A DNA stretch of 47,159 nucleotides, taken from assembly GCF_030160295.1 (NCBI RefSeq), contig NZ_BSOB01000022.1, forward strand, positions 1-47,159. Direction: 5' to 3'. The notes under the pieces were generated by a model that had not been told where the DNA came from, did not search any database, and was given only the letters and a program-made list of their open reading frames with translations. Made by a program: the position numbers and the translations under genes. How positions within the stretch are numbered: position 1 is the first letter of the stretch; each line of letters begins with the position of its first letter. The stretch is from Dyella acidisoli. GTDB taxonomy: Bacteria; Pseudomonadota; Gammaproteobacteria; Xanthomonadales; Rhodanobacteraceae. This document shows positions 1 through 47,159 of this stretch, one piece after another.

Positions 1-10
1 GGACAGTACT

Positions 11-112
11 GGGGCCAGCAAAGAAAAGTGACCCGGTCGCTTCGCGACCGGAAGCGCCGCAGGCAATACCACAACAAACGAGACGCCCAGCTGAGGCGAG
101 ACGCCAATCAGG
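11..112 (+). repeat. Dispersed extragenic repeat, left copy
   Basis: This stretch matches, in inverted orientation, the sequence at 46950-47060 near the other end of the window. Shared blocks include GCAAAGAAAAGTGAC, AAGCGCCGCAGGCAAT, ACAACAAACGA and CCCAGCTGAGGCGAGACG, interrupted by a variable hairpin (CCGGTCGC TTC GCGACCGG, about 34-52). It looks like a dispersed non-coding repeat family. Positions 113-253 hold no convincing gene; the minus-strand alpha-galactosidase ends at 254. Confidence 0.75.
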
Positions 113-253
113 AAAGGTGCTGTGTCCTTCGGACGCATATTTAGATTGAATTCCTCGCCCCTCAAAGCCGAGCACATCCATGTGCTCTTCCCGCGTGCCG
201 TCCTTCGCCGGAACGACAAAGAGGCAAGATTTGCTTTTTCCGCAAGCGGTCAC

Positions 254-1450
254 TTAAGCATGAGGCACAGGAATGCGCACCATCCACACGTCATGCGAAT
301 GCAGCGCGATCGGCTGACGGTCATGCAACGTCACCGCCTTCCCCGTCCATAAATCTTCGCCCTGCTGCGCCCCATGCAAACCGAGCTTGGCAAGATCAAG
401 ATGGAAGGGATGCGTACCCGCATACCGCGTACCGCCAACATTGAACACTGCCACCGCCAGTGCGCCACCTTGCAAGGGACGTGTCCATACCTCCACTTCG
501 CCTTCTGCGTAAGCGCGGGTAGCCTGTTTGCCGAGAGCATCCTGATCGATCGCGATCACATCGCGATGCGTGAGGATATCCCGCACTTCCGGTGACATAT
601 GCGCAAGGTCGTTGCCAGCAAGCAGCGGCGCGGCGAGCATGGCCCACCAACTGAAGTGGGAGCGATTTTCCGCAGCGGTGAGCTGACCGTTGCCGACCTC
701 CAACATATCCGGATCGTTCCAATGGCCAGGACGTGAATACGCAGCCAGCCCGGCCTGCTGCGAAGCAAGCGCGTAGATGCGATCCCAATCCGCAGAGATA
801 TCGCCCGTGGTACGCCAGAGGTTGCCGCCAACGTGTGGATCAGCCGCCCATTCCCATACCGCATCCATGCCGTACTGGCACAGTGAATAGACGATGGGAC
901 GATGCGTGGTGTTCAAGGCATCGCGCATGGTCTGATAGGAAGCTTCCATCATGCGCATTTGCGCTTCAAGATCGTTCGGTGCTTGCTCTTTCATCACATC
1001 CCGATAGCTGCACAGATCGTACTTGAGATAGTCCACGCCCCATTCGGCATAGGTCTGTGCATCCTGCTTCTCGTGACCGAGCGATCCGGCGTAGCCAGCG
1101 CAGGTCTTGGGACCCGGTGAACTGTAGATACCGAGCTTGAGGCCTTTGGCATGCACATAATCGGCCAATGCCTTCATATCGGGGAAACGCGCATTGGGAT
1201 GAATCACGCCCTTGGCATCGCGTTCACCCTGCCAGCCATCGTCGATATTCACGTAAACATAGCCAGCATCGCGCATGCCGCTGGCGACCATCGCATCCGC
1301 AGCTGCGCGCACGTCGGCCTCGGTAACTTTCTCGGCAAAATAATTCCAGCTGTTCCACCCCATGGGTGGAGTTTTCGCTACAGGCGTTTCGGCGCGCACA
1401 TTGGCGGCCAGTAAGGCGATCGCTGCTACAGCAATACACGAAAAGCGCAT
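254..1450 (-). CDS. Secreted alpha-galactosidase, GH27 family
   Basis: Predicted alpha-galactosidase (398 residues) that releases terminal alpha-linked galactose. A Sec signal peptide (MRFSCIAVAAIALLAANVRA) points to export. GH27 landmarks in order are PPMGWNSWNYF (28-38), YVYVNIDDGWQ (64-74), YLKYDLC (141-147, with D145 as the expected nucleophile) and GHWNDPDMLEVGN (242-254, with the acid/base Asp). A C-terminal beta domain follows. The open frame continues upstream to 1651, but that extension translates an extragenic palindrome (WIPAFAGMT). The start at 1450 has a GAGG ribosome site and directly begins the signal peptide. It is divergent from a TonB-dependent receptor, which suggests joint galactoside use. 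Family assignment is firm; the substrate is inferred. Confidence 0.93.
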   Translation of the reverse strand: MRFSCIAVAAIALLAANVRAETPVAKTPPMGWNSWNYFAEKVTEADVRAAADAMVASGMRDAGYVYVNIDDGWQGERDAKGVIHPNARFPDMKALADYVHAKGLKLGIYSSPGPKTCAGYAGSLGHEKQDAQTYAEWGVDYLKYDLCSYRDVMKEQAPNDLEAQMRMMEASYQTMRDALNTTHRPIVYSLCQYGMDAVWEWAADPHVGGNLWRTTGDISADWDRIYALASQQAGLAAYSRPGHWNDPDMLEVGNGQLTAAENRSHFSWWAMLAAPLLAGNDLAHMSPEVRDILTHRDVIAIDQDALGKQATRAYAEGEVEVWTRPLQGGALAVAVFNVGGTRYAGTHPFHLDLAKLGLHGAQQGEDLWTGKAVTLHDRQPIALHSHDVWMVRIPVPHA

Positions 1451-1567
1451 GAATGACCTCGTTGTTGAGTGTTGGCGAGCATTGCATCGTGACGTTGCGA
1501 TACAAGCAAAGATATGGGACTTCGCTTCGTGATTAACCTCGAACTTCAGACGCACCGTAAGCTTGCT

Positions 1568-1647
1568 CGTCATCCCAGCGAAAGCTGGGATCCAGTGACT
1601 TCCCTGCACTTCAAAGACGATGGATCCCAGCTTTCGCTGGGATGACG
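1568..1647. repeat. REP doublet, perfect 27-bp inverted repeat
   Basis: The left arm 1568-1594 (CGTCATCCCAGCGAAAGCTG...) and right arm 1621-1647 are exact reverse complements with a 26-bp spacer. Each arm also contains its own small dyad (CCCAGC/GCTGGG). This is the layout of a REP pair (REPIN/BIME-like), placed between two divergent genes. Confidence 0.85.
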
Positions 1648-1930
1648 ACAACGCGAAACGATGATTCGACGCTAATCAAGCGCTGTTTTGCGCGCCAGAT
1701 ATTAAGTTCGCCATGCAGTAAAGCAAGCACTTTTCGCACTAATTATTGCATTGTGCAGACTTGCGCATCCCTCGTCGAAATTTTTGATCAAGACCCGTCT
1801 CGCTCGCTTGATCAATGATGTTTTGTCGCGGCGATGTACACGGACGTGCGTCGTCGCGCAGACCATCACTACACACACAACAACGCGTTATTGAAATGCG
1901 TTCGCAGATAAAAATGTAGGGGAGAACAAT
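1648..1930. promoter_or_regulatory. Divergent promoter region with two TTGATCAA palindromes
   Basis: This gene-free region separates the alpha-galactosidase from the TonB-dependent receptor. Two identical 8-bp palindromes TTGATCAA lie at 1784-1791 and 1808-1815, 24 bp start to start. That spacing would place them on roughly the same face of the helix, as for a paired operator. The rest is relatively AT-rich with no recognisable RNA. The AGGGGAGA ribosome site at about 1918-1925 serves the receptor. Regulatory use is inferred from spacing and position only. Confidence 0.4.
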
Positions 1931-4741
1931 ATGTCGAAACATCCGATCGCGGTGGCGGTCCTGGCCGCGCTTTCGCTCATGCTGGCAGCCAATCTGCAAG
2001 CACAGACGGCCGCACCACCTCAAGACAGCACTGCGTCGCAAGACAATGGGCAGTCGCCCAGTGACGCAAAAAAAGACAAGACCAAGAATCTGGACACGGT
2101 CATCGTCAGCGGATCGTTGATCAACAACGCACAGATCCAGACCGCTACGCCTACTTACACGATCACCGCACAGGACATGAAGGCGCGCGGTTTCAATAGC
2201 GTCGCTGAAGTTCTGCAGAACTCGGTCTTCGCCACCGGCACCGTTCCGGGTTCGCAGACGCCGGGATTCAACCAGGGCTCGCAGACATTCAGTTTCTACG
2301 GCCTGAATCCCGAGTACACGTTGACCTTGCTGGATGGCAAGCCAATCTCGCAATTCGGCCAGCTTTACGGCGGCGTCAGCGACTTCACCAACATCGGCAA
2401 CATCCCGATGAGCATCGTCGATCACATCGACATCCTGCCCGGCGGTGGTTCATCGATCTACGGCTCGCAAGCGATCTCGGGCGTGGTCAATATCGTCACC
2501 AAGCAGCACATGGACGGCGCCGAGGCAAGCGTGCGCACCGGCAACTACAGCCTGGGCGGTGGTGCCAATCAGCGCTTGTCCGTTTCGTTCGGACATCAGT
2601 TTGGCAAACTGGATGTCGTCGGCACAGTTGAGTTCTTCAATCAATCGCCCGCGTGGTATTACCAGCGCGACCTGACCACCGCCGCACCGCGCCCGATCAT
2701 CGTCGCGGCCATGTGGGATTACGGCACGGGCGGATCTTTGCAGGGCTTTGTGCCTCCACCCAACGGATGCGGCGGACTGAGCAATCTTTTCGCAGGCACC
2801 ACTACGCAGGTATTTCGCGCTCCGCTCAGCGGCAGCTTCTGCGGCTCGCCCAAGACGTACAGCTACGGCACCTTCATCAATCAGGAACGCAGTTACAGCA
2901 GCATGCTGAAATTGCGCTACAACCTCAACGACTATGTGCGTCTGTATGGCGATGTACTGGCGAGCTGGCAGCAGCAGAAATTCACTGCGGGCATCGCCTA
3001 TAACTGGTGGGGCCCCAATGACCTTCCCGGCGGCTTGATCGAGGACGCTACCACGCACCATGTGTTGTTCCCCGAACGCTTCTTTGCACCGGAAGAAGTG
3101 GGCAACAACAACTACAACGGTTTGTTGCGCCAGGACGATCTTATGTACCAGGCGGACTTGGGTGCCAACGGCAAGTTCGGCGATTCAGGCTGGGACTGGG
3201 ATGTGTATTTCCTGCGCTCCGGCGAGCGCACCACCGATCTCAGCCCGCTGCATCCGGCGGCGGCCGTGGACGGCTTTTTCGAATCCATGCTGGGTCCGGT
3301 GGTCGGTGTCGATCCCAACACCGGCTACAACATGTACCACCCCAATTACGGCGCGTTCTTCTCCCCTATCACGCCGGCGCAATACGCAAGCTTCACGATC
3401 AACGTCAACGCGCTGTACAACACGTGGATCAACAATCTGCGCGGTACCGTCAGTAACGACAGCCTGTTCCATCTGCCGGGTGGTGATGCAGGCTTCGCCT
3501 GGCTGGTGGAAGGCGGCAATCAGGCCTGGTACAACCCGGTGAATCCGCTGGTAGCCAATGGACTGCTCTGGGGCAACACGGGCGTGTCCGGTGGTGGTCA
3601 GCGCGATCACTATGCCTCCGCGTTCCAGTTGAACCTGCCGGTGCTTTCCCAGCTCACGTTCGATCTTTCGGGACGTACCGACCGCTACACCGTAAAGGAT
3701 GGATCGCCCAACACCAAGTTCACGTACAAGATCGGCATCGAATACCGCCCGTTCGATACGTTGCTGGTTCGCGGCAATTACGCCACGGGCTTCATCGCGC
3801 CCGATATGTCGTCGATCTTCCTTGGCCCTTCCGGGCAGTACAACAGCGTCACGGATTACTACCTGTGCGCGACGAAAGGCGGCAATCAGAACTGCACGGC
3901 CAATTACACCGATGGCGTGAAGATCAATGTGCTGCCCAACAAGAAGCTGCAACCGACCAATTCGACCAGTTGGACGCTGGGAACCGTGTGGGCACCGGTT
4001 CACAACCTGAGCTTCAGCGCCGATTTCCTGCACATCGCCATCAACAATGAAATCCAGTTGCAAAGCTCGGACATACTGATGCGGCAGGAAGCCCAATGCC
4101 GGTTGGGTCAGCTGCCGTCGGATTCGGCCATCTGCCAGAGCGCCTATGCGCAGATCACCCGCAGCCCGTATACCGGTCAAGCCACCAACCTCAACCTGTA
4201 TTACATCAATATCGCCAACGAGGTCACCGATTCGGTGACGACAGAAGCCAAGTATGTCTTCGATCCGACCCGCTTGGGTACGTTCGCGGTGCAGTTGGAT
4301 TACAACGACATGCTCAAGCATCAGTTCCAGGAATATCCAGGGACGACGCCGATCAACCAGCTCACCAATCCGCTGTGGAGCACGGAATTCAAGGATCTGG
4401 CGAGCGGCTCGTTGAGCTGGTCATGGCACGACATCTTGCGCAGCACGGTGTACTGGCACCGTTACAGCCCAACACCCAACTATGTTGCATTTACCTATGG
4501 CCCCACCTATCCGGGCGCGGGACATTTGCCGCCGTGGATTCTCTACAACTGGAGCATAGGCTACACGCCAGTGAAGAACCTGGATCTGTCGCTGATGATC
4601 AACAACGTGTTCAACAAGATGCCGCCGAGTGATCCTGGCTATCGCACGAGCCGCACGTTCCCGTACTTCAATAACTACAACTACAACATTTACGGGAGAC
4701 AGATCATGCTGCAGGCGGATTACAAGTTCGGCGGGGGTTGA
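1931..4741 (+). CDS. TonB-dependent outer-membrane receptor
   Basis: A 936-residue outer-membrane receptor that would import a ligand using TonB/ExbBD energy. It has a signal peptide (MSKHPIAVAVLAALSLMLAA, cleaved near LQAQ). A Gln/Ser/Asp-rich linker is followed by the plug domain (about residues 55-190: LDTVIVSGSL, GFNSVAEVLQNS, LTLLDGKPIS, IDILPGGGSSIYGSQAISG). The rest is a large beta-barrel ending in RQIMLQADYKFGGG; the aromatic beta-signal is followed by three extra Gly. The ribosome site AGGGGAGA fits the ATG. Divergence from a GH27 enzyme suggests an oligosaccharide ligand, but the ligand cannot be read from sequence. No anti-sigma/FecR-type extension is visible. Confidence 0.93.
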   Translation: MSKHPIAVAVLAALSLMLAANLQAQTAAPPQDSTASQDNGQSPSDAKKDKTKNLDTVIVSGSLINNAQIQTATPTYTITAQDMKARGFNSVAEVLQNSVFATGTVPGSQTPGFNQGSQTFSFYGLNPEYTLTLLDGKPISQFGQLYGGVSDFTNIGNIPMSIVDHIDILPGGGSSIYGSQAISGVVNIVTKQHMDGAEASVRTGNYSLGGGANQRLSVSFGHQFGKLDVVGTVEFFNQSPAWYYQRDLTTAAPRPIIVAAMWDYGTGGSLQGFVPPPNGCGGLSNLFAGTTTQVFRAPLSGSFCGSPKTYSYGTFINQERSYSSMLKLRYNLNDYVRLYGDVLASWQQQKFTAGIAYNWWGPNDLPGGLIEDATTHHVLFPERFFAPEEVGNNNYNGLLRQDDLMYQADLGANGKFGDSGWDWDVYFLRSGERTTDLSPLHPAAAVDGFFESMLGPVVGVDPNTGYNMYHPNYGAFFSPITPAQYASFTINVNALYNTWINNLRGTVSNDSLFHLPGGDAGFAWLVEGGNQAWYNPVNPLVANGLLWGNTGVSGGGQRDHYASAFQLNLPVLSQLTFDLSGRTDRYTVKDGSPNTKFTYKIGIEYRPFDTLLVRGNYATGFIAPDMSSIFLGPSGQYNSVTDYYLCATKGGNQNCTANYTDGVKINVLPNKKLQPTNSTSWTLGTVWAPVHNLSFSADFLHIAINNEIQLQSSDILMRQEAQCRLGQLPSDSAICQSAYAQITRSPYTGQATNLNLYYINIANEVTDSVTTEAKYVFDPTRLGTFAVQLDYNDMLKHQFQEYPGTTPINQLTNPLWSTEFKDLASGSLSWSWHDILRSTVYWHRYSPTPNYVAFTYGPTYPGAGHLPPWILYNWSIGYTPVKNLDLSLMINNVFNKMPPSDPGYRTSRTFPYFNNYNYNIYGRQIMLQADYKFGGG

Positions 4742-4755
4742 TGACGCTTACGTGG

Positions 4756-4775
4756 GTTGGGGTGTAAACCCCAAC
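4756..4775 (+). terminator. Candidate terminator hairpin after the receptor gene
   Basis: GTTGGGGT-GTAA-ACCCCAAC forms a perfect 8-bp stem with a 4-nt loop, 15 nt after the receptor stop. There is no U-tract. A second GGTTGGGGTG/CACCCCAACC pairing (4755-4764 with 4813-4822) overlaps it, so this may be a dispersed repeat acting as a transcript end. Confidence 0.45.
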
Positions 4776-4833
4776 ATCGCGATCTTGATCAACATAGCAA
4801 CGTTGGCGTTCGCACCCCAACCTACACCCTCAT

Positions 4834-4912
4834 CGTCGTCCCGGCGAAAGCCGGGACCCAGTGACTTGTACACCACTAGAGTCGCTAGGCACCGGCCTTC
4901 GCCGGGGCGACG
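4834..4912. repeat. Degenerate REP doublet
   Basis: The left arm at 4834-4860 (CGTCGTCCCGGCGAAAGCCG...) pairs imperfectly with 4891-4912 (ACCGGCCTTCGCCGGGGCGA...). It has the same architecture as the perfect doublets at 1568 and 6835 but with several mismatches, indicating an older copy. Confidence 0.7.
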
Positions 4913-4939
4913 AGATTATTCACAGTGTCGTTAAGGCCA

Positions 4940-5677
4940 TCACCGCGGCACCACATCCCTGCCAACTCGCTTAATGTGCTGCTCTGCATACATCGCGGCC
5001 GCATCAGCGTCGCCACAAACAATCGCCTCATAAATCAGGCGATGTTCGGACGCATAGAGCTGCACGCGCTTGGCTTCGTAAATACCGTCGTCCTTCAGGC
5101 GCTTCCATAACGGCTGATCCATGGTGCTAGCGACCACGTCGGCAACTTTCACCAGCAGCGGATCGCCGGTCATCACGGCAAGCTGGCGATGGAACAAGCG
5201 GTCGCTATCGTTCCAGCGCGTGCACTGCTCTGGATCGGCGATGTCGGTGATCGATTCCATCTGGGCCAGATAGTGCTCGGCCAGCGCATCCGGCTTGGCG
5301 CGCTGCGCTGCGCGTCTGGCGATGGACGGCTCCAGGATATGGCGCAAATCCAGCGTGGATGCAGGACTGACGTCAGCATCTGCCCCGGTTGCACCGGCCA
5401 TCGTGGCCATGGATAAACATTGCACCGCGTCGCTGCTCACATAGGTGCCGGCATTGCGGCGCGTGATGACCAACCCCTGGTTTTGCAATGCGCCGATAGC
5501 CTCGCGTACCGCCGGACGCCCAACGCGAAAACGCGTGGATAGCTCGCGTTCCGACGGCAGGCGTTCGTCCGCAATAAGCCGACCATTGCGGATGTCGGCG
5601 CGGATGCGCTCGGCAACTTGCTCATAGATCTGCTTAGGGCGAAACGACTCTTCGAGGATTGCTTGTGCCCTGGCCAT
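4940..5677 (-). CDS. GntR-family (FadR/FCD) transcriptional regulator
   Basis: A 245-residue ligand-responsive DNA-binding protein. The N-terminal winged helix-turn-helix (about 13-82) carries the GntR signature IYEQVAERIRADI, LPSERELSTRFRVGRPAVRE and TRRNAGTYV. The C-terminal all-helical FCD domain keeps putative metal/ligand residues (D and H in SDRLFHRQL, then SEHRLIYEAI and AEQHIKRV). I chose the ATG at 5677 rather than 5695 because AGGGGAGAGGG sits just before it. It is divergent from the hydroxyproline-type dehydratase gene, so it probably controls that gene and responds to a hydroxyproline or related catabolite. The effector is inferred. Confidence 0.88.
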   Translation of the reverse strand: MARAQAILEESFRPKQIYEQVAERIRADIRNGRLIADERLPSERELSTRFRVGRPAVREAIGALQNQGLVITRRNAGTYVSSDAVQCLSMATMAGATGADADVSPASTLDLRHILEPSIARRAAQRAKPDALAEHYLAQMESITDIADPEQCTRWNDSDRLFHRQLAVMTGDPLLVKVADVVASTMDQPLWKRLKDDGIYEAKRVQLYASEHRLIYEAIVCGDADAAAMYAEQHIKRVGRDVVPR

Positions 5678-5701
5678 ACCCTCTCCCCTGGTCATGATTT
5701 A

Positions 5702-5771
5702 GACCAAATTATCGTATTTCTCATATTATTGGTTGAATAGTGTTCCAATAGTGGCCTAGATTGCAACCAAT
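5702..5771. promoter_or_regulatory. Divergent promoter/operator region with ATTGG half-sites
   Basis: Between the GntR and dehydratase genes, TATTGG (5727-5732) and CCAATA (5745-5750) form exact inverted hexamers. ATTGGTTG (5728-5735) also has an exact inverted partner CAACCAAT (5764-5771). Such spaced dyads are typical of GntR/FadR operators. The assignment is inferred from position next to the regulator's own gene. Confidence 0.45.
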
Positions 5772-5790
5772 CAAAAACAGGGGGAGCAGG

Positions 5791-6798
5791 ATGAAACCGG
5801 ACCGTTTCGTCAGCACGGTGGAGATGCACGCCGCCGGCGAGCCTTTCCGCATCGTTACGGGCGGCTGGCCCAGGCCACCAGGCCATACCATCGTGGAACG
5901 CCGTGCGTGGATGAAGGCGCATATCGACCACCTGCGCCGCGCGTTGATGCTGGAGCCGCGTGGCCATGCACAAATGTATGGCGGCTACCTCACCGAGCCG
6001 GTCAGCAAGCGCGCCGACTTCGGCGTGATCTTCATGCACAACGAAGGCTATAGCGATCATTGCGGTCACGGCGTCATCGCGTTGGCCACGGCGGCCGTCC
6101 AACTGGGTTGGGTGGAACGCACCGCGCCGGAAACGCGCATCGGCATCGATGCGCCGTGCGGATTCATCGAGGCCTTCGTCCAGTGGGATGGAGAGCACGC
6201 CGGCCAGGTGCGCTTCGTCAACGTGCCCTCTTTTATCTGGCTACGCGATGCGGTGGTGCATACGCCAAACTTCGGTGAAGTGCGCGGCGATATCGCCTTT
6301 GGCGGTGCGTTCTATTTTTATGCGTCGGGCCAACCATTCGGGCTGGCGATTCGCGAAGCCGAGGTCGAACGGCTGACCCAATTCGGCGATGAGGTGAAAC
6401 AAGCTGCCAACGCGGCGTATAAAGTCGTTCACCCGCATATCCCGGAGATCAATCACATCTACGGAACGATCATCGACAACACACCGCGACATGCCGGCTC
6501 AAGCCAAGCCAATTGCTGCGTATTTGCCGACCGCGAGGTAGACCGCTCACCCACCGGCTCGGGCACGGCCGGCCGCGTAGCGCAATTGTTCTTGCGCGGT
6601 GACATGCAACGGCACGATACGCTGGTCAACGAATCCATCATCGGCACTGTCTTTCGTGGGCGCGTGCTGGAGGAAACCCGACTGGACCGATTCGATGCAG
6701 TGATTCCGGAAATCGAAGGCGATGCGCATGTCTGCGGCTTTGCTCAGTGGCTGATCGATGAGCGTGATCCGCTGACTTACGGGTTTCTTGTGCGTTGA
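5791..6798 (+). CDS. Predicted trans-3-hydroxy-L-proline dehydratase (proline racemase family)
   Basis: A 335-residue proline racemase-superfamily enzyme. The first catalytic position is Cys91 in SDHCGHGVIA. The second, which is Cys in racemases and 4-hydroxyproline epimerases, is Thr255 in DRSPTGSGTAG. A Cys/Thr pair is the known mark of trans-3-hydroxy-L-proline dehydratases, which form delta-1-pyrroline-2-carboxylate. Start chosen at the ATG preceded by AGGGGGAGCAGG, not the upstream TTG at 5761. The divergent GntR regulator supports an inducible catabolic role. The partner pyrroline-2-carboxylate reductase is not nearby. Function is inferred from the active-site pair; an epimerase is less likely. 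Confidence 0.85.
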   Translation: MKPDRFVSTVEMHAAGEPFRIVTGGWPRPPGHTIVERRAWMKAHIDHLRRALMLEPRGHAQMYGGYLTEPVSKRADFGVIFMHNEGYSDHCGHGVIALATAAVQLGWVERTAPETRIGIDAPCGFIEAFVQWDGEHAGQVRFVNVPSFIWLRDAVVHTPNFGEVRGDIAFGGAFYFYASGQPFGLAIREAEVERLTQFGDEVKQAANAAYKVVHPHIPEINHIYGTIIDNTPRHAGSSQANCCVFADREVDRSPTGSGTAGRVAQLFLRGDMQRHDTLVNESIIGTVFRGRVLEETRLDRFDAVIPEIEGDAHVCGFAQWLIDERDPLTYGFLVR

Positions 6799-6806
6799 AG
6801 GGTGAG

Positions 6807-6945
6807 TTGCCATGAAAGCGTGCGTTCCCTTACTGCCGTCATGCCCGCGAAAGCGGGCATCCATTTTTAAAGATGTATCAGAGCAAGATGGATGCCCGCT
6901 TTCGCGGGCATGACGGCCATAGGGTAATGGCGAATTTCATGGCAA
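6807..6945. repeat. REPIN/MITE-like element with 11-bp terminal inverted repeats
   Basis: The core is a perfect 30-bp inverted repeat (6835-6864 with 6888-6917, GCCGTCATGCCCGCGAAAGC...) around a 23-bp spacer. Outside it, TTGCCATGAAA (6807-6817) and TTTCATGGCAA (6935-6945) are exact inverted ends. The unit is therefore a bounded 139-bp element rather than a lone hairpin. It follows the dehydratase stop by 8 bp and could end its transcript. A half-copy with the same flank lies at about 16292-16350. Confidence 0.75.
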
Positions 6946-7096
6946 TCCGCGCATTTGTGCCGACATCGCGCTCTCTCCTGCGGAAATTTCCTCAAGACCC
7001 CAATCACAACGACTCCCACACTGGATGAGGCCAGCCTCTGGCTGGCAGTCATGCTGCATGACTCACTACAACATCCATAAATTGGGAGGGTAAACC

Positions 7097-8860
7097 ATGA
7101 TGCGAACAGCAGTTCTATCGAAAGGACTGGCAGTGGCTTTGTGGGGAATGGCAGGCGCCGGAGTGATGGGAACAGCGTTTGCCGCACAAGCTCAGCCTGT
7201 AAGTGATGCAACGCCAAGCAACACAGGCGTTACGCTCGCCAAAAGCGTCGCCATTCAAGCCGGTGATCAGGCGACGTTGATGGGTGCGAACGTCCCGGTT
7301 CGGGTGAACGTTGTGTTGAAAATGCACAACCAGACCGAGCTTCAGCAAGTTGCCGAGCAAGTGCGCGCGCACGCAAGAAACCCGCTGACAGACAACGATT
7401 TGGCCGCCCGTTATCTGCCAAGCCGTGCTGACGCCACGCGCGTCTACAACTTTCTGCATTCCAATGGCTTCAGCCAGATCTACGTGTCCAAAGACAATAT
7501 GATCGTAACGGCGTGGGGCACGGCGGCTAATGTGCAGTCGGCGTTCAAAACACACCTGTACGGTTTTCGTCGCGGCAAGCAGGCCGGCATTGCGAATGCC
7601 GATCCAGTGAGCATTCCGCAGTCCTTGAGTGACGTGATCAGCGCTGTGCACGGATTGCGCTCGTTCCAGGAACGTGGCGTATCAGGAGCAAAGATTGCCG
7701 CCACGACCCAAGGCAACGTCACATGGAAGGGCAAAGGCGCTCCCGGCACCCAGTCGACCGCGGGAGTGGTGGCGTGCCGGGAATGCGTGCACGCCCCAAC
7801 CGATTTTCCCGCGCTGTACGGCGCCAGCAATCTGGCACCGGCAAACAACCAGGTCGTTGCAGTGATCGGCGTGGGTGATCAGCGCAACACCAATTACCTC
7901 TACCAGACCTGGGCCAGTAATTACGGCTTCGGCTTTATTCCCCTCGACGTGATCTATCCAACGGGTTACACCCAAGGGGATTACGAGGCGCAAACGGAAG
8001 CCGTGCTCGATGTCGATGCCGTCGCCACCATGACGGGTGGGTTGCAAAAAATCGCGTTCTACTCGGCACCGTCAACGAATCTGGATGACGAACTCGCCGC
8101 GGTGACTGCCGCCGTCAACGACAATCGATCGACCATTTCCCTCTCGTTCGCGGCCACCTGTGACTCGGATATCGGCCAGGATCTACGCAACAGCTGGGAT
8201 CAGGAACTCTGGGCTGCGGTTGCCAAGGGCATCACAGTGTTCTCCATCACTCAGGATTACGGCGGCTACCCGGGATGCTCCAACAATGAAAGCTCGACCG
8301 GTTTTCCAGGCAGTTCGCCCTATGTCGTATCGGTAGGGGCCTCCACGCTTTACAACACCGTGGACTCCTACTCCACCTACGATCACGAAACACTGTGGAC
8401 AGGGAGCGAAAGCGGACCGGCAGCCACGGAGACGCGCCCTTACTACCAGAACGGGGTCGCCAGCATCGTCGGCAGCATGCGCAGCACGCCGGACTTCGTC
8501 ATGGATGGCGATCCGAATTCGGGGCTGTGGATCGTCACCGGAGGCTATGACAGCAGCGGCACCTATCAAACGCAGTGGGCGGTTTACGGTGGCACCAGCC
8601 TGGCCGCACCGCTGCTGGCAGGCACTTATGCAAGGCTGTTGCAGAGTGGCATTCCGCCGTATTTCTGGCAGCAGACCTTCTATGACATCGGTGCAGGCCA
8701 GGTGAACCGCACCAGCGGCGACTGCCTCACTTGCTACAACTTCCTGACGGGAGGCAGCAACGGGGCGTATTCGGTCATCCCCGGTCAATTCAACCAAGCT
8801 TCCGGCTGGGGTTCGTGGAACGCCGGCGCGCTGGCCACGGGGATGCAGTTCCAACGCTGA
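7097..8860 (+). CDS. Secreted S53-family (sedolisin/kumamolisin-like) serine peptidase
   Basis: A 587-residue exported acid peptidase. It has a signal peptide (to about AFAAQA, residue 33), then a pro-kumamolisin activation domain (about 40-190: DNDLAARYLPSRADATRVYNF, YVSKDNMIVTAWGT), then the catalytic domain. The E/D pair is E301 and D305 in TEAVLDVD. The nucleophile is S501 in YGGTSLAAPLLAG, a variant of the usual SGTS. The C-terminal calcium site is only partly conserved: YDIGAGQ is present but GWGSWNAG replaces the usual GWDxxTG. ATGATG follows the GGGAGGG ribosome site; the first ATG was taken. It probably acts outside the cell on protein substrates. Confidence 0.92.
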   Translation: MMRTAVLSKGLAVALWGMAGAGVMGTAFAAQAQPVSDATPSNTGVTLAKSVAIQAGDQATLMGANVPVRVNVVLKMHNQTELQQVAEQVRAHARNPLTDNDLAARYLPSRADATRVYNFLHSNGFSQIYVSKDNMIVTAWGTAANVQSAFKTHLYGFRRGKQAGIANADPVSIPQSLSDVISAVHGLRSFQERGVSGAKIAATTQGNVTWKGKGAPGTQSTAGVVACRECVHAPTDFPALYGASNLAPANNQVVAVIGVGDQRNTNYLYQTWASNYGFGFIPLDVIYPTGYTQGDYEAQTEAVLDVDAVATMTGGLQKIAFYSAPSTNLDDELAAVTAAVNDNRSTISLSFAATCDSDIGQDLRNSWDQELWAAVAKGITVFSITQDYGGYPGCSNNESSTGFPGSSPYVVSVGASTLYNTVDSYSTYDHETLWTGSESGPAATETRPYYQNGVASIVGSMRSTPDFVMDGDPNSGLWIVTGGYDSSGTYQTQWAVYGGTSLAAPLLAGTYARLLQSGIPPYFWQQTFYDIGAGQVNRTSGDCLTCYNFLTGGSNGAYSVIPGQFNQASGWGSWNAGALATGMQFQR

Positions 8861-8868
8861 AAATACAA

Positions 8869-8899
8869 CGAACCTCTTCCCGTTGAGGGAAGAGGTTCG
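8869..8899. terminator. Bidirectional hairpin between convergent genes
   Basis: CGAACCTCTTCCC (8869-8881), loop GTTGA, and GGGAAGAGGTTCG (8887-8899) form a perfect 13-bp stem 8 nt after the peptidase stop and 17 nt from the stop of the convergent gene. There is no clear U-tract on either strand. Position and strength suggest a shared terminator. Confidence 0.6.
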
Positions 8900-8916
8900 C
8901 CCGGCACGCACCTTAG

Positions 8917-9720
8917 CTACTTCACGGAATGATCGACCAGCGTTTTCAGATCAGTCACCGAGTACGACACCGACATGCGATAGCCATTGCCGCAGCGCAC
9001 GGGCGCCAGGTCCGACACTTCCTCGTTCTCACACTCGGGCAACGCCAACTCACCCTTGCCCATCCACGCATCGGCCACTGTGAAGTTATCCATGACCGAT
9101 TCCACCAACTCATGCACGGCGGGACGCTCCCACTGCCCGGCTGCGAGCCGCGGGAAGTGGCGCAGATTGATGGTAGGACGCGAAGCTAACGCTGACGGAT
9201 CCGTCACGGCTTTTTCCAGTGCGACGGTACCGCGCGCAATCCGCTGCCCAGCTGCCGATGCGCTCGCACCAAAGCGGCTTCCCGGCACGAGCTTGGGTGA
9301 TGCAGGACCATTGGCTGCAAATAAGCGAGTCTGGTAAATCGAACCATAACGCTTGGGAAATCCCTGCGCCAAGCCACGTGCAATCGCCGCGTCGTTGTCG
9401 ACAAAGATGTAAGGACAGAATGCAACGGGCTTGCCGTTGAACTGAGCGTCGACAAGGATGAAAAACTCCCGATACTGGTATCGCGCAGGATCCAGCAACT
9501 CATCGTGCTGACCGGTAAATTGCCAATCGATGAAATACGCTTGGGCATGGCCTTCAGCCTTCACATCGACCTGCAGTTCCTCAGGCAAGACAGCCGCCAC
9601 AGCCTCCGGGCGTGCCCAGAAATCGATAATCATGAAATCGCCGGCATAGTGCCAAGGCGGTGGTGGCGAAACAGTGGAAAGACCGCGCGGCGCAAGGGGA
9701 ACGAAAAAGTTGCTTTTCAT
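8917..9720 (-). CDS. Acetoacetate decarboxylase-family protein
   Basis: A 267-residue protein of the acetoacetate decarboxylase (ADC) fold. The Schiff-base lysine is K123 in AQGFPKRYGSI, matching the family's FPKK segment. Upstream, the YQYREFFILV stretch (81-90) corresponds to the conserved acidic strand. The start was set at the ATG at 9720 (AGGA eight nt upstream) rather than a TTG at 9747. The ADC superfamily includes decarboxylases and enzymes acting on other keto acids, and no acetone or ketone pathway genes lie nearby, so the substrate is open. It is convergent with the S53 peptidase. Confidence 0.8.
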   Translation of the reverse strand: MKSNFFVPLAPRGLSTVSPPPPWHYAGDFMIIDFWARPEAVAAVLPEELQVDVKAEGHAQAYFIDWQFTGQHDELLDPARYQYREFFILVDAQFNGKPVAFCPYIFVDNDAAIARGLAQGFPKRYGSIYQTRLFAANGPASPKLVPGSRFGASASAAGQRIARGTVALEKAVTDPSALASRPTINLRHFPRLAAGQWERPAVHELVESVMDNFTVADAWMGKGELALPECENEEVSDLAPVRCGNGYRMSVSYSVTDLKTLVDHSVK

Positions 9721-9842
9721 AGGGCCATTCCTGGGGACGGAGGTCAAACACGATTGGAGTGACTATGGCATTCGCTGCTCGATCGATCTTGGACGAATGT
9801 GACGGCAAGCGCCGGAAACGGGCTTCACTCCAGATATAGCGG

Positions 9843-10127
9843 TCAGAGTTCCGGCGCTCCGCACAGGCTTTCCACCACCTCCCAGAGCCGGTCTACTTCG
9901 CCATCGGCAATCACCTGATAGGCATTTCTTCCGTCCAGGTTGCGGTGACGCATGCACATCCACCACACGGCGCGTGTCCTGTCGCCCAGGCCCATGATCA
10001 GCATGTTGGAGAAGTCGCTCAACCGTTCTTCCAGCATGGAAAAGGCCGCGAAGGCGATTTGCTCGCGCATGGATTGAATCTCCTCCAGCTGAGCGCTCAT
10101 GTTCTTGAACGCATCTGTGTTTCGCAT
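9843..10127 (-). CDS. Small protein resembling the MbcA/ParS/Xre antitoxin toxin-binding domain (second of pair)
   Basis: 94 residues. The N-terminal half is helical (MSAQLEEIQSMREQIAFAAF). The C-terminal half (about 45-90, LGDRTRAVWWMCMRH, NLDGRNAYQVIADGEVDRL) follows the pattern of the DUF2384 toxin-binding domain of Xre/MbcA/ParS antitoxins (gD...A..W...p...L.GrtP..vl..G...). No helix-turn-helix precedes it and no RES-type toxin gene is adjacent. Start chosen at the ATG at 10127, preceded by GGGGGGG, only 19 bp after the stop of the next feature, so the two are probably one operon. The family call rests on motif memory and is tentative. Confidence 0.5.
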   Translation of the reverse strand: MRNTDAFKNMSAQLEEIQSMREQIAFAAFSMLEERLSDFSNMLIMGLGDRTRAVWWMCMRHRNLDGRNAYQVIADGEVDRLWEVVESLCGAPEL

Positions 10128-10146
10128 ATGCAAGCCCCCCCTTTTT

Positions 10147-10410
10147 TCAATCGCGGTCACCGCGCTGTATGGAGTGCAGAAAGGCGATCACCAAATCCGC
10201 GCTGCCCCGCATGACCAACTCCCTCGCGGTCATTTCCCCGAGTTCACGGATGCGGACGGACCGGTACCACTCCCCGACCCGGTAAGGATCGCTCTCTATG
10301 GCTGAAGCCAATTGCGATATATGGACGAAGGCGATATCGCCCGGCTGATTCAATGGCAAGGCGCCCGTCGTTCGCGCCAACCATGACGCTGCACCGTTTC
10401 TCATAGTCAT
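10147..10410 (-). CDS. Small protein resembling the MbcA/ParS/Xre antitoxin toxin-binding domain (first of pair)
   Basis: 87 residues. The C-terminal part (about 45-85, VGEWYRSVRIRELGEMTARE, LVMRGSADLVIAFLHSIQRG) fits the same DUF2384-like pattern as its downstream neighbour (W...pi.elgg.Ta.eLi..G....v..yL..i..G). The N-terminal half is not recognised. A GGGG site precedes the ATG (MTMRNGA...). Being tandem paralogues without a toxin, they may be solitary antitoxin-like or regulatory proteins. Coding is moderately certain; function is unknown. Confidence 0.5.
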   Translation of the reverse strand: MTMRNGAASWLARTTGALPLNQPGDIAFVHISQLASAIESDPYRVGEWYRSVRIRELGEMTARELVMRGSADLVIAFLHSIQRGDRD

Positions 10411-10632
10411 GGCTGTACCCCATAGCGTAAGTAGAGGCTACGTTACGCCGGGCAGCACGCAGCTTTCTTGCATCTTTTTGCGCGCGGATGTGCATTTTCA
10501 CATTACAAAAACGTCACCTATCCCGCCGAATCCATGGTTGTTCTTTAGAACGCTCACAAAGGCGAGGCCCAAATTACCCTTTCGAGCATTGAAGTCCCAC
10601 CTTGCCCAGCGCATAGTCCAGGTCAATCGGGA

Positions 10633-11331
10633 ATGCCGCTTTTGCCGCATGTTCCCTCTTGTTTTCGGACTGAATTTCCTCGGGTGAGTTGTTTGGACGC
10701 GAAGAAGGAAAAATTCGGGATTCTCATCGTGGATGACCATCCGGTCATGCGGGATGGTCTCCGGGCGGTCATTGAGCAAGAACCCGATATGGAAGTGTTG
10801 GGCGAGGCTGCCGATGGCAGAGAGGCGATCGAGCAATTCCAGAAGCTGTTGCCCGATGTCATGTTGATCGATCTGCAAATGCCGGATGTCGATGGCCTCC
10901 AGGCCATCACGACCATTCGCAATGCTTTTCCCGATGCAACGATCATCGTGCTCACCACATTCCCTGGCGATGCGCGTGTAGTGCGTGCTTTTACGCTGGG
11001 TGCAACCTCCTATCTGCTCAAGACGGCGCGTCGCGATGAAATTATCAAGGCGATTCGGGGCGCACTTGGCGGGCGCCACACCATGGCCCCCGAAGTCGCT
11101 CAGGAGATCGCGAGCCATACCGGGCACGAAGGTCTTACGGAACGTGAAATCGGTGTATTGAAGCTGGTGGCCGAAGGCCACAGCAACCGCACCATCGCCA
11201 ACGCCTTGTGTATTTCGGAAGACACCGTCAAGGCGCGCATGAAAAGCATCATGGGCAAATTGAGTGCGGAGGATCGCACGCACGCAGTCATGATCGCGAT
11301 CCGTCGCGGCTTCATGGAATCACAGCGTTAA
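10633..11331 (+). CDS. NarL/LuxR-family response regulator
   Basis: A response regulator (232 residues as drawn). The receiver domain has acidic pocket DD in ILIVDDHPVMRDG, phospho-acceptor D80 in DVMLIDLQMPDVDG, a switch Thr in VLTTF, and K109 in YLLKTA. The C-terminal LuxR-type helix-turn-helix (about 167-222) reads LTEREIGVLKLVAEGHSNRT and ISEDTVKARMKSIMGKL. A start at the TTG at 10693 (GGGTGAG before it) would give the usual short N-terminus and may be the true one; the ATG at 10633 has only a weak ribosome site. No histidine kinase is adjacent, so its partner is elsewhere. Confidence 0.88.
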   Translation: MPLLPHVPSCFRTEFPRVSCLDAKKEKFGILIVDDHPVMRDGLRAVIEQEPDMEVLGEAADGREAIEQFQKLLPDVMLIDLQMPDVDGLQAITTIRNAFPDATIIVLTTFPGDARVVRAFTLGATSYLLKTARRDEIIKAIRGALGGRHTMAPEVAQEIASHTGHEGLTEREIGVLKLVAEGHSNRTIANALCISEDTVKARMKSIMGKLSAEDRTHAVMIAIRRGFMESQR

Positions 11332-11503
11332 CCAAAAATATCCAGACCGGGACGAGTGACACCGCATTGCTCACTCAAAAACCGAAAGAAGACCGAACAA
11401 GAACCTTAATTTCACGACAAAATCTGCCATCTCGCCTAATGTCTTCATCGAAAAGACGAATCACACGTTGCATGGTTCAACGGTTTGCTGAGTGAATTGG
11501 GTG

Positions 11504-11614
11504 ATGAGTACTTTGGGCGCTGGACGTGTATTGGTAACCATTCCGACAGCGTACGCGGCTGAAGCAATGCTGGATCGCTTCAGCGCCCTGCACGGCGGTC
11601 GGAGGGCGTACTGA
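11504..11614 (+). CDS. Possible 36-codon leader ORF coupled to the next regulator
   Basis: A short open frame, MSTLGAGRVLVTIPTAYAAE..., runs to a TGA that overlaps the ATG of the next gene by one base (TGATG). The GGAGGG ribosome site of that gene lies inside this frame. GGGTG immediately upstream is a poor ribosome site. It could be a coupling leader peptide or chance. The remaining gap 11332-11503 shows nothing recognisable. Confidence 0.3.
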   Translation: MSTLGAGRVLVTIPTAYAAEAMLDRFSALHGGRRAY

Positions 11615-13158
11615 TGAATCTCTTTCCCGTTGCGCACAGCGCAACTGCTCCCGTCAGTTTGGGATGGCTGAAAGATTGGCACGACCTCGATGATCCGGAC
11701 GGAGCGCTCAGAACGCTGCTGGATACCGCGTGGCATGCAGTAAGCACGATGAATGGGACCGAGGTGCTTTCGGTCACCACCACGCTGCGTCACGCCTTTC
11801 TGCAAAAGGATCGCTTCCGCCTCGACTTCCCTGGCGATGAAGTCGATACGCTGCTGGCGATGGGAAGCCTCTGCCAAGACGATATCGACGAAGCCATGTT
11901 CCGTGTGCAATCGGTCATGGAGCGAGGCACCGGAGCTCGGTACAAGTCGATCCTTGATGTTGTCAGGAAGTTTTGTCTTTGGCGCTCGCGCGACTTCATG
12001 CCCTTCTATGAATTGTCCCGGGGAAAAGCGCCGCGCGATCACGCCATGTCGTTATTGACGGCGATCGCCAACCTCTCTATCGAAGCCGCGGCCGAGGCCG
12101 AACAACTACGATTCAAGCTGGCCGAGCGCCTGGCCACAGACGCTTTGCTTCTGTGCAACAAGATAACCACAGCGAATGCGTACGCTTCGCTACTTCCCAC
12201 GTCGGTGCTGGCTCAATTGCACTATGAGGCCGGCGCCATCGACGAAGCCGATACCCTGCTACGAGGCCGGCTCACCGCCATCGAAGAGAGCGGCGCGATA
12301 GAAAGCGCGCTCATTGCCTACATTCTCTCTGCCAAGATCGCTGCGGCAAGGGGAAGCCAGAACATCGCACTGTTGCTCCTGCATCGCGGCGAAGAAGTAG
12401 GCATACAGCGTCACTGGCCTCGCCTGGTACTCCGTTGCAAAACGGAAGAAGTCGCCCTTCGTATCCATGAAGAACGCGTCGATCTGGCCGAGGCGGCGTT
12501 GCAGCAAGTGAATGCCTTTTTCAACGCGCTCGATGCAAAGACTCGCCCCAGGGACGTCGACGCATGGCTTCTGCAAATAGCTCAGCTTCGACTGCAAATA
12601 GCGAACGGACCTGGCATCAGCACGGCCCGGGCACTTGATGATCTACGCAGTGCCGCACTGGATCACAATCACCCTACCCTGGTCGTCAAGCTGACGATTC
12701 TTCTGTCGAGTGCCCTTTACTCGATAGGCCAGATAGCTCGCGCCCATGAAGAGTTGCGCGCTGCGTTACACCAGGGCGCCAATGCGGGGTTGTTCCGCAG
12801 TTTTCTTGACGACATGCCGCTGATCGAAACACCTCTCAAGCAACTTTGGCGATCGTCCGAAGCCGGCAGGCTTGGCCATCTTGGGCCCTACGTCGGACGA
12901 CTGCTCACGGCGCCGGAGGTGCATCTTCCGGCCCGGAAGAAATTCAGGACAAACCATCGTCTGGTGGAATCACTAAGCACGCGCGAGGCGATTATCCTAC
13001 GCTTGATGAGCTTAGGCTTATCCAACAAATCCATCGCTCGCGAACTGCAGATCACACCGGAAACCGTGAAGTCGCATGCCAAGCATATCTTCATCAAACT
13101 GTCTTCCAAGAACCGCGCCGAGGCCGTCTCCCGGGCGACCGAGTTGGGGCTTATTTGA
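11614..13158 (+). CDS. LuxR-HTH regulator with MalT-like helical repeats but no ATPase
   Basis: 514 residues. The region about 60-430 is alpha-helical and TPR/MalT-like (for example LAQLHYEAGAIDEADTLLRG, AAARGSQNIALLLLHRGEE, LSSALYSIGQIARAHEELRA). The C-terminal LuxR-type helix-turn-helix (about 453-512) has LSTREAIILRLMSLGLSNKS and ITPETVKSHAKHIFIKL. This matches the sensor and DNA-binding parts of MalT-type STAND regulators, but there is no P-loop NTPase domain. The ribosome site GGAGGG fits the ATG. It lies 36 bp upstream of a protein that does carry an AAA domain plus helical repeats. Target genes are unknown. Confidence 0.82.
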   Translation: MNLFPVAHSATAPVSLGWLKDWHDLDDPDGALRTLLDTAWHAVSTMNGTEVLSVTTTLRHAFLQKDRFRLDFPGDEVDTLLAMGSLCQDDIDEAMFRVQSVMERGTGARYKSILDVVRKFCLWRSRDFMPFYELSRGKAPRDHAMSLLTAIANLSIEAAAEAEQLRFKLAERLATDALLLCNKITTANAYASLLPTSVLAQLHYEAGAIDEADTLLRGRLTAIEESGAIESALIAYILSAKIAAARGSQNIALLLLHRGEEVGIQRHWPRLVLRCKTEEVALRIHEERVDLAEAALQQVNAFFNALDAKTRPRDVDAWLLQIAQLRLQIANGPGISTARALDDLRSAALDHNHPTLVVKLTILLSSALYSIGQIARAHEELRAALHQGANAGLFRSFLDDMPLIETPLKQLWRSSEAGRLGHLGPYVGRLLTAPEVHLPARKKFRTNHRLVESLSTREAIILRLMSLGLSNKSIARELQITPETVKSHAKHIFIKLSSKNRAEAVSRATELGLI

Positions 13159-13194
13159 AAGCGCGACACGCTCACCCATAGTTGTGGTGGTCGC

Positions 13195-16100
13195 ATGAAG
13201 GAGTTCAAACCTTTTCGGCTCGATCCGGCCAATCACCAGCTGTGGCGCGTTTCCGACGAGGGCGGGCTCACCCCCGTCACCATCACCGCGAAGGCGTTCG
13301 ACGTGCTGCGTTATCTGGTCGAGCATCCGGGACGATTGGTCTCGCACGAGGAACTGCTTGAGGCGCTCTGGTCCGGCGTGGCCGTCCAGCCCGAGGTACT
13401 GAAAGGGCATGTATTGGCCATTCGCAACGCACTCGGCGACGAGGCACAACGCCCGCGTTACATAGAAACGCATCGAGGTCGCGGCTACCGCTTTATTGCC
13501 GACATAAAGACTCCACAAAAGACGGACAATCAGCTCACGCCGGCCGCTGCACCCGCCCTCATAGGCAGAGCTGCACAGTTGAGTGCGTTACGCGATGCGC
13601 TGGTGCAAACGAGCAACGGGCAGCCAAAAATCGTATTCGTGCACGGCGAAGCCGGCATTGGCAAAACGGCATTGGCCGAGGCATTTTGCAATGATATTTC
13701 CCATCAACATGTGTCGCTTTCATACGGTCGCTGCATCGAAGGCTTCGGTGGAACCGAACCTTTCTATCCCATCATCGAGGCGCTTTCCCGCCTGATAAAG
13801 GGAGCGAACGGCAGCAAGGTACAGGATGCCTTGATCGCCCTGGCACCTTCGTGGGCCAATCAGGTGGCCGGACTCCTGTCTCGCGAAAATCGCGCCCTGT
13901 TGCACAAAGTGGCGCACATATCCGCTCGCAGCCGCATGCTGGGCGAGTTCTGCGAATTGCTGGAAGCGCTCGCTGAAGATGAAACCTTCGTGCTGTTGCT
14001 GGAGGACCTGCATTGGGCCGACTTCTCCACGCTGGATCTCATTTCTGCATTCGCCAGGCGGAAGTCCTCCGTAAAGCTGCTGCTGCTTGCCACCTATCGA
14101 TCGGATGAAGTGGCGACGCGTGGACCGGCACTCAAGCAGCTCGTCAACGAACTGCTATTGCACAAGCTGTGCGAATCCATCCATTTAACCGGACTCGACC
14201 AGCGGGATATCGCGGAATACGTACAGGCTGACAATTCCGAAGAAAGCCGCTCGTTCGTGCAACTCCTGTTGCATCGATCAAGCGGCAATCCGCTGTTCCT
14301 GAGTACGATCCTGGATCACTTGAAAAGCACGCAGTCGATATCCGCCGACCAGGGACGATGGAAGAACGACGTACCGCTTTCCAAGATCCGCTTCGAGATA
14401 CCGCAGACGATCAGCCACGTCATCGAAGCCAAGATTGCCAGCCTCGATGACGAAACGCAGCGTATCCTGGAAGCCGCCAGTGCAGTCGGAGACGTCTTCA
14501 ACCCTATCGCGCCTGCAACTGCCGCAGGCCTCAGCGCACGCCGATTCGAGGAAGTATGCGAGGCGCTGTGCCGAACCAGGACGTTTATTCACCGCCATGA
14601 CATGGACAGGCTGGGAAGCGGCGAAGTAGTCCGGCTCTACCGGTTCAATCACGCCCTGCTGCGCGAAGTGCTGCTGAACCGCCAAGGGCCACTCCGGTTG
14701 GCGCAAAGCCACGCATTGATCGGCAAGGAGCTGGAAAAGTCATATCCCAGCGAGCTGCGCGCACACGCCGCGTTTGAACTGGCCGAACAATTTTCCAATG
14801 CGCACGAGTGGTCCAAGGGACTTACCTATCTAAAGATCGCCCTGCAGACCGCCAAACGACGCTATGCGCATCAGGATGCACTGGCCATTCTCGGCAAGGC
14901 CGATGAGATCGTGCGCCATCTTCCCGATGGGGAACGCGAACTTACCCAGACCGTGCTGCTGGAAGATCGCGCATCGATCTACGCTGCCAACCATGATCCT
15001 GAAGCCCTGCAGGCATTCACCGAACTTGCACAGCGGTCCGAACAACTGCGCTTCCCGGATATCCAGGCGCGTGCGGAGCTTGGCCTGGGCTTTACCCTGA
15101 GCTGGTGGAATGCGACTGCCTGCATTTCACACCTGGAAAACGCCGCGCGCTTGAGCGATGCACAACCCGAGCCGCAGCTCAAGGCGCGCATCCGGTTGAG
15201 CAGCGCCATATGGCGCATCTGGATCGGCGGATGGGATTCCGAACTGGCCAAGGTTTGCGACGAAAACCTGATTCCCTTGAGAAACGGTTCCGACCGTCAG
15301 ATCACGGCCTGGGGATTGATCGAGTACAGCATGATTTGCTTGATCTCCAGCCGATATCGCGAATGCCTGGAAACCGTCGACGCGAATCTGGAGATCCTGG
15401 TACGGCACGCGGCAGACCGGCCGGAATTCAATATCTTTCGCGCCATCTGGATGGCTCACCTCGGCCGGCCATGGGCGTATACGCTGCTGGGTGAATGGGG
15501 TCGAGCCCTGAAGGAGTTCGACGCCAGCGAAGCACTCTTTGTCGGCAACGCCAATCGCTATAGCGTTTGCACCTTGGAAACACTGCGTGGATTTCTCTAC
15601 CTGATGGCCGGCGACTACCAGGCCATCAAGGACATCTGCAGCAAGCTTGGCTCTTATAAAGACAAAGCTGCCCATCAGCCGGCAACGCTGTATACCCCGG
15701 TGCTGCCGAATGAAATCCGGCATTGCACGCTGCTCGCGGGGGCGACGGAAATCGGCCTCGGGAATCCCGATGCAGGCATTGAGATTCTGAAAAAGCTCGA
15801 ATACGACATGCTCGAACAGCCAGTCATCACGGACTGGTATTGGCTATTTGTACTGGAGTGGACGCTTGCCGATGCCTTGTTGCGATCAGGCGACATCGAA
15901 CAAGCACGCTTGCATGCCGATCGCATGCTCGACCGGTCAGACCGGACCATAGAAGTCACCTGGCGCGCAATGGCCCGTGAGGTGCGATGCCGTGTTGCTA
16001 TCGAAGAAGGCGATCTCACCCACGCTTCACGCTTGATCAACGACGCCCTGAAGATGATCGACGTGATGGGCGCACCGATGGTTGATTGGCGAATTCATCG

Positions 16101-16248
16101 GACGGCGGCCAAGGTGCATCGTATGCAAGGCGATAGCACGCGTGCATCCCTTCACGAGCGATTGTTTAACGCGCGGGCGCAGCGCTTGCTCGATGGCCTT
16201 CCTTCGGGGCATCGGCTGCAAAAGGCCTTTGCGCGGCTTATGGCATAG
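13195..16248 (+). CDS. Winged-helix / AAA ATPase / helical-repeat transcriptional regulator
   Basis: 1017 residues with three parts. An OmpR/CadC-type winged helix occupies about 1-104 (FKPFRLDPANHQLW, LTPVTITAKAFDVLRYLVEH, RYIETHRGRGYRFIADI). An AAA/ORC-type ATPase of the predicted-ATPase (STAND-like) class follows at about 120-420, with Walker A GEAGIGKT (151-158), Walker B FVLLLEDLHWAD (about 265-276) and sensor LLLLATYRSDE. A long TPR-like helical region fills about 530-1000. There is no membrane segment, so it should be cytosolic. It probably senses a ligand through its repeats and uses ATP to switch. It follows the LuxR-HTH gene closely and may be cotranscribed with it. Confidence 0.85.
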   Translation: MKEFKPFRLDPANHQLWRVSDEGGLTPVTITAKAFDVLRYLVEHPGRLVSHEELLEALWSGVAVQPEVLKGHVLAIRNALGDEAQRPRYIETHRGRGYRFIADIKTPQKTDNQLTPAAAPALIGRAAQLSALRDALVQTSNGQPKIVFVHGEAGIGKTALAEAFCNDISHQHVSLSYGRCIEGFGGTEPFYPIIEALSRLIKGANGSKVQDALIALAPSWANQVAGLLSRENRALLHKVAHISARSRMLGEFCELLEALAEDETFVLLLEDLHWADFSTLDLISAFARRKSSVKLLLLATYRSDEVATRGPALKQLVNELLLHKLCESIHLTGLDQRDIAEYVQADNSEESRSFVQLLLHRSSGNPLFLSTILDHLKSTQSISADQGRWKNDVPLSKIRFEIPQTISHVIEAKIASLDDETQRILEAASAVGDVFNPIAPATAAGLSARRFEEVCEALCRTRTFIHRHDMDRLGSGEVVRLYRFNHALLREVLLNRQGPLRLAQSHALIGKELEKSYPSELRAHAAFELAEQFSNAHEWSKGLTYLKIALQTAKRRYAHQDALAILGKADEIVRHLPDGERELTQTVLLEDRASIYAANHDPEALQAFTELAQRSEQLRFPDIQARAELGLGFTLSWWNATACISHLENAARLSDAQPEPQLKARIRLSSAIWRIWIGGWDSELAKVCDENLIPLRNGSDRQITAWGLIEYSMICLISSRYRECLETVDANLEILVRHAADRPEFNIFRAIWMAHLGRPWAYTLLGEWGRALKEFDASEALFVGNANRYSVCTLETLRGFLYLMAGDYQAIKDICSKLGSYKDKAAHQPATLYTPVLPNEIRHCTLLAGATEIGLGNPDAGIEILKKLEYDMLEQPVITDWYWLFVLEWTLADALLRSGDIEQARLHADRMLDRSDRTIEVTWRAMAREVRCRVAIEEGDLTHASRLINDALKMIDVMGAPMVDWRIHRTAAKVHRMQGDSTRASLHERLFNARAQRLLDGLPSGHRLQKAFARLMA

Positions 16249-16761
16249 GCGAAGCTTTCTATCTATTACTCGTTTCCCCAGTTTTGAGGCTGCCATGAAA
16301 GAGTGCGTTCCCTCACGGTCGTCATTCCCGCTTTCGCGGGAATGACGACCACTTGACACCTTTAATCATGGCTAGTGCAGTGGCGCCGCGTGGCTGTTGG
16401 TGATGCACCCCAACCTACATCGAAGAGCACCGTCCCCCACGCGGGGGATATTCACCTGCATTCGCACGATCCAACATCGAGCAACGGCTTGAGCCAACGA
16501 CACGTTACTCAAGCCGCATAAACGTTTCAAAACCGGAATGAACGCGCACGCTCGGTGTGCTGCCCGCCGCCGAAGGCGAATGCCGTGCAACATCGCTGTC
16601 ACAAGGAATTTATCTACACTTTCGGGTGATTCGATGTATCCCTTTGCGTCAGCAAGTGTACCCTGACGAAGGCTTCGGCCAAGGACGCATGCGCGTAACG
16701 TTCCATCCAGGACGACGTTCAATCAAGGACGCTCGACGACCATTGGTTCGGAAAGACGCGC
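16249..16761. other. Gene-free interval with a REP hairpin
   Basis: This interval of about 510 bp holds no convincing gene on either strand. It contains the REP hairpin at 16317-16350, a GCACCCCAACCTACA segment at about 16404-16418 that also occurs at about 4812-4826 (a dispersed repeat), and the upstream region of the AraC gene. No clear promoter boxes or RNA structures were recognised. Confidence 0.5.
16317..16350. repeat. REP hairpin, half-copy of the 6807-6945 element
   Basis: GGTCGTCATTCCCGC-TTTC-GCGGGAATGACGACC is a perfect 15-bp stem with a 4-nt loop. The flank TGCCATGAAAGAGTGCGTTC (about 16292) parallels TGCCATGAAAGCGTGCGTTC at 6808, so this looks like one half of the same element family. 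Confidence 0.75.
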
Positions 16762-17691
16762 ATGTATCACGGTGCATTCGGCGATCGGCTTGGCCGCTCG
16801 TTTCGCCTAAACAATCCTCCCGTTCTCCATAGCCAGACAAGGCGCGGCATACGCCTTGCGGTGACGGAACTTCGGATCGACAAAATGGGTTACGGCATGA
16901 CGTCCCCGATGGGGAACGACGATGCCTACCTTGTCTGTCTTAATCTGCGCAAGCAAAGCACCCATGAGCTTTGGTGCGACGGTCGTTCCGTGTGTTCGAC
17001 CTCTTATGAAGGCGGCACGATCTACGTCCTGGATTTGCGGCGCGATCCCATCGCGTACATCGGCGATCCGCTGCATTCACTGTACTTCTACCTGCCGCGC
17101 CAAGCCGTTGTCGAGGCCAGCGAGGAGCTTGGGAAGAAGAGCATTGTAGATCTCGCCGTTCAGCCCGACGAATGCTTCCTGGATACCATCGTCGGCAGTA
17201 TCGGACAAACGCTGTTGCCGATATTCAATACGGCTGCTCCCGCGAATCAGGCCTTGGTAGATCATCTGCTGCAAGGCCTGTGCGTGTATATGACATCCAC
17301 CTACGGCGGTTCTCAAAAACGTCCCGACATTGTGCGGGGTGCGCTGGCACCATGGCAGCAACGCCTTGCCACACAGATTTTGCGCGAACGGCTCATCGAC
17401 GGCGTTTCCATCAATGAACTGGCGGAAGCGTGCGGCTTGTCTGCAGGCGCACTGGCGCGGGGTTTCAAGAAGAGCATCGGCGTGTCGCCACATCAATGGC
17501 TGCTGTCCCGCCGCGTCGATCTGGCGCTTGATCTCATGGCGGATACCGATGTCTCGCTGGCGGAAATCGCCTTCAACGCAGGCTTCTCCGACCAAAGCCA
17601 TTTCAGCCGTGTGTTTACGCAAAAGATGGGCGTGGCGCCGGGTGCATGGCGAAAGTCGCTGGCAAACAACAGGCGCGTGGAAGCTGCCTGA
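16762..17691 (+). CDS. AraC-family transcriptional regulator
   Basis: 309 residues. The N-terminal ligand/cupin-like region (about 30-190) is of the AraC-binding type and only weakly conserved. The C-terminal AraC double helix-turn-helix (about 205-300) is clear: ISINELAEACGLS-like VSINELAEACGLSAGALARG, then VSLAEIAFNAGFSDQSHFSR and FTQKMGVAPGAWR. GGAAAG lies six nt before the ATG. Only 41 bp separate it from ytcA in the same direction. It probably regulates the ytcA-mdtNOP efflux operon and may be cotranscribed with it. The inducer is unknown; aromatic acids or antimicrobials would fit the pump family. Confidence 0.92.
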   Translation: MYHGAFGDRLGRSFRLNNPPVLHSQTRRGIRLAVTELRIDKMGYGMTSPMGNDDAYLVCLNLRKQSTHELWCDGRSVCSTSYEGGTIYVLDLRRDPIAYIGDPLHSLYFYLPRQAVVEASEELGKKSIVDLAVQPDECFLDTIVGSIGQTLLPIFNTAAPANQALVDHLLQGLCVYMTSTYGGSQKRPDIVRGALAPWQQRLATQILRERLIDGVSINELAEACGLSAGALARGFKKSIGVSPHQWLLSRRVDLALDLMADTDVSLAEIAFNAGFSDQSHFSRVFTQKMGVAPGAWRKSLANNRRVEAA

Positions 17692-17732
17692 CCGTATTCA
17701 CGCAAAGGATCTTTCCAGAAAAGGTTATGCAG

Positions 17733-18020
17733 ATGTCCTCATATAAACGAACACGCGAGCGACGTTATTTCCAAGAGGTCTTGGTGTCGTGCCTCTCGCT
17801 GGCGATAACGGCATGCAGCGCGTCGCCCTCGCGAAACATCCTCGGGTCCTATTTCCCGACGTGGATGGTGTGCGCGCTCCTCGGCATCGTCTTCGTCGCC
17901 GTGGTCCGTAGCGTACTGGTTAAAACCGGCGTCGATGCCTCGCTTCCCGTGCCGGTCATCGTCTACCTGTGCATGTGGACGGCGGCAACACTCGCCATCT
18001 GGCTTGTGTGGCTGGGCTGA
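17733..18020 (+). CDS. ytcA: YtcA-family small membrane lipoprotein
   Basis: 95 residues. A basic N-terminus and hydrophobic stretch lead to lipobox I25-T-A-C28, then two further membrane segments (WMVCALLGIVFVAVV; VPVIVYLCMWTAATLAIWLV). YtcA-type proteins are found next to mdtNOP pumps, and here it directly precedes mdtN. The frame is open from 17646. The ATG at 17733 was chosen because AAAAGG lies eight nt upstream; an ATG at 17727 would be too close to that site. It is probably an accessory of the pump; its exact role is not known. Confidence 0.82.
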   Translation: MSSYKRTRERRYFQEVLVSCLSLAITACSASPSRNILGSYFPTWMVCALLGIVFVAVVRSVLVKTGVDASLPVPVIVYLCMWTAATLAIWLVWLG

Positions 18021-18035
18021 ATGGAGACATCGACC

Positions 18036-19061
18036 ATGCACGACAAAACCGCGCTAGGCCGCATCATTGCCATCGTATCCATCGCTTCTGCATTGGCGCT
18101 CATCGTTGTGTCGATGATTGTCGTGGACAAACGTCCAAGGACACATGACGCCTACATCTTCGCTTACAGCGCAGGCATCACGCCGGAAGTCAGCGGGCGG
18201 ATCGTAGCCATCCATGTTCGCAATGATCAGTTCGTCCACAAAGGGGACGTGTTGCTGCAAATCGATCCGGAACCGTTCGAGCTGAAGCTGAAGCAAGCCA
18301 ATGCTCAAGTAGCAGCCTTGCAGGCGGAGATCGATCTCACAGGCCGACAAGTGAATGCACAAGGTTCCGGTGCCGAGGCTGCCGCCCGCGAAGTCGACCG
18401 CGCGCGTCAACAATTGGCATTAGCCCACAACACGCTCGCACGCATGGAGCCGCTGTTGGCAAAGGGTTTCGTCACCACGCAGCAAATCGACGAAGCGCGC
18501 ACAAACGAACGCACGGCAGCAGCGCAGCTGGCGGCTGCCACACAGCAGGCGGCGCAAGCCAAGGAAGCGATCGGCGATGTGGAAAGCCTGAAAGCACAAC
18601 TGCTGGGTGCGCAGGCAGCGCAGGCGCTGGCGGCCCGCGATCTTCGGGAAACCGTTATTCGCGCCTCGGTGGACGGCAAGGTGGTGGGCTTCGATCTCGC
18701 ACTGGGATCGTTCGCGGTTTCTGGACATCCACTCTTTACGCTGATCGACGATAACAGCTGGTACGCCGTCGCCAATTTCCGCGAAACAGACCTGCGCGGA
18801 CTGCACGTCGGGGACGCCGCGTCGATCTGGGTCATGGGACACGAAGGCCAACCGTTGCATGGCGTATTGGAAAGCCTGGGCGCGGGTGTGGCACCAGCGG
18901 GCCTGGCCGGCCCTGGCCTGCCGCAGGTGGATCGCAATCTGAACTGGGTGGTCGTGGCGCAACGTTTCCCGGTGTGGGTGCATCTGGATCAACCTTCGCA
19001 GCCGTTTCTTCGAATCGGTGCAACAGCTTCTGTGCGGGTGAGCCATGCCAACGCCGATTGA
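18036..19061 (+). CDS. mdtN: HlyD/EmrA-type membrane-fusion protein of an MdtNOP-like pump
   Basis: A 341-residue periplasmic adaptor. It has an N-terminal membrane anchor (RIIAIVSIASALALIVVSMI), a first lipoyl half (THDAYIFAYSAGITPEVSGR, VRNDQFVHKGDVLLQIDPEPF), a long alpha-helical hairpin (about 85-200), the second lipoyl half (VIRASVDGKVVGFDLALGSF) and a beta-barrel domain (WYAVANFRETDLRGLHVGD). It bridges the inner-membrane FUSC protein and the TolC-like channel. The ATG at 18036 has GGAG at optimal distance; an ATG at 18021, abutting the ytcA stop, is an alternative. It overlaps mdtO by 17 bp, indicating translational coupling. Confidence 0.9.
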   Translation: MHDKTALGRIIAIVSIASALALIVVSMIVVDKRPRTHDAYIFAYSAGITPEVSGRIVAIHVRNDQFVHKGDVLLQIDPEPFELKLKQANAQVAALQAEIDLTGRQVNAQGSGAEAAAREVDRARQQLALAHNTLARMEPLLAKGFVTTQQIDEARTNERTAAAQLAAATQQAAQAKEAIGDVESLKAQLLGAQAAQALAARDLRETVIRASVDGKVVGFDLALGSFAVSGHPLFTLIDDNSWYAVANFRETDLRGLHVGDAASIWVMGHEGQPLHGVLESLGAGVAPAGLAGPGLPQVDRNLNWVVVAQRFPVWVHLDQPSQPFLRIGATASVRVSHANAD

Positions 19062-20961
19062 ACTTCAAGCGCGGGACGGATTCACAGCGCTGCTGCGCCG
19101 TGAACTCGCACTCAATGACACCCGCATTCGCTTGATCATCCGCATCACCGGATGTACCGCCATCGTCCTCGCCATCGCGATGACGTTTCAGATTCCACTG
19201 CCCGCTTATATCGCCTATCTCGTCTTTCTGGTCAGCCAGGAAGATGCTGCATCGACTCTGATCTCGGCGGTAGGTGGACTGGTTGCGGTCACCTTGGCAG
19301 TCGCGGCGTCCATATTGCTTTATGTGTTCGACGCCGCTGCTCCTGCCTTGAGAATTCCGTTGCTGGCCGCCAGCACGCTGGCCGGGATCTTTCTCGCGCG
19401 AACCAGCCGACTGGGACCGATCGCCTTTCTGGCCGGTTTTATCTTGGTTCTGTCGCAAACGTTGCTGGATGATGTGCCGAGCACGGAGTACGTAACCCAT
19501 ACCGTGCTGTGGCTGTGGGTAGTCATTGCTGTGCCGGTGGGCGTTGCCGTGCTCGCGCATCTATTGACTGGCGAGAATCCCGTTGCGCTTGCGCGAAAGC
19601 GCGCCGCCCAGCTGATGGAACGGGTCGCGGCCTATATCGAAAACCCCTACTCCGCAAACCCATCGCACTTACGCGGCGAGCTGCTGTCGCTCGGCCAGCT
19701 CATGAACAAGGCGTTTCTGTGGAACAAGAAGGTCAAGGCGTTTGCGCAGGAAGACAGTCGCATGATCGCCACCCTGTTGGAAGTGCTGCAGATCGCTCGA
19801 TACCACCCTTCGAGTGCTCCCCTTGCTTCAAGGCGTTCTTTGGCTATATCCCTCCGTCAAAGCCGACGCCTCTTTTTACAACGCCGCGGCATCACGGTCG
19901 ATGTTGCAAACAGCGAATCCGAGTCGACATCTGCTGAGCTTGATCCTTCGCAGGCCGCCCTTCGTGGCGCACTCAACGAGTTGCGTGACGAAGCGTCTGG
20001 CAAGGCCCCAGCCGTATCGGCTACAGCTTCTCCCCAACAAGCTGTTACAAACACGCTGGAACAGCGTGCGCATATGCGCTTTGCATTCAAAGTGATGTGT
20101 GCGGTATTGGCCTCCTACGCAACGTACACACTGCTTGATTGGCCGGGCATTCGCACCGCGATTACCACGTGTTTCTTCGTCTCGCTGACCACGGTTGGCG
20201 AAAGCGTCCACAAGCTCACCCTGCGACTATCCGGCGCAATCATTGGCGGCGTTATCGCAGGACTCTGCATTGTTTTTGTACTGCCCTCGCTCACCGATAT
20301 CGGCCAGCTGTGCCTGCTTATCGCTGCGGTATCGGCGTTCTGTGCATGGATTTCCACCAGCAGCGAGACGATCGCTTATGGCGGCATGCAAATAGCGTTC
20401 GCCTTCTTCCTGGGTGTACTGCAAGGCTACGGCCCAACGGAAGATCTCACGGTGCTGCGTGATCGCGTGGTCGGCATCGTGATCGGCAATATCTGGATCA
20501 CCATTTTCTTCACGACGCTCTGGCCGATCAGTGCACTGGACCAGGCGCGCACCAAATGGACTTCCGCGATTGGCGCGCTAGGTGCGCTGCTCGTCACCAA
20601 AGACGCAACCGCTATCGGTTCGATGAAAGCAGATATCTGCAAGAAGATCGCGGAAGGATCCGTATTGAAAGCACGGGGTATGTTCGAATGGCGAACGACT
20701 GATCGCCTGGCATCCGAAGCCCGCTATGTTGAGCAACTTGCATCGGCGGTTTTTGTCGTGCTTCGGCTTAAGGAAAACGCCACGTCGCCTATTCATGACG
20801 AGGAAGCAGACCGGCTCGCATCGCAGCGGTTGATGGCGCTTTCAAAGGGCACTCGCTCCGATACATATGTAGGGGATGTTGGTCGTACACCGTCCACGCT
20901 GCTGGACCAGGCTCGGCAACAACTTAATGAGGAGATCGATCATGCATCGCGCACGATCTGA
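19045..20961 (+). CDS. mdtO: FUSC-family inner-membrane exporter (MdtO-like)
   Basis: 638 residues with two blocks of membrane helices (about 30-180: IIRITGCTAIVLAIAMTFQI, LISAVGGLVAVTLAVAASIL; and about 345-500: FAFKVMCAVLASYATYTLLD, LSGAIIGGVIAGLCIVFVLP). Cytosolic helical regions lie between and after them. This two-block layout is typical of FUSC / aromatic acid exporter proteins (AaeB, MdtO). It is the energised or substrate-facing part of the tripartite pump. GGGTGAG precedes the ATG, which lies inside the end of mdtN; its own end overlaps the start of the outer-membrane factor. The substrate is unknown. Confidence 0.9.
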   Translation: MPTPIELQARDGFTALLRRELALNDTRIRLIIRITGCTAIVLAIAMTFQIPLPAYIAYLVFLVSQEDAASTLISAVGGLVAVTLAVAASILLYVFDAAAPALRIPLLAASTLAGIFLARTSRLGPIAFLAGFILVLSQTLLDDVPSTEYVTHTVLWLWVVIAVPVGVAVLAHLLTGENPVALARKRAAQLMERVAAYIENPYSANPSHLRGELLSLGQLMNKAFLWNKKVKAFAQEDSRMIATLLEVLQIARYHPSSAPLASRRSLAISLRQSRRLFLQRRGITVDVANSESESTSAELDPSQAALRGALNELRDEASGKAPAVSATASPQQAVTNTLEQRAHMRFAFKVMCAVLASYATYTLLDWPGIRTAITTCFFVSLTTVGESVHKLTLRLSGAIIGGVIAGLCIVFVLPSLTDIGQLCLLIAAVSAFCAWISTSSETIAYGGMQIAFAFFLGVLQGYGPTEDLTVLRDRVVGIVIGNIWITIFFTTLWPISALDQARTKWTSAIGALGALLVTKDATAIGSMKADICKKIAEGSVLKARGMFEWRTTDRLASEARYVEQLASAVFVVLRLKENATSPIHDEEADRLASQRLMALSKGTRSDTYVGDVGRTPSTLLDQARQQLNEEIDHASRTI

Positions 20962-22375
20962 GTCGCCTCTTGCTGTGTGCTTTCCGCTAGTTCTCGCGAC
21001 CACGCTGTTCGCGCCTTGGGGCATGGCGAATGCACAATCGGTCTCCTGGGTGGGCGCTTCCGCGCAGGATGCAACAACTGTCGCCACACGCGCTGATGCG
21101 CCCGTGCTCGAGAACCGCGTATATGCGCTACCGGAGCTTCTCACCCTTGCGCTGGACATCAATCCCAAGACGCGCGAAGTCGAGCAGGAAGCCGTACAAG
21201 CGAACTTGGCCATCAAACTTGCCAAGAGCCAGTATTCACCGCAGCTCGATGTCAAGGCATTGGGCGGCATACAGCGCACGCCGCTGGCTATCCCACCCAA
21301 CGTTTCGGCCAAAGGCTACTTCGTTTCTTCCACGCGGGAAGTCTTCCCAAGCCTGGAACTGAAATGGTTGTTGTTCGATTTCGGCCGCCGCAAGGGGCAA
21401 GTCGAGGAAGCCAGGCACAATGCTTCTGCTGCCCAGTCAGGCTTGCTCGGCGCGCAGGAAAAACTGGTGTTCGACGTATCAGAAGCCTATTTCGAAGCGA
21501 CGTCCGCGCAAGGACAAGTGCACGCAGCGCAAAAGGCGCTGGATGCCGCTATGTTGACCGAACAGGCCGTCGTCGATCAGAAAAAACATGGCCGCGCCAC
21601 CGTGGTGCAGCTTGCCGAAGCGCAACGACAGACGGCAGCGATGCGCCTGGCGCTGACAAAAGCCACCGGCACGGCGGATACGGCATTCGCAACTTTGGTC
21701 GCCACGATCGGGCTACCGCCGGAAACGCATTTTGAGATCACGCCTCCCGCAGACGCGCCAGCAACGGAAACACTCGCACCGATTCGCGCGTTGATCGATG
21801 AAGCCTTGCAATCCCGCCCGGACGTGTTGGCCGCCACGGACAAAGTGGCGGCATCCGACGCCAAGATCGAGACGGCACGCGCGGCGTATCGACCGACGAT
21901 CAGCATGTCAGCGCAGGTGTTCCAGAACATCGGGAAGATCAGCAGTGACGGAGGTCCGTACTCGTCCATCGATCGAACCGGCAACGCACTGTTCGTGTCG
22001 TTCGAGTGGCCGCTGTTCGATGGTGGTGCACGCGCCACCAATGTTTCGCTGGCTGTCTCACAAAAAACGGCTGCCGAAGATGCCTTGGCGGAAACCAAAG
22101 ACAACGCTTCCCAGCAGATAGTGCAGGCCTACAACAATTTGAAGACCAGCCTGGACAATCGCAATCAGGCGCTGGCTTATGTGCACGCTTCCGAACTCGC
22201 CTATCAAGCCGCACTCGACTCGTATCGGCGGGGCCTTGCAAGCATCACCGAATTGACCAGCAACGAAGCTGTGCTCGCCCAAGCCGAAGCCAGTCAAGAA
22301 GACGCCGAGGCAAGCGTAGGCATCGCGCGCGCGGCGCTGGACCTTGCCATGGGACGACGGCCTTCCTCGCACTAG
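20942..22375 (+). CDS. mdtP: TolC/NodT-family outer-membrane efflux channel
   Basis: A 477-residue outer-membrane factor. A signal peptide (SPLAVCFPLVLATTLFAPWGMANA) is followed by the duplicated OEP domain: LPELLTLALDINPKTREVEQ, FPSLELKWLLFDFGRR, then after the midpoint ALQSRPDVLAATDKVAASDA, LFVSFEWPLFDGGARATN and a final helical coil. The absence of an N-terminal Cys lipobox fits TolC-like rather than lipidated NodT proteins. The start at 20942 has GAGGAG upstream and overlaps the mdtO stop; the frame upstream of it is not used. It completes the ytcA-mdtNOP tripartite exporter. Confidence 0.9.
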   Translation: MHRARSESPLAVCFPLVLATTLFAPWGMANAQSVSWVGASAQDATTVATRADAPVLENRVYALPELLTLALDINPKTREVEQEAVQANLAIKLAKSQYSPQLDVKALGGIQRTPLAIPPNVSAKGYFVSSTREVFPSLELKWLLFDFGRRKGQVEEARHNASAAQSGLLGAQEKLVFDVSEAYFEATSAQGQVHAAQKALDAAMLTEQAVVDQKKHGRATVVQLAEAQRQTAAMRLALTKATGTADTAFATLVATIGLPPETHFEITPPADAPATETLAPIRALIDEALQSRPDVLAATDKVAASDAKIETARAAYRPTISMSAQVFQNIGKISSDGGPYSSIDRTGNALFVSFEWPLFDGGARATNVSLAVSQKTAAEDALAETKDNASQQIVQAYNNLKTSLDNRNQALAYVHASELAYQAALDSYRRGLASITELTSNEAVLAQAEASQEDAEASVGIARAALDLAMGRRPSSH

Positions 22376-22423
22376 CTTCAACCGAACCGGCCTTCCCCAC
22401 CACGCCACCATGCGGAGTACGCC

Positions 22424-24133
22424 ATGAGTAAGAAAGTTGCGGAAATTCTCGTTGAAGTTCTCGAACAGGCCGGCGTAAAACGCTGCTACGGCATCGTGGG
22501 CGATACGCTCAATCTGTTTGCGGAACACCTGGAACGCAGCTCGATCGACTGGGTGCATGTTAGGCATGAGGAAGCCGGCGCTTTTGCCGCAGGCGCAGAA
22601 GCACTGCTCACCAACAATCTGACCGCGTGCGCGGGCAGCTGTGGACCGGGCAGTTTGCACTTCATCAACGGGCTGTACGAAGCCAATCGCAATCGTGCAC
22701 CGCTCGTGCTCATCGCCAGCCAAGTGATGATGAACGACTTGGGATTCGAATTCATCCAGGAAGTCGACTTCAAAACTGTCTTCAAGGAATGCTCGGTATT
22801 CTGCGACATGATCCTGACGCCCGACCAGGCCAGGAAGAAAGCGGTGATGGCCTGCCAAGCCGCGTTGGCGAAGCAGGGCGTTGCGGTGTTGATCGTGCCG
22901 GTGGACATCTCTCATGGCGAAGTGCATGAGGATTTCCCGTATCAGGTTCACCACAGCAAGCCTACCATCACTCCGAATTTCGAAGAGATCGACGAGATCG
23001 CCAAGATCCTCAACGCCAGCAGAAAGATCACCATCTACGCCGGCTCCGGCTGCGAAAATGCGTTGGAAGAAATCCGTGCGGTAGCGGAAATACTGAAGGC
23101 GCCTGTCGCCCACACATCCCGCGCCAAATGCTTCCTGGAACCCGACAATCCCTTCAACGTGGGCATGACCGGCATTCTGGGTAGCGAGGCCGGTTACAAC
23201 GCCATTCTCGATTGCGACACACTGCTGTTGCTGGGCGCCGATTTTGCGTGGCGCCAGTTCTATCCCGACAAGGCGAAGATCGTCCAGATCGACATCGATC
23301 CTACTCACCTCGGGCGACGCCATCACATTACGTTCGGCGCGGTCGGCGATATCAAACCCACGCTGCGCGCACTGCTTCCAAGCCTGGAAGAAAACGACGA
23401 TGCGTCGTTCCAGGAGGAATACGTCGAACGATTCCACGAGGCCATGGCATCGTGGAAGAGCCACTTGGTTCCCGGCCACAACGACACCATTCCAGGTTCG
23501 TACCTGACTTCCCTGATCAACAAATACGCCGAAGAAGATGCACTTATCTCCGGCGACGACGGCACCCCCATCGTATGGGCGATTCGCCATATCACTGCAA
23601 ACGGCAAACGCCGCATCTTCGGCAGCCTTTTGCATGGAACCATGGCGACGGCACTTCCCAACGCACTGGGCCTGAAGAAGGCAGCACCTGAGCGCCAAGT
23701 GATCGCCATGTGTGGCGATGGCGGCCTCTCCATGCTCTTCGGCGAATTGCTCACCGTCATCCAGGAAGACCTGCCGATCAAGATCGTCGTGTTCGACAAC
23801 AACAAACTGGGATTCGTCGAAATCGAGCAAAAATCGGAAGGCATGCTCGAAACCTTCACGCACTTGAAGAACCCGGACTTCGGCAAGGTGGCCGAAGCCA
23901 TCGGCATCTGGGGAAAGACCGTGCGCAAGGCTTCGGAGATCGAAGCGGCCGTGCAAGAGTGGCTGGCTCAGCCAGGACCGGCGCTGCTCAATGTTCCGGT
24001 GAGCCCGCTCGAACTGGTCAAGCCGCCTTTTGTCGAGCTCAAGCCGGTCGTCGGCATGGCGCTGTATTCGGCGCGGGCCATCCTGCATGGGCGCGGCGCG
24101 GATGTGCTGGAACTGGTGCGCGAAAACATTTGA
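22424..24133 (+). CDS. poxB: Thiamine-diphosphate pyruvate:quinone oxidoreductase (pyruvate oxidase)
   Basis: A 569-residue TPP enzyme that decarboxylates pyruvate to acetate and CO2 and passes electrons through FAD to quinone at the membrane. It has an N-terminal PYR domain with activating Glu50 in VRHEEAGAFAAGAEA, a central FAD-type domain (about 185-340), and a C-terminal PP domain with the TPP motif GDGGLSMLFGEL (431-442) through VVFDNN. The C-terminal tail (ARAILHGRGADVLELVRENI) resembles the lipid-binding end of PoxB. GCGGAG lies before the ATG. It is only 48 bp downstream of mdtP in the same direction, so read-through from the pump operon is plausible. An acetolactate synthase is less likely, as no regulatory subunit gene is adjacent. 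Confidence 0.88.
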   Translation: MSKKVAEILVEVLEQAGVKRCYGIVGDTLNLFAEHLERSSIDWVHVRHEEAGAFAAGAEALLTNNLTACAGSCGPGSLHFINGLYEANRNRAPLVLIASQVMMNDLGFEFIQEVDFKTVFKECSVFCDMILTPDQARKKAVMACQAALAKQGVAVLIVPVDISHGEVHEDFPYQVHHSKPTITPNFEEIDEIAKILNASRKITIYAGSGCENALEEIRAVAEILKAPVAHTSRAKCFLEPDNPFNVGMTGILGSEAGYNAILDCDTLLLLGADFAWRQFYPDKAKIVQIDIDPTHLGRRHHITFGAVGDIKPTLRALLPSLEENDDASFQEEYVERFHEAMASWKSHLVPGHNDTIPGSYLTSLINKYAEEDALISGDDGTPIVWAIRHITANGKRRIFGSLLHGTMATALPNALGLKKAAPERQVIAMCGDGGLSMLFGELLTVIQEDLPIKIVVFDNNKLGFVEIEQKSEGMLETFTHLKNPDFGKVAEAIGIWGKTVRKASEIEAAVQEWLAQPGPALLNVPVSPLELVKPPFVELKPVVGMALYSARAILHGRGADVLELVRENI

Positions 24134-24256
24134 CGTGCCTACGCACGGTATCCATTACCGACCGTGGGCAAGAAAAGTCGGACAAAACCACGTAGCTTTG
24201 GACTTCCAAATCACATGAAGTCAGTTTCATAACACACTAAATATGAGCCAAAAATG

Positions 24257-24281
24257 TGCGCATCCTGCGCAAGGATGCGCA
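24257..24281 (+). terminator. Candidate hairpin terminator downstream of poxB
   Basis: TGCGCATCC-TGCGCAA-GGATGCGCA is a perfect 9-bp stem with a 7-nt loop, followed by ATCATTTCAAT, which is only weakly T-rich. It lies about 124 nt past the poxB stop and 117 nt before the diguanylate cyclase start. The rest of 24134-24397 shows no gene. Confidence 0.5.
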
Positions 24282-24397
24282 TCATTTCAATCGTCACGAA
24301 TGTGAACAGATTGCCATGCGAATGAATGTCACTTGACAGACCACCGGACATGGTGAATTTTCCGTCAAGAAAACGGCTTTTTCGCCGGTAACCCGTC

Positions 24398-25465
24398 ATG
24401 ACTCCAGCCCAGCATCCGCCTTCCCATCCTCGCGATCTGCTCGGCGCCTTGGCGACCACGGTTACCCACGCGCATACGCTGGAAGACCTCGTTCGTCCTC
24501 TCCTGCAGCTATTGCAGCGGTTCACGGGCCTGGAAAGTACCTACCTCACGACCGTGGATGAACGGGCTGGCGTTCAACACGTGATGTTCGCGCTCAACAC
24601 CCAGCACATGCATATTCCCGAAGGTTTGTCGGTGCCATGGGATGGGACATTGTGCAAACGCGCGCTCGAAGAAGGGCGCGCTTACACGGACGACGTAGCT
24701 AATTGCTGGGGCGATTGCGAAGCCGCACGCGCACTGGACATTGCCACTTACGTCAGCGCGCCAGTCCGCATCGGGCATGGTGAACTGTTCGGCACGCTCT
24801 GCGCTGCCAGCGAAGTGCGTAAGCCCATGATGAACGGCGCAGAAGACATTTTGCAGTTATTCGCCCAGCTGATCAGCCAACAGGTTGAACGCGAAAAGCT
24901 GCTTGTCGATCTGCACCACGCCAACAGCTCACTGGCGGTCACCGCGCTTACGGACGTGATAACGCAACTGCCCAATCGCCGAGCCCTGATGCAAGACATG
25001 CAACGACGCCTCGCTGAGGATTCGGCTGAGCACACAGTGATCGTGGGCTTTATCGATATGGATGATTTCAAGGCGATCAATGATGAATACGGCCATGACG
25101 TAGGCGACCGTTTCCTGGAAGCCATGGGCCGGCGCTTGCTCGGCGTTTTGCGCAACGGCGACTTTGCGGCACGTCTCGGCGGCGATGAGTTCGTGGTGGT
25201 GGCAACCGTCAAGCGTGAAACTGCAGACGCAGCAGCAGTCACATTAAGAAAGCGGTGGAGGAGCGCCACGCGTGGATGGTTTGCCCTCGGCGCCGTCGAG
25301 TTCCACTACAACGGCCCCAGCATTGGCATTGCCATTGCCGAGCCCGGATGCTGCGACGCTCAGACACTTTTAAACCAGGCCGACGCGGCGATGTACATGT
25401 CCAAGCGCGCACGCAAGGCAAAAAAAGAAAACAAGCCTTGGCAATCGAATCCACGTCGTGCTTGA
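24398..25465 (+). CDS. GAF-GGDEF diguanylate cyclase
   Basis: 355 residues. A GAF sensor domain spans about 15-165 (LEDLVRPLLQLLQRFTGLES, WDGTLCKRALEEGR, APVRIGHGELFGTLCAASEV), then a short helical linker and a GGDEF domain from about 184. The motif LPNRRAL, the metal Asp in FIDMDDFKAIND and the active-site GGDEF (261-265) are intact. An RNGD (252-255) sits five residues before GGDEF, which is the RxxD inhibitory site. It should make cyclic-di-GMP in the cytosol with product inhibition. No EAL domain is fused. The ribosome site is weak. It lies just upstream of the type III region, but no direct link can be read. Confidence 0.92.
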   Translation: MTPAQHPPSHPRDLLGALATTVTHAHTLEDLVRPLLQLLQRFTGLESTYLTTVDERAGVQHVMFALNTQHMHIPEGLSVPWDGTLCKRALEEGRAYTDDVANCWGDCEAARALDIATYVSAPVRIGHGELFGTLCAASEVRKPMMNGAEDILQLFAQLISQQVEREKLLVDLHHANSSLAVTALTDVITQLPNRRALMQDMQRRLAEDSAEHTVIVGFIDMDDFKAINDEYGHDVGDRFLEAMGRRLLGVLRNGDFAARLGGDEFVVVATVKRETADAAAVTLRKRWRSATRGWFALGAVEFHYNGPSIGIAIAEPGCCDAQTLLNQADAAMYMSKRARKAKKENKPWQSNPRRA

Positions 25466-25488
25466 TCAATGTGAGACTCGACACTTAC

Positions 25489-25532
25489 TTGACAAATCCC
25501 TAGGGAAATCCCTAGTCCAGGGAAATCCCTAG
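25489..25532 (+). promoter_or_regulatory. Triple AAATCCCTAG operator-like repeat with a TTGACA box
   Basis: AAATCCCTAG occurs at 25494-25503, 25506-25515 and 25523-25532. The 14-mer AGGGAAATCCCTAG is exactly repeated at 25502-25515 and 25519-25532. Each unit is nearly palindromic (CTAGGGA-AA-TCCCTAG). A TTGACA hexamer (25489-25494) overlaps the first copy and could be a -35 box, in which case the repeats cover the promoter. A further GGGATAACCCC dyad follows at 25536-25546. This lies about 80 bp upstream of the giant LysM gene and looks like a regulator binding array. Confidence 0.5.
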
Positions 25533-25611
25533 CTCGGGATAACCCCAGTTTGCGGGCGTGGATTTCGGCCGTTAAATCCTTAGTCGAAAAATTATTCGAG
25601 TGAGGTGTGTC

Positions 25612-28600
25612 ATGCGTATCGACGCCGGCGGCAGTGTCAGCAATTACGTTCCACCCCAACCTGCTCCGCAGACCTATACGGCACAAGCAAGTGACTCGGT
25701 CACAAGCGTTGCGCAGAAATATCAGGTTACGCCGGAAGAGTTGGCGCGGGCCAATAGCATCAGCGTCACTACTGGGCTTCATGCAAACCAGGTACTCACC
25801 TTGCCGCCGAACGCCGTGCAACCCGCCAAGGATGATTCGGCACCCAAGCCTCAAACGCCGGCCCAAAAAACCGATGCGGCAATTGCCGCTTATAACGCTG
25901 CGGTCACAGCGCGCAACAATACAATGCAGAGTTTGCCGCACAGCGCCGGCTTGCGACAGGAGCTAAGCAGCACGATCACCGCGGCAAACACCGCTGTCGA
26001 TCAAGCGAAGACGGCCATGGATCAGGCGATCAGCGATGAAATCAGTGGCCAGATCACCAGCCGTAATGCAGGAGTGCCGCCAGACTTTCGCACGCCGACT
26101 GATCAGTTAATTACGGAGTTTGGCCAAAACATCTTGCAACGCCATCAGGGCGATACGGCGGTGCAATCGGACATCTCCGCATCCATCAACGACTATCGCG
26201 TCAAATCAACCGCTGACGCGTTGATCCCGAGTTTCACGGGCGACTGGAGTGCCGCCGACAAGCTGAAGCAGATCACCTTGCAAGGCCAGTCACCCGAGGT
26301 CATCAACGCGGTCCTGGCCAACCCGCAAGTACAGAGCTGGATCAACCAGGCCGCGCAAGATATCGGCCAGCCCTACAACGGCACCAAGCCGGAAGACGCA
26401 TACTGGAGTATCGACAAGGCGACGCAAGCGGCCGGGAATCTTCAATCCGCCACAGATGGCATGCCACCCGAATTGGCAACCGCTGTAACACAAGCGAGCA
26501 TGCCAACGATCCAGAAGATTGCGCAATTGCAATTGACTGGCGCGGGTTGCCTGGTCCCCTTTGACACTGTGCAAAGCGTGCTCGCCAATCTCGGCAGCAG
26601 CGATCAGGCCAATGCAGTGATCCAGCAGACGGCGGAGGCTTATGCGAGCAATCCTGGCGCAGTTGGCTCCCTGACCCGCGGCGACGGTGACCAATTGGAA
26701 AGCAGCATTCTCGCCAGTCCGGGTTATGGCTCGGCTGGCAATCCGAACTTCGCGATTGCGTTTGGCAACGCGCTGCAGGAACGCGGCCGCACCCAGGAAG
26801 CCAATGCTGCATTCGACGCAGGTGCGAAGGGTGTACAGGATTACCTCGCCAACAACGGTGGCAGTCCGCTCAAAGCGTACGAAGCCGCACACAGTGCAGC
26901 CGACGAGAAGGACCAGAAACTCGCCCAACTGCTGGCTCAATCCGGGCCGTTGACCTACGACCAGAAACAAGCCTTCATCAAGGCGTATCGCAACGATCCG
27001 GACAACGCGGACGCCTATAAAGCGGATGCCGAGGCAGCAAAGACGCTCGCCACCTACATGCAGAACAATCAGGCAAGCCTGGTGTTTGCAGCCGGCCACA
27101 ACCAGGATGCGGCGAAACAGCTCTACACCATGATGCAAGACGTGTCGCAATCGGGCCAAGGCAAGACCGCGCTGCAATTCGCCGGCTATGTGCAAAACGA
27201 TGCCGCGGCTTCGAAAGCCTTCAGCAAGTTCTCTGACTACCAAAGCACATTTCTCCCCGACGCGGTGAAATCCGCCCAGGGAGAATTGCTTATCGAAGAC
27301 AACGGTGACACCAAGATGGCTGGTAGCGATCTGCTCAAGCTGGCCGATCCGGTGTTCAAGGGTCGCAATGGATGGAATCAGGTCAAGGAAGGCTTTGAGG
27401 CATTGTCCAATGGCGACACCAAAGCCTTCGACGCCGCTAAATTCGCCGAGGGTTACAAGGAAATGGGCGTAGGTGGCAAAGTGTGGGCGGCCGCTGGAAT
27501 AACCGTCGACAGTCTCAACGGCGCCAATGCCGACCAAGTCAGTGAAATGATCAACGCATTTTCCATGGCTGGCGGTGACGTCTCCGAGGTGGGTACAGGC
27601 GTACTGCAAGTGATGGCTGATGCAGGCAGGTTCGGTGCCTTCAACGCTTCGGCTGAAGCCATGGCCAAGTTGGGCGCGAAGTTTGTGCCTGGCCTGGCGG
27701 TCGTCGCCAGCACGTCGGCCTTCGCTGCAGATTTCAATGCTGCCAAGAACAATCCCAATAGTGCGATCGGCGCTTTCTCTGCGCTCGCGATGGCCGGCGA
27801 CGTGATTTCGGTCATGGGCAGCTTCATGGAAAACTTCCCGATCACATCGGTGGCCGGCGAGGTCGTGACAGGTATCGGCACGTTGATTTCCGCCCCATTC
27901 GAATTGGTGGCCCACGTACTTGAGGGCAACAAGGAGCAGCACGAATTCCAGGAAGAACAAGTGAAGTACCTGGAAGCTGCCGGCATCGAGAAAGACACGG
28001 CAGAGACGCTTGCGAAGGATGGCAGCGCGCTCAGCACTTTCACCCAACAGTTAGGCCTCGATACGAATCCGTCAAAAGACGGCCTTAATCAGGCGGAAGA
28101 AATACTGATGACGCATCCGGAGGTCTTCAACCAAGGCACGAATTACACGCAGGGCATCACTGACCTGGTCAAAGCCTGCCAGATCAAACCCGCCGACGTG
28201 AACGACTTCCTGACGGCGTTAGCGAAGGACGATCCGAACTACGTCACGACGTTCTACAACCAGCGCACGATGGCCAGCAATCCCGCCACGCCGCTCACCA
28301 ACGCCGCCCAACTGGTAGATCGGATTGGCAGCGGTGGTTTTGCCAACGCCAAGGCATTCGTGCAAAGCCACGCGCCCGATGTATTCAGTGCTGACGGCAA
28401 TGCTCGCCGCGAAGCCGACTACGGCTATGAGCTACTAACCTCACAGCAGCCGGATCAGGTTGGCAATCTGTTGAAAGGCAATCACGACGCTGCCTATCAG
28501 GCCGAAATTATCAACATCATGAAGAACAACGGCACGCTCAGCACCTGGATACAGCAAGTGGGAAGCGGCGGATATGGCTATAACGGCTGGTCGCAAGCTG

Positions 28601-28683
28601 CGGTTAGTGCTGTGCAAAATGCGCAGAGTGCAGGTGTGTTGTCTGCCGGTCAGGCGCAGCAATATATAGGGGAGCTTGGTTGA
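25612..28683 (+). CDS. Giant LysM-domain protein next to the type III locus (candidate secreted substrate/translocon)
   Basis: 1023 residues, not recognised as a whole. An N-terminal LysM-like domain (about 20-66: YTAQASDSVTSVAQKYQVTP, VLTLPPNA) suggests peptidoglycan binding. Long Ala/Gln/Asp-rich helical regions follow. About 685-775 is strongly hydrophobic (VPGLAVVASTSAFAADF, AFSALAMAGDVISVMGSF, GEVVTGIGTLISAPFELVAH), then a soluble C-terminal third. There is no Sec signal peptide; the Ser/Pro/Gln-rich first residues would suit a type III signal. GAGG lies before the ATG. It is convergent with the end of the sct operon and has its own repeat-rich promoter. A translocator or large effector is my inference. 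A structural or lysis-like role is possible. Confidence 0.75.
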   Translation: MRIDAGGSVSNYVPPQPAPQTYTAQASDSVTSVAQKYQVTPEELARANSISVTTGLHANQVLTLPPNAVQPAKDDSAPKPQTPAQKTDAAIAAYNAAVTARNNTMQSLPHSAGLRQELSSTITAANTAVDQAKTAMDQAISDEISGQITSRNAGVPPDFRTPTDQLITEFGQNILQRHQGDTAVQSDISASINDYRVKSTADALIPSFTGDWSAADKLKQITLQGQSPEVINAVLANPQVQSWINQAAQDIGQPYNGTKPEDAYWSIDKATQAAGNLQSATDGMPPELATAVTQASMPTIQKIAQLQLTGAGCLVPFDTVQSVLANLGSSDQANAVIQQTAEAYASNPGAVGSLTRGDGDQLESSILASPGYGSAGNPNFAIAFGNALQERGRTQEANAAFDAGAKGVQDYLANNGGSPLKAYEAAHSAADEKDQKLAQLLAQSGPLTYDQKQAFIKAYRNDPDNADAYKADAEAAKTLATYMQNNQASLVFAAGHNQDAAKQLYTMMQDVSQSGQGKTALQFAGYVQNDAAASKAFSKFSDYQSTFLPDAVKSAQGELLIEDNGDTKMAGSDLLKLADPVFKGRNGWNQVKEGFEALSNGDTKAFDAAKFAEGYKEMGVGGKVWAAAGITVDSLNGANADQVSEMINAFSMAGGDVSEVGTGVLQVMADAGRFGAFNASAEAMAKLGAKFVPGLAVVASTSAFAADFNAAKNNPNSAIGAFSALAMAGDVISVMGSFMENFPITSVAGEVVTGIGTLISAPFELVAHVLEGNKEQHEFQEEQVKYLEAAGIEKDTAETLAKDGSALSTFTQQLGLDTNPSKDGLNQAEEILMTHPEVFNQGTNYTQGITDLVKACQIKPADVNDFLTALAKDDPNYVTTFYNQRTMASNPATPLTNAAQLVDRIGSGGFANAKAFVQSHAPDVFSADGNARREADYGYELLTSQQPDQVGNLLKGNHDAAYQAEIINIMKNNGTLSTWIQQVGSGGYGYNGWSQAAVSAVQNAQSAGVLSAGQAQQYIGELG

Positions 28684-28691
28684 TATATGCC

Positions 28692-28718
28692 CCCTCCCCT
28701 ACGTGTAGTAGGGGAGGG
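28692..28718 (+). terminator. Strong hairpin after the giant LysM gene
   Basis: CCCTCCCCTAC-GTGTA-GTAGGGGAGGG is a perfect 11-bp GC-rich stem, 9 nt after the stop. It is followed by TTGGGGTGGGG rather than a U-run. This sequence type also resembles a dispersed repeat, so it may be a repeat acting as a terminator. Confidence 0.6.
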
Positions 28719-28761
28719 TTGGGGTGGGGTGAAGCAACCCCATCGTAACGTTTGGCTATTC

Positions 28762-28803
28762 CTCATCGTCATTCCGGCGCACGAAGGCCGGAATGACGAT
28801 GAG
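28762..28803. repeat. REP hairpin between convergent LysM genes
   Basis: CTCATCGTCATTCCGGC (28762-28778) pairs exactly with GCCGGAATGACGATGAG (28787-28803) across an 8-nt loop. It has the core of the REP family seen at 16317. It could serve as a terminator for either of the two converging genes. Confidence 0.75.
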
Positions 28804-28868
28804 GTTTGATCAAACACTATGGCGAGATTGTCTCCCTCAAGCCTCTGCAAGCAGGGGGAAACAAAAGC

Positions 28869-30359
28869 TCAGCTACCCCCACCGCCCGCATTCCACATAT
28901 ACCGTGGCGGCTGGCGACTCTGAAACTCGGCAAAATCCATACGCTTCGGGTAACGCACCGTGCCTGATGGACGCAAATCGCTGCGAGCACCATGCCAATA
29001 GCGGCAGCGGCGACTGCGAAGCCGGCGGCGGCGCCGCATCGCTGCAATCGCTGCACGCCGGCGGCGCCCCTGCTCGCGCTGCTCGTCGGTCTGCTCCACG
29101 TCCTCTGCGTTGCGCGGGCTAACACGCACCTCCTCCAAGCCAGCGCCAGTTCGCCGCGAGGTAACACGGTCTTCTTGCCCGATCGGATCGATACGCCGCA
29201 TACGATCGGCCGCCAACGAAAATTCCATGCTGCGCCCTGCCCCAAGATCAATCACCTTGGTGGTGCGCATCGTGGCCACCAGCGCTGCAATGGCCTGCGG
29301 ATCGATAAAGGATGGCCCCTGCGGTGAAGCCGTCGTGGCAGCGGAACTATCCGACTGCGCCAACAAAAGCGCCATGAGTTGCAACGTAAAAGGACGATTA
29401 TCGGCGGGCACCACCGTCGTGTTTTGGGTGACGACTGGCGGAACAAATTCCGTGCTGCGCGGAGGCACCACCCATGTCACCTGTACGGTCGGCCGGCTTC
29501 CATCGACCAACATGAGAGGCGGCGGTGGATTTAAAGGAGGATTACGTCCTCGACCCTGCTGGGTCTGAATGAAAGGTCTTTCGACCGGCGCGAAACTCAA
29601 GGGGCTTTCAGCAACGCTCCGCCCGTAGCCCGATGCAATAAGCGTGACGTTGCGGGGATCGATGTTGGACGCCTGCATCTCCGGTGCTGTTGCTGGCACG
29701 GGTGCCGGCACCGTTGTGGGTGCCGGCGTCGGCGTCGGCGTCAATATCAAGGTTGATGCCTGCGCCGAACTCGATGTCAGCGACAGCACGGACACGGACG
29801 TGATGGCGGCAGGCACATCGCGCGACTCGCTTACACCCGTCGCGAGCAAATGCGGGTCAACACTCACACGCCAACGATCTGTAGCCTCCTCGCTGCCTTG
29901 AGAAGCGAGTGGCGAATCCTGCTTCGGCGTGTTGTACATGTCCAAAGCCGCAGGCATCGACCGGAGCAATGGCGGCGCCATGTGCATGCCATCGTGGACC
30001 AGATGATCGAGATAACCCCCATGTGGAATGCTTGTCGTTGGCGATATACCCTGCGATGACGATGACGGCGATGACCCATAACTTCGGCCAAGCCCAGGAT
30101 CCAAACTGCGCATGATCTGGTTGATGTGGCCTTCGGGAAGACCGATCACCTGGCTGACCGTGAGCGGAGTATCCGCTTGCAGACCAGGGTTCACCGCAAG
30201 AATCGAATCAACGGGAACGTTCAGCGTGCTTGCCAGATCGGTCACCGTATTGCCCATGGAGAGCGGAAACAGAATCGTCACGCCGCTATCGTTCGACCCA
30301 AGCCCGGGCAGACCCAACGGATTGCCGCTGATGATCGCCTGCAATAGAGAATCAGACAT
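28869..30359 (-). CDS. LysM-domain protein, last gene of the sct operon
   Basis: 496 residues, function not recognised. A LysM-like module lies at about 27-75 (VTILFPLSMGNTVTDLASTL, VDSILAVNPGLQA, VSQVIGLPEG). Next come a Ser-rich linker, a Pro/Thr repeat segment (TPTPTPAPTTVPAP) at about 205-225, a structured-looking region with PFTLQLMALLLAQSD and ALVATMRTTKVIDLGAGR, and an Arg-rich tail (MRRRRRLRSRR). There is no signal peptide. The start at 30359 was chosen because it lies 11 bp after the sctP stop; the open frame extends upstream inside sctP and is not used. The position behind sctP suggests a secreted or assembly-linked component. Wall binding through LysM would suit passage of the apparatus through the peptidoglycan; this is inference. 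Confidence 0.75.
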   Translation of the reverse strand: MSDSLLQAIISGNPLGLPGLGSNDSGVTILFPLSMGNTVTDLASTLNVPVDSILAVNPGLQADTPLTVSQVIGLPEGHINQIMRSLDPGLGRSYGSSPSSSSQGISPTTSIPHGGYLDHLVHDGMHMAPPLLRSMPAALDMYNTPKQDSPLASQGSEEATDRWRVSVDPHLLATGVSESRDVPAAITSVSVLSLTSSSAQASTLILTPTPTPAPTTVPAPVPATAPEMQASNIDPRNVTLIASGYGRSVAESPLSFAPVERPFIQTQQGRGRNPPLNPPPPLMLVDGSRPTVQVTWVVPPRSTEFVPPVVTQNTTVVPADNRPFTLQLMALLLAQSDSSAATTASPQGPSFIDPQAIAALVATMRTTKVIDLGAGRSMEFSLAADRMRRIDPIGQEDRVTSRRTGAGLEEVRVSPRNAEDVEQTDEQREQGRRRRAAIAAMRRRRRLRSRRCRYWHGARSDLRPSGTVRYPKRMDFAEFQSRQPPRYMWNAGGGGS

Positions 30360-30370
30360 GGCCGACCCAA

Positions 30371-31132
30371 TCAGGCGAGCAACGTGGGCGTGATTTCCAA
30401 CGCGCCGAGCCTGCTTTGTGCGAAGCGCTCGATCAGCTGCGGCGCACCTTCGACCAAGCTGTGATAGGCCGCGCTGGAGCGAGTATCGGCGCGCAGCTTC
30501 CAGCCATCGCTGGTGCGGCTCAACCATAGCTCCGTGCCTGGCAACAGACCATCCTTCAACGTGATCATGATTTCGCGCGACTGCGCTGCGCTGTGGCTGC
30601 TTGCGTCGGGCACCAGCAGTTGCTTCACATGCCGCTCGATCAGCTCCGCCAAGGCTGGCGCCATGGCTGCCGAAGCGGCTGCAGGCTGCTCGGCGCTCTG
30701 CACTATCGCTTGTTGCGCCAGGTGCAAGGTTTGCATCCCCATGTTCGCCGCACCCTGCCCGTCGCCTCGATCATCATCTTGCTGCTCGCTGTTGTCGTCG
30801 CCCTTGCGTGGCGAAAGCAGGCTGAGCAACGGATCACCTTTTTCGTTCAACTGGCGTTGCAGCAAATCGCGCAAAGCCTGTTCCTGGTCCGGCGAAAATG
30901 CATGGGGTTCGACATCGGCAGTCTCGATATCAACAGCGCTCTCTTCGCCGAGGCTGCTATCCGGGGAACCATCCGGCACATCTTGTCGCTTGCCATTCAT
31001 CAAGGTGCGGAAGCGATTTACGTTTTCAGGATTGCCGGCTTGCGGGGTTTCGGCATGCGCCTCGCGCGTAGCGCGCCGCGTAGACAAGGCCGACGAATGG
31101 GATGATGGCGAAGTGGGCGGTTGTGTATGCAT
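30371..31132 (-). CDS. sctP: SctP: type III needle-length/substrate-switch protein
   Basis: 253 residues. The long, disordered, Ser/Asp/Gln-rich N-terminal half ends near AMAPALAELIERHVKQLLVP. A compact C-terminal domain follows (about 185-253: SREIMITLKDGLLPGTELWL, SRTSDGWKLRAD, LVEGAPQLIERF), which matches the HpaP/YscP/FliK-type C-terminus. In other systems this protein measures needle length and switches the export gate. GAGG of its ribosome site overlaps the sctO stop (TGAGGTCGCTATG). Position after sctN-sctO supports the call, since members of this family diverge strongly in sequence. Confidence 0.82.
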   Translation of the reverse strand: MHTQPPTSPSSHSSALSTRRATREAHAETPQAGNPENVNRFRTLMNGKRQDVPDGSPDSSLGEESAVDIETADVEPHAFSPDQEQALRDLLQRQLNEKGDPLLSLLSPRKGDDNSEQQDDDRGDGQGAANMGMQTLHLAQQAIVQSAEQPAAASAAMAPALAELIERHVKQLLVPDASSHSAAQSREIMITLKDGLLPGTELWLSRTSDGWKLRADTRSSAAYHSLVEGAPQLIERFAQSRLGALEITPTLLA

Positions 31133-31139
31133 AGCGACC

Positions 31140-31634
31140 TCAGCGTAACGTTGGATGACGCAGCATGAGCTCTTCCAGGCTGTGCTCCTCGCGCAACGCC
31201 TGCTGGCTTTGCGCCTGGCGCAGCCACTCCTGTTTCATTTCCCCCAAAGCGTCGAGTTTGCTGTGCGCGCGTCGCCAGTCAGCGGCAGCCTGCTCCAAAG
31301 CTTCGGCCGCGGTTGCGCATTCACGCGAGCGCGCATCCATCTCAGCCCGCAGTTGCCTGACAACCTGATCCAGCAAAGCAAGATGACGCTCATGCCGGTT
31401 CAGTGCCGCCCCCGTGGGCGATCCCTTATCAAGCAACTCTCGCCACGACGACGCGGCGAAATTTTCCCGATGCTGCAGGGATTGATCCCATCTTTCCGTT
31501 GCTTCGATGCGGCGACGCTCGGCGGCGGCCCACCGTTCGCGACAAGCTTTCATCTCTGTTTCCAGCTTGCGCAAACGGATCTCTCTCACCGAGCGCAACG
31601 GCTCGAGCGGAAATTTGCTCACACTCGCGCTCAT
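31140..31634 (-). CDS. sctO: SctO: coiled-coil stalk protein of the type III ATPase
   Basis: 164 residues, almost entirely alpha-helical and charged (IRLRKLETEMKACRERWAAA, LDQVVRQLRAEMDARSRECA, AHSKLDALGEMKQEWLRQAQ). This two-helix coiled-coil form and size is that of SctO/YscO/FliJ, which sits in the ATPase ring and links it to the export gate SctV. Its ATG overlaps the sctN stop (ATGA), so the two are translationally coupled. The assignment is mainly from structure type and gene order. Confidence 0.85.
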   Translation of the reverse strand: MSASVSKFPLEPLRSVREIRLRKLETEMKACRERWAAAERRRIEATERWDQSLQHRENFAASSWRELLDKGSPTGAALNRHERHLALLDQVVRQLRAEMDARSRECATAAEALEQAAADWRRAHSKLDALGEMKQEWLRQAQSQQALREEHSLEELMLRHPTLR

Positions 31635-32971
31635 GTGCAGACTCCGATCAGTCGGTTGCGTGTAGCGGCGAACTCGGCAGGCTCGTGGGTATCCTGCCGA
31701 AGCAATTGATTGATGGCTTCGATACGCGCGATGGCAGTATCCGCATCGGCATCGCCGCCTACCTTGTACTCGCCCAGTTGCAGCAGCATCTCGATCTCGC
31801 GGTACTTGGCCAGGTATCGACGCAGCAAGCCGGCCGCACGTTGATGGGTGGTCGGTGTCACCCGTGGCATCAAACGGCTGGCGCTGGCGAGCACGTCGAT
31901 GGCCGGATAATGATTGGCCTGGGCCAGGCGGCGCGAAAGATAAATGTGGCCATCCAGGATCGAGCGAACCTCTTCGGCGATCGGATCACTGCCGTCCTCG
32001 TCTTCCATCAGCACGGTATAGAACGCGGTGATCGAACCTTTGTCATTGGTGCCCGCACGCTCGAACAGGCGTGGCAATGCGGAGAAGACGGATGGCGTGA
32101 AGCCGCGCCGCGCAGGCGGCTCGCCCATCGCCAGGCCAACGTCACGCAGAGCGCGTGCAAAGCGCGTGACTGAATCCATCATCAGCAACACGTGCATGCC
32201 GCAGTCGCGGAAATACTCGGCAACGGCCGTGCCTAGCCAAGCCACGCGACTGCGCTCCAATGCCGGGCGATCCGAGGTCGCAACCACCAACACGCTGCGT
32301 TTCAATCCTTCTTCGCCAAGGCTGTCGTGCAGGAACTCACCCACTTCGCGACCGCGCTCGCCGACCAGCACAATCACGTTGACATCTGACTGCGCGTTGC
32401 GCGCGAGCATGCCTAGCAACGTACTCTTGCCACCGCCAGCTACCGCAAAGATGCCGGTACGCTGGCCACGACCAATCGTCAGCGTGGCGTCGATGGCGCG
32501 CACACCGGTTGGCAACGGCTCGTCGATCGCTTGCCGTGCGAACGGGTTCGGCGAAGCTGCATAGAGCGGCACCTGCTCAATGTCCACCAATGGACCTAAT
32601 CCGTCCAAAGGTTGGCCATGCGCATCGATGACACGGCCGAGCAGGCTCTTGCCGGCAGGCGCGGTCGCCTGCTTGCCCGTAGCGGTCACGGTCGTTGCCG
32701 TGGAGATGCCTTCCAGCGGACCGAGCGGCGTAAGCAGCGTCTGCTGCTGGGATACACCGACGACTTCAGCCGGCATGCTGAAGCCGGTGTCGTGCTGCTC
32801 CAACAGGCACAGTTCGCCAATCGCTGCGCGCACGCCAGTTGCCCGTACCAACGTGCCATAGGCCTCTGCGACGCGACCCACGTGCTGCAACGTATCGCGC
32901 CTGCTCAGCGCACGCAGCAGTGGATCGTCGCTGCCGGCCGACGGCAGGTCGTTAGACGCCTGTGCGTTCAC
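31631..32971 (-). CDS. sctN: SctN: type III secretion ATPase
   Basis: A 446-residue FliI/YscN-family ATPase that unfolds and feeds substrates at the cytosolic face. The beta-barrel N-terminus leads to LLGRVIDAHGQPLDGLGP, Walker A AVAGGGKST (176-184), the VGERGREVGEF segment (about 206-216), Walker B VLLMMDSVTRFARALRDVG and the family signature PARRGFTPSVFSALPRLFER. A DGHIYLSRRLA segment follows. The start is GTG (32969-32971) with GGAGGGAGGC directly upstream, and it overlaps the end of sctL by 20 bp. Strong family match. Confidence 0.96.
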   Translation of the reverse strand: MNAQASNDLPSAGSDDPLLRALSRRDTLQHVGRVAEAYGTLVRATGVRAAIGELCLLEQHDTGFSMPAEVVGVSQQQTLLTPLGPLEGISTATTVTATGKQATAPAGKSLLGRVIDAHGQPLDGLGPLVDIEQVPLYAASPNPFARQAIDEPLPTGVRAIDATLTIGRGQRTGIFAVAGGGKSTLLGMLARNAQSDVNVIVLVGERGREVGEFLHDSLGEEGLKRSVLVVATSDRPALERSRVAWLGTAVAEYFRDCGMHVLLMMDSVTRFARALRDVGLAMGEPPARRGFTPSVFSALPRLFERAGTNDKGSITAFYTVLMEDEDGSDPIAEEVRSILDGHIYLSRRLAQANHYPAIDVLASASRLMPRVTPTTHQRAAGLLRRYLAKYREIEMLLQLGEYKVGGDADADTAIARIEAINQLLRQDTHEPAEFAATRNRLIGVCT

Positions 32972-33590
32972 GCCTCCCTCCGGTGGTTTTCTCTGCTGCG
33001 GCCAGGATCACCCTCGCCTGCTCAAGCTGTTCGTTGAAACCCGCACGCACGATGCCGCCTGCGGACTCGATGATGCAGTCGAAACGATCCAAGCCTGGAT
33101 CACCGATGATTTCAATGTCCGGCGCAGCGGCAGCACCCAATGCGGCCACCTCGCTGCGCGCCTGAGCGACGATATCGGGATGAATGCGCACCAGCAGATG
33201 GGGTTCGAACACCAGCTTTTGCATGGCTTCGGCAACCAGCGAGGCAACGATTCGCTCCGCACCGATAGCCGGTGCGATGTGTTTCACCACGCCGATGGCG
33301 ATGTCGCCTGCGCGCTTGCGCAGCTCCGCAGTGGCGGCTGCGCGCGCATCGATAAGCGCTTGCAATGCCTTGGCGCATTCTTGCAAACCGGCCTCGCGCC
33401 CTTCTATCAACCCTTCCCGCCGCGCTTGCGCAAAAATCTGTTCGCGCTCGATCTCGGCCTGGCGCAGCAATGCGTTGGCCTGTTCGATAATGCTTTGTGC
33501 TTCGCTAAGCGGGGTCCAGGCAGCCGCTGGAATCACGCCGGCTTTGACGTGCATCTGAAAGCGATCGCGATCAACAACCAGTGCGTTCAT
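32952..33590 (-). CDS. sctL: SctL: type III ATPase regulator (FliH/YscL family)
   Basis: 212 residues. A short N-terminal segment (MNALVVDRDRFQMHVKAGVI) is followed by a long helix (about 25-85: IIEQANALLRQAEIEREQIF, AQARREGLIEGREAGLQECA) with the Ala/Gln/Glu heptads typical of FliH/SctL stators. The globular C-terminal domain contains ERIVASLVAEAMQKLVFEPH and HPDIVAQARSEV. It dimerises, restrains SctN and links it to SctK/SctQ. The ATG overlaps the sctK stop by 4 bp (ATGA); GGAGG lies upstream. Confidence 0.92.
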   Translation of the reverse strand: MNALVVDRDRFQMHVKAGVIPAAAWTPLSEAQSIIEQANALLRQAEIEREQIFAQARREGLIEGREAGLQECAKALQALIDARAAATAELRKRAGDIAIGVVKHIAPAIGAERIVASLVAEAMQKLVFEPHLLVRIHPDIVAQARSEVAALGAAAAPDIEIIGDPGLDRFDCIIESAGGIVRAGFNEQLEQARVILAAAEKTTGGRRERTGV

Positions 33591-34279
33591 TCGATGGGCC
33601 CCTCCGCAGTCATGAGCTCGGTCGACGAATCGACGTCCAGCGCTTTCTGCTCAGCCAGAAGCATCGGTACGGTTGATGCGGGCAACCAACAGCTTCCCTT
33701 GCAGGAACCCGCGGACACTTCCGCATAAGCAAGCGCCAGTCGCGCTGCCAGGCTTTCATGCCGACGCTCGGCATAGCCGATGAACTCGATTTTCCCACGC
33801 TCAAGCACGGCGGTACTTAGCGCATGGGCATCACTGCCGCAGCGCTTCAGCACGGCCTCGCCCATATTGCGAATCGCTTCTGGCGCCGATTCCGATTCCG
33901 GCCATGGATTCGCACTCTGCGCATAGCGCCAGTTTTCGATGCCCAGCGCGTTGCGCACAAACAGCACGGCATTTCGTTCGACAATCATGCGCAATGCGGG
34001 GCCGAGGGCGATCGCACCCAATGTCTGGCTAAACGCCTGTATGCGTGATTGCGGCCATTGCAGCCATGGCTCGTCTTGCCAGCACTGCCAACGCTCATGA
34101 TCCGGCGCGAATACGCCCGGCACATATCGCACCGCTGCTCTTGCCAGATGACGTCGACCCGCGTTGGAAGACAGTGCCTGTTTCAGCAGCGGCTCTGGCA
34201 GATCTCCGAAACGCACCGGATGCAGGCCATCGAGCAACGCTCGCGCCTGTTGCTGGCGCACGCTGTAATCAACGTTCAT
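33587..34279 (-). CDS. sctK: SctK: sorting-platform adaptor
   Basis: 230 residues with family-typical features: an early LDGLHPVRFGDLPEPLLKQA, HLARAAVRYVPGVFAPDHE, and a helical C-terminus (VLERGKIEFIGYAERRHESL, AARLALAYAEV). SctK/YscK/OrgA proteins attach the SctQ-SctL-SctN platform to SctD. The ATG at 34279 was chosen because it overlaps the end of sctJ by 11 bp and begins the conserved region; the frame extends upstream without support. Presence of sctK between sctJ and sctL is a Ysc-type arrangement. Confidence 0.85.
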   Translation of the reverse strand: MNVDYSVRQQQARALLDGLHPVRFGDLPEPLLKQALSSNAGRRHLARAAVRYVPGVFAPDHERWQCWQDEPWLQWPQSRIQAFSQTLGAIALGPALRMIVERNAVLFVRNALGIENWRYAQSANPWPESESAPEAIRNMGEAVLKRCGSDAHALSTAVLERGKIEFIGYAERRHESLAARLALAYAEVSAGSCKGSCWLPASTVPMLLAEQKALDVDSSTELMTAEGPIE

Positions 34280-35054
34280 GAGACACGCTCGACCGAGCCA
34301 GTGAACGCGGCCGGCTGCCCAATAGCGCACCACGATTGCGCCACAGCAACGCGCAGGCAAGCAGAAGTACCAGCACTGCAAAACCGATCAGTGCCAGCGA
34401 AGTCATGTCGCCGCGCAAAACGCCCGTGGTCACGGCACCGGCTGGAAGCTCGGTGGGTGAGCGCTGGAAGAATTGCACGGTGACGCGGCTGGGGTCGGTC
34501 AGGCCGTCGGTGCCGTTCATCACGGCAGCCTTGATGTCCGGCGCACGGCTTTCGATACCGGCATTGGGACGCGCAATGATCACGACCGACGCAGAACCGC
34601 TCGGCGGCTTGTCATCGATCGGGCTCTTGTCGGGAATCGACAAATACACATAGGCATCCACCACGCCGTCGAACTGCCGCAAGGTATGACCAAGCTGCTG
34701 TTCGCGGGCGTAGATGAAACGTTGCTTATCTTCCAGCGGTGAGGAAACGAAACCGTCCTTCTTGAAGATCTGGCTGATGTTGTCGATGCTCTGGTGCGGC
34801 AAACCCGCATCGCGCAGCACGGCCACCGCAGCAGGCATGTCATGGCGATCCAACACAACTTGCCAACCGTCGCCGCGTTCGGTGGGACGTTTGTCTGCAT
34901 CGATGCTGTGATTGAGCAACGCGGCCACCACCTCGTTGGCCTGCTGTTCGTCGAGCTTGTTGTACAAAACCTCGCGCGAACAGCCGACCAGCAGCCCCAA
35001 TGCAAGCATCAGGGCTGCTACTCGCCACCTCTTTTCAATCGTCCATTTAGGCAT
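34269..35054 (-). CDS. sctJ: SctJ: inner-membrane ring lipoprotein
   Basis: 261 residues. A signal peptide with lipobox LVGC puts the lipidated Cys at residue 25. The two ring-building modules follow: SREVLYNKLDEQQANEVVAA, LPHQSIDNISQIFKKDGFVS, KQRFIYAREQQLGHTLRQFD, VVDAYVYLSIPDKSP, SVVIIARPNA. A C-terminal transmembrane helix (SLALIGFAVLVLLLACALLW) ends in a basic tail. It forms the inner MS-like ring with SctD. The ATG at 35054 has GAGG eight nt upstream; an upstream in-frame start would spoil the signal peptide. Confidence 0.96.
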   Translation of the reverse strand: MPKWTIEKRWRVAALMLALGLLVGCSREVLYNKLDEQQANEVVAALLNHSIDADKRPTERGDGWQVVLDRHDMPAAVAVLRDAGLPHQSIDNISQIFKKDGFVSSPLEDKQRFIYAREQQLGHTLRQFDGVVDAYVYLSIPDKSPIDDKPPSGSASVVIIARPNAGIESRAPDIKAAVMNGTDGLTDPSRVTVQFFQRSPTELPAGAVTTGVLRGDMTSLALIGFAVLVLLLACALLWRNRGALLGSRPRSLARSSVSHER

Positions 35055-35064
35055 CACGCCAACC

Positions 35065-35469
35065 TCAGGACTGCTGGCGGAACAATTGCTGCACGCCATC
35101 CGAACTGCGATTGGCGACGTTCGAGGTCAGCTCCGCCTGGAACACCATTTCCTGGCAACGCATCGTCATGTCGATGATCTGGCTTGGCGCCAGATCGCGA
35201 CCGCTGCTGCGCATGGTGTCCGCCAGCTTGCCAAGCTGAGCAGTACGACCGTTGAGCGAATCGAACTGGTTCAACACCGCCTTGACCGCTGCTGACAGCT
35301 CCTGCGGCACGGGTGCCACCTGCTCTGTCTGCGCAACATTCGCCGGTGCCGCGTCGGCGAGGGTTTGGCGGAACTTCGCGATGTCGTCGACATGTGCCGG
35401 CGCGGCTGCGGGGGATTGTGTCGCAGCAAAGTCGGCCACGTTGACCATTTGAGTCGGAAGCACGTTCAT
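35065..35469 (-). CDS. sctI: SctI: type III inner-rod protein
   Basis: 134 residues. An unstructured Ala/Pro-rich N-terminus is followed by helices (VPQELSAAVKAVLNQFDSLN) and a C-terminal helix QEMVFQAELTSNVANRSSDG ending QQLFRQQS, which is the conserved SctI/YscI/HrpB pattern. It forms the rod that joins the export gate to the needle. GGAG precedes the ATG at 35469. Position directly before sctJ is conserved in Ysc-type operons. Confidence 0.85.
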   Translation of the reverse strand: MNVLPTQMVNVADFAATQSPAAAPAHVDDIAKFRQTLADAAPANVAQTEQVAPVPQELSAAVKAVLNQFDSLNGRTAQLGKLADTMRSSGRDLAPSQIIDMTMRCQEMVFQAELTSNVANRSSDGVQQLFRQQS

Positions 35470-35495
35470 GGAGGAATCTCCCAATGGCTAACTGC

Positions 35496-35870
35496 TTATC
35501 CCTGCTTCTGGCCCAGCGTGTTCAACGCCTGGCCTACGGCATTGGTCGAGGTCGATGCGCTGGTCGAGATGAACTGCATCTTCAGGCTCTCCGCCGTCAG
35601 TTGCGTCAGCACGGAAGGATTGTCCGAACCGCTGGTGGCACCGTTCTGGCCATCGGCGCTGGCATCGGAGCCATTGTTGATCTGGTCCGACAATGCGGTG
35701 ACTTTGTTGGCCTGCTGATCGAGCGCATTGCCCCATGCCTTGGCCATGGCTTCGAACCAGCTGTTGGATTGATCAGTGCTGACCGTCTGGCCTGCCGAGG
35801 CAGCGCCGTTTGAGATCATGGTGTTGGCGAACTGACTGCTACCGCTTGTGTTGATCGTGTTGTTGCTCAT
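35496..35870 (-). CDS. Small helical protein in the SctF (needle) position
   Basis: 124 residues, rich in Asn/Ser/Thr/Gln/Ala with no Cys or Pro-rich parts except a short linker. There are two amphipathic helices (SWFEAMAKAWGNALDQQANK; LTAESLKMQFISTSASTSTN) and a C-terminal helix AVGQALNTLGQKQG. Needle and filament subunits are small helical hairpins that polymerise through such a C-terminus. It sits between sctD and sctI, where Ysc operons encode SctF. It is longer than usual needles (about 80 residues) and could instead be an EspA-like filament subunit. AGGAGACG precedes the ATG. The call rests on position and composition. Confidence 0.6.
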   Translation of the reverse strand: MSNNTINTSGSSQFANTMISNGAASAGQTVSTDQSNSWFEAMAKAWGNALDQQANKVTALSDQINNGSDASADGQNGATSGSDNPSVLTQLTAESLKMQFISTSASTSTNAVGQALNTLGQKQG

Positions 35871-35966
35871 TATCGTCTCCTGCCTGGTGAAGGGGGGCCT
35901 CACTGATGGGCGGGCTCCGTGGTTATCGAGCCGGCCTGATGCAGCCGGTTCGACGATGCTTGCCAC

Positions 35967-37280
35967 TCAACGACGATTCGGCACGGGAGCCTCCGCCGTT
36001 GCGCTGGGTTGTGCTGCGGGTTGCGCCACCACGCCCGGGGGAAGGCCAGGTGCGCTGCTGCTTGATGCTGCCGGTATCAAATGCGCCATGGCGACCGAAT
36101 CCATGTCGCCCAGTGGATGCGGCGTGACGTATTTATCGTCCTTGTTGAGCTGCATATAGGTGTTGTCCGGCATGCGGACCAAAATGTTGTCGTCGCTGGT
36201 GACACCGACCAGGATGCCGCCTTGCGGCAATGCGCTGCCCGGGTAGTAGCGCGACTCGTCGCGGGTCACCACGTAGCTGTTGGCACCACTGCTGACGTGA
36301 CGGATGAGCTTGCCTTCATCCAGTTTGGGTGGCTCGGGCTTGTGCTCGTCGTAATTACGCAGCGCCAGGCTGAGACCGACGTCATTATTGAGGCCTTGCA
36401 TATCAGTCGAACCAAGCACATCGCGCTTGACGCGTTCGGTGCTGTCCGCATCACCAAAGTGGCCATCGACCTCGATCAGTCCTTCATCCAGCAAGCGCGT
36501 TTCCACCGTGTAGCCATGCATGGCGAAAATATCTTTCACCTGCTTGGCGACACTCGGCCAATCGCGCACTTCCAGTTCCGTAGTCAGACCCGTCTCGGAA
36601 AGCTTCTGCTTGAGCTGGGGCAACTGAGCAACATTACCCACGACGCCACGCACGATCAGCCGATTGCCGTCGTCAACGATCGCCACGACATGCTGCAACG
36701 ACATCTGCCGCAGGATGCCTCGCGTCTGCTCCAACTGCTCGCCGACGGTGCGCAGATGAACCGGTGTAGGGTGTTTCACCTTCCAGCTTCCCACCAGAAT
36801 GAGCACAGCGAACATCAGCAACAAACCGACGATCGCCAAAACACCGCGCCGTCGACTGGCCAGCTGTTTGCTCGCCAGAGCGGCTTCGGCATGATCGGCG
36901 GAATCGGCAAGACTCAGCCAGCGCTCGCTCCAGTGCGGCCCCACGGCAAACTGCACCTTGCCAAGACGCACCATGGCGAAGTGTTCGAGCGTGATGTTCT
37001 CTCCCTCGGCAATTTGCCTTTCTTGCGCCTCGACATCACCGTTCAGCGCGCGCAGTAGCACCTGATCACCCACCACGGTGAGCACGCAGTGATGATCTTG
37101 AATATCCGCATCGCCAAGAATCAGATCGCAATCGTCCGCCTGACCGATCATCAGAATGCCGCGCTCAGGCAACCGGAATTCCGCTCCTGCGTGTACACCG
37201 CTGAAGACACGCAGGCGCAGCTGCACGCGCGGAGACGGCCGCTCCGCGTTATGAGTTCGATTGACGACTTGGCTGCTCAT
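35967..37280 (-). CDS. sctD: SctD: inner-membrane ring protein with FHA domain
   Basis: 437 residues. The N-terminal cytosolic FHA-like domain (about 20-112: LRLRVFSGVHAGAEFRLPER, GQADDCDLILGDADIQDHHC) would bind SctK. One transmembrane helix follows (about 145-166: GVLAIVGLLLMFAVLILVGS). The periplasmic part has repeated ring-building modules (LIVRGVVGNVAQLPQLKQKL, LIEVDGHFGDADSTERVKRD). A tail rich in Ala/Pro/Ser (about 405-437) is longer than in many relatives. Only 21 bp separate it from sctC. The ribosome site is weak. Confidence 0.9.
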   Translation of the reverse strand: MSSQVVNRTHNAERPSPRVQLRLRVFSGVHAGAEFRLPERGILMIGQADDCDLILGDADIQDHHCVLTVVGDQVLLRALNGDVEAQERQIAEGENITLEHFAMVRLGKVQFAVGPHWSERWLSLADSADHAEAALASKQLASRRRGVLAIVGLLLMFAVLILVGSWKVKHPTPVHLRTVGEQLEQTRGILRQMSLQHVVAIVDDGNRLIVRGVVGNVAQLPQLKQKLSETGLTTELEVRDWPSVAKQVKDIFAMHGYTVETRLLDEGLIEVDGHFGDADSTERVKRDVLGSTDMQGLNNDVGLSLALRNYDEHKPEPPKLDEGKLIRHVSSGANSYVVTRDESRYYPGSALPQGGILVGVTSDDNILVRMPDNTYMQLNKDDKYVTPHPLGDMDSVAMAHLIPAASSSSAPGLPPGVVAQPAAQPSATAEAPVPNRR

Positions 37281-37301
37281 GGTTTGAGGATGCTCGTTCG
37301 A

Positions 37302-39302
37302 TCAACGAATACTTGGCACCGTACTTGGGATTGGGGCTGCCTTTACCGGGGGCTGCGGTGGAATCGGTGACGCAGAAGGTTGCGGCTGGGAGGCGGGAGC
37401 CGGATTGTCAAAACGCAACAATCCCCGCTGCTTTGCCTGCTGGTCATCGATCTGTTGCTGCGACTCGATGGTGACTTTCGGTGTGCTCGGCGTCTGCTGG
37501 CCAGTGATCTGGTTGAGCGCGATGAGGCGTGGCGTGATCAGGAACAAGCGCTCGGTGTGCGCCCTCTGCTTCTGCACCGTCTTGAACAGATAACCCAGCA
37601 CCGGGATATTGCCGAGCACCGGGATCTTCTGATCGCTGTTAACGCCCTTATCCTGGATCAGGCCACCAAGCAGAAGGCCCTGGCCGTCCTCGATCACCGC
37701 CTGCGTATTCACGGCGTTGTTGGCGACGATAGGGTACGACACGTTCTGCGAATCCGCGGCCGAGAATGTGATGCTGCCATCGTCGATCTGCACCATCATG
37801 CGGATCTTTAGCACACCATTCTCTGAAACCAGATGCGGCGTCACGCGCAGGGTGGTGCCGGCCACGACGTTGTACAAATCGGAGTTGTAAGCGCCCGATA
37901 CCGGCACGTAAACGGTCTGGTTGCTCTGGATCACCGCCTCGGTGTCGTTCATGGTGATCACTTGCGGGCGCGTCACCACATGCGTGATGTTGTCCGTCTC
38001 CAGCGCATCCACATTCGCAATGAAATGTGCCGGGTCACCCAGGATGGCGCCGATCTGTCCACCGCCACCGAACAGGCTGGCCAGTGCGGACAAAGCGGAA
38101 CCGTTTTTCCCACCTAGCAGTGCGCCGGCCAGCGCCGCCTTGGACTGGTCTGCATTGAGCGTAGAGCTGTTGTTGGTGGTGAACCCGGTAGTGATACCTC
38201 GGTTTCGATAGAACCAGTTGACGCCGAGCGAACGTGCCCTCTCCTTGTCCACATCGATGATGGTCGCCTCGATCTCGACCATCTGTGGCGCAACGTCGAG
38301 GTTGCGGATCAGCTCGTCATACATCGGCATGCGATCGGCGGTATCGCGCACAATGATCGCGTTGCGAAAGGTGTCAGCAACGATGCGACTGTCGCCCTCG
38401 CCGTGTACGGCCTGCACGTTATTCTGCGGCTGCGGCGTGGAGGCTGAATCATCCGACGCAGTGCCGTTGTCCTCGTTGTTCTGCACCGGCACCGTGTAGT
38501 TGCCCAGCGGCGGCGGTGGCTGCTGGCCCATGCCGGCCAGGCCCTGGCCGCGCAGGCCTTGTTGACGCGCGGAGACCAACCGCTCACGTACACCACCGAA
38601 TTGATCGCCGCCCGGAGCACCCACCAACTGACGCAGCACCGTCGCCACGCCAGGAATGGTGACCTGGCGATTGCCGATCATCATCGTCGTATCCGACGCC
38701 CAGGCGTATTTCAGCGGATAGAACTTGAAGCGAGTGCTCGCATTCTGACCAAGACCGGAGATGGTCTGCGCCATCTGCTTCACCTGGTCAGTGAATCGCT
38801 TGGTGCCGGTGATCATCACCAGGCCTGTGCTCGGCTCCAGCCGCCAGACATTGCCGCTGGCGGCGTCGGCCCAGTTCACGCTGGCCATGGCAGCCAGGAA
38901 TTGCTGCTCCACCGGCAGCGGCACGCTGGTGTAATCCGTCTCCCGTTCGGTGTTGAGATATACGTAGACGGCCGAACCATCCCAGTACGCCAGCAGTCCG
39001 TTGCTATCGGCAATCTTGCGCCACACCTGTGCATAGCTGCCTTTGAAATTGCCATTGAGCGTGCCGGAACGTGCCGCCACCTGCTGGCTCATGACCACTT
39101 CCAAACCCTGGTCATGGAAGAAATCCGGCAGAAACTCGTGCAGCGTCTTGTCGCTCTGAATTTCGACCATGCCTTTCTTGAACGGGATCGATGCCGCTTG
39201 CGTCAGTGTCGCGCACAGCATCAAACCCACGAGCAGCAGCGAACCTCCGATCCGTCGGCCGAGTCCCGCACGCCATCCACCCCTGCTTTTCTTCCGCATC
39301 AT
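37302..39302 (-). CDS. sctC: SctC: outer-membrane secretin
   Basis: A 666-residue secretin of the type III family. A basic N-terminus and signal peptide (GGSLLLVGLMLCATLTQAAS) lead to N0/N1-type domains (MVEIQSDKTLHEFLPDFFHD, YAQVWRKIADSNGLLAYWDG), an N-domain with Gln/Gly/Pro-rich insertion (about 255-300), and then the secretin core (MVEIEATIIDVDKERARSLG, VVTRPQVITMNDTEAVIQSN, VPVSGAYNSDLYNV, IPVLGNIPVLGYLFK, RLFLITPRLIAL). The C-terminal Pro/Gln tail may bind a pilotin; no pilotin gene was seen. Two ATGs start the frame (39302, 39299). Confidence 0.96.
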   Translation of the reverse strand: MMRKKSRGGWRAGLGRRIGGSLLLVGLMLCATLTQAASIPFKKGMVEIQSDKTLHEFLPDFFHDQGLEVVMSQQVAARSGTLNGNFKGSYAQVWRKIADSNGLLAYWDGSAVYVYLNTERETDYTSVPLPVEQQFLAAMASVNWADAASGNVWRLEPSTGLVMITGTKRFTDQVKQMAQTISGLGQNASTRFKFYPLKYAWASDTTMMIGNRQVTIPGVATVLRQLVGAPGGDQFGGVRERLVSARQQGLRGQGLAGMGQQPPPPLGNYTVPVQNNEDNGTASDDSASTPQPQNNVQAVHGEGDSRIVADTFRNAIIVRDTADRMPMYDELIRNLDVAPQMVEIEATIIDVDKERARSLGVNWFYRNRGITTGFTTNNSSTLNADQSKAALAGALLGGKNGSALSALASLFGGGGQIGAILGDPAHFIANVDALETDNITHVVTRPQVITMNDTEAVIQSNQTVYVPVSGAYNSDLYNVVAGTTLRVTPHLVSENGVLKIRMMVQIDDGSITFSAADSQNVSYPIVANNAVNTQAVIEDGQGLLLGGLIQDKGVNSDQKIPVLGNIPVLGYLFKTVQKQRAHTERLFLITPRLIALNQITGQQTPSTPKVTIESQQQIDDQQAKQRGLLRFDNPAPASQPQPSASPIPPQPPVKAAPIPSTVPSIR

Positions 39303-39337
39303 GAATTGTTTTCACACTCCGTTGAAAGTTCGCAGCA

Positions 39338-41404
39338 TCAAACAGCGAGTTGTCCAACCGGCACCAGCCGCAGATCAGGCACCAGTTCCTGGTAAGAAAG
39401 CACGGGAATATCGGCGTACTCCGCCTCGGTAAGCTTGCGCAGGTGGCGTCGCACATCGGTCGAACTCAGCATCACCATCGAGCCGCCGTGGTCGCCGCGG
39501 CTGTAGTCGCCGATTTGCACCAGCAATCGCGCCGCAAGATCCGGTTCGACTGCCAACTGCGTGCCCGCCGGACCGTTATGCACGGAACGTCGCAAACGCT
39601 CCTCCAATTCAGGTCGCGCCACCAGCACGCGCAATACATGATCATCGTCGGCGTAGCGGTAGCTGATATGGCGGCGCAACGACACACGCACGTATTCGGC
39701 CACCAGCACGATGTCTTTCTCGCGACTGGCCGCATCGGTAATCGCCTCGAACACGTCGCGCAACTGACGGATCGGCACACGCTCCTCGACCAGCCGCTTG
39801 AGTACGTCCGCGACACGCTGTGGCGACACTACGCGCAGCATCTCGCGCACCAGGTCGGGGTAGTCGCGGCTCAAACCGTTGGACAGATTGGACGTCTCCT
39901 GGATACCGACGAAAAGCGACAGATGCCGCTCCAGCGCGAGGCGGATGTGCTCGCGCAGCACCTGCGGTGGTTCGAGCACGCGCGCGCCATGATGACTGTC
40001 GCGCGCCACCCATCGGCCGGGAAATCCGGTAACGCCCTCGGTCGCCACTGCGCCGTCGCTTTGACTTTGCGCCGGCAACGCAGCACGCCCAGGTAAAAAC
40101 ACCGATTCCGACTTCAGGATGCCGGAACCGATGCGCACCCCGTACGCATAGAGTGCATAACCGTGATCAGGAAGGTTCAGCCCCGCTCGCAACGCGGGCT
40201 TCGGCAACGGCACGCCATATTCCTCGCGCAGGCTGCCAACCACCTGCCGGAACAGATTGCGCACCTGATTACTGCCCAGTGCCTGCAACGCCGACATATT
40301 CACTTCAAGCAGTAATGCTGGCGGCGGCATCAGTGCGTCGGTGTCGGCCACATCCGGCGGTAGCAGTTCGGCCTGGCTTTCCGGCACCTTGAACACCTTG
40401 CGTAGAAAGCCGACGCGTTCACGCATGCGCCATGACGCAACCCCCACCAAGATCACACCAATCGGAAGGAATACGACGATCGGAAAACCCGGCACCAGCA
40501 TCATGCCCAGCGCGATGCAGCCAACGATCATCATTACGCGGGGTTCACCCGATATCTGTCTGGCGATGATCGCGCCGAGATTGCGGTCTTCTTCATCACC
40601 GGCGGTGCGCGTTACGATCAAGCCGGCGGATATCGATGCAAGCAAGGCGGGAATCTGGGCCACCAGGCCATCGCCGATGGTAAGCACGCTATATGTATGC
40701 ACGGCATCGTCCATGCTCATGCCATGCATCATCACGCCCACGCCGAGACCGCCCAGCAAGTTGATCACGATGATCACCATGCCGGCGATCGCATCGCCCT
40801 TGACGAATTTCATCGCGCCGTCGAGCGATCCATGCAGCTGGCTTTCCACTTCCAGCAAGCGCCGGCGTCGACGCGCCTCGTCCTTCTCCAGCAGGCCCGA
40901 GCGCAAGTCCGAATCGATCGACAGCTGCTTGCCGGGCATGGCGTCGAGCGAGAAGCGCGCCGCCACTTCGGCAACGCGCTCGGCACCCTTGGCGACGACG
41001 ATGAATTGCACCACCGTGATGATCAAGAACACCACCAAGCCGACAATCAAATTGCCGCCGACCACCATGTTGCCGAACGTATCGATGATGTGGCCGCCAT
41101 CCGCATTAAGAAGAATCGATCGCGTGATCGCAATCGACAACGCCAGGCGAAACAGCGTGGTCAGCAGAAGCACGCTGGGAAAACTGGAAAACGCCACCGG
41201 CGCCGGGATATAGATAGCGACGAGCAGCAAGCCCACGCCAATAAGCATGTTCAAGGCGACCAGTGCGTCGATGGCGACCATGGGCAGCGGCAGGATCATC
41301 AAACCGATGATCGCCACGACCCCGGCCACTAGAACCAGGTCGCTATAGCTGCGCGAACCACCCGTATTCGAGCCAAGTCGCGAAAGGATCGACTCGAAGG
41401 CCAT
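39338..41404 (-). CDS. sctV: SctV: export-gate protein (FHIPEP family)
   Basis: A 688-residue major export-gate component. The N-terminal half has about eight membrane helices (SDLVLVAGVVAIIGLMILPL, IVGLVVFLIITVVQFIVVAK) and the conserved FHIPEP loop (VAEVAARFSLDAMPGKQLSI, DSDLRSGLLEKDEARRRRRL). The C-terminal cytosolic domain (about 355-688) forms the nonameric substrate ring. The ATG at 41404 was chosen (GAGGG ten nt upstream); the frame upstream to 41467 has no support. It heads the long minus-strand sct operon. A 403-bp gap separates it from the FliO-like gene upstream. Confidence 0.96.
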   Translation of the reverse strand: MAFESILSRLGSNTGGSRSYSDLVLVAGVVAIIGLMILPLPMVAIDALVALNMLIGVGLLLVAIYIPAPVAFSSFPSVLLLTTLFRLALSIAITRSILLNADGGHIIDTFGNMVVGGNLIVGLVVFLIITVVQFIVVAKGAERVAEVAARFSLDAMPGKQLSIDSDLRSGLLEKDEARRRRRLLEVESQLHGSLDGAMKFVKGDAIAGMVIIVINLLGGLGVGVMMHGMSMDDAVHTYSVLTIGDGLVAQIPALLASISAGLIVTRTAGDEEDRNLGAIIARQISGEPRVMMIVGCIALGMMLVPGFPIVVFLPIGVILVGVASWRMRERVGFLRKVFKVPESQAELLPPDVADTDALMPPPALLLEVNMSALQALGSNQVRNLFRQVVGSLREEYGVPLPKPALRAGLNLPDHGYALYAYGVRIGSGILKSESVFLPGRAALPAQSQSDGAVATEGVTGFPGRWVARDSHHGARVLEPPQVLREHIRLALERHLSLFVGIQETSNLSNGLSRDYPDLVREMLRVVSPQRVADVLKRLVEERVPIRQLRDVFEAITDAASREKDIVLVAEYVRVSLRRHISYRYADDDHVLRVLVARPELEERLRRSVHNGPAGTQLAVEPDLAARLLVQIGDYSRGDHGGSMVMLSSTDVRRHLRKLTEAEYADIPVLSYQELVPDLRLVPVGQLAV

Positions 41405-41807
41405 TAGCTGGGAACCCTCGGATCCCTGACGATCCCTTTGACATGACGTGCGCACCCCGCTCGCCAATATGGCGGCGCGCTGGTGTCGCTACGAAATGAA
41501 CCATGGATGGCCAGCACGTACGGCTCCGACAAGCAAGAAAGCATAAATAGAGCGGCATTCGCCACTCGAATCCTTGCCGTTGCCAACGCTCCAAAACAGC
41601 GATACGCATGGCCGATGCCCCCTGTCGGCAATCGGTTCTGAGCGAACGTACCAGCGTTTCCAAAAATCGAAACCTGGGGGAGACCCTAGGTTTTGCATTA
41701 ATGAAGATGAAGAGAAAATGTCGGTGACACATTCTTCTTAAAATTGCCTAGCGCATCGCAATTCAAGCGTGAGGATTGTCGCGTTTGAAATCATCACAAA
41801 AAATTCA
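41405..41807. promoter_or_regulatory. Long leader upstream of sctV with an AAACCT/AGGTTT dyad
   Basis: This 403-bp gap in the minus-strand operon contains no convincing gene. At 41670-41693, AAACCTGGGGGAGACCCTAGGT followed by TT forms an imperfect stem (AAACCTGGG with CCC-T-AGGTTT). Its CCCTAGG core recalls the repeats at 25494-25532. An AT-rich stretch at 41690-41760 could contain a promoter for sctV, but I cannot assign -35/-10 boxes with confidence. Confidence 0.35.
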
Positions 41808-42155
41808 TCATGGTGGTGTCGTCGTGTCCATCGCACGTAATTCGGCCAATAGCTCGATCTTGCTCGGTGTCACACCGAGCATAAATCTGCGCCCCTGTGC
41901 ATCGAGCACCACAACGCGCTCACGCGCGCCCACAGCCACCGCCTGGACCACTTTCATGGGACCGTTGCCGCTAAGCGCCCTGCCGCGTCGTAGCCACCAC
42001 AGCATGGCAAGTAACGCGGCTGTCACAGCAATCAACGGCACTAACAGGCCTAATAACGGGCTTAATGATGACCCGCCGCCTTCTGGAGCATTCGCAGCAA
42101 ATGCTGCACTTGGCCAAAGTAGGACAACAAGCACATTGCATATCAATTTCTTCAT
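41808..42155 (-). CDS. FliO/MopB-family protein in the injectisome locus
   Basis: 115 residues. A signal peptide (LICNVLVVLLWPSAAFA) is followed by a short Gly/Ser periplasmic stretch, one membrane helix (31-55, LLGLLVPLIAVTAALLAMLW), a basic stop and a small cytosolic domain with the FliO hallmark VGARERVVVLDAQGRRFMLG followed by VTPSKIELLAEL (75-106). FliO helps assemble the FliP/FliR export gate and is normally confined to flagellar systems. Here it precedes sctV on the same strand and is divergent from the HK-RR-sctQRST operon, with no flagellar gene nearby. The start at 42155 was set by the signal peptide; the frame extends upstream to 42341. The domain call is good; its role in this system is inferred. 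Confidence 0.8.
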   Translation of the reverse strand: MKKLICNVLVVLLWPSAAFAANAPEGGGSSLSPLLGLLVPLIAVTAALLAMLWWLRRGRALSGNGPMKVVQAVAVGARERVVVLDAQGRRFMLGVTPSKIELLAELRAMDTTTPP

Positions 42156-42476
42156 GGCACTATCCGCTCCCCGATGAAGACAGCTCGATGTTTCGTCTTC
42201 ACGAAACATATCACGCTGTTTGAATATCTCGCCGATGTGTGTCGCCGAAGGTTGTGATGCGTAACCTTCCTTTGGTATGGCGAAACTGAAAAAAATTGGT
42301 ACCTGATACTCCCCGCCTACCCGGCTTAGTCTTTTGTTCATCCAGTGGTGACTTCATCTCGCTAGTCTTCCGGGCGTGGGGATACAAGCTGTGTTGGATC
42401 TTGCTGCATACGTCAAGTAGCTACATCACTTCGGTACGACCGGAGCGATCACCGGGTTATTCAAGGACAGGCGGCT
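42156..42476. promoter_or_regulatory. Divergent regulatory region of the type III operons with two dyads
   Basis: This region lies between the FliO-like gene (minus) and the histidine kinase (plus). ATGTTTCGT-CTTC-ACGAAACAT (42188-42209) is a perfect 9-bp dyad. GAAGGTT (42247-42253) and AACCTTC (42263-42269) form another with a 9-bp spacer. Further on, GCTTAGTCTT (about 42323) and GCTAGTCTT (about 42361) are near direct repeats. These are candidate operators for the adjacent FixJ-type regulator or others; no binding factor is known from the sequence. Confidence 0.45.
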
Positions 42477-43568
42477 ATGCCAGTAGCGCGAATCGACCGC
42501 AAAACAAGCCACACGGAGCATGCAGCTGACCTAGGAGAACACGGATATGCGCTGATCGATGCGCTGCCATGGCCGTGCATTGTATTTGGCCACGAAGCTG
42601 ACACAGCGCTTACGTGCAACGCCGCATTCCGTGCCGAGTTTCCCAAACTCGCTGCCACGCCAACGCGAGATGCTTTTGAAACTGCGTTTGAGAAAGCGGG
42701 CGAACAGGGGCGCGCGCGCATCTACTACGCACCGGACACACGTCGTTGGTATCGCGTGGAACATAGCGAACTTGCGCTTGGCGATCACACCGATGCGTTG
42801 TTTCTTACGAACATGAGTGATTGCATCGAGGTACTTCGCCGGCACCGCGAACAGCACGAGCAACTGCTTTCCACATCGCGCATGATGAGCGTAGGTGAAA
42901 TGGCCACCACGCTGGCGCACGAACTCAATCAACCGCTTTCGGCCGCCATCAATTACCTTGCGAGCTGCGAGCAAATGACCGGCGACGAACCGGAACATAC
43001 CCGCCTTCGTCAAGGCATTCACTTGGCGAAACGTCAAACCGAACGCGCTGCGCAGATCATCGGAAGCATCCGGGAATTCGTCCGCAGCCGCGAACCGCAT
43101 CGGCAGAATCTGAGCGCGCGCACACTGATCCAAGGCGTTATCGAACTATTGCGCCTGGAGGCCGAGCAGTATCAGGTGCTGATCGTCAGCACGGTGCCGG
43201 ACGATCTTCCGCCCATTTTTGCTGATCACGTAATGATCGAGCAGGTGCTGCTGAACCTCATAAAGAACGCGATCGAGGCTATGCACGGGACGCCACCTTC
43301 GCGTCGGCGCATCCAGTTGACCGCGCGACTCGATTGCGACGACATGGTGGAAATACGCGTCATCGATCAAGGCTGCGGCATCGATGAGAACGGCATGCGC
43401 AAGCTTTTCACGCCGATGTACACCACCAAGCCCGATGGCCTGGGTATCGGCCTGGCGATCTGCCGCTCGATCATCGAATACCACGAAGGCCGCTTGTTTG
43501 CCGAACCCAACCCCGACAATGGGCAAGGCTCCGCGCTGGTATTCACCGTGCCGCGAGGGTTGGCTTGA
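42477..43568 (+). CDS. Soluble PAS-type sensor histidine kinase in the type III operon
   Basis: 363 residues without membrane segments. A PAS-like sensor region (about 25-125: LIDALPWPCIVFGHEADTAL, RRWYRVEHSELALGDHTDAL) is followed by a FixL-class kinase core. The H-box is TLAHELNQPLSAAINYL, the N-box VLLNLIKNAIEAMHG, and the ATP-lid boxes DQGCGIDENGM, TTKPDGLGIGLAIC and GSALVFTVP. It should autophosphorylate on the His of AHELNQ and pass phosphate to the next gene product, whose ATG overlaps its stop (TGATG). Its signal is unknown; no haem-binding His pattern was checked. Confidence 0.92.
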   Translation: MPVARIDRKTSHTEHAADLGEHGYALIDALPWPCIVFGHEADTALTCNAAFRAEFPKLAATPTRDAFETAFEKAGEQGRARIYYAPDTRRWYRVEHSELALGDHTDALFLTNMSDCIEVLRRHREQHEQLLSTSRMMSVGEMATTLAHELNQPLSAAINYLASCEQMTGDEPEHTRLRQGIHLAKRQTERAAQIIGSIREFVRSREPHRQNLSARTLIQGVIELLRLEAEQYQVLIVSTVPDDLPPIFADHVMIEQVLLNLIKNAIEAMHGTPPSRRRIQLTARLDCDDMVEIRVIDQGCGIDENGMRKLFTPMYTTKPDGLGIGLAICRSIIEYHEGRLFAEPNPDNGQGSALVFTVPRGLA

Positions 43569-44164
43569 TGACCACCGCGCTCGACACGCGTGTCTACGTT
43601 GTGGATGACCATCAGGAGTTTCGTCAGTCCTGCGTCTGGATTCTTGAGCAAGCCAACTTTCAGGTGCGCGATTTCGCGAGCGCCCTGGCTCTGCTGAAAG
43701 AATTTTCGCGAGAGACGCCGCCGGCACGAAGTTGCATCGTCAGCGATATCCGCATGCCGGGCATGACCGGCCTTGAGTTGCAAAGTGAACTGTCGCATCG
43801 CGGTGTGTCGATACCGCTGATTTTTGTCACCGGTCACGGGGATGTCCCTTTGGCGGTGGATGCCATGCGTCACGGCGCTGCCAACTTCATCGAAAAGCCG
43901 TTTGATGCGCCGCTATTGATCGACGCCATCCATACTGCGCTGGCCAATCACGCACCGCAGACGGCGTCTCCCGCACTGACCAAACTCACACGCCGCGAAC
44001 GGCAGGTGCTGGACGGCATCATGAGCGGCAAGCTCAATAAGGTCATTGCCGACGAACTGAGCATCAGCCCGAAGACCGTCGAGCTGCATCGCTCCAACTT
44101 GATGGCCAAGCTGGGAGCTCACAACGTGGTCGAGCTTACCCGCGTAGTGCTGGGTCAAAACTAG
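43568..44164 (+). CDS. FixJ-family response regulator of the type III operon
   Basis: 198 residues. The receiver domain has acidic VVDDHQEF, phospho-acceptor D60 in IVSDIRMPGMTG, T in IFVTGHGDV and K in NFIEKPFD. The LuxR-type helix-turn-helix (about 137-195) has LTRRERQVLDGIMSGKLNKV and ISPKTVELHRSNLMAKLG. FixJ/TodT-like regulators bind DNA when phosphorylated. Its ATG overlaps the kinase stop by one base, and its stop abuts the sctQ ATG, so kinase, regulator and sctQ are tightly coupled. It is a likely regulator of the two sct operons and the LysM gene. Confidence 0.93.
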   Translation: MTTALDTRVYVVDDHQEFRQSCVWILEQANFQVRDFASALALLKEFSRETPPARSCIVSDIRMPGMTGLELQSELSHRGVSIPLIFVTGHGDVPLAVDAMRHGAANFIEKPFDAPLLIDAIHTALANHAPQTASPALTKLTRRERQVLDGIMSGKLNKVIADELSISPKTVELHRSNLMAKLGAHNVVELTRVVLGQN

Positions 44165-45187
44165 ATGCTGCGCGAAACGACGCTCCTGATGGATCACGCT
44201 CCCATCCCTGGCGATACCAGCGAGGCGTTGCGCGAAGCTGCCCGTGCGTTATTGGCGCGCGGCAACACGCTGCTGCAGAGTGTTCATGGCACGCTGGAAT
44301 TACGTGCCGGCGTTGGTCATCAGGGCCACGCCGCCGCCCTTCCCTGCGTCGCTCTCGACAGTGCGCAAGGTCGACTGCGGGTTGCGCTGGAACGCGAGCA
44401 GGTGGCGAGCCCACTAGGCGACGCGCATTGGCAAGACTATGCGGGAGAAGCGCGCTTGCTCGCCTGGTCGTTGGCGCACGAGTTGATGCTCAACGCGCTC
44501 GGTCACGTGTTTGGCGGCGGCTTTGTGGCCACCGGTTTCCTGCCTGCCTGCACGGATGTGGAATGCCTGTGGTTGGTGCTGAGCTGGCGTGACGAAAATG
44601 ATCAGTGGCTGCAAGGCTGGCTTGGGCTCGGTCCGACCGAAGCCCGCCAGCTGACTGCATCTGCCGATTGGAAGCGCGATCCAGCGAAACTCGCCATGCT
44701 CGGCGATGCGGCAATGCTCACGCTCGACCTGGCACTGCAAGGCGCCGCGCTGGATTCGGCGACCGTTTCAGAGTTGGCGTTGGGTGATGTGTTGCTCGTC
44801 AGTGATGGCGCGGATTGCAACGCGCGCTTGCAGCCGGATCAGGACACTTCCCGTCGCATGTTTGGCCTTCCCAGTGGTTGGGCTGTGCAACGACGGCAGG
44901 GGCAATGGACGATCGCTGCCAAGCCGCTGTTGTCGACAGCTGTCGATGCCCATCGCCCCCAATTCCGGCTGACCCAGCTCAGCCTCAGTCCCGAAGAAGC
45001 CGGTGCATTGCAGCCCGGTAGCGTGCTGAGTTACGACACAGCACTGCTCGGCAACACGGTCGACATTGTCCTTGGCGGACATCGCTTTGGCGATGGCGTA
45101 CTGGTTGCATTGGGCGAATGGCTGGGCGTGCGCATTACGCATAAGGACCCCATGTATAACAAGGGCTCTACTCGTGGATTTCAGTAG
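44165..45187 (+). CDS. sctQ: SctQ: cytosolic C-ring / sorting-platform protein
   Basis: 340 residues. The N-terminal two-thirds is divergent (LAWSLAHELMLNALGHVFGG, LWLVLSWRDENDQWLQGWLG). The C-terminal SpoA/FliN domain is clear (about 285-332: LQPGSVLSYDTALLGNTVDI, GVLVALGEWLGVRITH). SctQ forms the pods that hold SctL-SctN and sort substrates. The ATG at 44165 directly follows the regulator's stop; an ATG at 44189 is an alternative. sctR begins inside its 3' end in another frame. Confidence 0.88.
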   Translation: MLRETTLLMDHAPIPGDTSEALREAARALLARGNTLLQSVHGTLELRAGVGHQGHAAALPCVALDSAQGRLRVALEREQVASPLGDAHWQDYAGEARLLAWSLAHELMLNALGHVFGGGFVATGFLPACTDVECLWLVLSWRDENDQWLQGWLGLGPTEARQLTASADWKRDPAKLAMLGDAAMLTLDLALQGAALDSATVSELALGDVLLVSDGADCNARLQPDQDTSRRMFGLPSGWAVQRRQGQWTIAAKPLLSTAVDAHRPQFRLTQLSLSPEEAGALQPGSVLSYDTALLGNTVDIVLGGHRFGDGVLVALGEWLGVRITHKDPMYNKGSTRGFQ

Positions 45188-45839
45188 TTTTTCGCCCGCA
45201 CTCATCATTACTGTCGTTGTCGCACTGGCGTTGGCGCCGTTCGTGGCCGTGATGGTCACTTCGTTCACCAAGATCGTGGTGGTGCTGAGCCTGTTGCGCA
45301 ACGCGCTGGGGCTGCAACAGGTGCCGCCTAATGTCGTGCTCAACGGTTTGGCCATCATTCTCTCGGTCTACGTGATGAACCCAGTCATCACAGACACCTA
45401 TCGCAGCGTGCAGTCGCAGATAAGCACACAAGCGCCTGGGCCGATGAACCTGGACAAGCTGGGCATGATGGTGCAAGTAGGCAAGGAACCGCTTCGCCAG
45501 TTCCTGATCAAGCATAGTCACCAGGTCGAACGCGATTTTTTTCTGCAAAGCGCGAAGCGGTTGCTTCCACCGGATCGGCAGAGCGACCTGACTTCCAACG
45601 ACTATCTGGTGATCATGCCCGCGTTCACCGTCAGTGAGTTGACCGAAGCATTCCAGATCGGCTTTTTGCTGTTTCTGCCATTCCTGGTGATCGATCTGGT
45701 GGTGTCCAACATCTTGTTGGCGATGGGCATGATGATGCTGTCGCCCACCATGGTTTCACTGCCCTTCAAGCTGTTGCTATTCATCTTGCTCAGCGGCTGG
45801 GCGAAGTTGATCCATGGTCTTGTGCTCACCTATCAGTAA
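45174..45839 (+). CDS. sctR: SctR: export-gate membrane protein (FliP family)
   Basis: 221 residues with four membrane helices. Family signatures are FVAVMVTSFTKIVVVLSLLR NALG-type (residues about 20-44), QQVPPNVVLNGLAIILS, and the C-terminal LVIMPAFTVSELTEAFQIGF followed by LPFLVIDLVVSNILLAMGMM. Five copies build the gate core with SctS and SctT. The start is the GTG at 45174 with AGGG eight nt upstream, 14 bp before the sctQ stop; a longer frame to 45066 overlaps sctQ and is not supported. The hairpin CTTAAA/TTTAAG (45843-45859) follows its stop. Confidence 0.94.
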   Translation: MDFSSFSPALIITVVVALALAPFVAVMVTSFTKIVVVLSLLRNALGLQQVPPNVVLNGLAIILSVYVMNPVITDTYRSVQSQISTQAPGPMNLDKLGMMVQVGKEPLRQFLIKHSHQVERDFFLQSAKRLLPPDRQSDLTSNDYLVIMPAFTVSELTEAFQIGFLLFLPFLVIDLVVSNILLAMGMMMLSPTMVSLPFKLLLFILLSGWAKLIHGLVLTYQ

Positions 45840-45868
45840 GACCTTAAACAGGCTTTAAGAGGCGGCGC

Positions 45869-46135
45869 ATGTACGATCAAGAAATTCAGCTTGCACGCGA
45901 GGCACTATGGCTGGTGCTGGCGTTGTCTGCACCGCCTATTTTTGCCGCGGCCATTGCGGGTCTCATCGTCGCCTTTCTGCAGGCGGCCACCCAGATACAG
46001 GAGCAAACGTTTCCCTATGCAGTGAAGTTCATGGTGGTGGTGCTCGCCCTGCTGGGGACGGCAGCGATGCTTGGCGGCACGCTGTTCAAATTTGCCGATC
46101 GCCTGTTCACCGATTTTCCCGGCATGCTGCGCTGA
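45869..46135 (+). CDS. sctS: SctS: export-gate membrane protein (FliQ family)
   Basis: 88 residues with two membrane helices: ALWLVLALSAPPIFAAAIAG LIVAFLQAATQ-type N-terminal hairpin with QIQEQTFPYAVK, then FMVVVLALLGTAAMLGGTLF. This is the standard size and pattern of SctS/FliQ. GAGGCGGCGC precedes the ATG. It lies between sctR and sctT as in most type III operons. Confidence 0.95.
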   Translation: MYDQEIQLAREALWLVLALSAPPIFAAAIAGLIVAFLQAATQIQEQTFPYAVKFMVVVLALLGTAAMLGGTLFKFADRLFTDFPGMLR

Positions 46136-46146
46136 CGGCACCACGG

Positions 46147-46938
46147 ATGGCTCCCTTTTCGATTGACTATCTCGGCAATCAGCTCAATGGGATCGCGCTG
46201 ACCTTGCCGCGCATCGTCGCGGCCTTTCTGGTGCTGCCGCTGATGACATCGGATACGGTGCCGGCCTTGGTGCGCAACAGCTTCTATGTGAGCCTTGCGA
46301 TCCTGGTTTATCCGCTGGCAGCTGCAGCCAGCCCGAGCACCTCAATCATGACGGGCGCCACCTGGGTGCTGGTGCTGGGCAAAGAGGTATTCATCGGTCT
46401 GCTGATCGGCTTTTGTTTCGGCACGGTGTTCTGGGCTTTGGGCGCGGCCGGCAGCGTGATCGACACCAAGGTCGGCTCATCGATGTCGATGGAGATGGAT
46501 CCGATTGCCGGCCAGCAGACCACCATTACCGGTGCATTCCTGATGCAGTTGGCCACCTGGCTGTTCATGGTCAGTGGCGCGTTCATGGTGTTTCTCGACC
46601 TGTTGATGTCGAGCTATACGATCTGGCCTGTGGCAAGTCTGCTGCCGCCATTGCGCCCTGGCGGGATGGAATTCTTCGTCGGGCAATTCAACTATCTGAT
46701 GACCGCCGTATTGGTGTTTTCGGCCCCTGCGCTGGTGGTGATGTCGCTGGTCGATATCGCCTTGGGCTTGGTTAATCGTTACGCGCAACAACTGAATGTG
46801 TTTTCGTTGGCGATGCCGATCAAGTCGTGGCTGTCGAGCTGGGTGTTGTTGTTGGCGCTTGGCGCGATGATCGAGGTGGTCATGCGGAAGTTGTATGAGA
46901 ATCGCAGTTTGTTGGTGATGCTGAAGCAGATTTTATAG
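46147..46938 (+). CDS. sctT: SctT: export-gate membrane protein (FliR family)
   Basis: 263 residues, about six membrane helices. SctT signatures include ALTLPRIVAAFLVLPLMTSD, LGKEVFIGLLIGFCFGTVFW, AAGSVIDTKVGSSMSMEMDP and QQTTITGAFLMQLATWLFMV. The C-terminal helices include FSLAMPIKSWLSSWVLLLAL. It caps the SctR-S core. The ATG at 46147 lies 11 bp after the sctS stop; the frame extends upstream through sctS in another reading and is not real there. sctU usually follows this gene, but here the coding region ends and a dispersed repeat begins. Confidence 0.95.
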   Translation: MAPFSIDYLGNQLNGIALTLPRIVAAFLVLPLMTSDTVPALVRNSFYVSLAILVYPLAAAASPSTSIMTGATWVLVLGKEVFIGLLIGFCFGTVFWALGAAGSVIDTKVGSSMSMEMDPIAGQQTTITGAFLMQLATWLFMVSGAFMVFLDLLMSSYTIWPVASLLPPLRPGGMEFFVGQFNYLMTAVLVFSAPALVVMSLVDIALGLVNRYAQQLNVFSLAMPIKSWLSSWVLLLALGAMIEVVMRKLYENRSLLVMLKQIL

Positions 46939-46949
46939 CTATGAAAGTA

Positions 46950-47060
46950 CCTGATTAGCGTCTCGCCTCAGCTGGGCATGTCGTTTGTTGTGACATTGCC
47001 TGCGGCGCTTTCGGAGCTTTCGGTCCCTAAAGGGCCCGAGTCACTTTTCTTTGCGGGCCC
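46950..47060 (-). repeat. Dispersed extragenic repeat, right copy
   Basis: Reverse-complement relative of the 11-112 copy: blocks CGTCTCGCCTCAGCTGGGC, TCGTTTGTTGT, ATTGCCTGCGGCGCTT and GTCACTTTTCTTTGC are shared. The inner variable hairpin differs (GGTCCCTAAAGGGCCC here, a GCGACCGG stem on the left). Just beyond, ACTTTTCTTTG-CGGGCC-CAAAGAAAAGT (47043-47070) is a perfect 11-bp inverted repeat. It follows sctT directly. Confidence 0.75.
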
Positions 47061-47080
47061 AAAGAAAAGTAACGGCGGAG

Positions 47081-47159
47081 TCAATCTAGAAGTGCATCAT
47101 CAATCTTCTGCGCCAGATCATCGCGACCGAGCGCCCGCATAAACATCTCAGCCGGACAG
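47081..47159 (-). CDS. 3' end of an unidentified gene, cut by the window edge
   Basis: On the minus strand an open frame enters from the right edge and stops at TGA (47081-47083). The last residues read RALGRDDLAQKIDDALLD. Twenty-five codons are not enough to name a family. The helical, charged C-terminus and the clean stop make coding plausible. It is convergent with sctT. Confidence 0.4.
   Translation of the reverse strand, partial: CPAEMFMRALGRDDLAQKIDDALLD

Follow-up and report, generated by a model that had tools for sequence, protein, structure and literature searches.

A FliO-type gene upstream of sctV in a non-flagellar type III secretion locus of Dyella acidisoli, and its one-to-one link with a type III secretion clade

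The window studied here is a whole stretch of 47,159 nucleotides from the soil bacterium Dyella acidisoli. It contains a locus for a type III secretion system (T3SS), the genes of which are listed in Table 1. In this single locus SctV, SctC, SctD, SctJ and SctR all score over their NCBIfam cut-offs, and the original prediction that the system is non-flagellar is thereby borne out. That prediction had also named a secretin, SctD, SctJ and SctK among the neighbours. The first three are over cut-off, but the ORF called SctK has neither an NCBIfam match at E <= 1 nor a Pfam match at E <= 0.01, and only its position speaks for the name. Further, the HpaP (SctP) protein of the locus is over the Pfam cut-off, unlike the SctI candidate.

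Table 1. Position, strand and basis of assignment for the features of the T3SS locus in the window.
Feature	Position	Strand	Basis
fliO-type gene of non-flagellar T3SS, 115 aa	41808..42155	(-)	Pfam PF04347 and NCBIfam TIGR03500 over cut-offs; homologue at the same place in 22/29 SctV-bearing genomes of the sampled order
Palindrome AACCTAGGG-N4-CCCTAGGTT, one mismatch in the window	41671..41692	(.)	Lies in the fliO-sctV gap
sctV, export apparatus	39338..41404	(-)	TIGR01399 730.8 bits, cut-off 692.25; start set at the MAFES methionine by inspection
sctC secretin	37302..39302	(-)	TIGR02516 336.6 bits, cut-off 238.45
sctD	35967..37280	(-)	TIGR02500 97.5 bits, cut-off 86
sctJ	34269..35099	(-)	TIGR02544 168.6 bits, cut-off 161.95
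ORF called SctK	33587-34381		SctK by position only
Sensor histidine kinase, divergent neighbour	42477..43568	(+)	Pfam HisKA, HATPase_c
FixJ-like response regulator	43565..44164	(+)	Pfam Response_reg, GerE; NF006900 FixJ 216.9 bits, below cut-off 255
sctQ	44165..45187	(+)	Pfam FliMN_C 26.9 bits, cut-off 23.8; TIGR02551 41.9 bits, below cut-off 100.8
sctR	45174..45839	(+)	TIGR01102 258.1 bits, cut-off 208.6; likely GTG start by comparison with relatives
sctS	45869..46135	(+)	Position: kept after sctR in relatives
sctT	46147..46938	(+)	Position: kept after sctS in relatives

A few other genes of the region deserve mention. Between sctD and sctI lies a protein of about 120 residues without a Pfam match (window 35496-35870, minus strand). 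It is a candidate needle subunit, and a counterpart is kept in those loci of the window type that were read. The T3SS operon is flanked by a protein of 1027 residues with an N-terminal LysM domain (25600-28683, plus strand) and by an ORF with a sub-threshold LysM match (28869-30527, minus strand).

The fliO reading frame starts with ATG. Its product matches the Pfam family PF04347 (FliO) with an E-value of 4.4e-13 and 49.6 bits, against a cut-off of 22, and the NCBIfam family TIGR03500 with 55.4 bits, which exceeds the cut-off of 55.25 by a margin of 0.15 bits only. Both curated cut-offs are thus passed, and the identification as FliO, originally made from motifs that are indeed present in the protein, holds. 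According to a hydropathy scan alone, the N-terminus is short, hydrophobic and signal-peptide-like, ending in AFA (windows starting at 3-5); further on, the windows that start at 28-38 mark a single, strongly hydrophobic segment. The domain at the C-terminus is short. In an alignment the core domain and a GxRE(R/K) region are common to flagellar and T3SS FliO. A PDB sequence search with the protein gave chance matches only.

The flagellar FliO of Salmonella is similar in that it, too, fits the profile of the FliO domain and combines a single main hydrophobic stretch with a C-terminal domain of small size, as described in passages of PMC5542435. The flagellar subgroup of the family is defined by a place in a flagellar operon, usually beside fliP. 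In contrast, the window gene is flanked by the injectisome gene sctV and by a histidine kinase, and its product belongs to a separate branch from flagellar FliO in a tree that holds no Salmonella sequence.

The gene had been placed directly upstream of sctV and divergent from sctQRST. Upstream it is, but about 400 bp separate the two genes, and on the other side the histidine kinase and the FixJ-like response regulator intervene before sctQRST.

The gap contains the palindrome of Table 1. We find it in the fliO-sctV gap of 12 of the 14 Rhodanobacteraceae FliO loci, ten of them exact to a degenerate pattern, while the window and D. subtropica carry near-matches. We did not detect it in L033 and L034, nor in any of the nine loci of f2, a second family of the order and by inference Xanthomonadaceae. 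In the own genome the pattern occurs at a single place, but a reversed control pattern also occurs there, twice per strand, so it is the conservation of the palindrome and not its rarity that counts as evidence. Its reading as an RNA hairpin is weak (z -1.31), and a role as operator or terminator is unproven. With some 400 bp and a conserved palindrome between fliO and sctV, co-transcription of the two is therefore not assured.

How general is this arrangement? In a sample of 398 genomes of the order, the own genome included, SctV is over cut-off in 29. The original prediction had proposed to survey whether the pairing recurs in relatives, and it does: with a profile of ten T3SS FliO, a FliO gene is found upstream of sctV and on the same strand in 22 of the 29 genomes, with none at that place in the other seven. 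In the 22 linked genomes the FliO and SctV profile matches are 350-519 bp apart. The two groups also differ in their SctV scores, a split that was noticed afterwards: 710-759 bits in the FliO-linked genomes and at least 786 in the seven without. In the order as sampled, every locus of this T3SS type carries FliO (22/22). A common layout, FliO-SctV-(SctC)-SctD with a divergent kinase-regulator-SctQRST, is seen in nine neighbour loci and in thirteen more.

In named genomes a single-sequence search returned no relative. A subsequent alignment search found ten named loci, in Dyella, Frateuria, Dokdonella and one unclassified member of Rhodanobacteraceae, and the SctV is of this type in all ten. 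Plasmid records contained no match to the window FliO, nor any SctV with more than 60% identity. On three rhizobial plasmids, short ORFs immediately upstream of sctV were considered as possible FliO and rejected; TPR families matched them weakly or clearly, and FliO did not.

Two further observations concern the occurrence of SctV in the order. A passage of PMC11928319 has T3SS restricted to Xanthomonas within Xanthomonadales, whereas many of the genomes with SctV over cut-off here are Rhodanobacteraceae. Further, a genome that shares the genus label of the window has, at G015:C37:16177-18183, a match of SctV/FlhA type that stays under the T3SS cut-off and contains one in-frame TAG.

The comparison with other T3SS loci gives a sharp separation. 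With two local FliO profiles, the nearby FliO of the 22 linked loci scores at least 62 bits, and the best chance match in 47 other T3SS loci reaches 6.7. These 47 represent 42 distinct places, five being seen twice, and 41 are testable: among the 38 other loci checked, G465 alone lacks 1 kb of upstream sequence, as its contig ends inside or at SctV and there is no upstream side to judge. At none of the 41 testable places is there a FliO within 1.5 kb. In addition, Pfam FliO has no match on the contig of SctV up to 60 kb away from it in any of 34 genomes, namely 27 SctV-bearing ones from the class and phylum samples and the seven mentioned above. Judging by these other places without FliO, the protein is not a general requirement for the assembly of SctR. 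Passages of PMC12403147 report FliO-bearing T3SS in further orders, which lie outside our samples, and none of those systems was found here.

That most T3SS do without FliO would also suit a vestigial gene that is merely carried along with the operon. However, the reading frame is intact, the gene is kept in every one of the 22 loci, and dN/dS is low. Among five Dyella FliO it ranges from 0.087 to 0.161 in nine of ten pairs, values that are approximate with dS mostly above 1 (saturated), and the tenth pair is not computable. We therefore regard a vestigial gene as hardly credible.

Next, we compared the T3SS FliO with their flagellar relatives, a comparison the original prediction had called for. 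In a FliO tree of 54 rows and 106 columns, a short alignment for which the program cautions about the low number of columns and the long branches, 23 T3SS FliO lie on one side of a branch and 31 flagellar FliO on the other (support 100/99). The flagellar FliO of the same genomes also fall outside the T3SS group. The T3SS FliO is thus a lineage of its own.

For SctV, a tree of 68 rows made by a quick method places all 19 FliO-linked SctV that were included in one clade with support 100, within the non-flagellar side. The best tree nests this clade among other non-flagellar SctV, with weak support for the surrounding forks. A topology in which the 40 other non-flagellar SctV form one group, sister to the FliO-linked SctV, is not rejected either (p-AU 0.40, 67 rows), and the data are therefore compatible both with ancestral retention of FliO and with one gain. 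The distances in FliO and SctV are strongly correlated over 19 genomes (r 0.934, with none of 9999 permutations as high), also within f1 (n 10, r 0.974) and within f2 (n 9, r 0.791). The FliO-SctV pairing of the T3SS is old and stable among relatives.

A recent capture of a flagellar fliO by the T3SS locus had been offered as one explanation, and the gene could also be a flagellar one that is out of place yet continues to serve the flagellum. A donor is at hand: the own genome has two FlhA over cut-off and, of its three FliO matches over cut-off, two besides the window gene. We read this genome as having two flagella plus an injectisome, each with a FliO. Flagellar loci, however, carry their own FliO beside FliP, and seven of the 22 FliO-linked genomes keep the T3SS FliO although SctV itself is their only match to the FlhA profile. 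These seven have no second FliO over cut-off; one of them, G348, has two FliO matches below it. In 15 of the 22 a second FliO match (E <= 0.01) clearly distinct from the T3SS place is present, not counting a weak match in a 1583-residue frame of G306. Together with the tree, in which none of the 31 flagellar FliO (same-genome copies included) joins the T3SS group, the agreement between FliO and SctV and the constant linkage, this retention without FlhA leaves recent capture unsupported. The capture or misplacement reading is already largely contradicted, and we consider it very improbable. In contrast, the other explanation first offered, a dedicated SctR/S/T assembly factor, finds partial support: that the protein is dedicated to the T3SS fits the survey, in which the linkage is complete, the lineage lies apart from flagellar FliO and seven genomes have no flagellar FlhA.

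The second flagellar-type locus of the own genome, L025 (G000:C10), has a very divergent FliO upstream of a FliP-like gene. It scores 24.4 bits against the cut-off of 22 and has a branch of 4.9 in the FliO tree, where it is unreliably placed.

Within the FliO-linked clade, the f2 branch differs in two respects. First, none of the nine f2 genomes has a T3SS-type secretin over cut-off anywhere in the genome, while all five f1 genomes tested have one. The window SctC as query also finds no match in 20 kb of each of the nine f2 loci (L134-L142). Weaker secretin-profile matches of up to 141.6 bits (cut-off 238.45) occur elsewhere in the f2 genomes and may be pilus or type II secretins. Second, the SctR match in the nine f2 loci is split, with 90-115 residues separating its two parts: a Pro/Ala-rich insertion of about that length sits in the loop between the SctR halves in all nine, and in none of the 11 f1 SctR that were aligned. 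Our literature searches found no report of a secretin-less T3SS in Xanthomonadaceae.

In textbook accounts FliO is specific to the flagellum, and the original prediction started from the premise that injectisomes lack it. This premise is out of date. FliO has been reported, as passages of the survey state, in non-flagellar T3SS of Myxococcota and of six Pseudomonadota orders including Xanthomonadales (Andrianova et al., PNAS 2025, PMC12403147), and the general phenomenon is therefore not new here. In the same order that survey describes Luteimonas huabeiensis and L. arsenica as having, like the window, a FliO-domain protein in a non-flagellar T3SS operon, a likeness that we draw from description and not from sequence. 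Some of its Xanthomonadales genomes have the T3SS copy of FliO only, as do some of ours. Dyella is not named in its main text, though the window gene may be listed in its supplementary dataset. We found no other paper on point in a literature search for FliO with Xanthomonadales.

The survey is general, and the passages available contain no clade, co-inheritance or secretin analysis. What we add is the one-to-one link of FliO with one T3SS clade, and a branch of this clade in which the SctR loop is enlarged and no secretin of the T3SS type exceeds the cut-off.

The needleless T3SS* of Myxococcus xanthus is also a non-flagellar T3SS reported with FliO in passages of PMC12403147. According to the available text of PMC10433427 and PMC3459982 it has no secretin; the f2 relatives seem similar, by description, whereas the window locus differs in having an sctC secretin over cut-off. 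One could imagine that FliO has been in non-flagellar T3SS since their flagellar origin, kept by the Xanthomonadales clade as by Myxococcota and lost by other injectisomes. The f2 branch would then represent a stage between flagellum and injectisome that has survived, and the secretin would have been gained or retained in the Dyella branch alone. We consider this scenario speculative and rather doubtful.

What, then, does the protein do? It is a FliO family member conserved in its position, co-inherited with SctV and separate from flagellar FliO. We think it probable that it belongs to its non-flagellar T3SS and serves as the system's own export-gate assembly factor. A chaperone action with SctR as partner may be inferred from Salmonella, where FliO protects and stabilises FliP, promotes a stable FliP-FliR core and is absent from the finished basal body, as described in passages of Fabiani et al. 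2017 (PMC5542435). By analogy, the window FliO would span the membrane with a single helix and carry a small domain in the cytosol. It would bind and protect newly made SctR, the FliP homologue, and promote formation of an SctR-SctT core. It would then leave before SctS, SctU, SctV and the SctJ/SctD rings complete the machine.

Several points count against a role at the export gate: fliO adjoins sctV and not sctR, its co-transcription with sctV is not assured, the C-terminal domain is short, the TIGR03500 cut-off is passed by a narrow margin, and other T3SS assemble their SctR without FliO. The target might be SctV or SctU rather than SctR: the FliO of Campylobacter jejuni acts mainly on the stability of FlhB and has little effect on FliP, according to a passage of PMC12403147. 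More broadly, the protein could have changed its function within the FliO family and have no part in SctR assembly; it might, for instance, stabilise SctV or SctU or influence the adjacent two-component system. The Campylobacter example would fit, as would the fact that sctV and the histidine kinase are neighbours of the gene in every locus read. However, the core domain and the GxRE(R/K) region of flagellar FliO are kept, and no domain points to signalling, which makes a shifted role a fairly unlikely, if reasonable, alternative.

An injectisome clade with its own FliO offers a direct test of how FliO acts on the gate proteins in cells that lack a flagellum. The same clade allows us to ask why most injectisomes manage without FliO, and its f2 branch, in which no secretin was detected, bears on how T3SS recruited their secretins.
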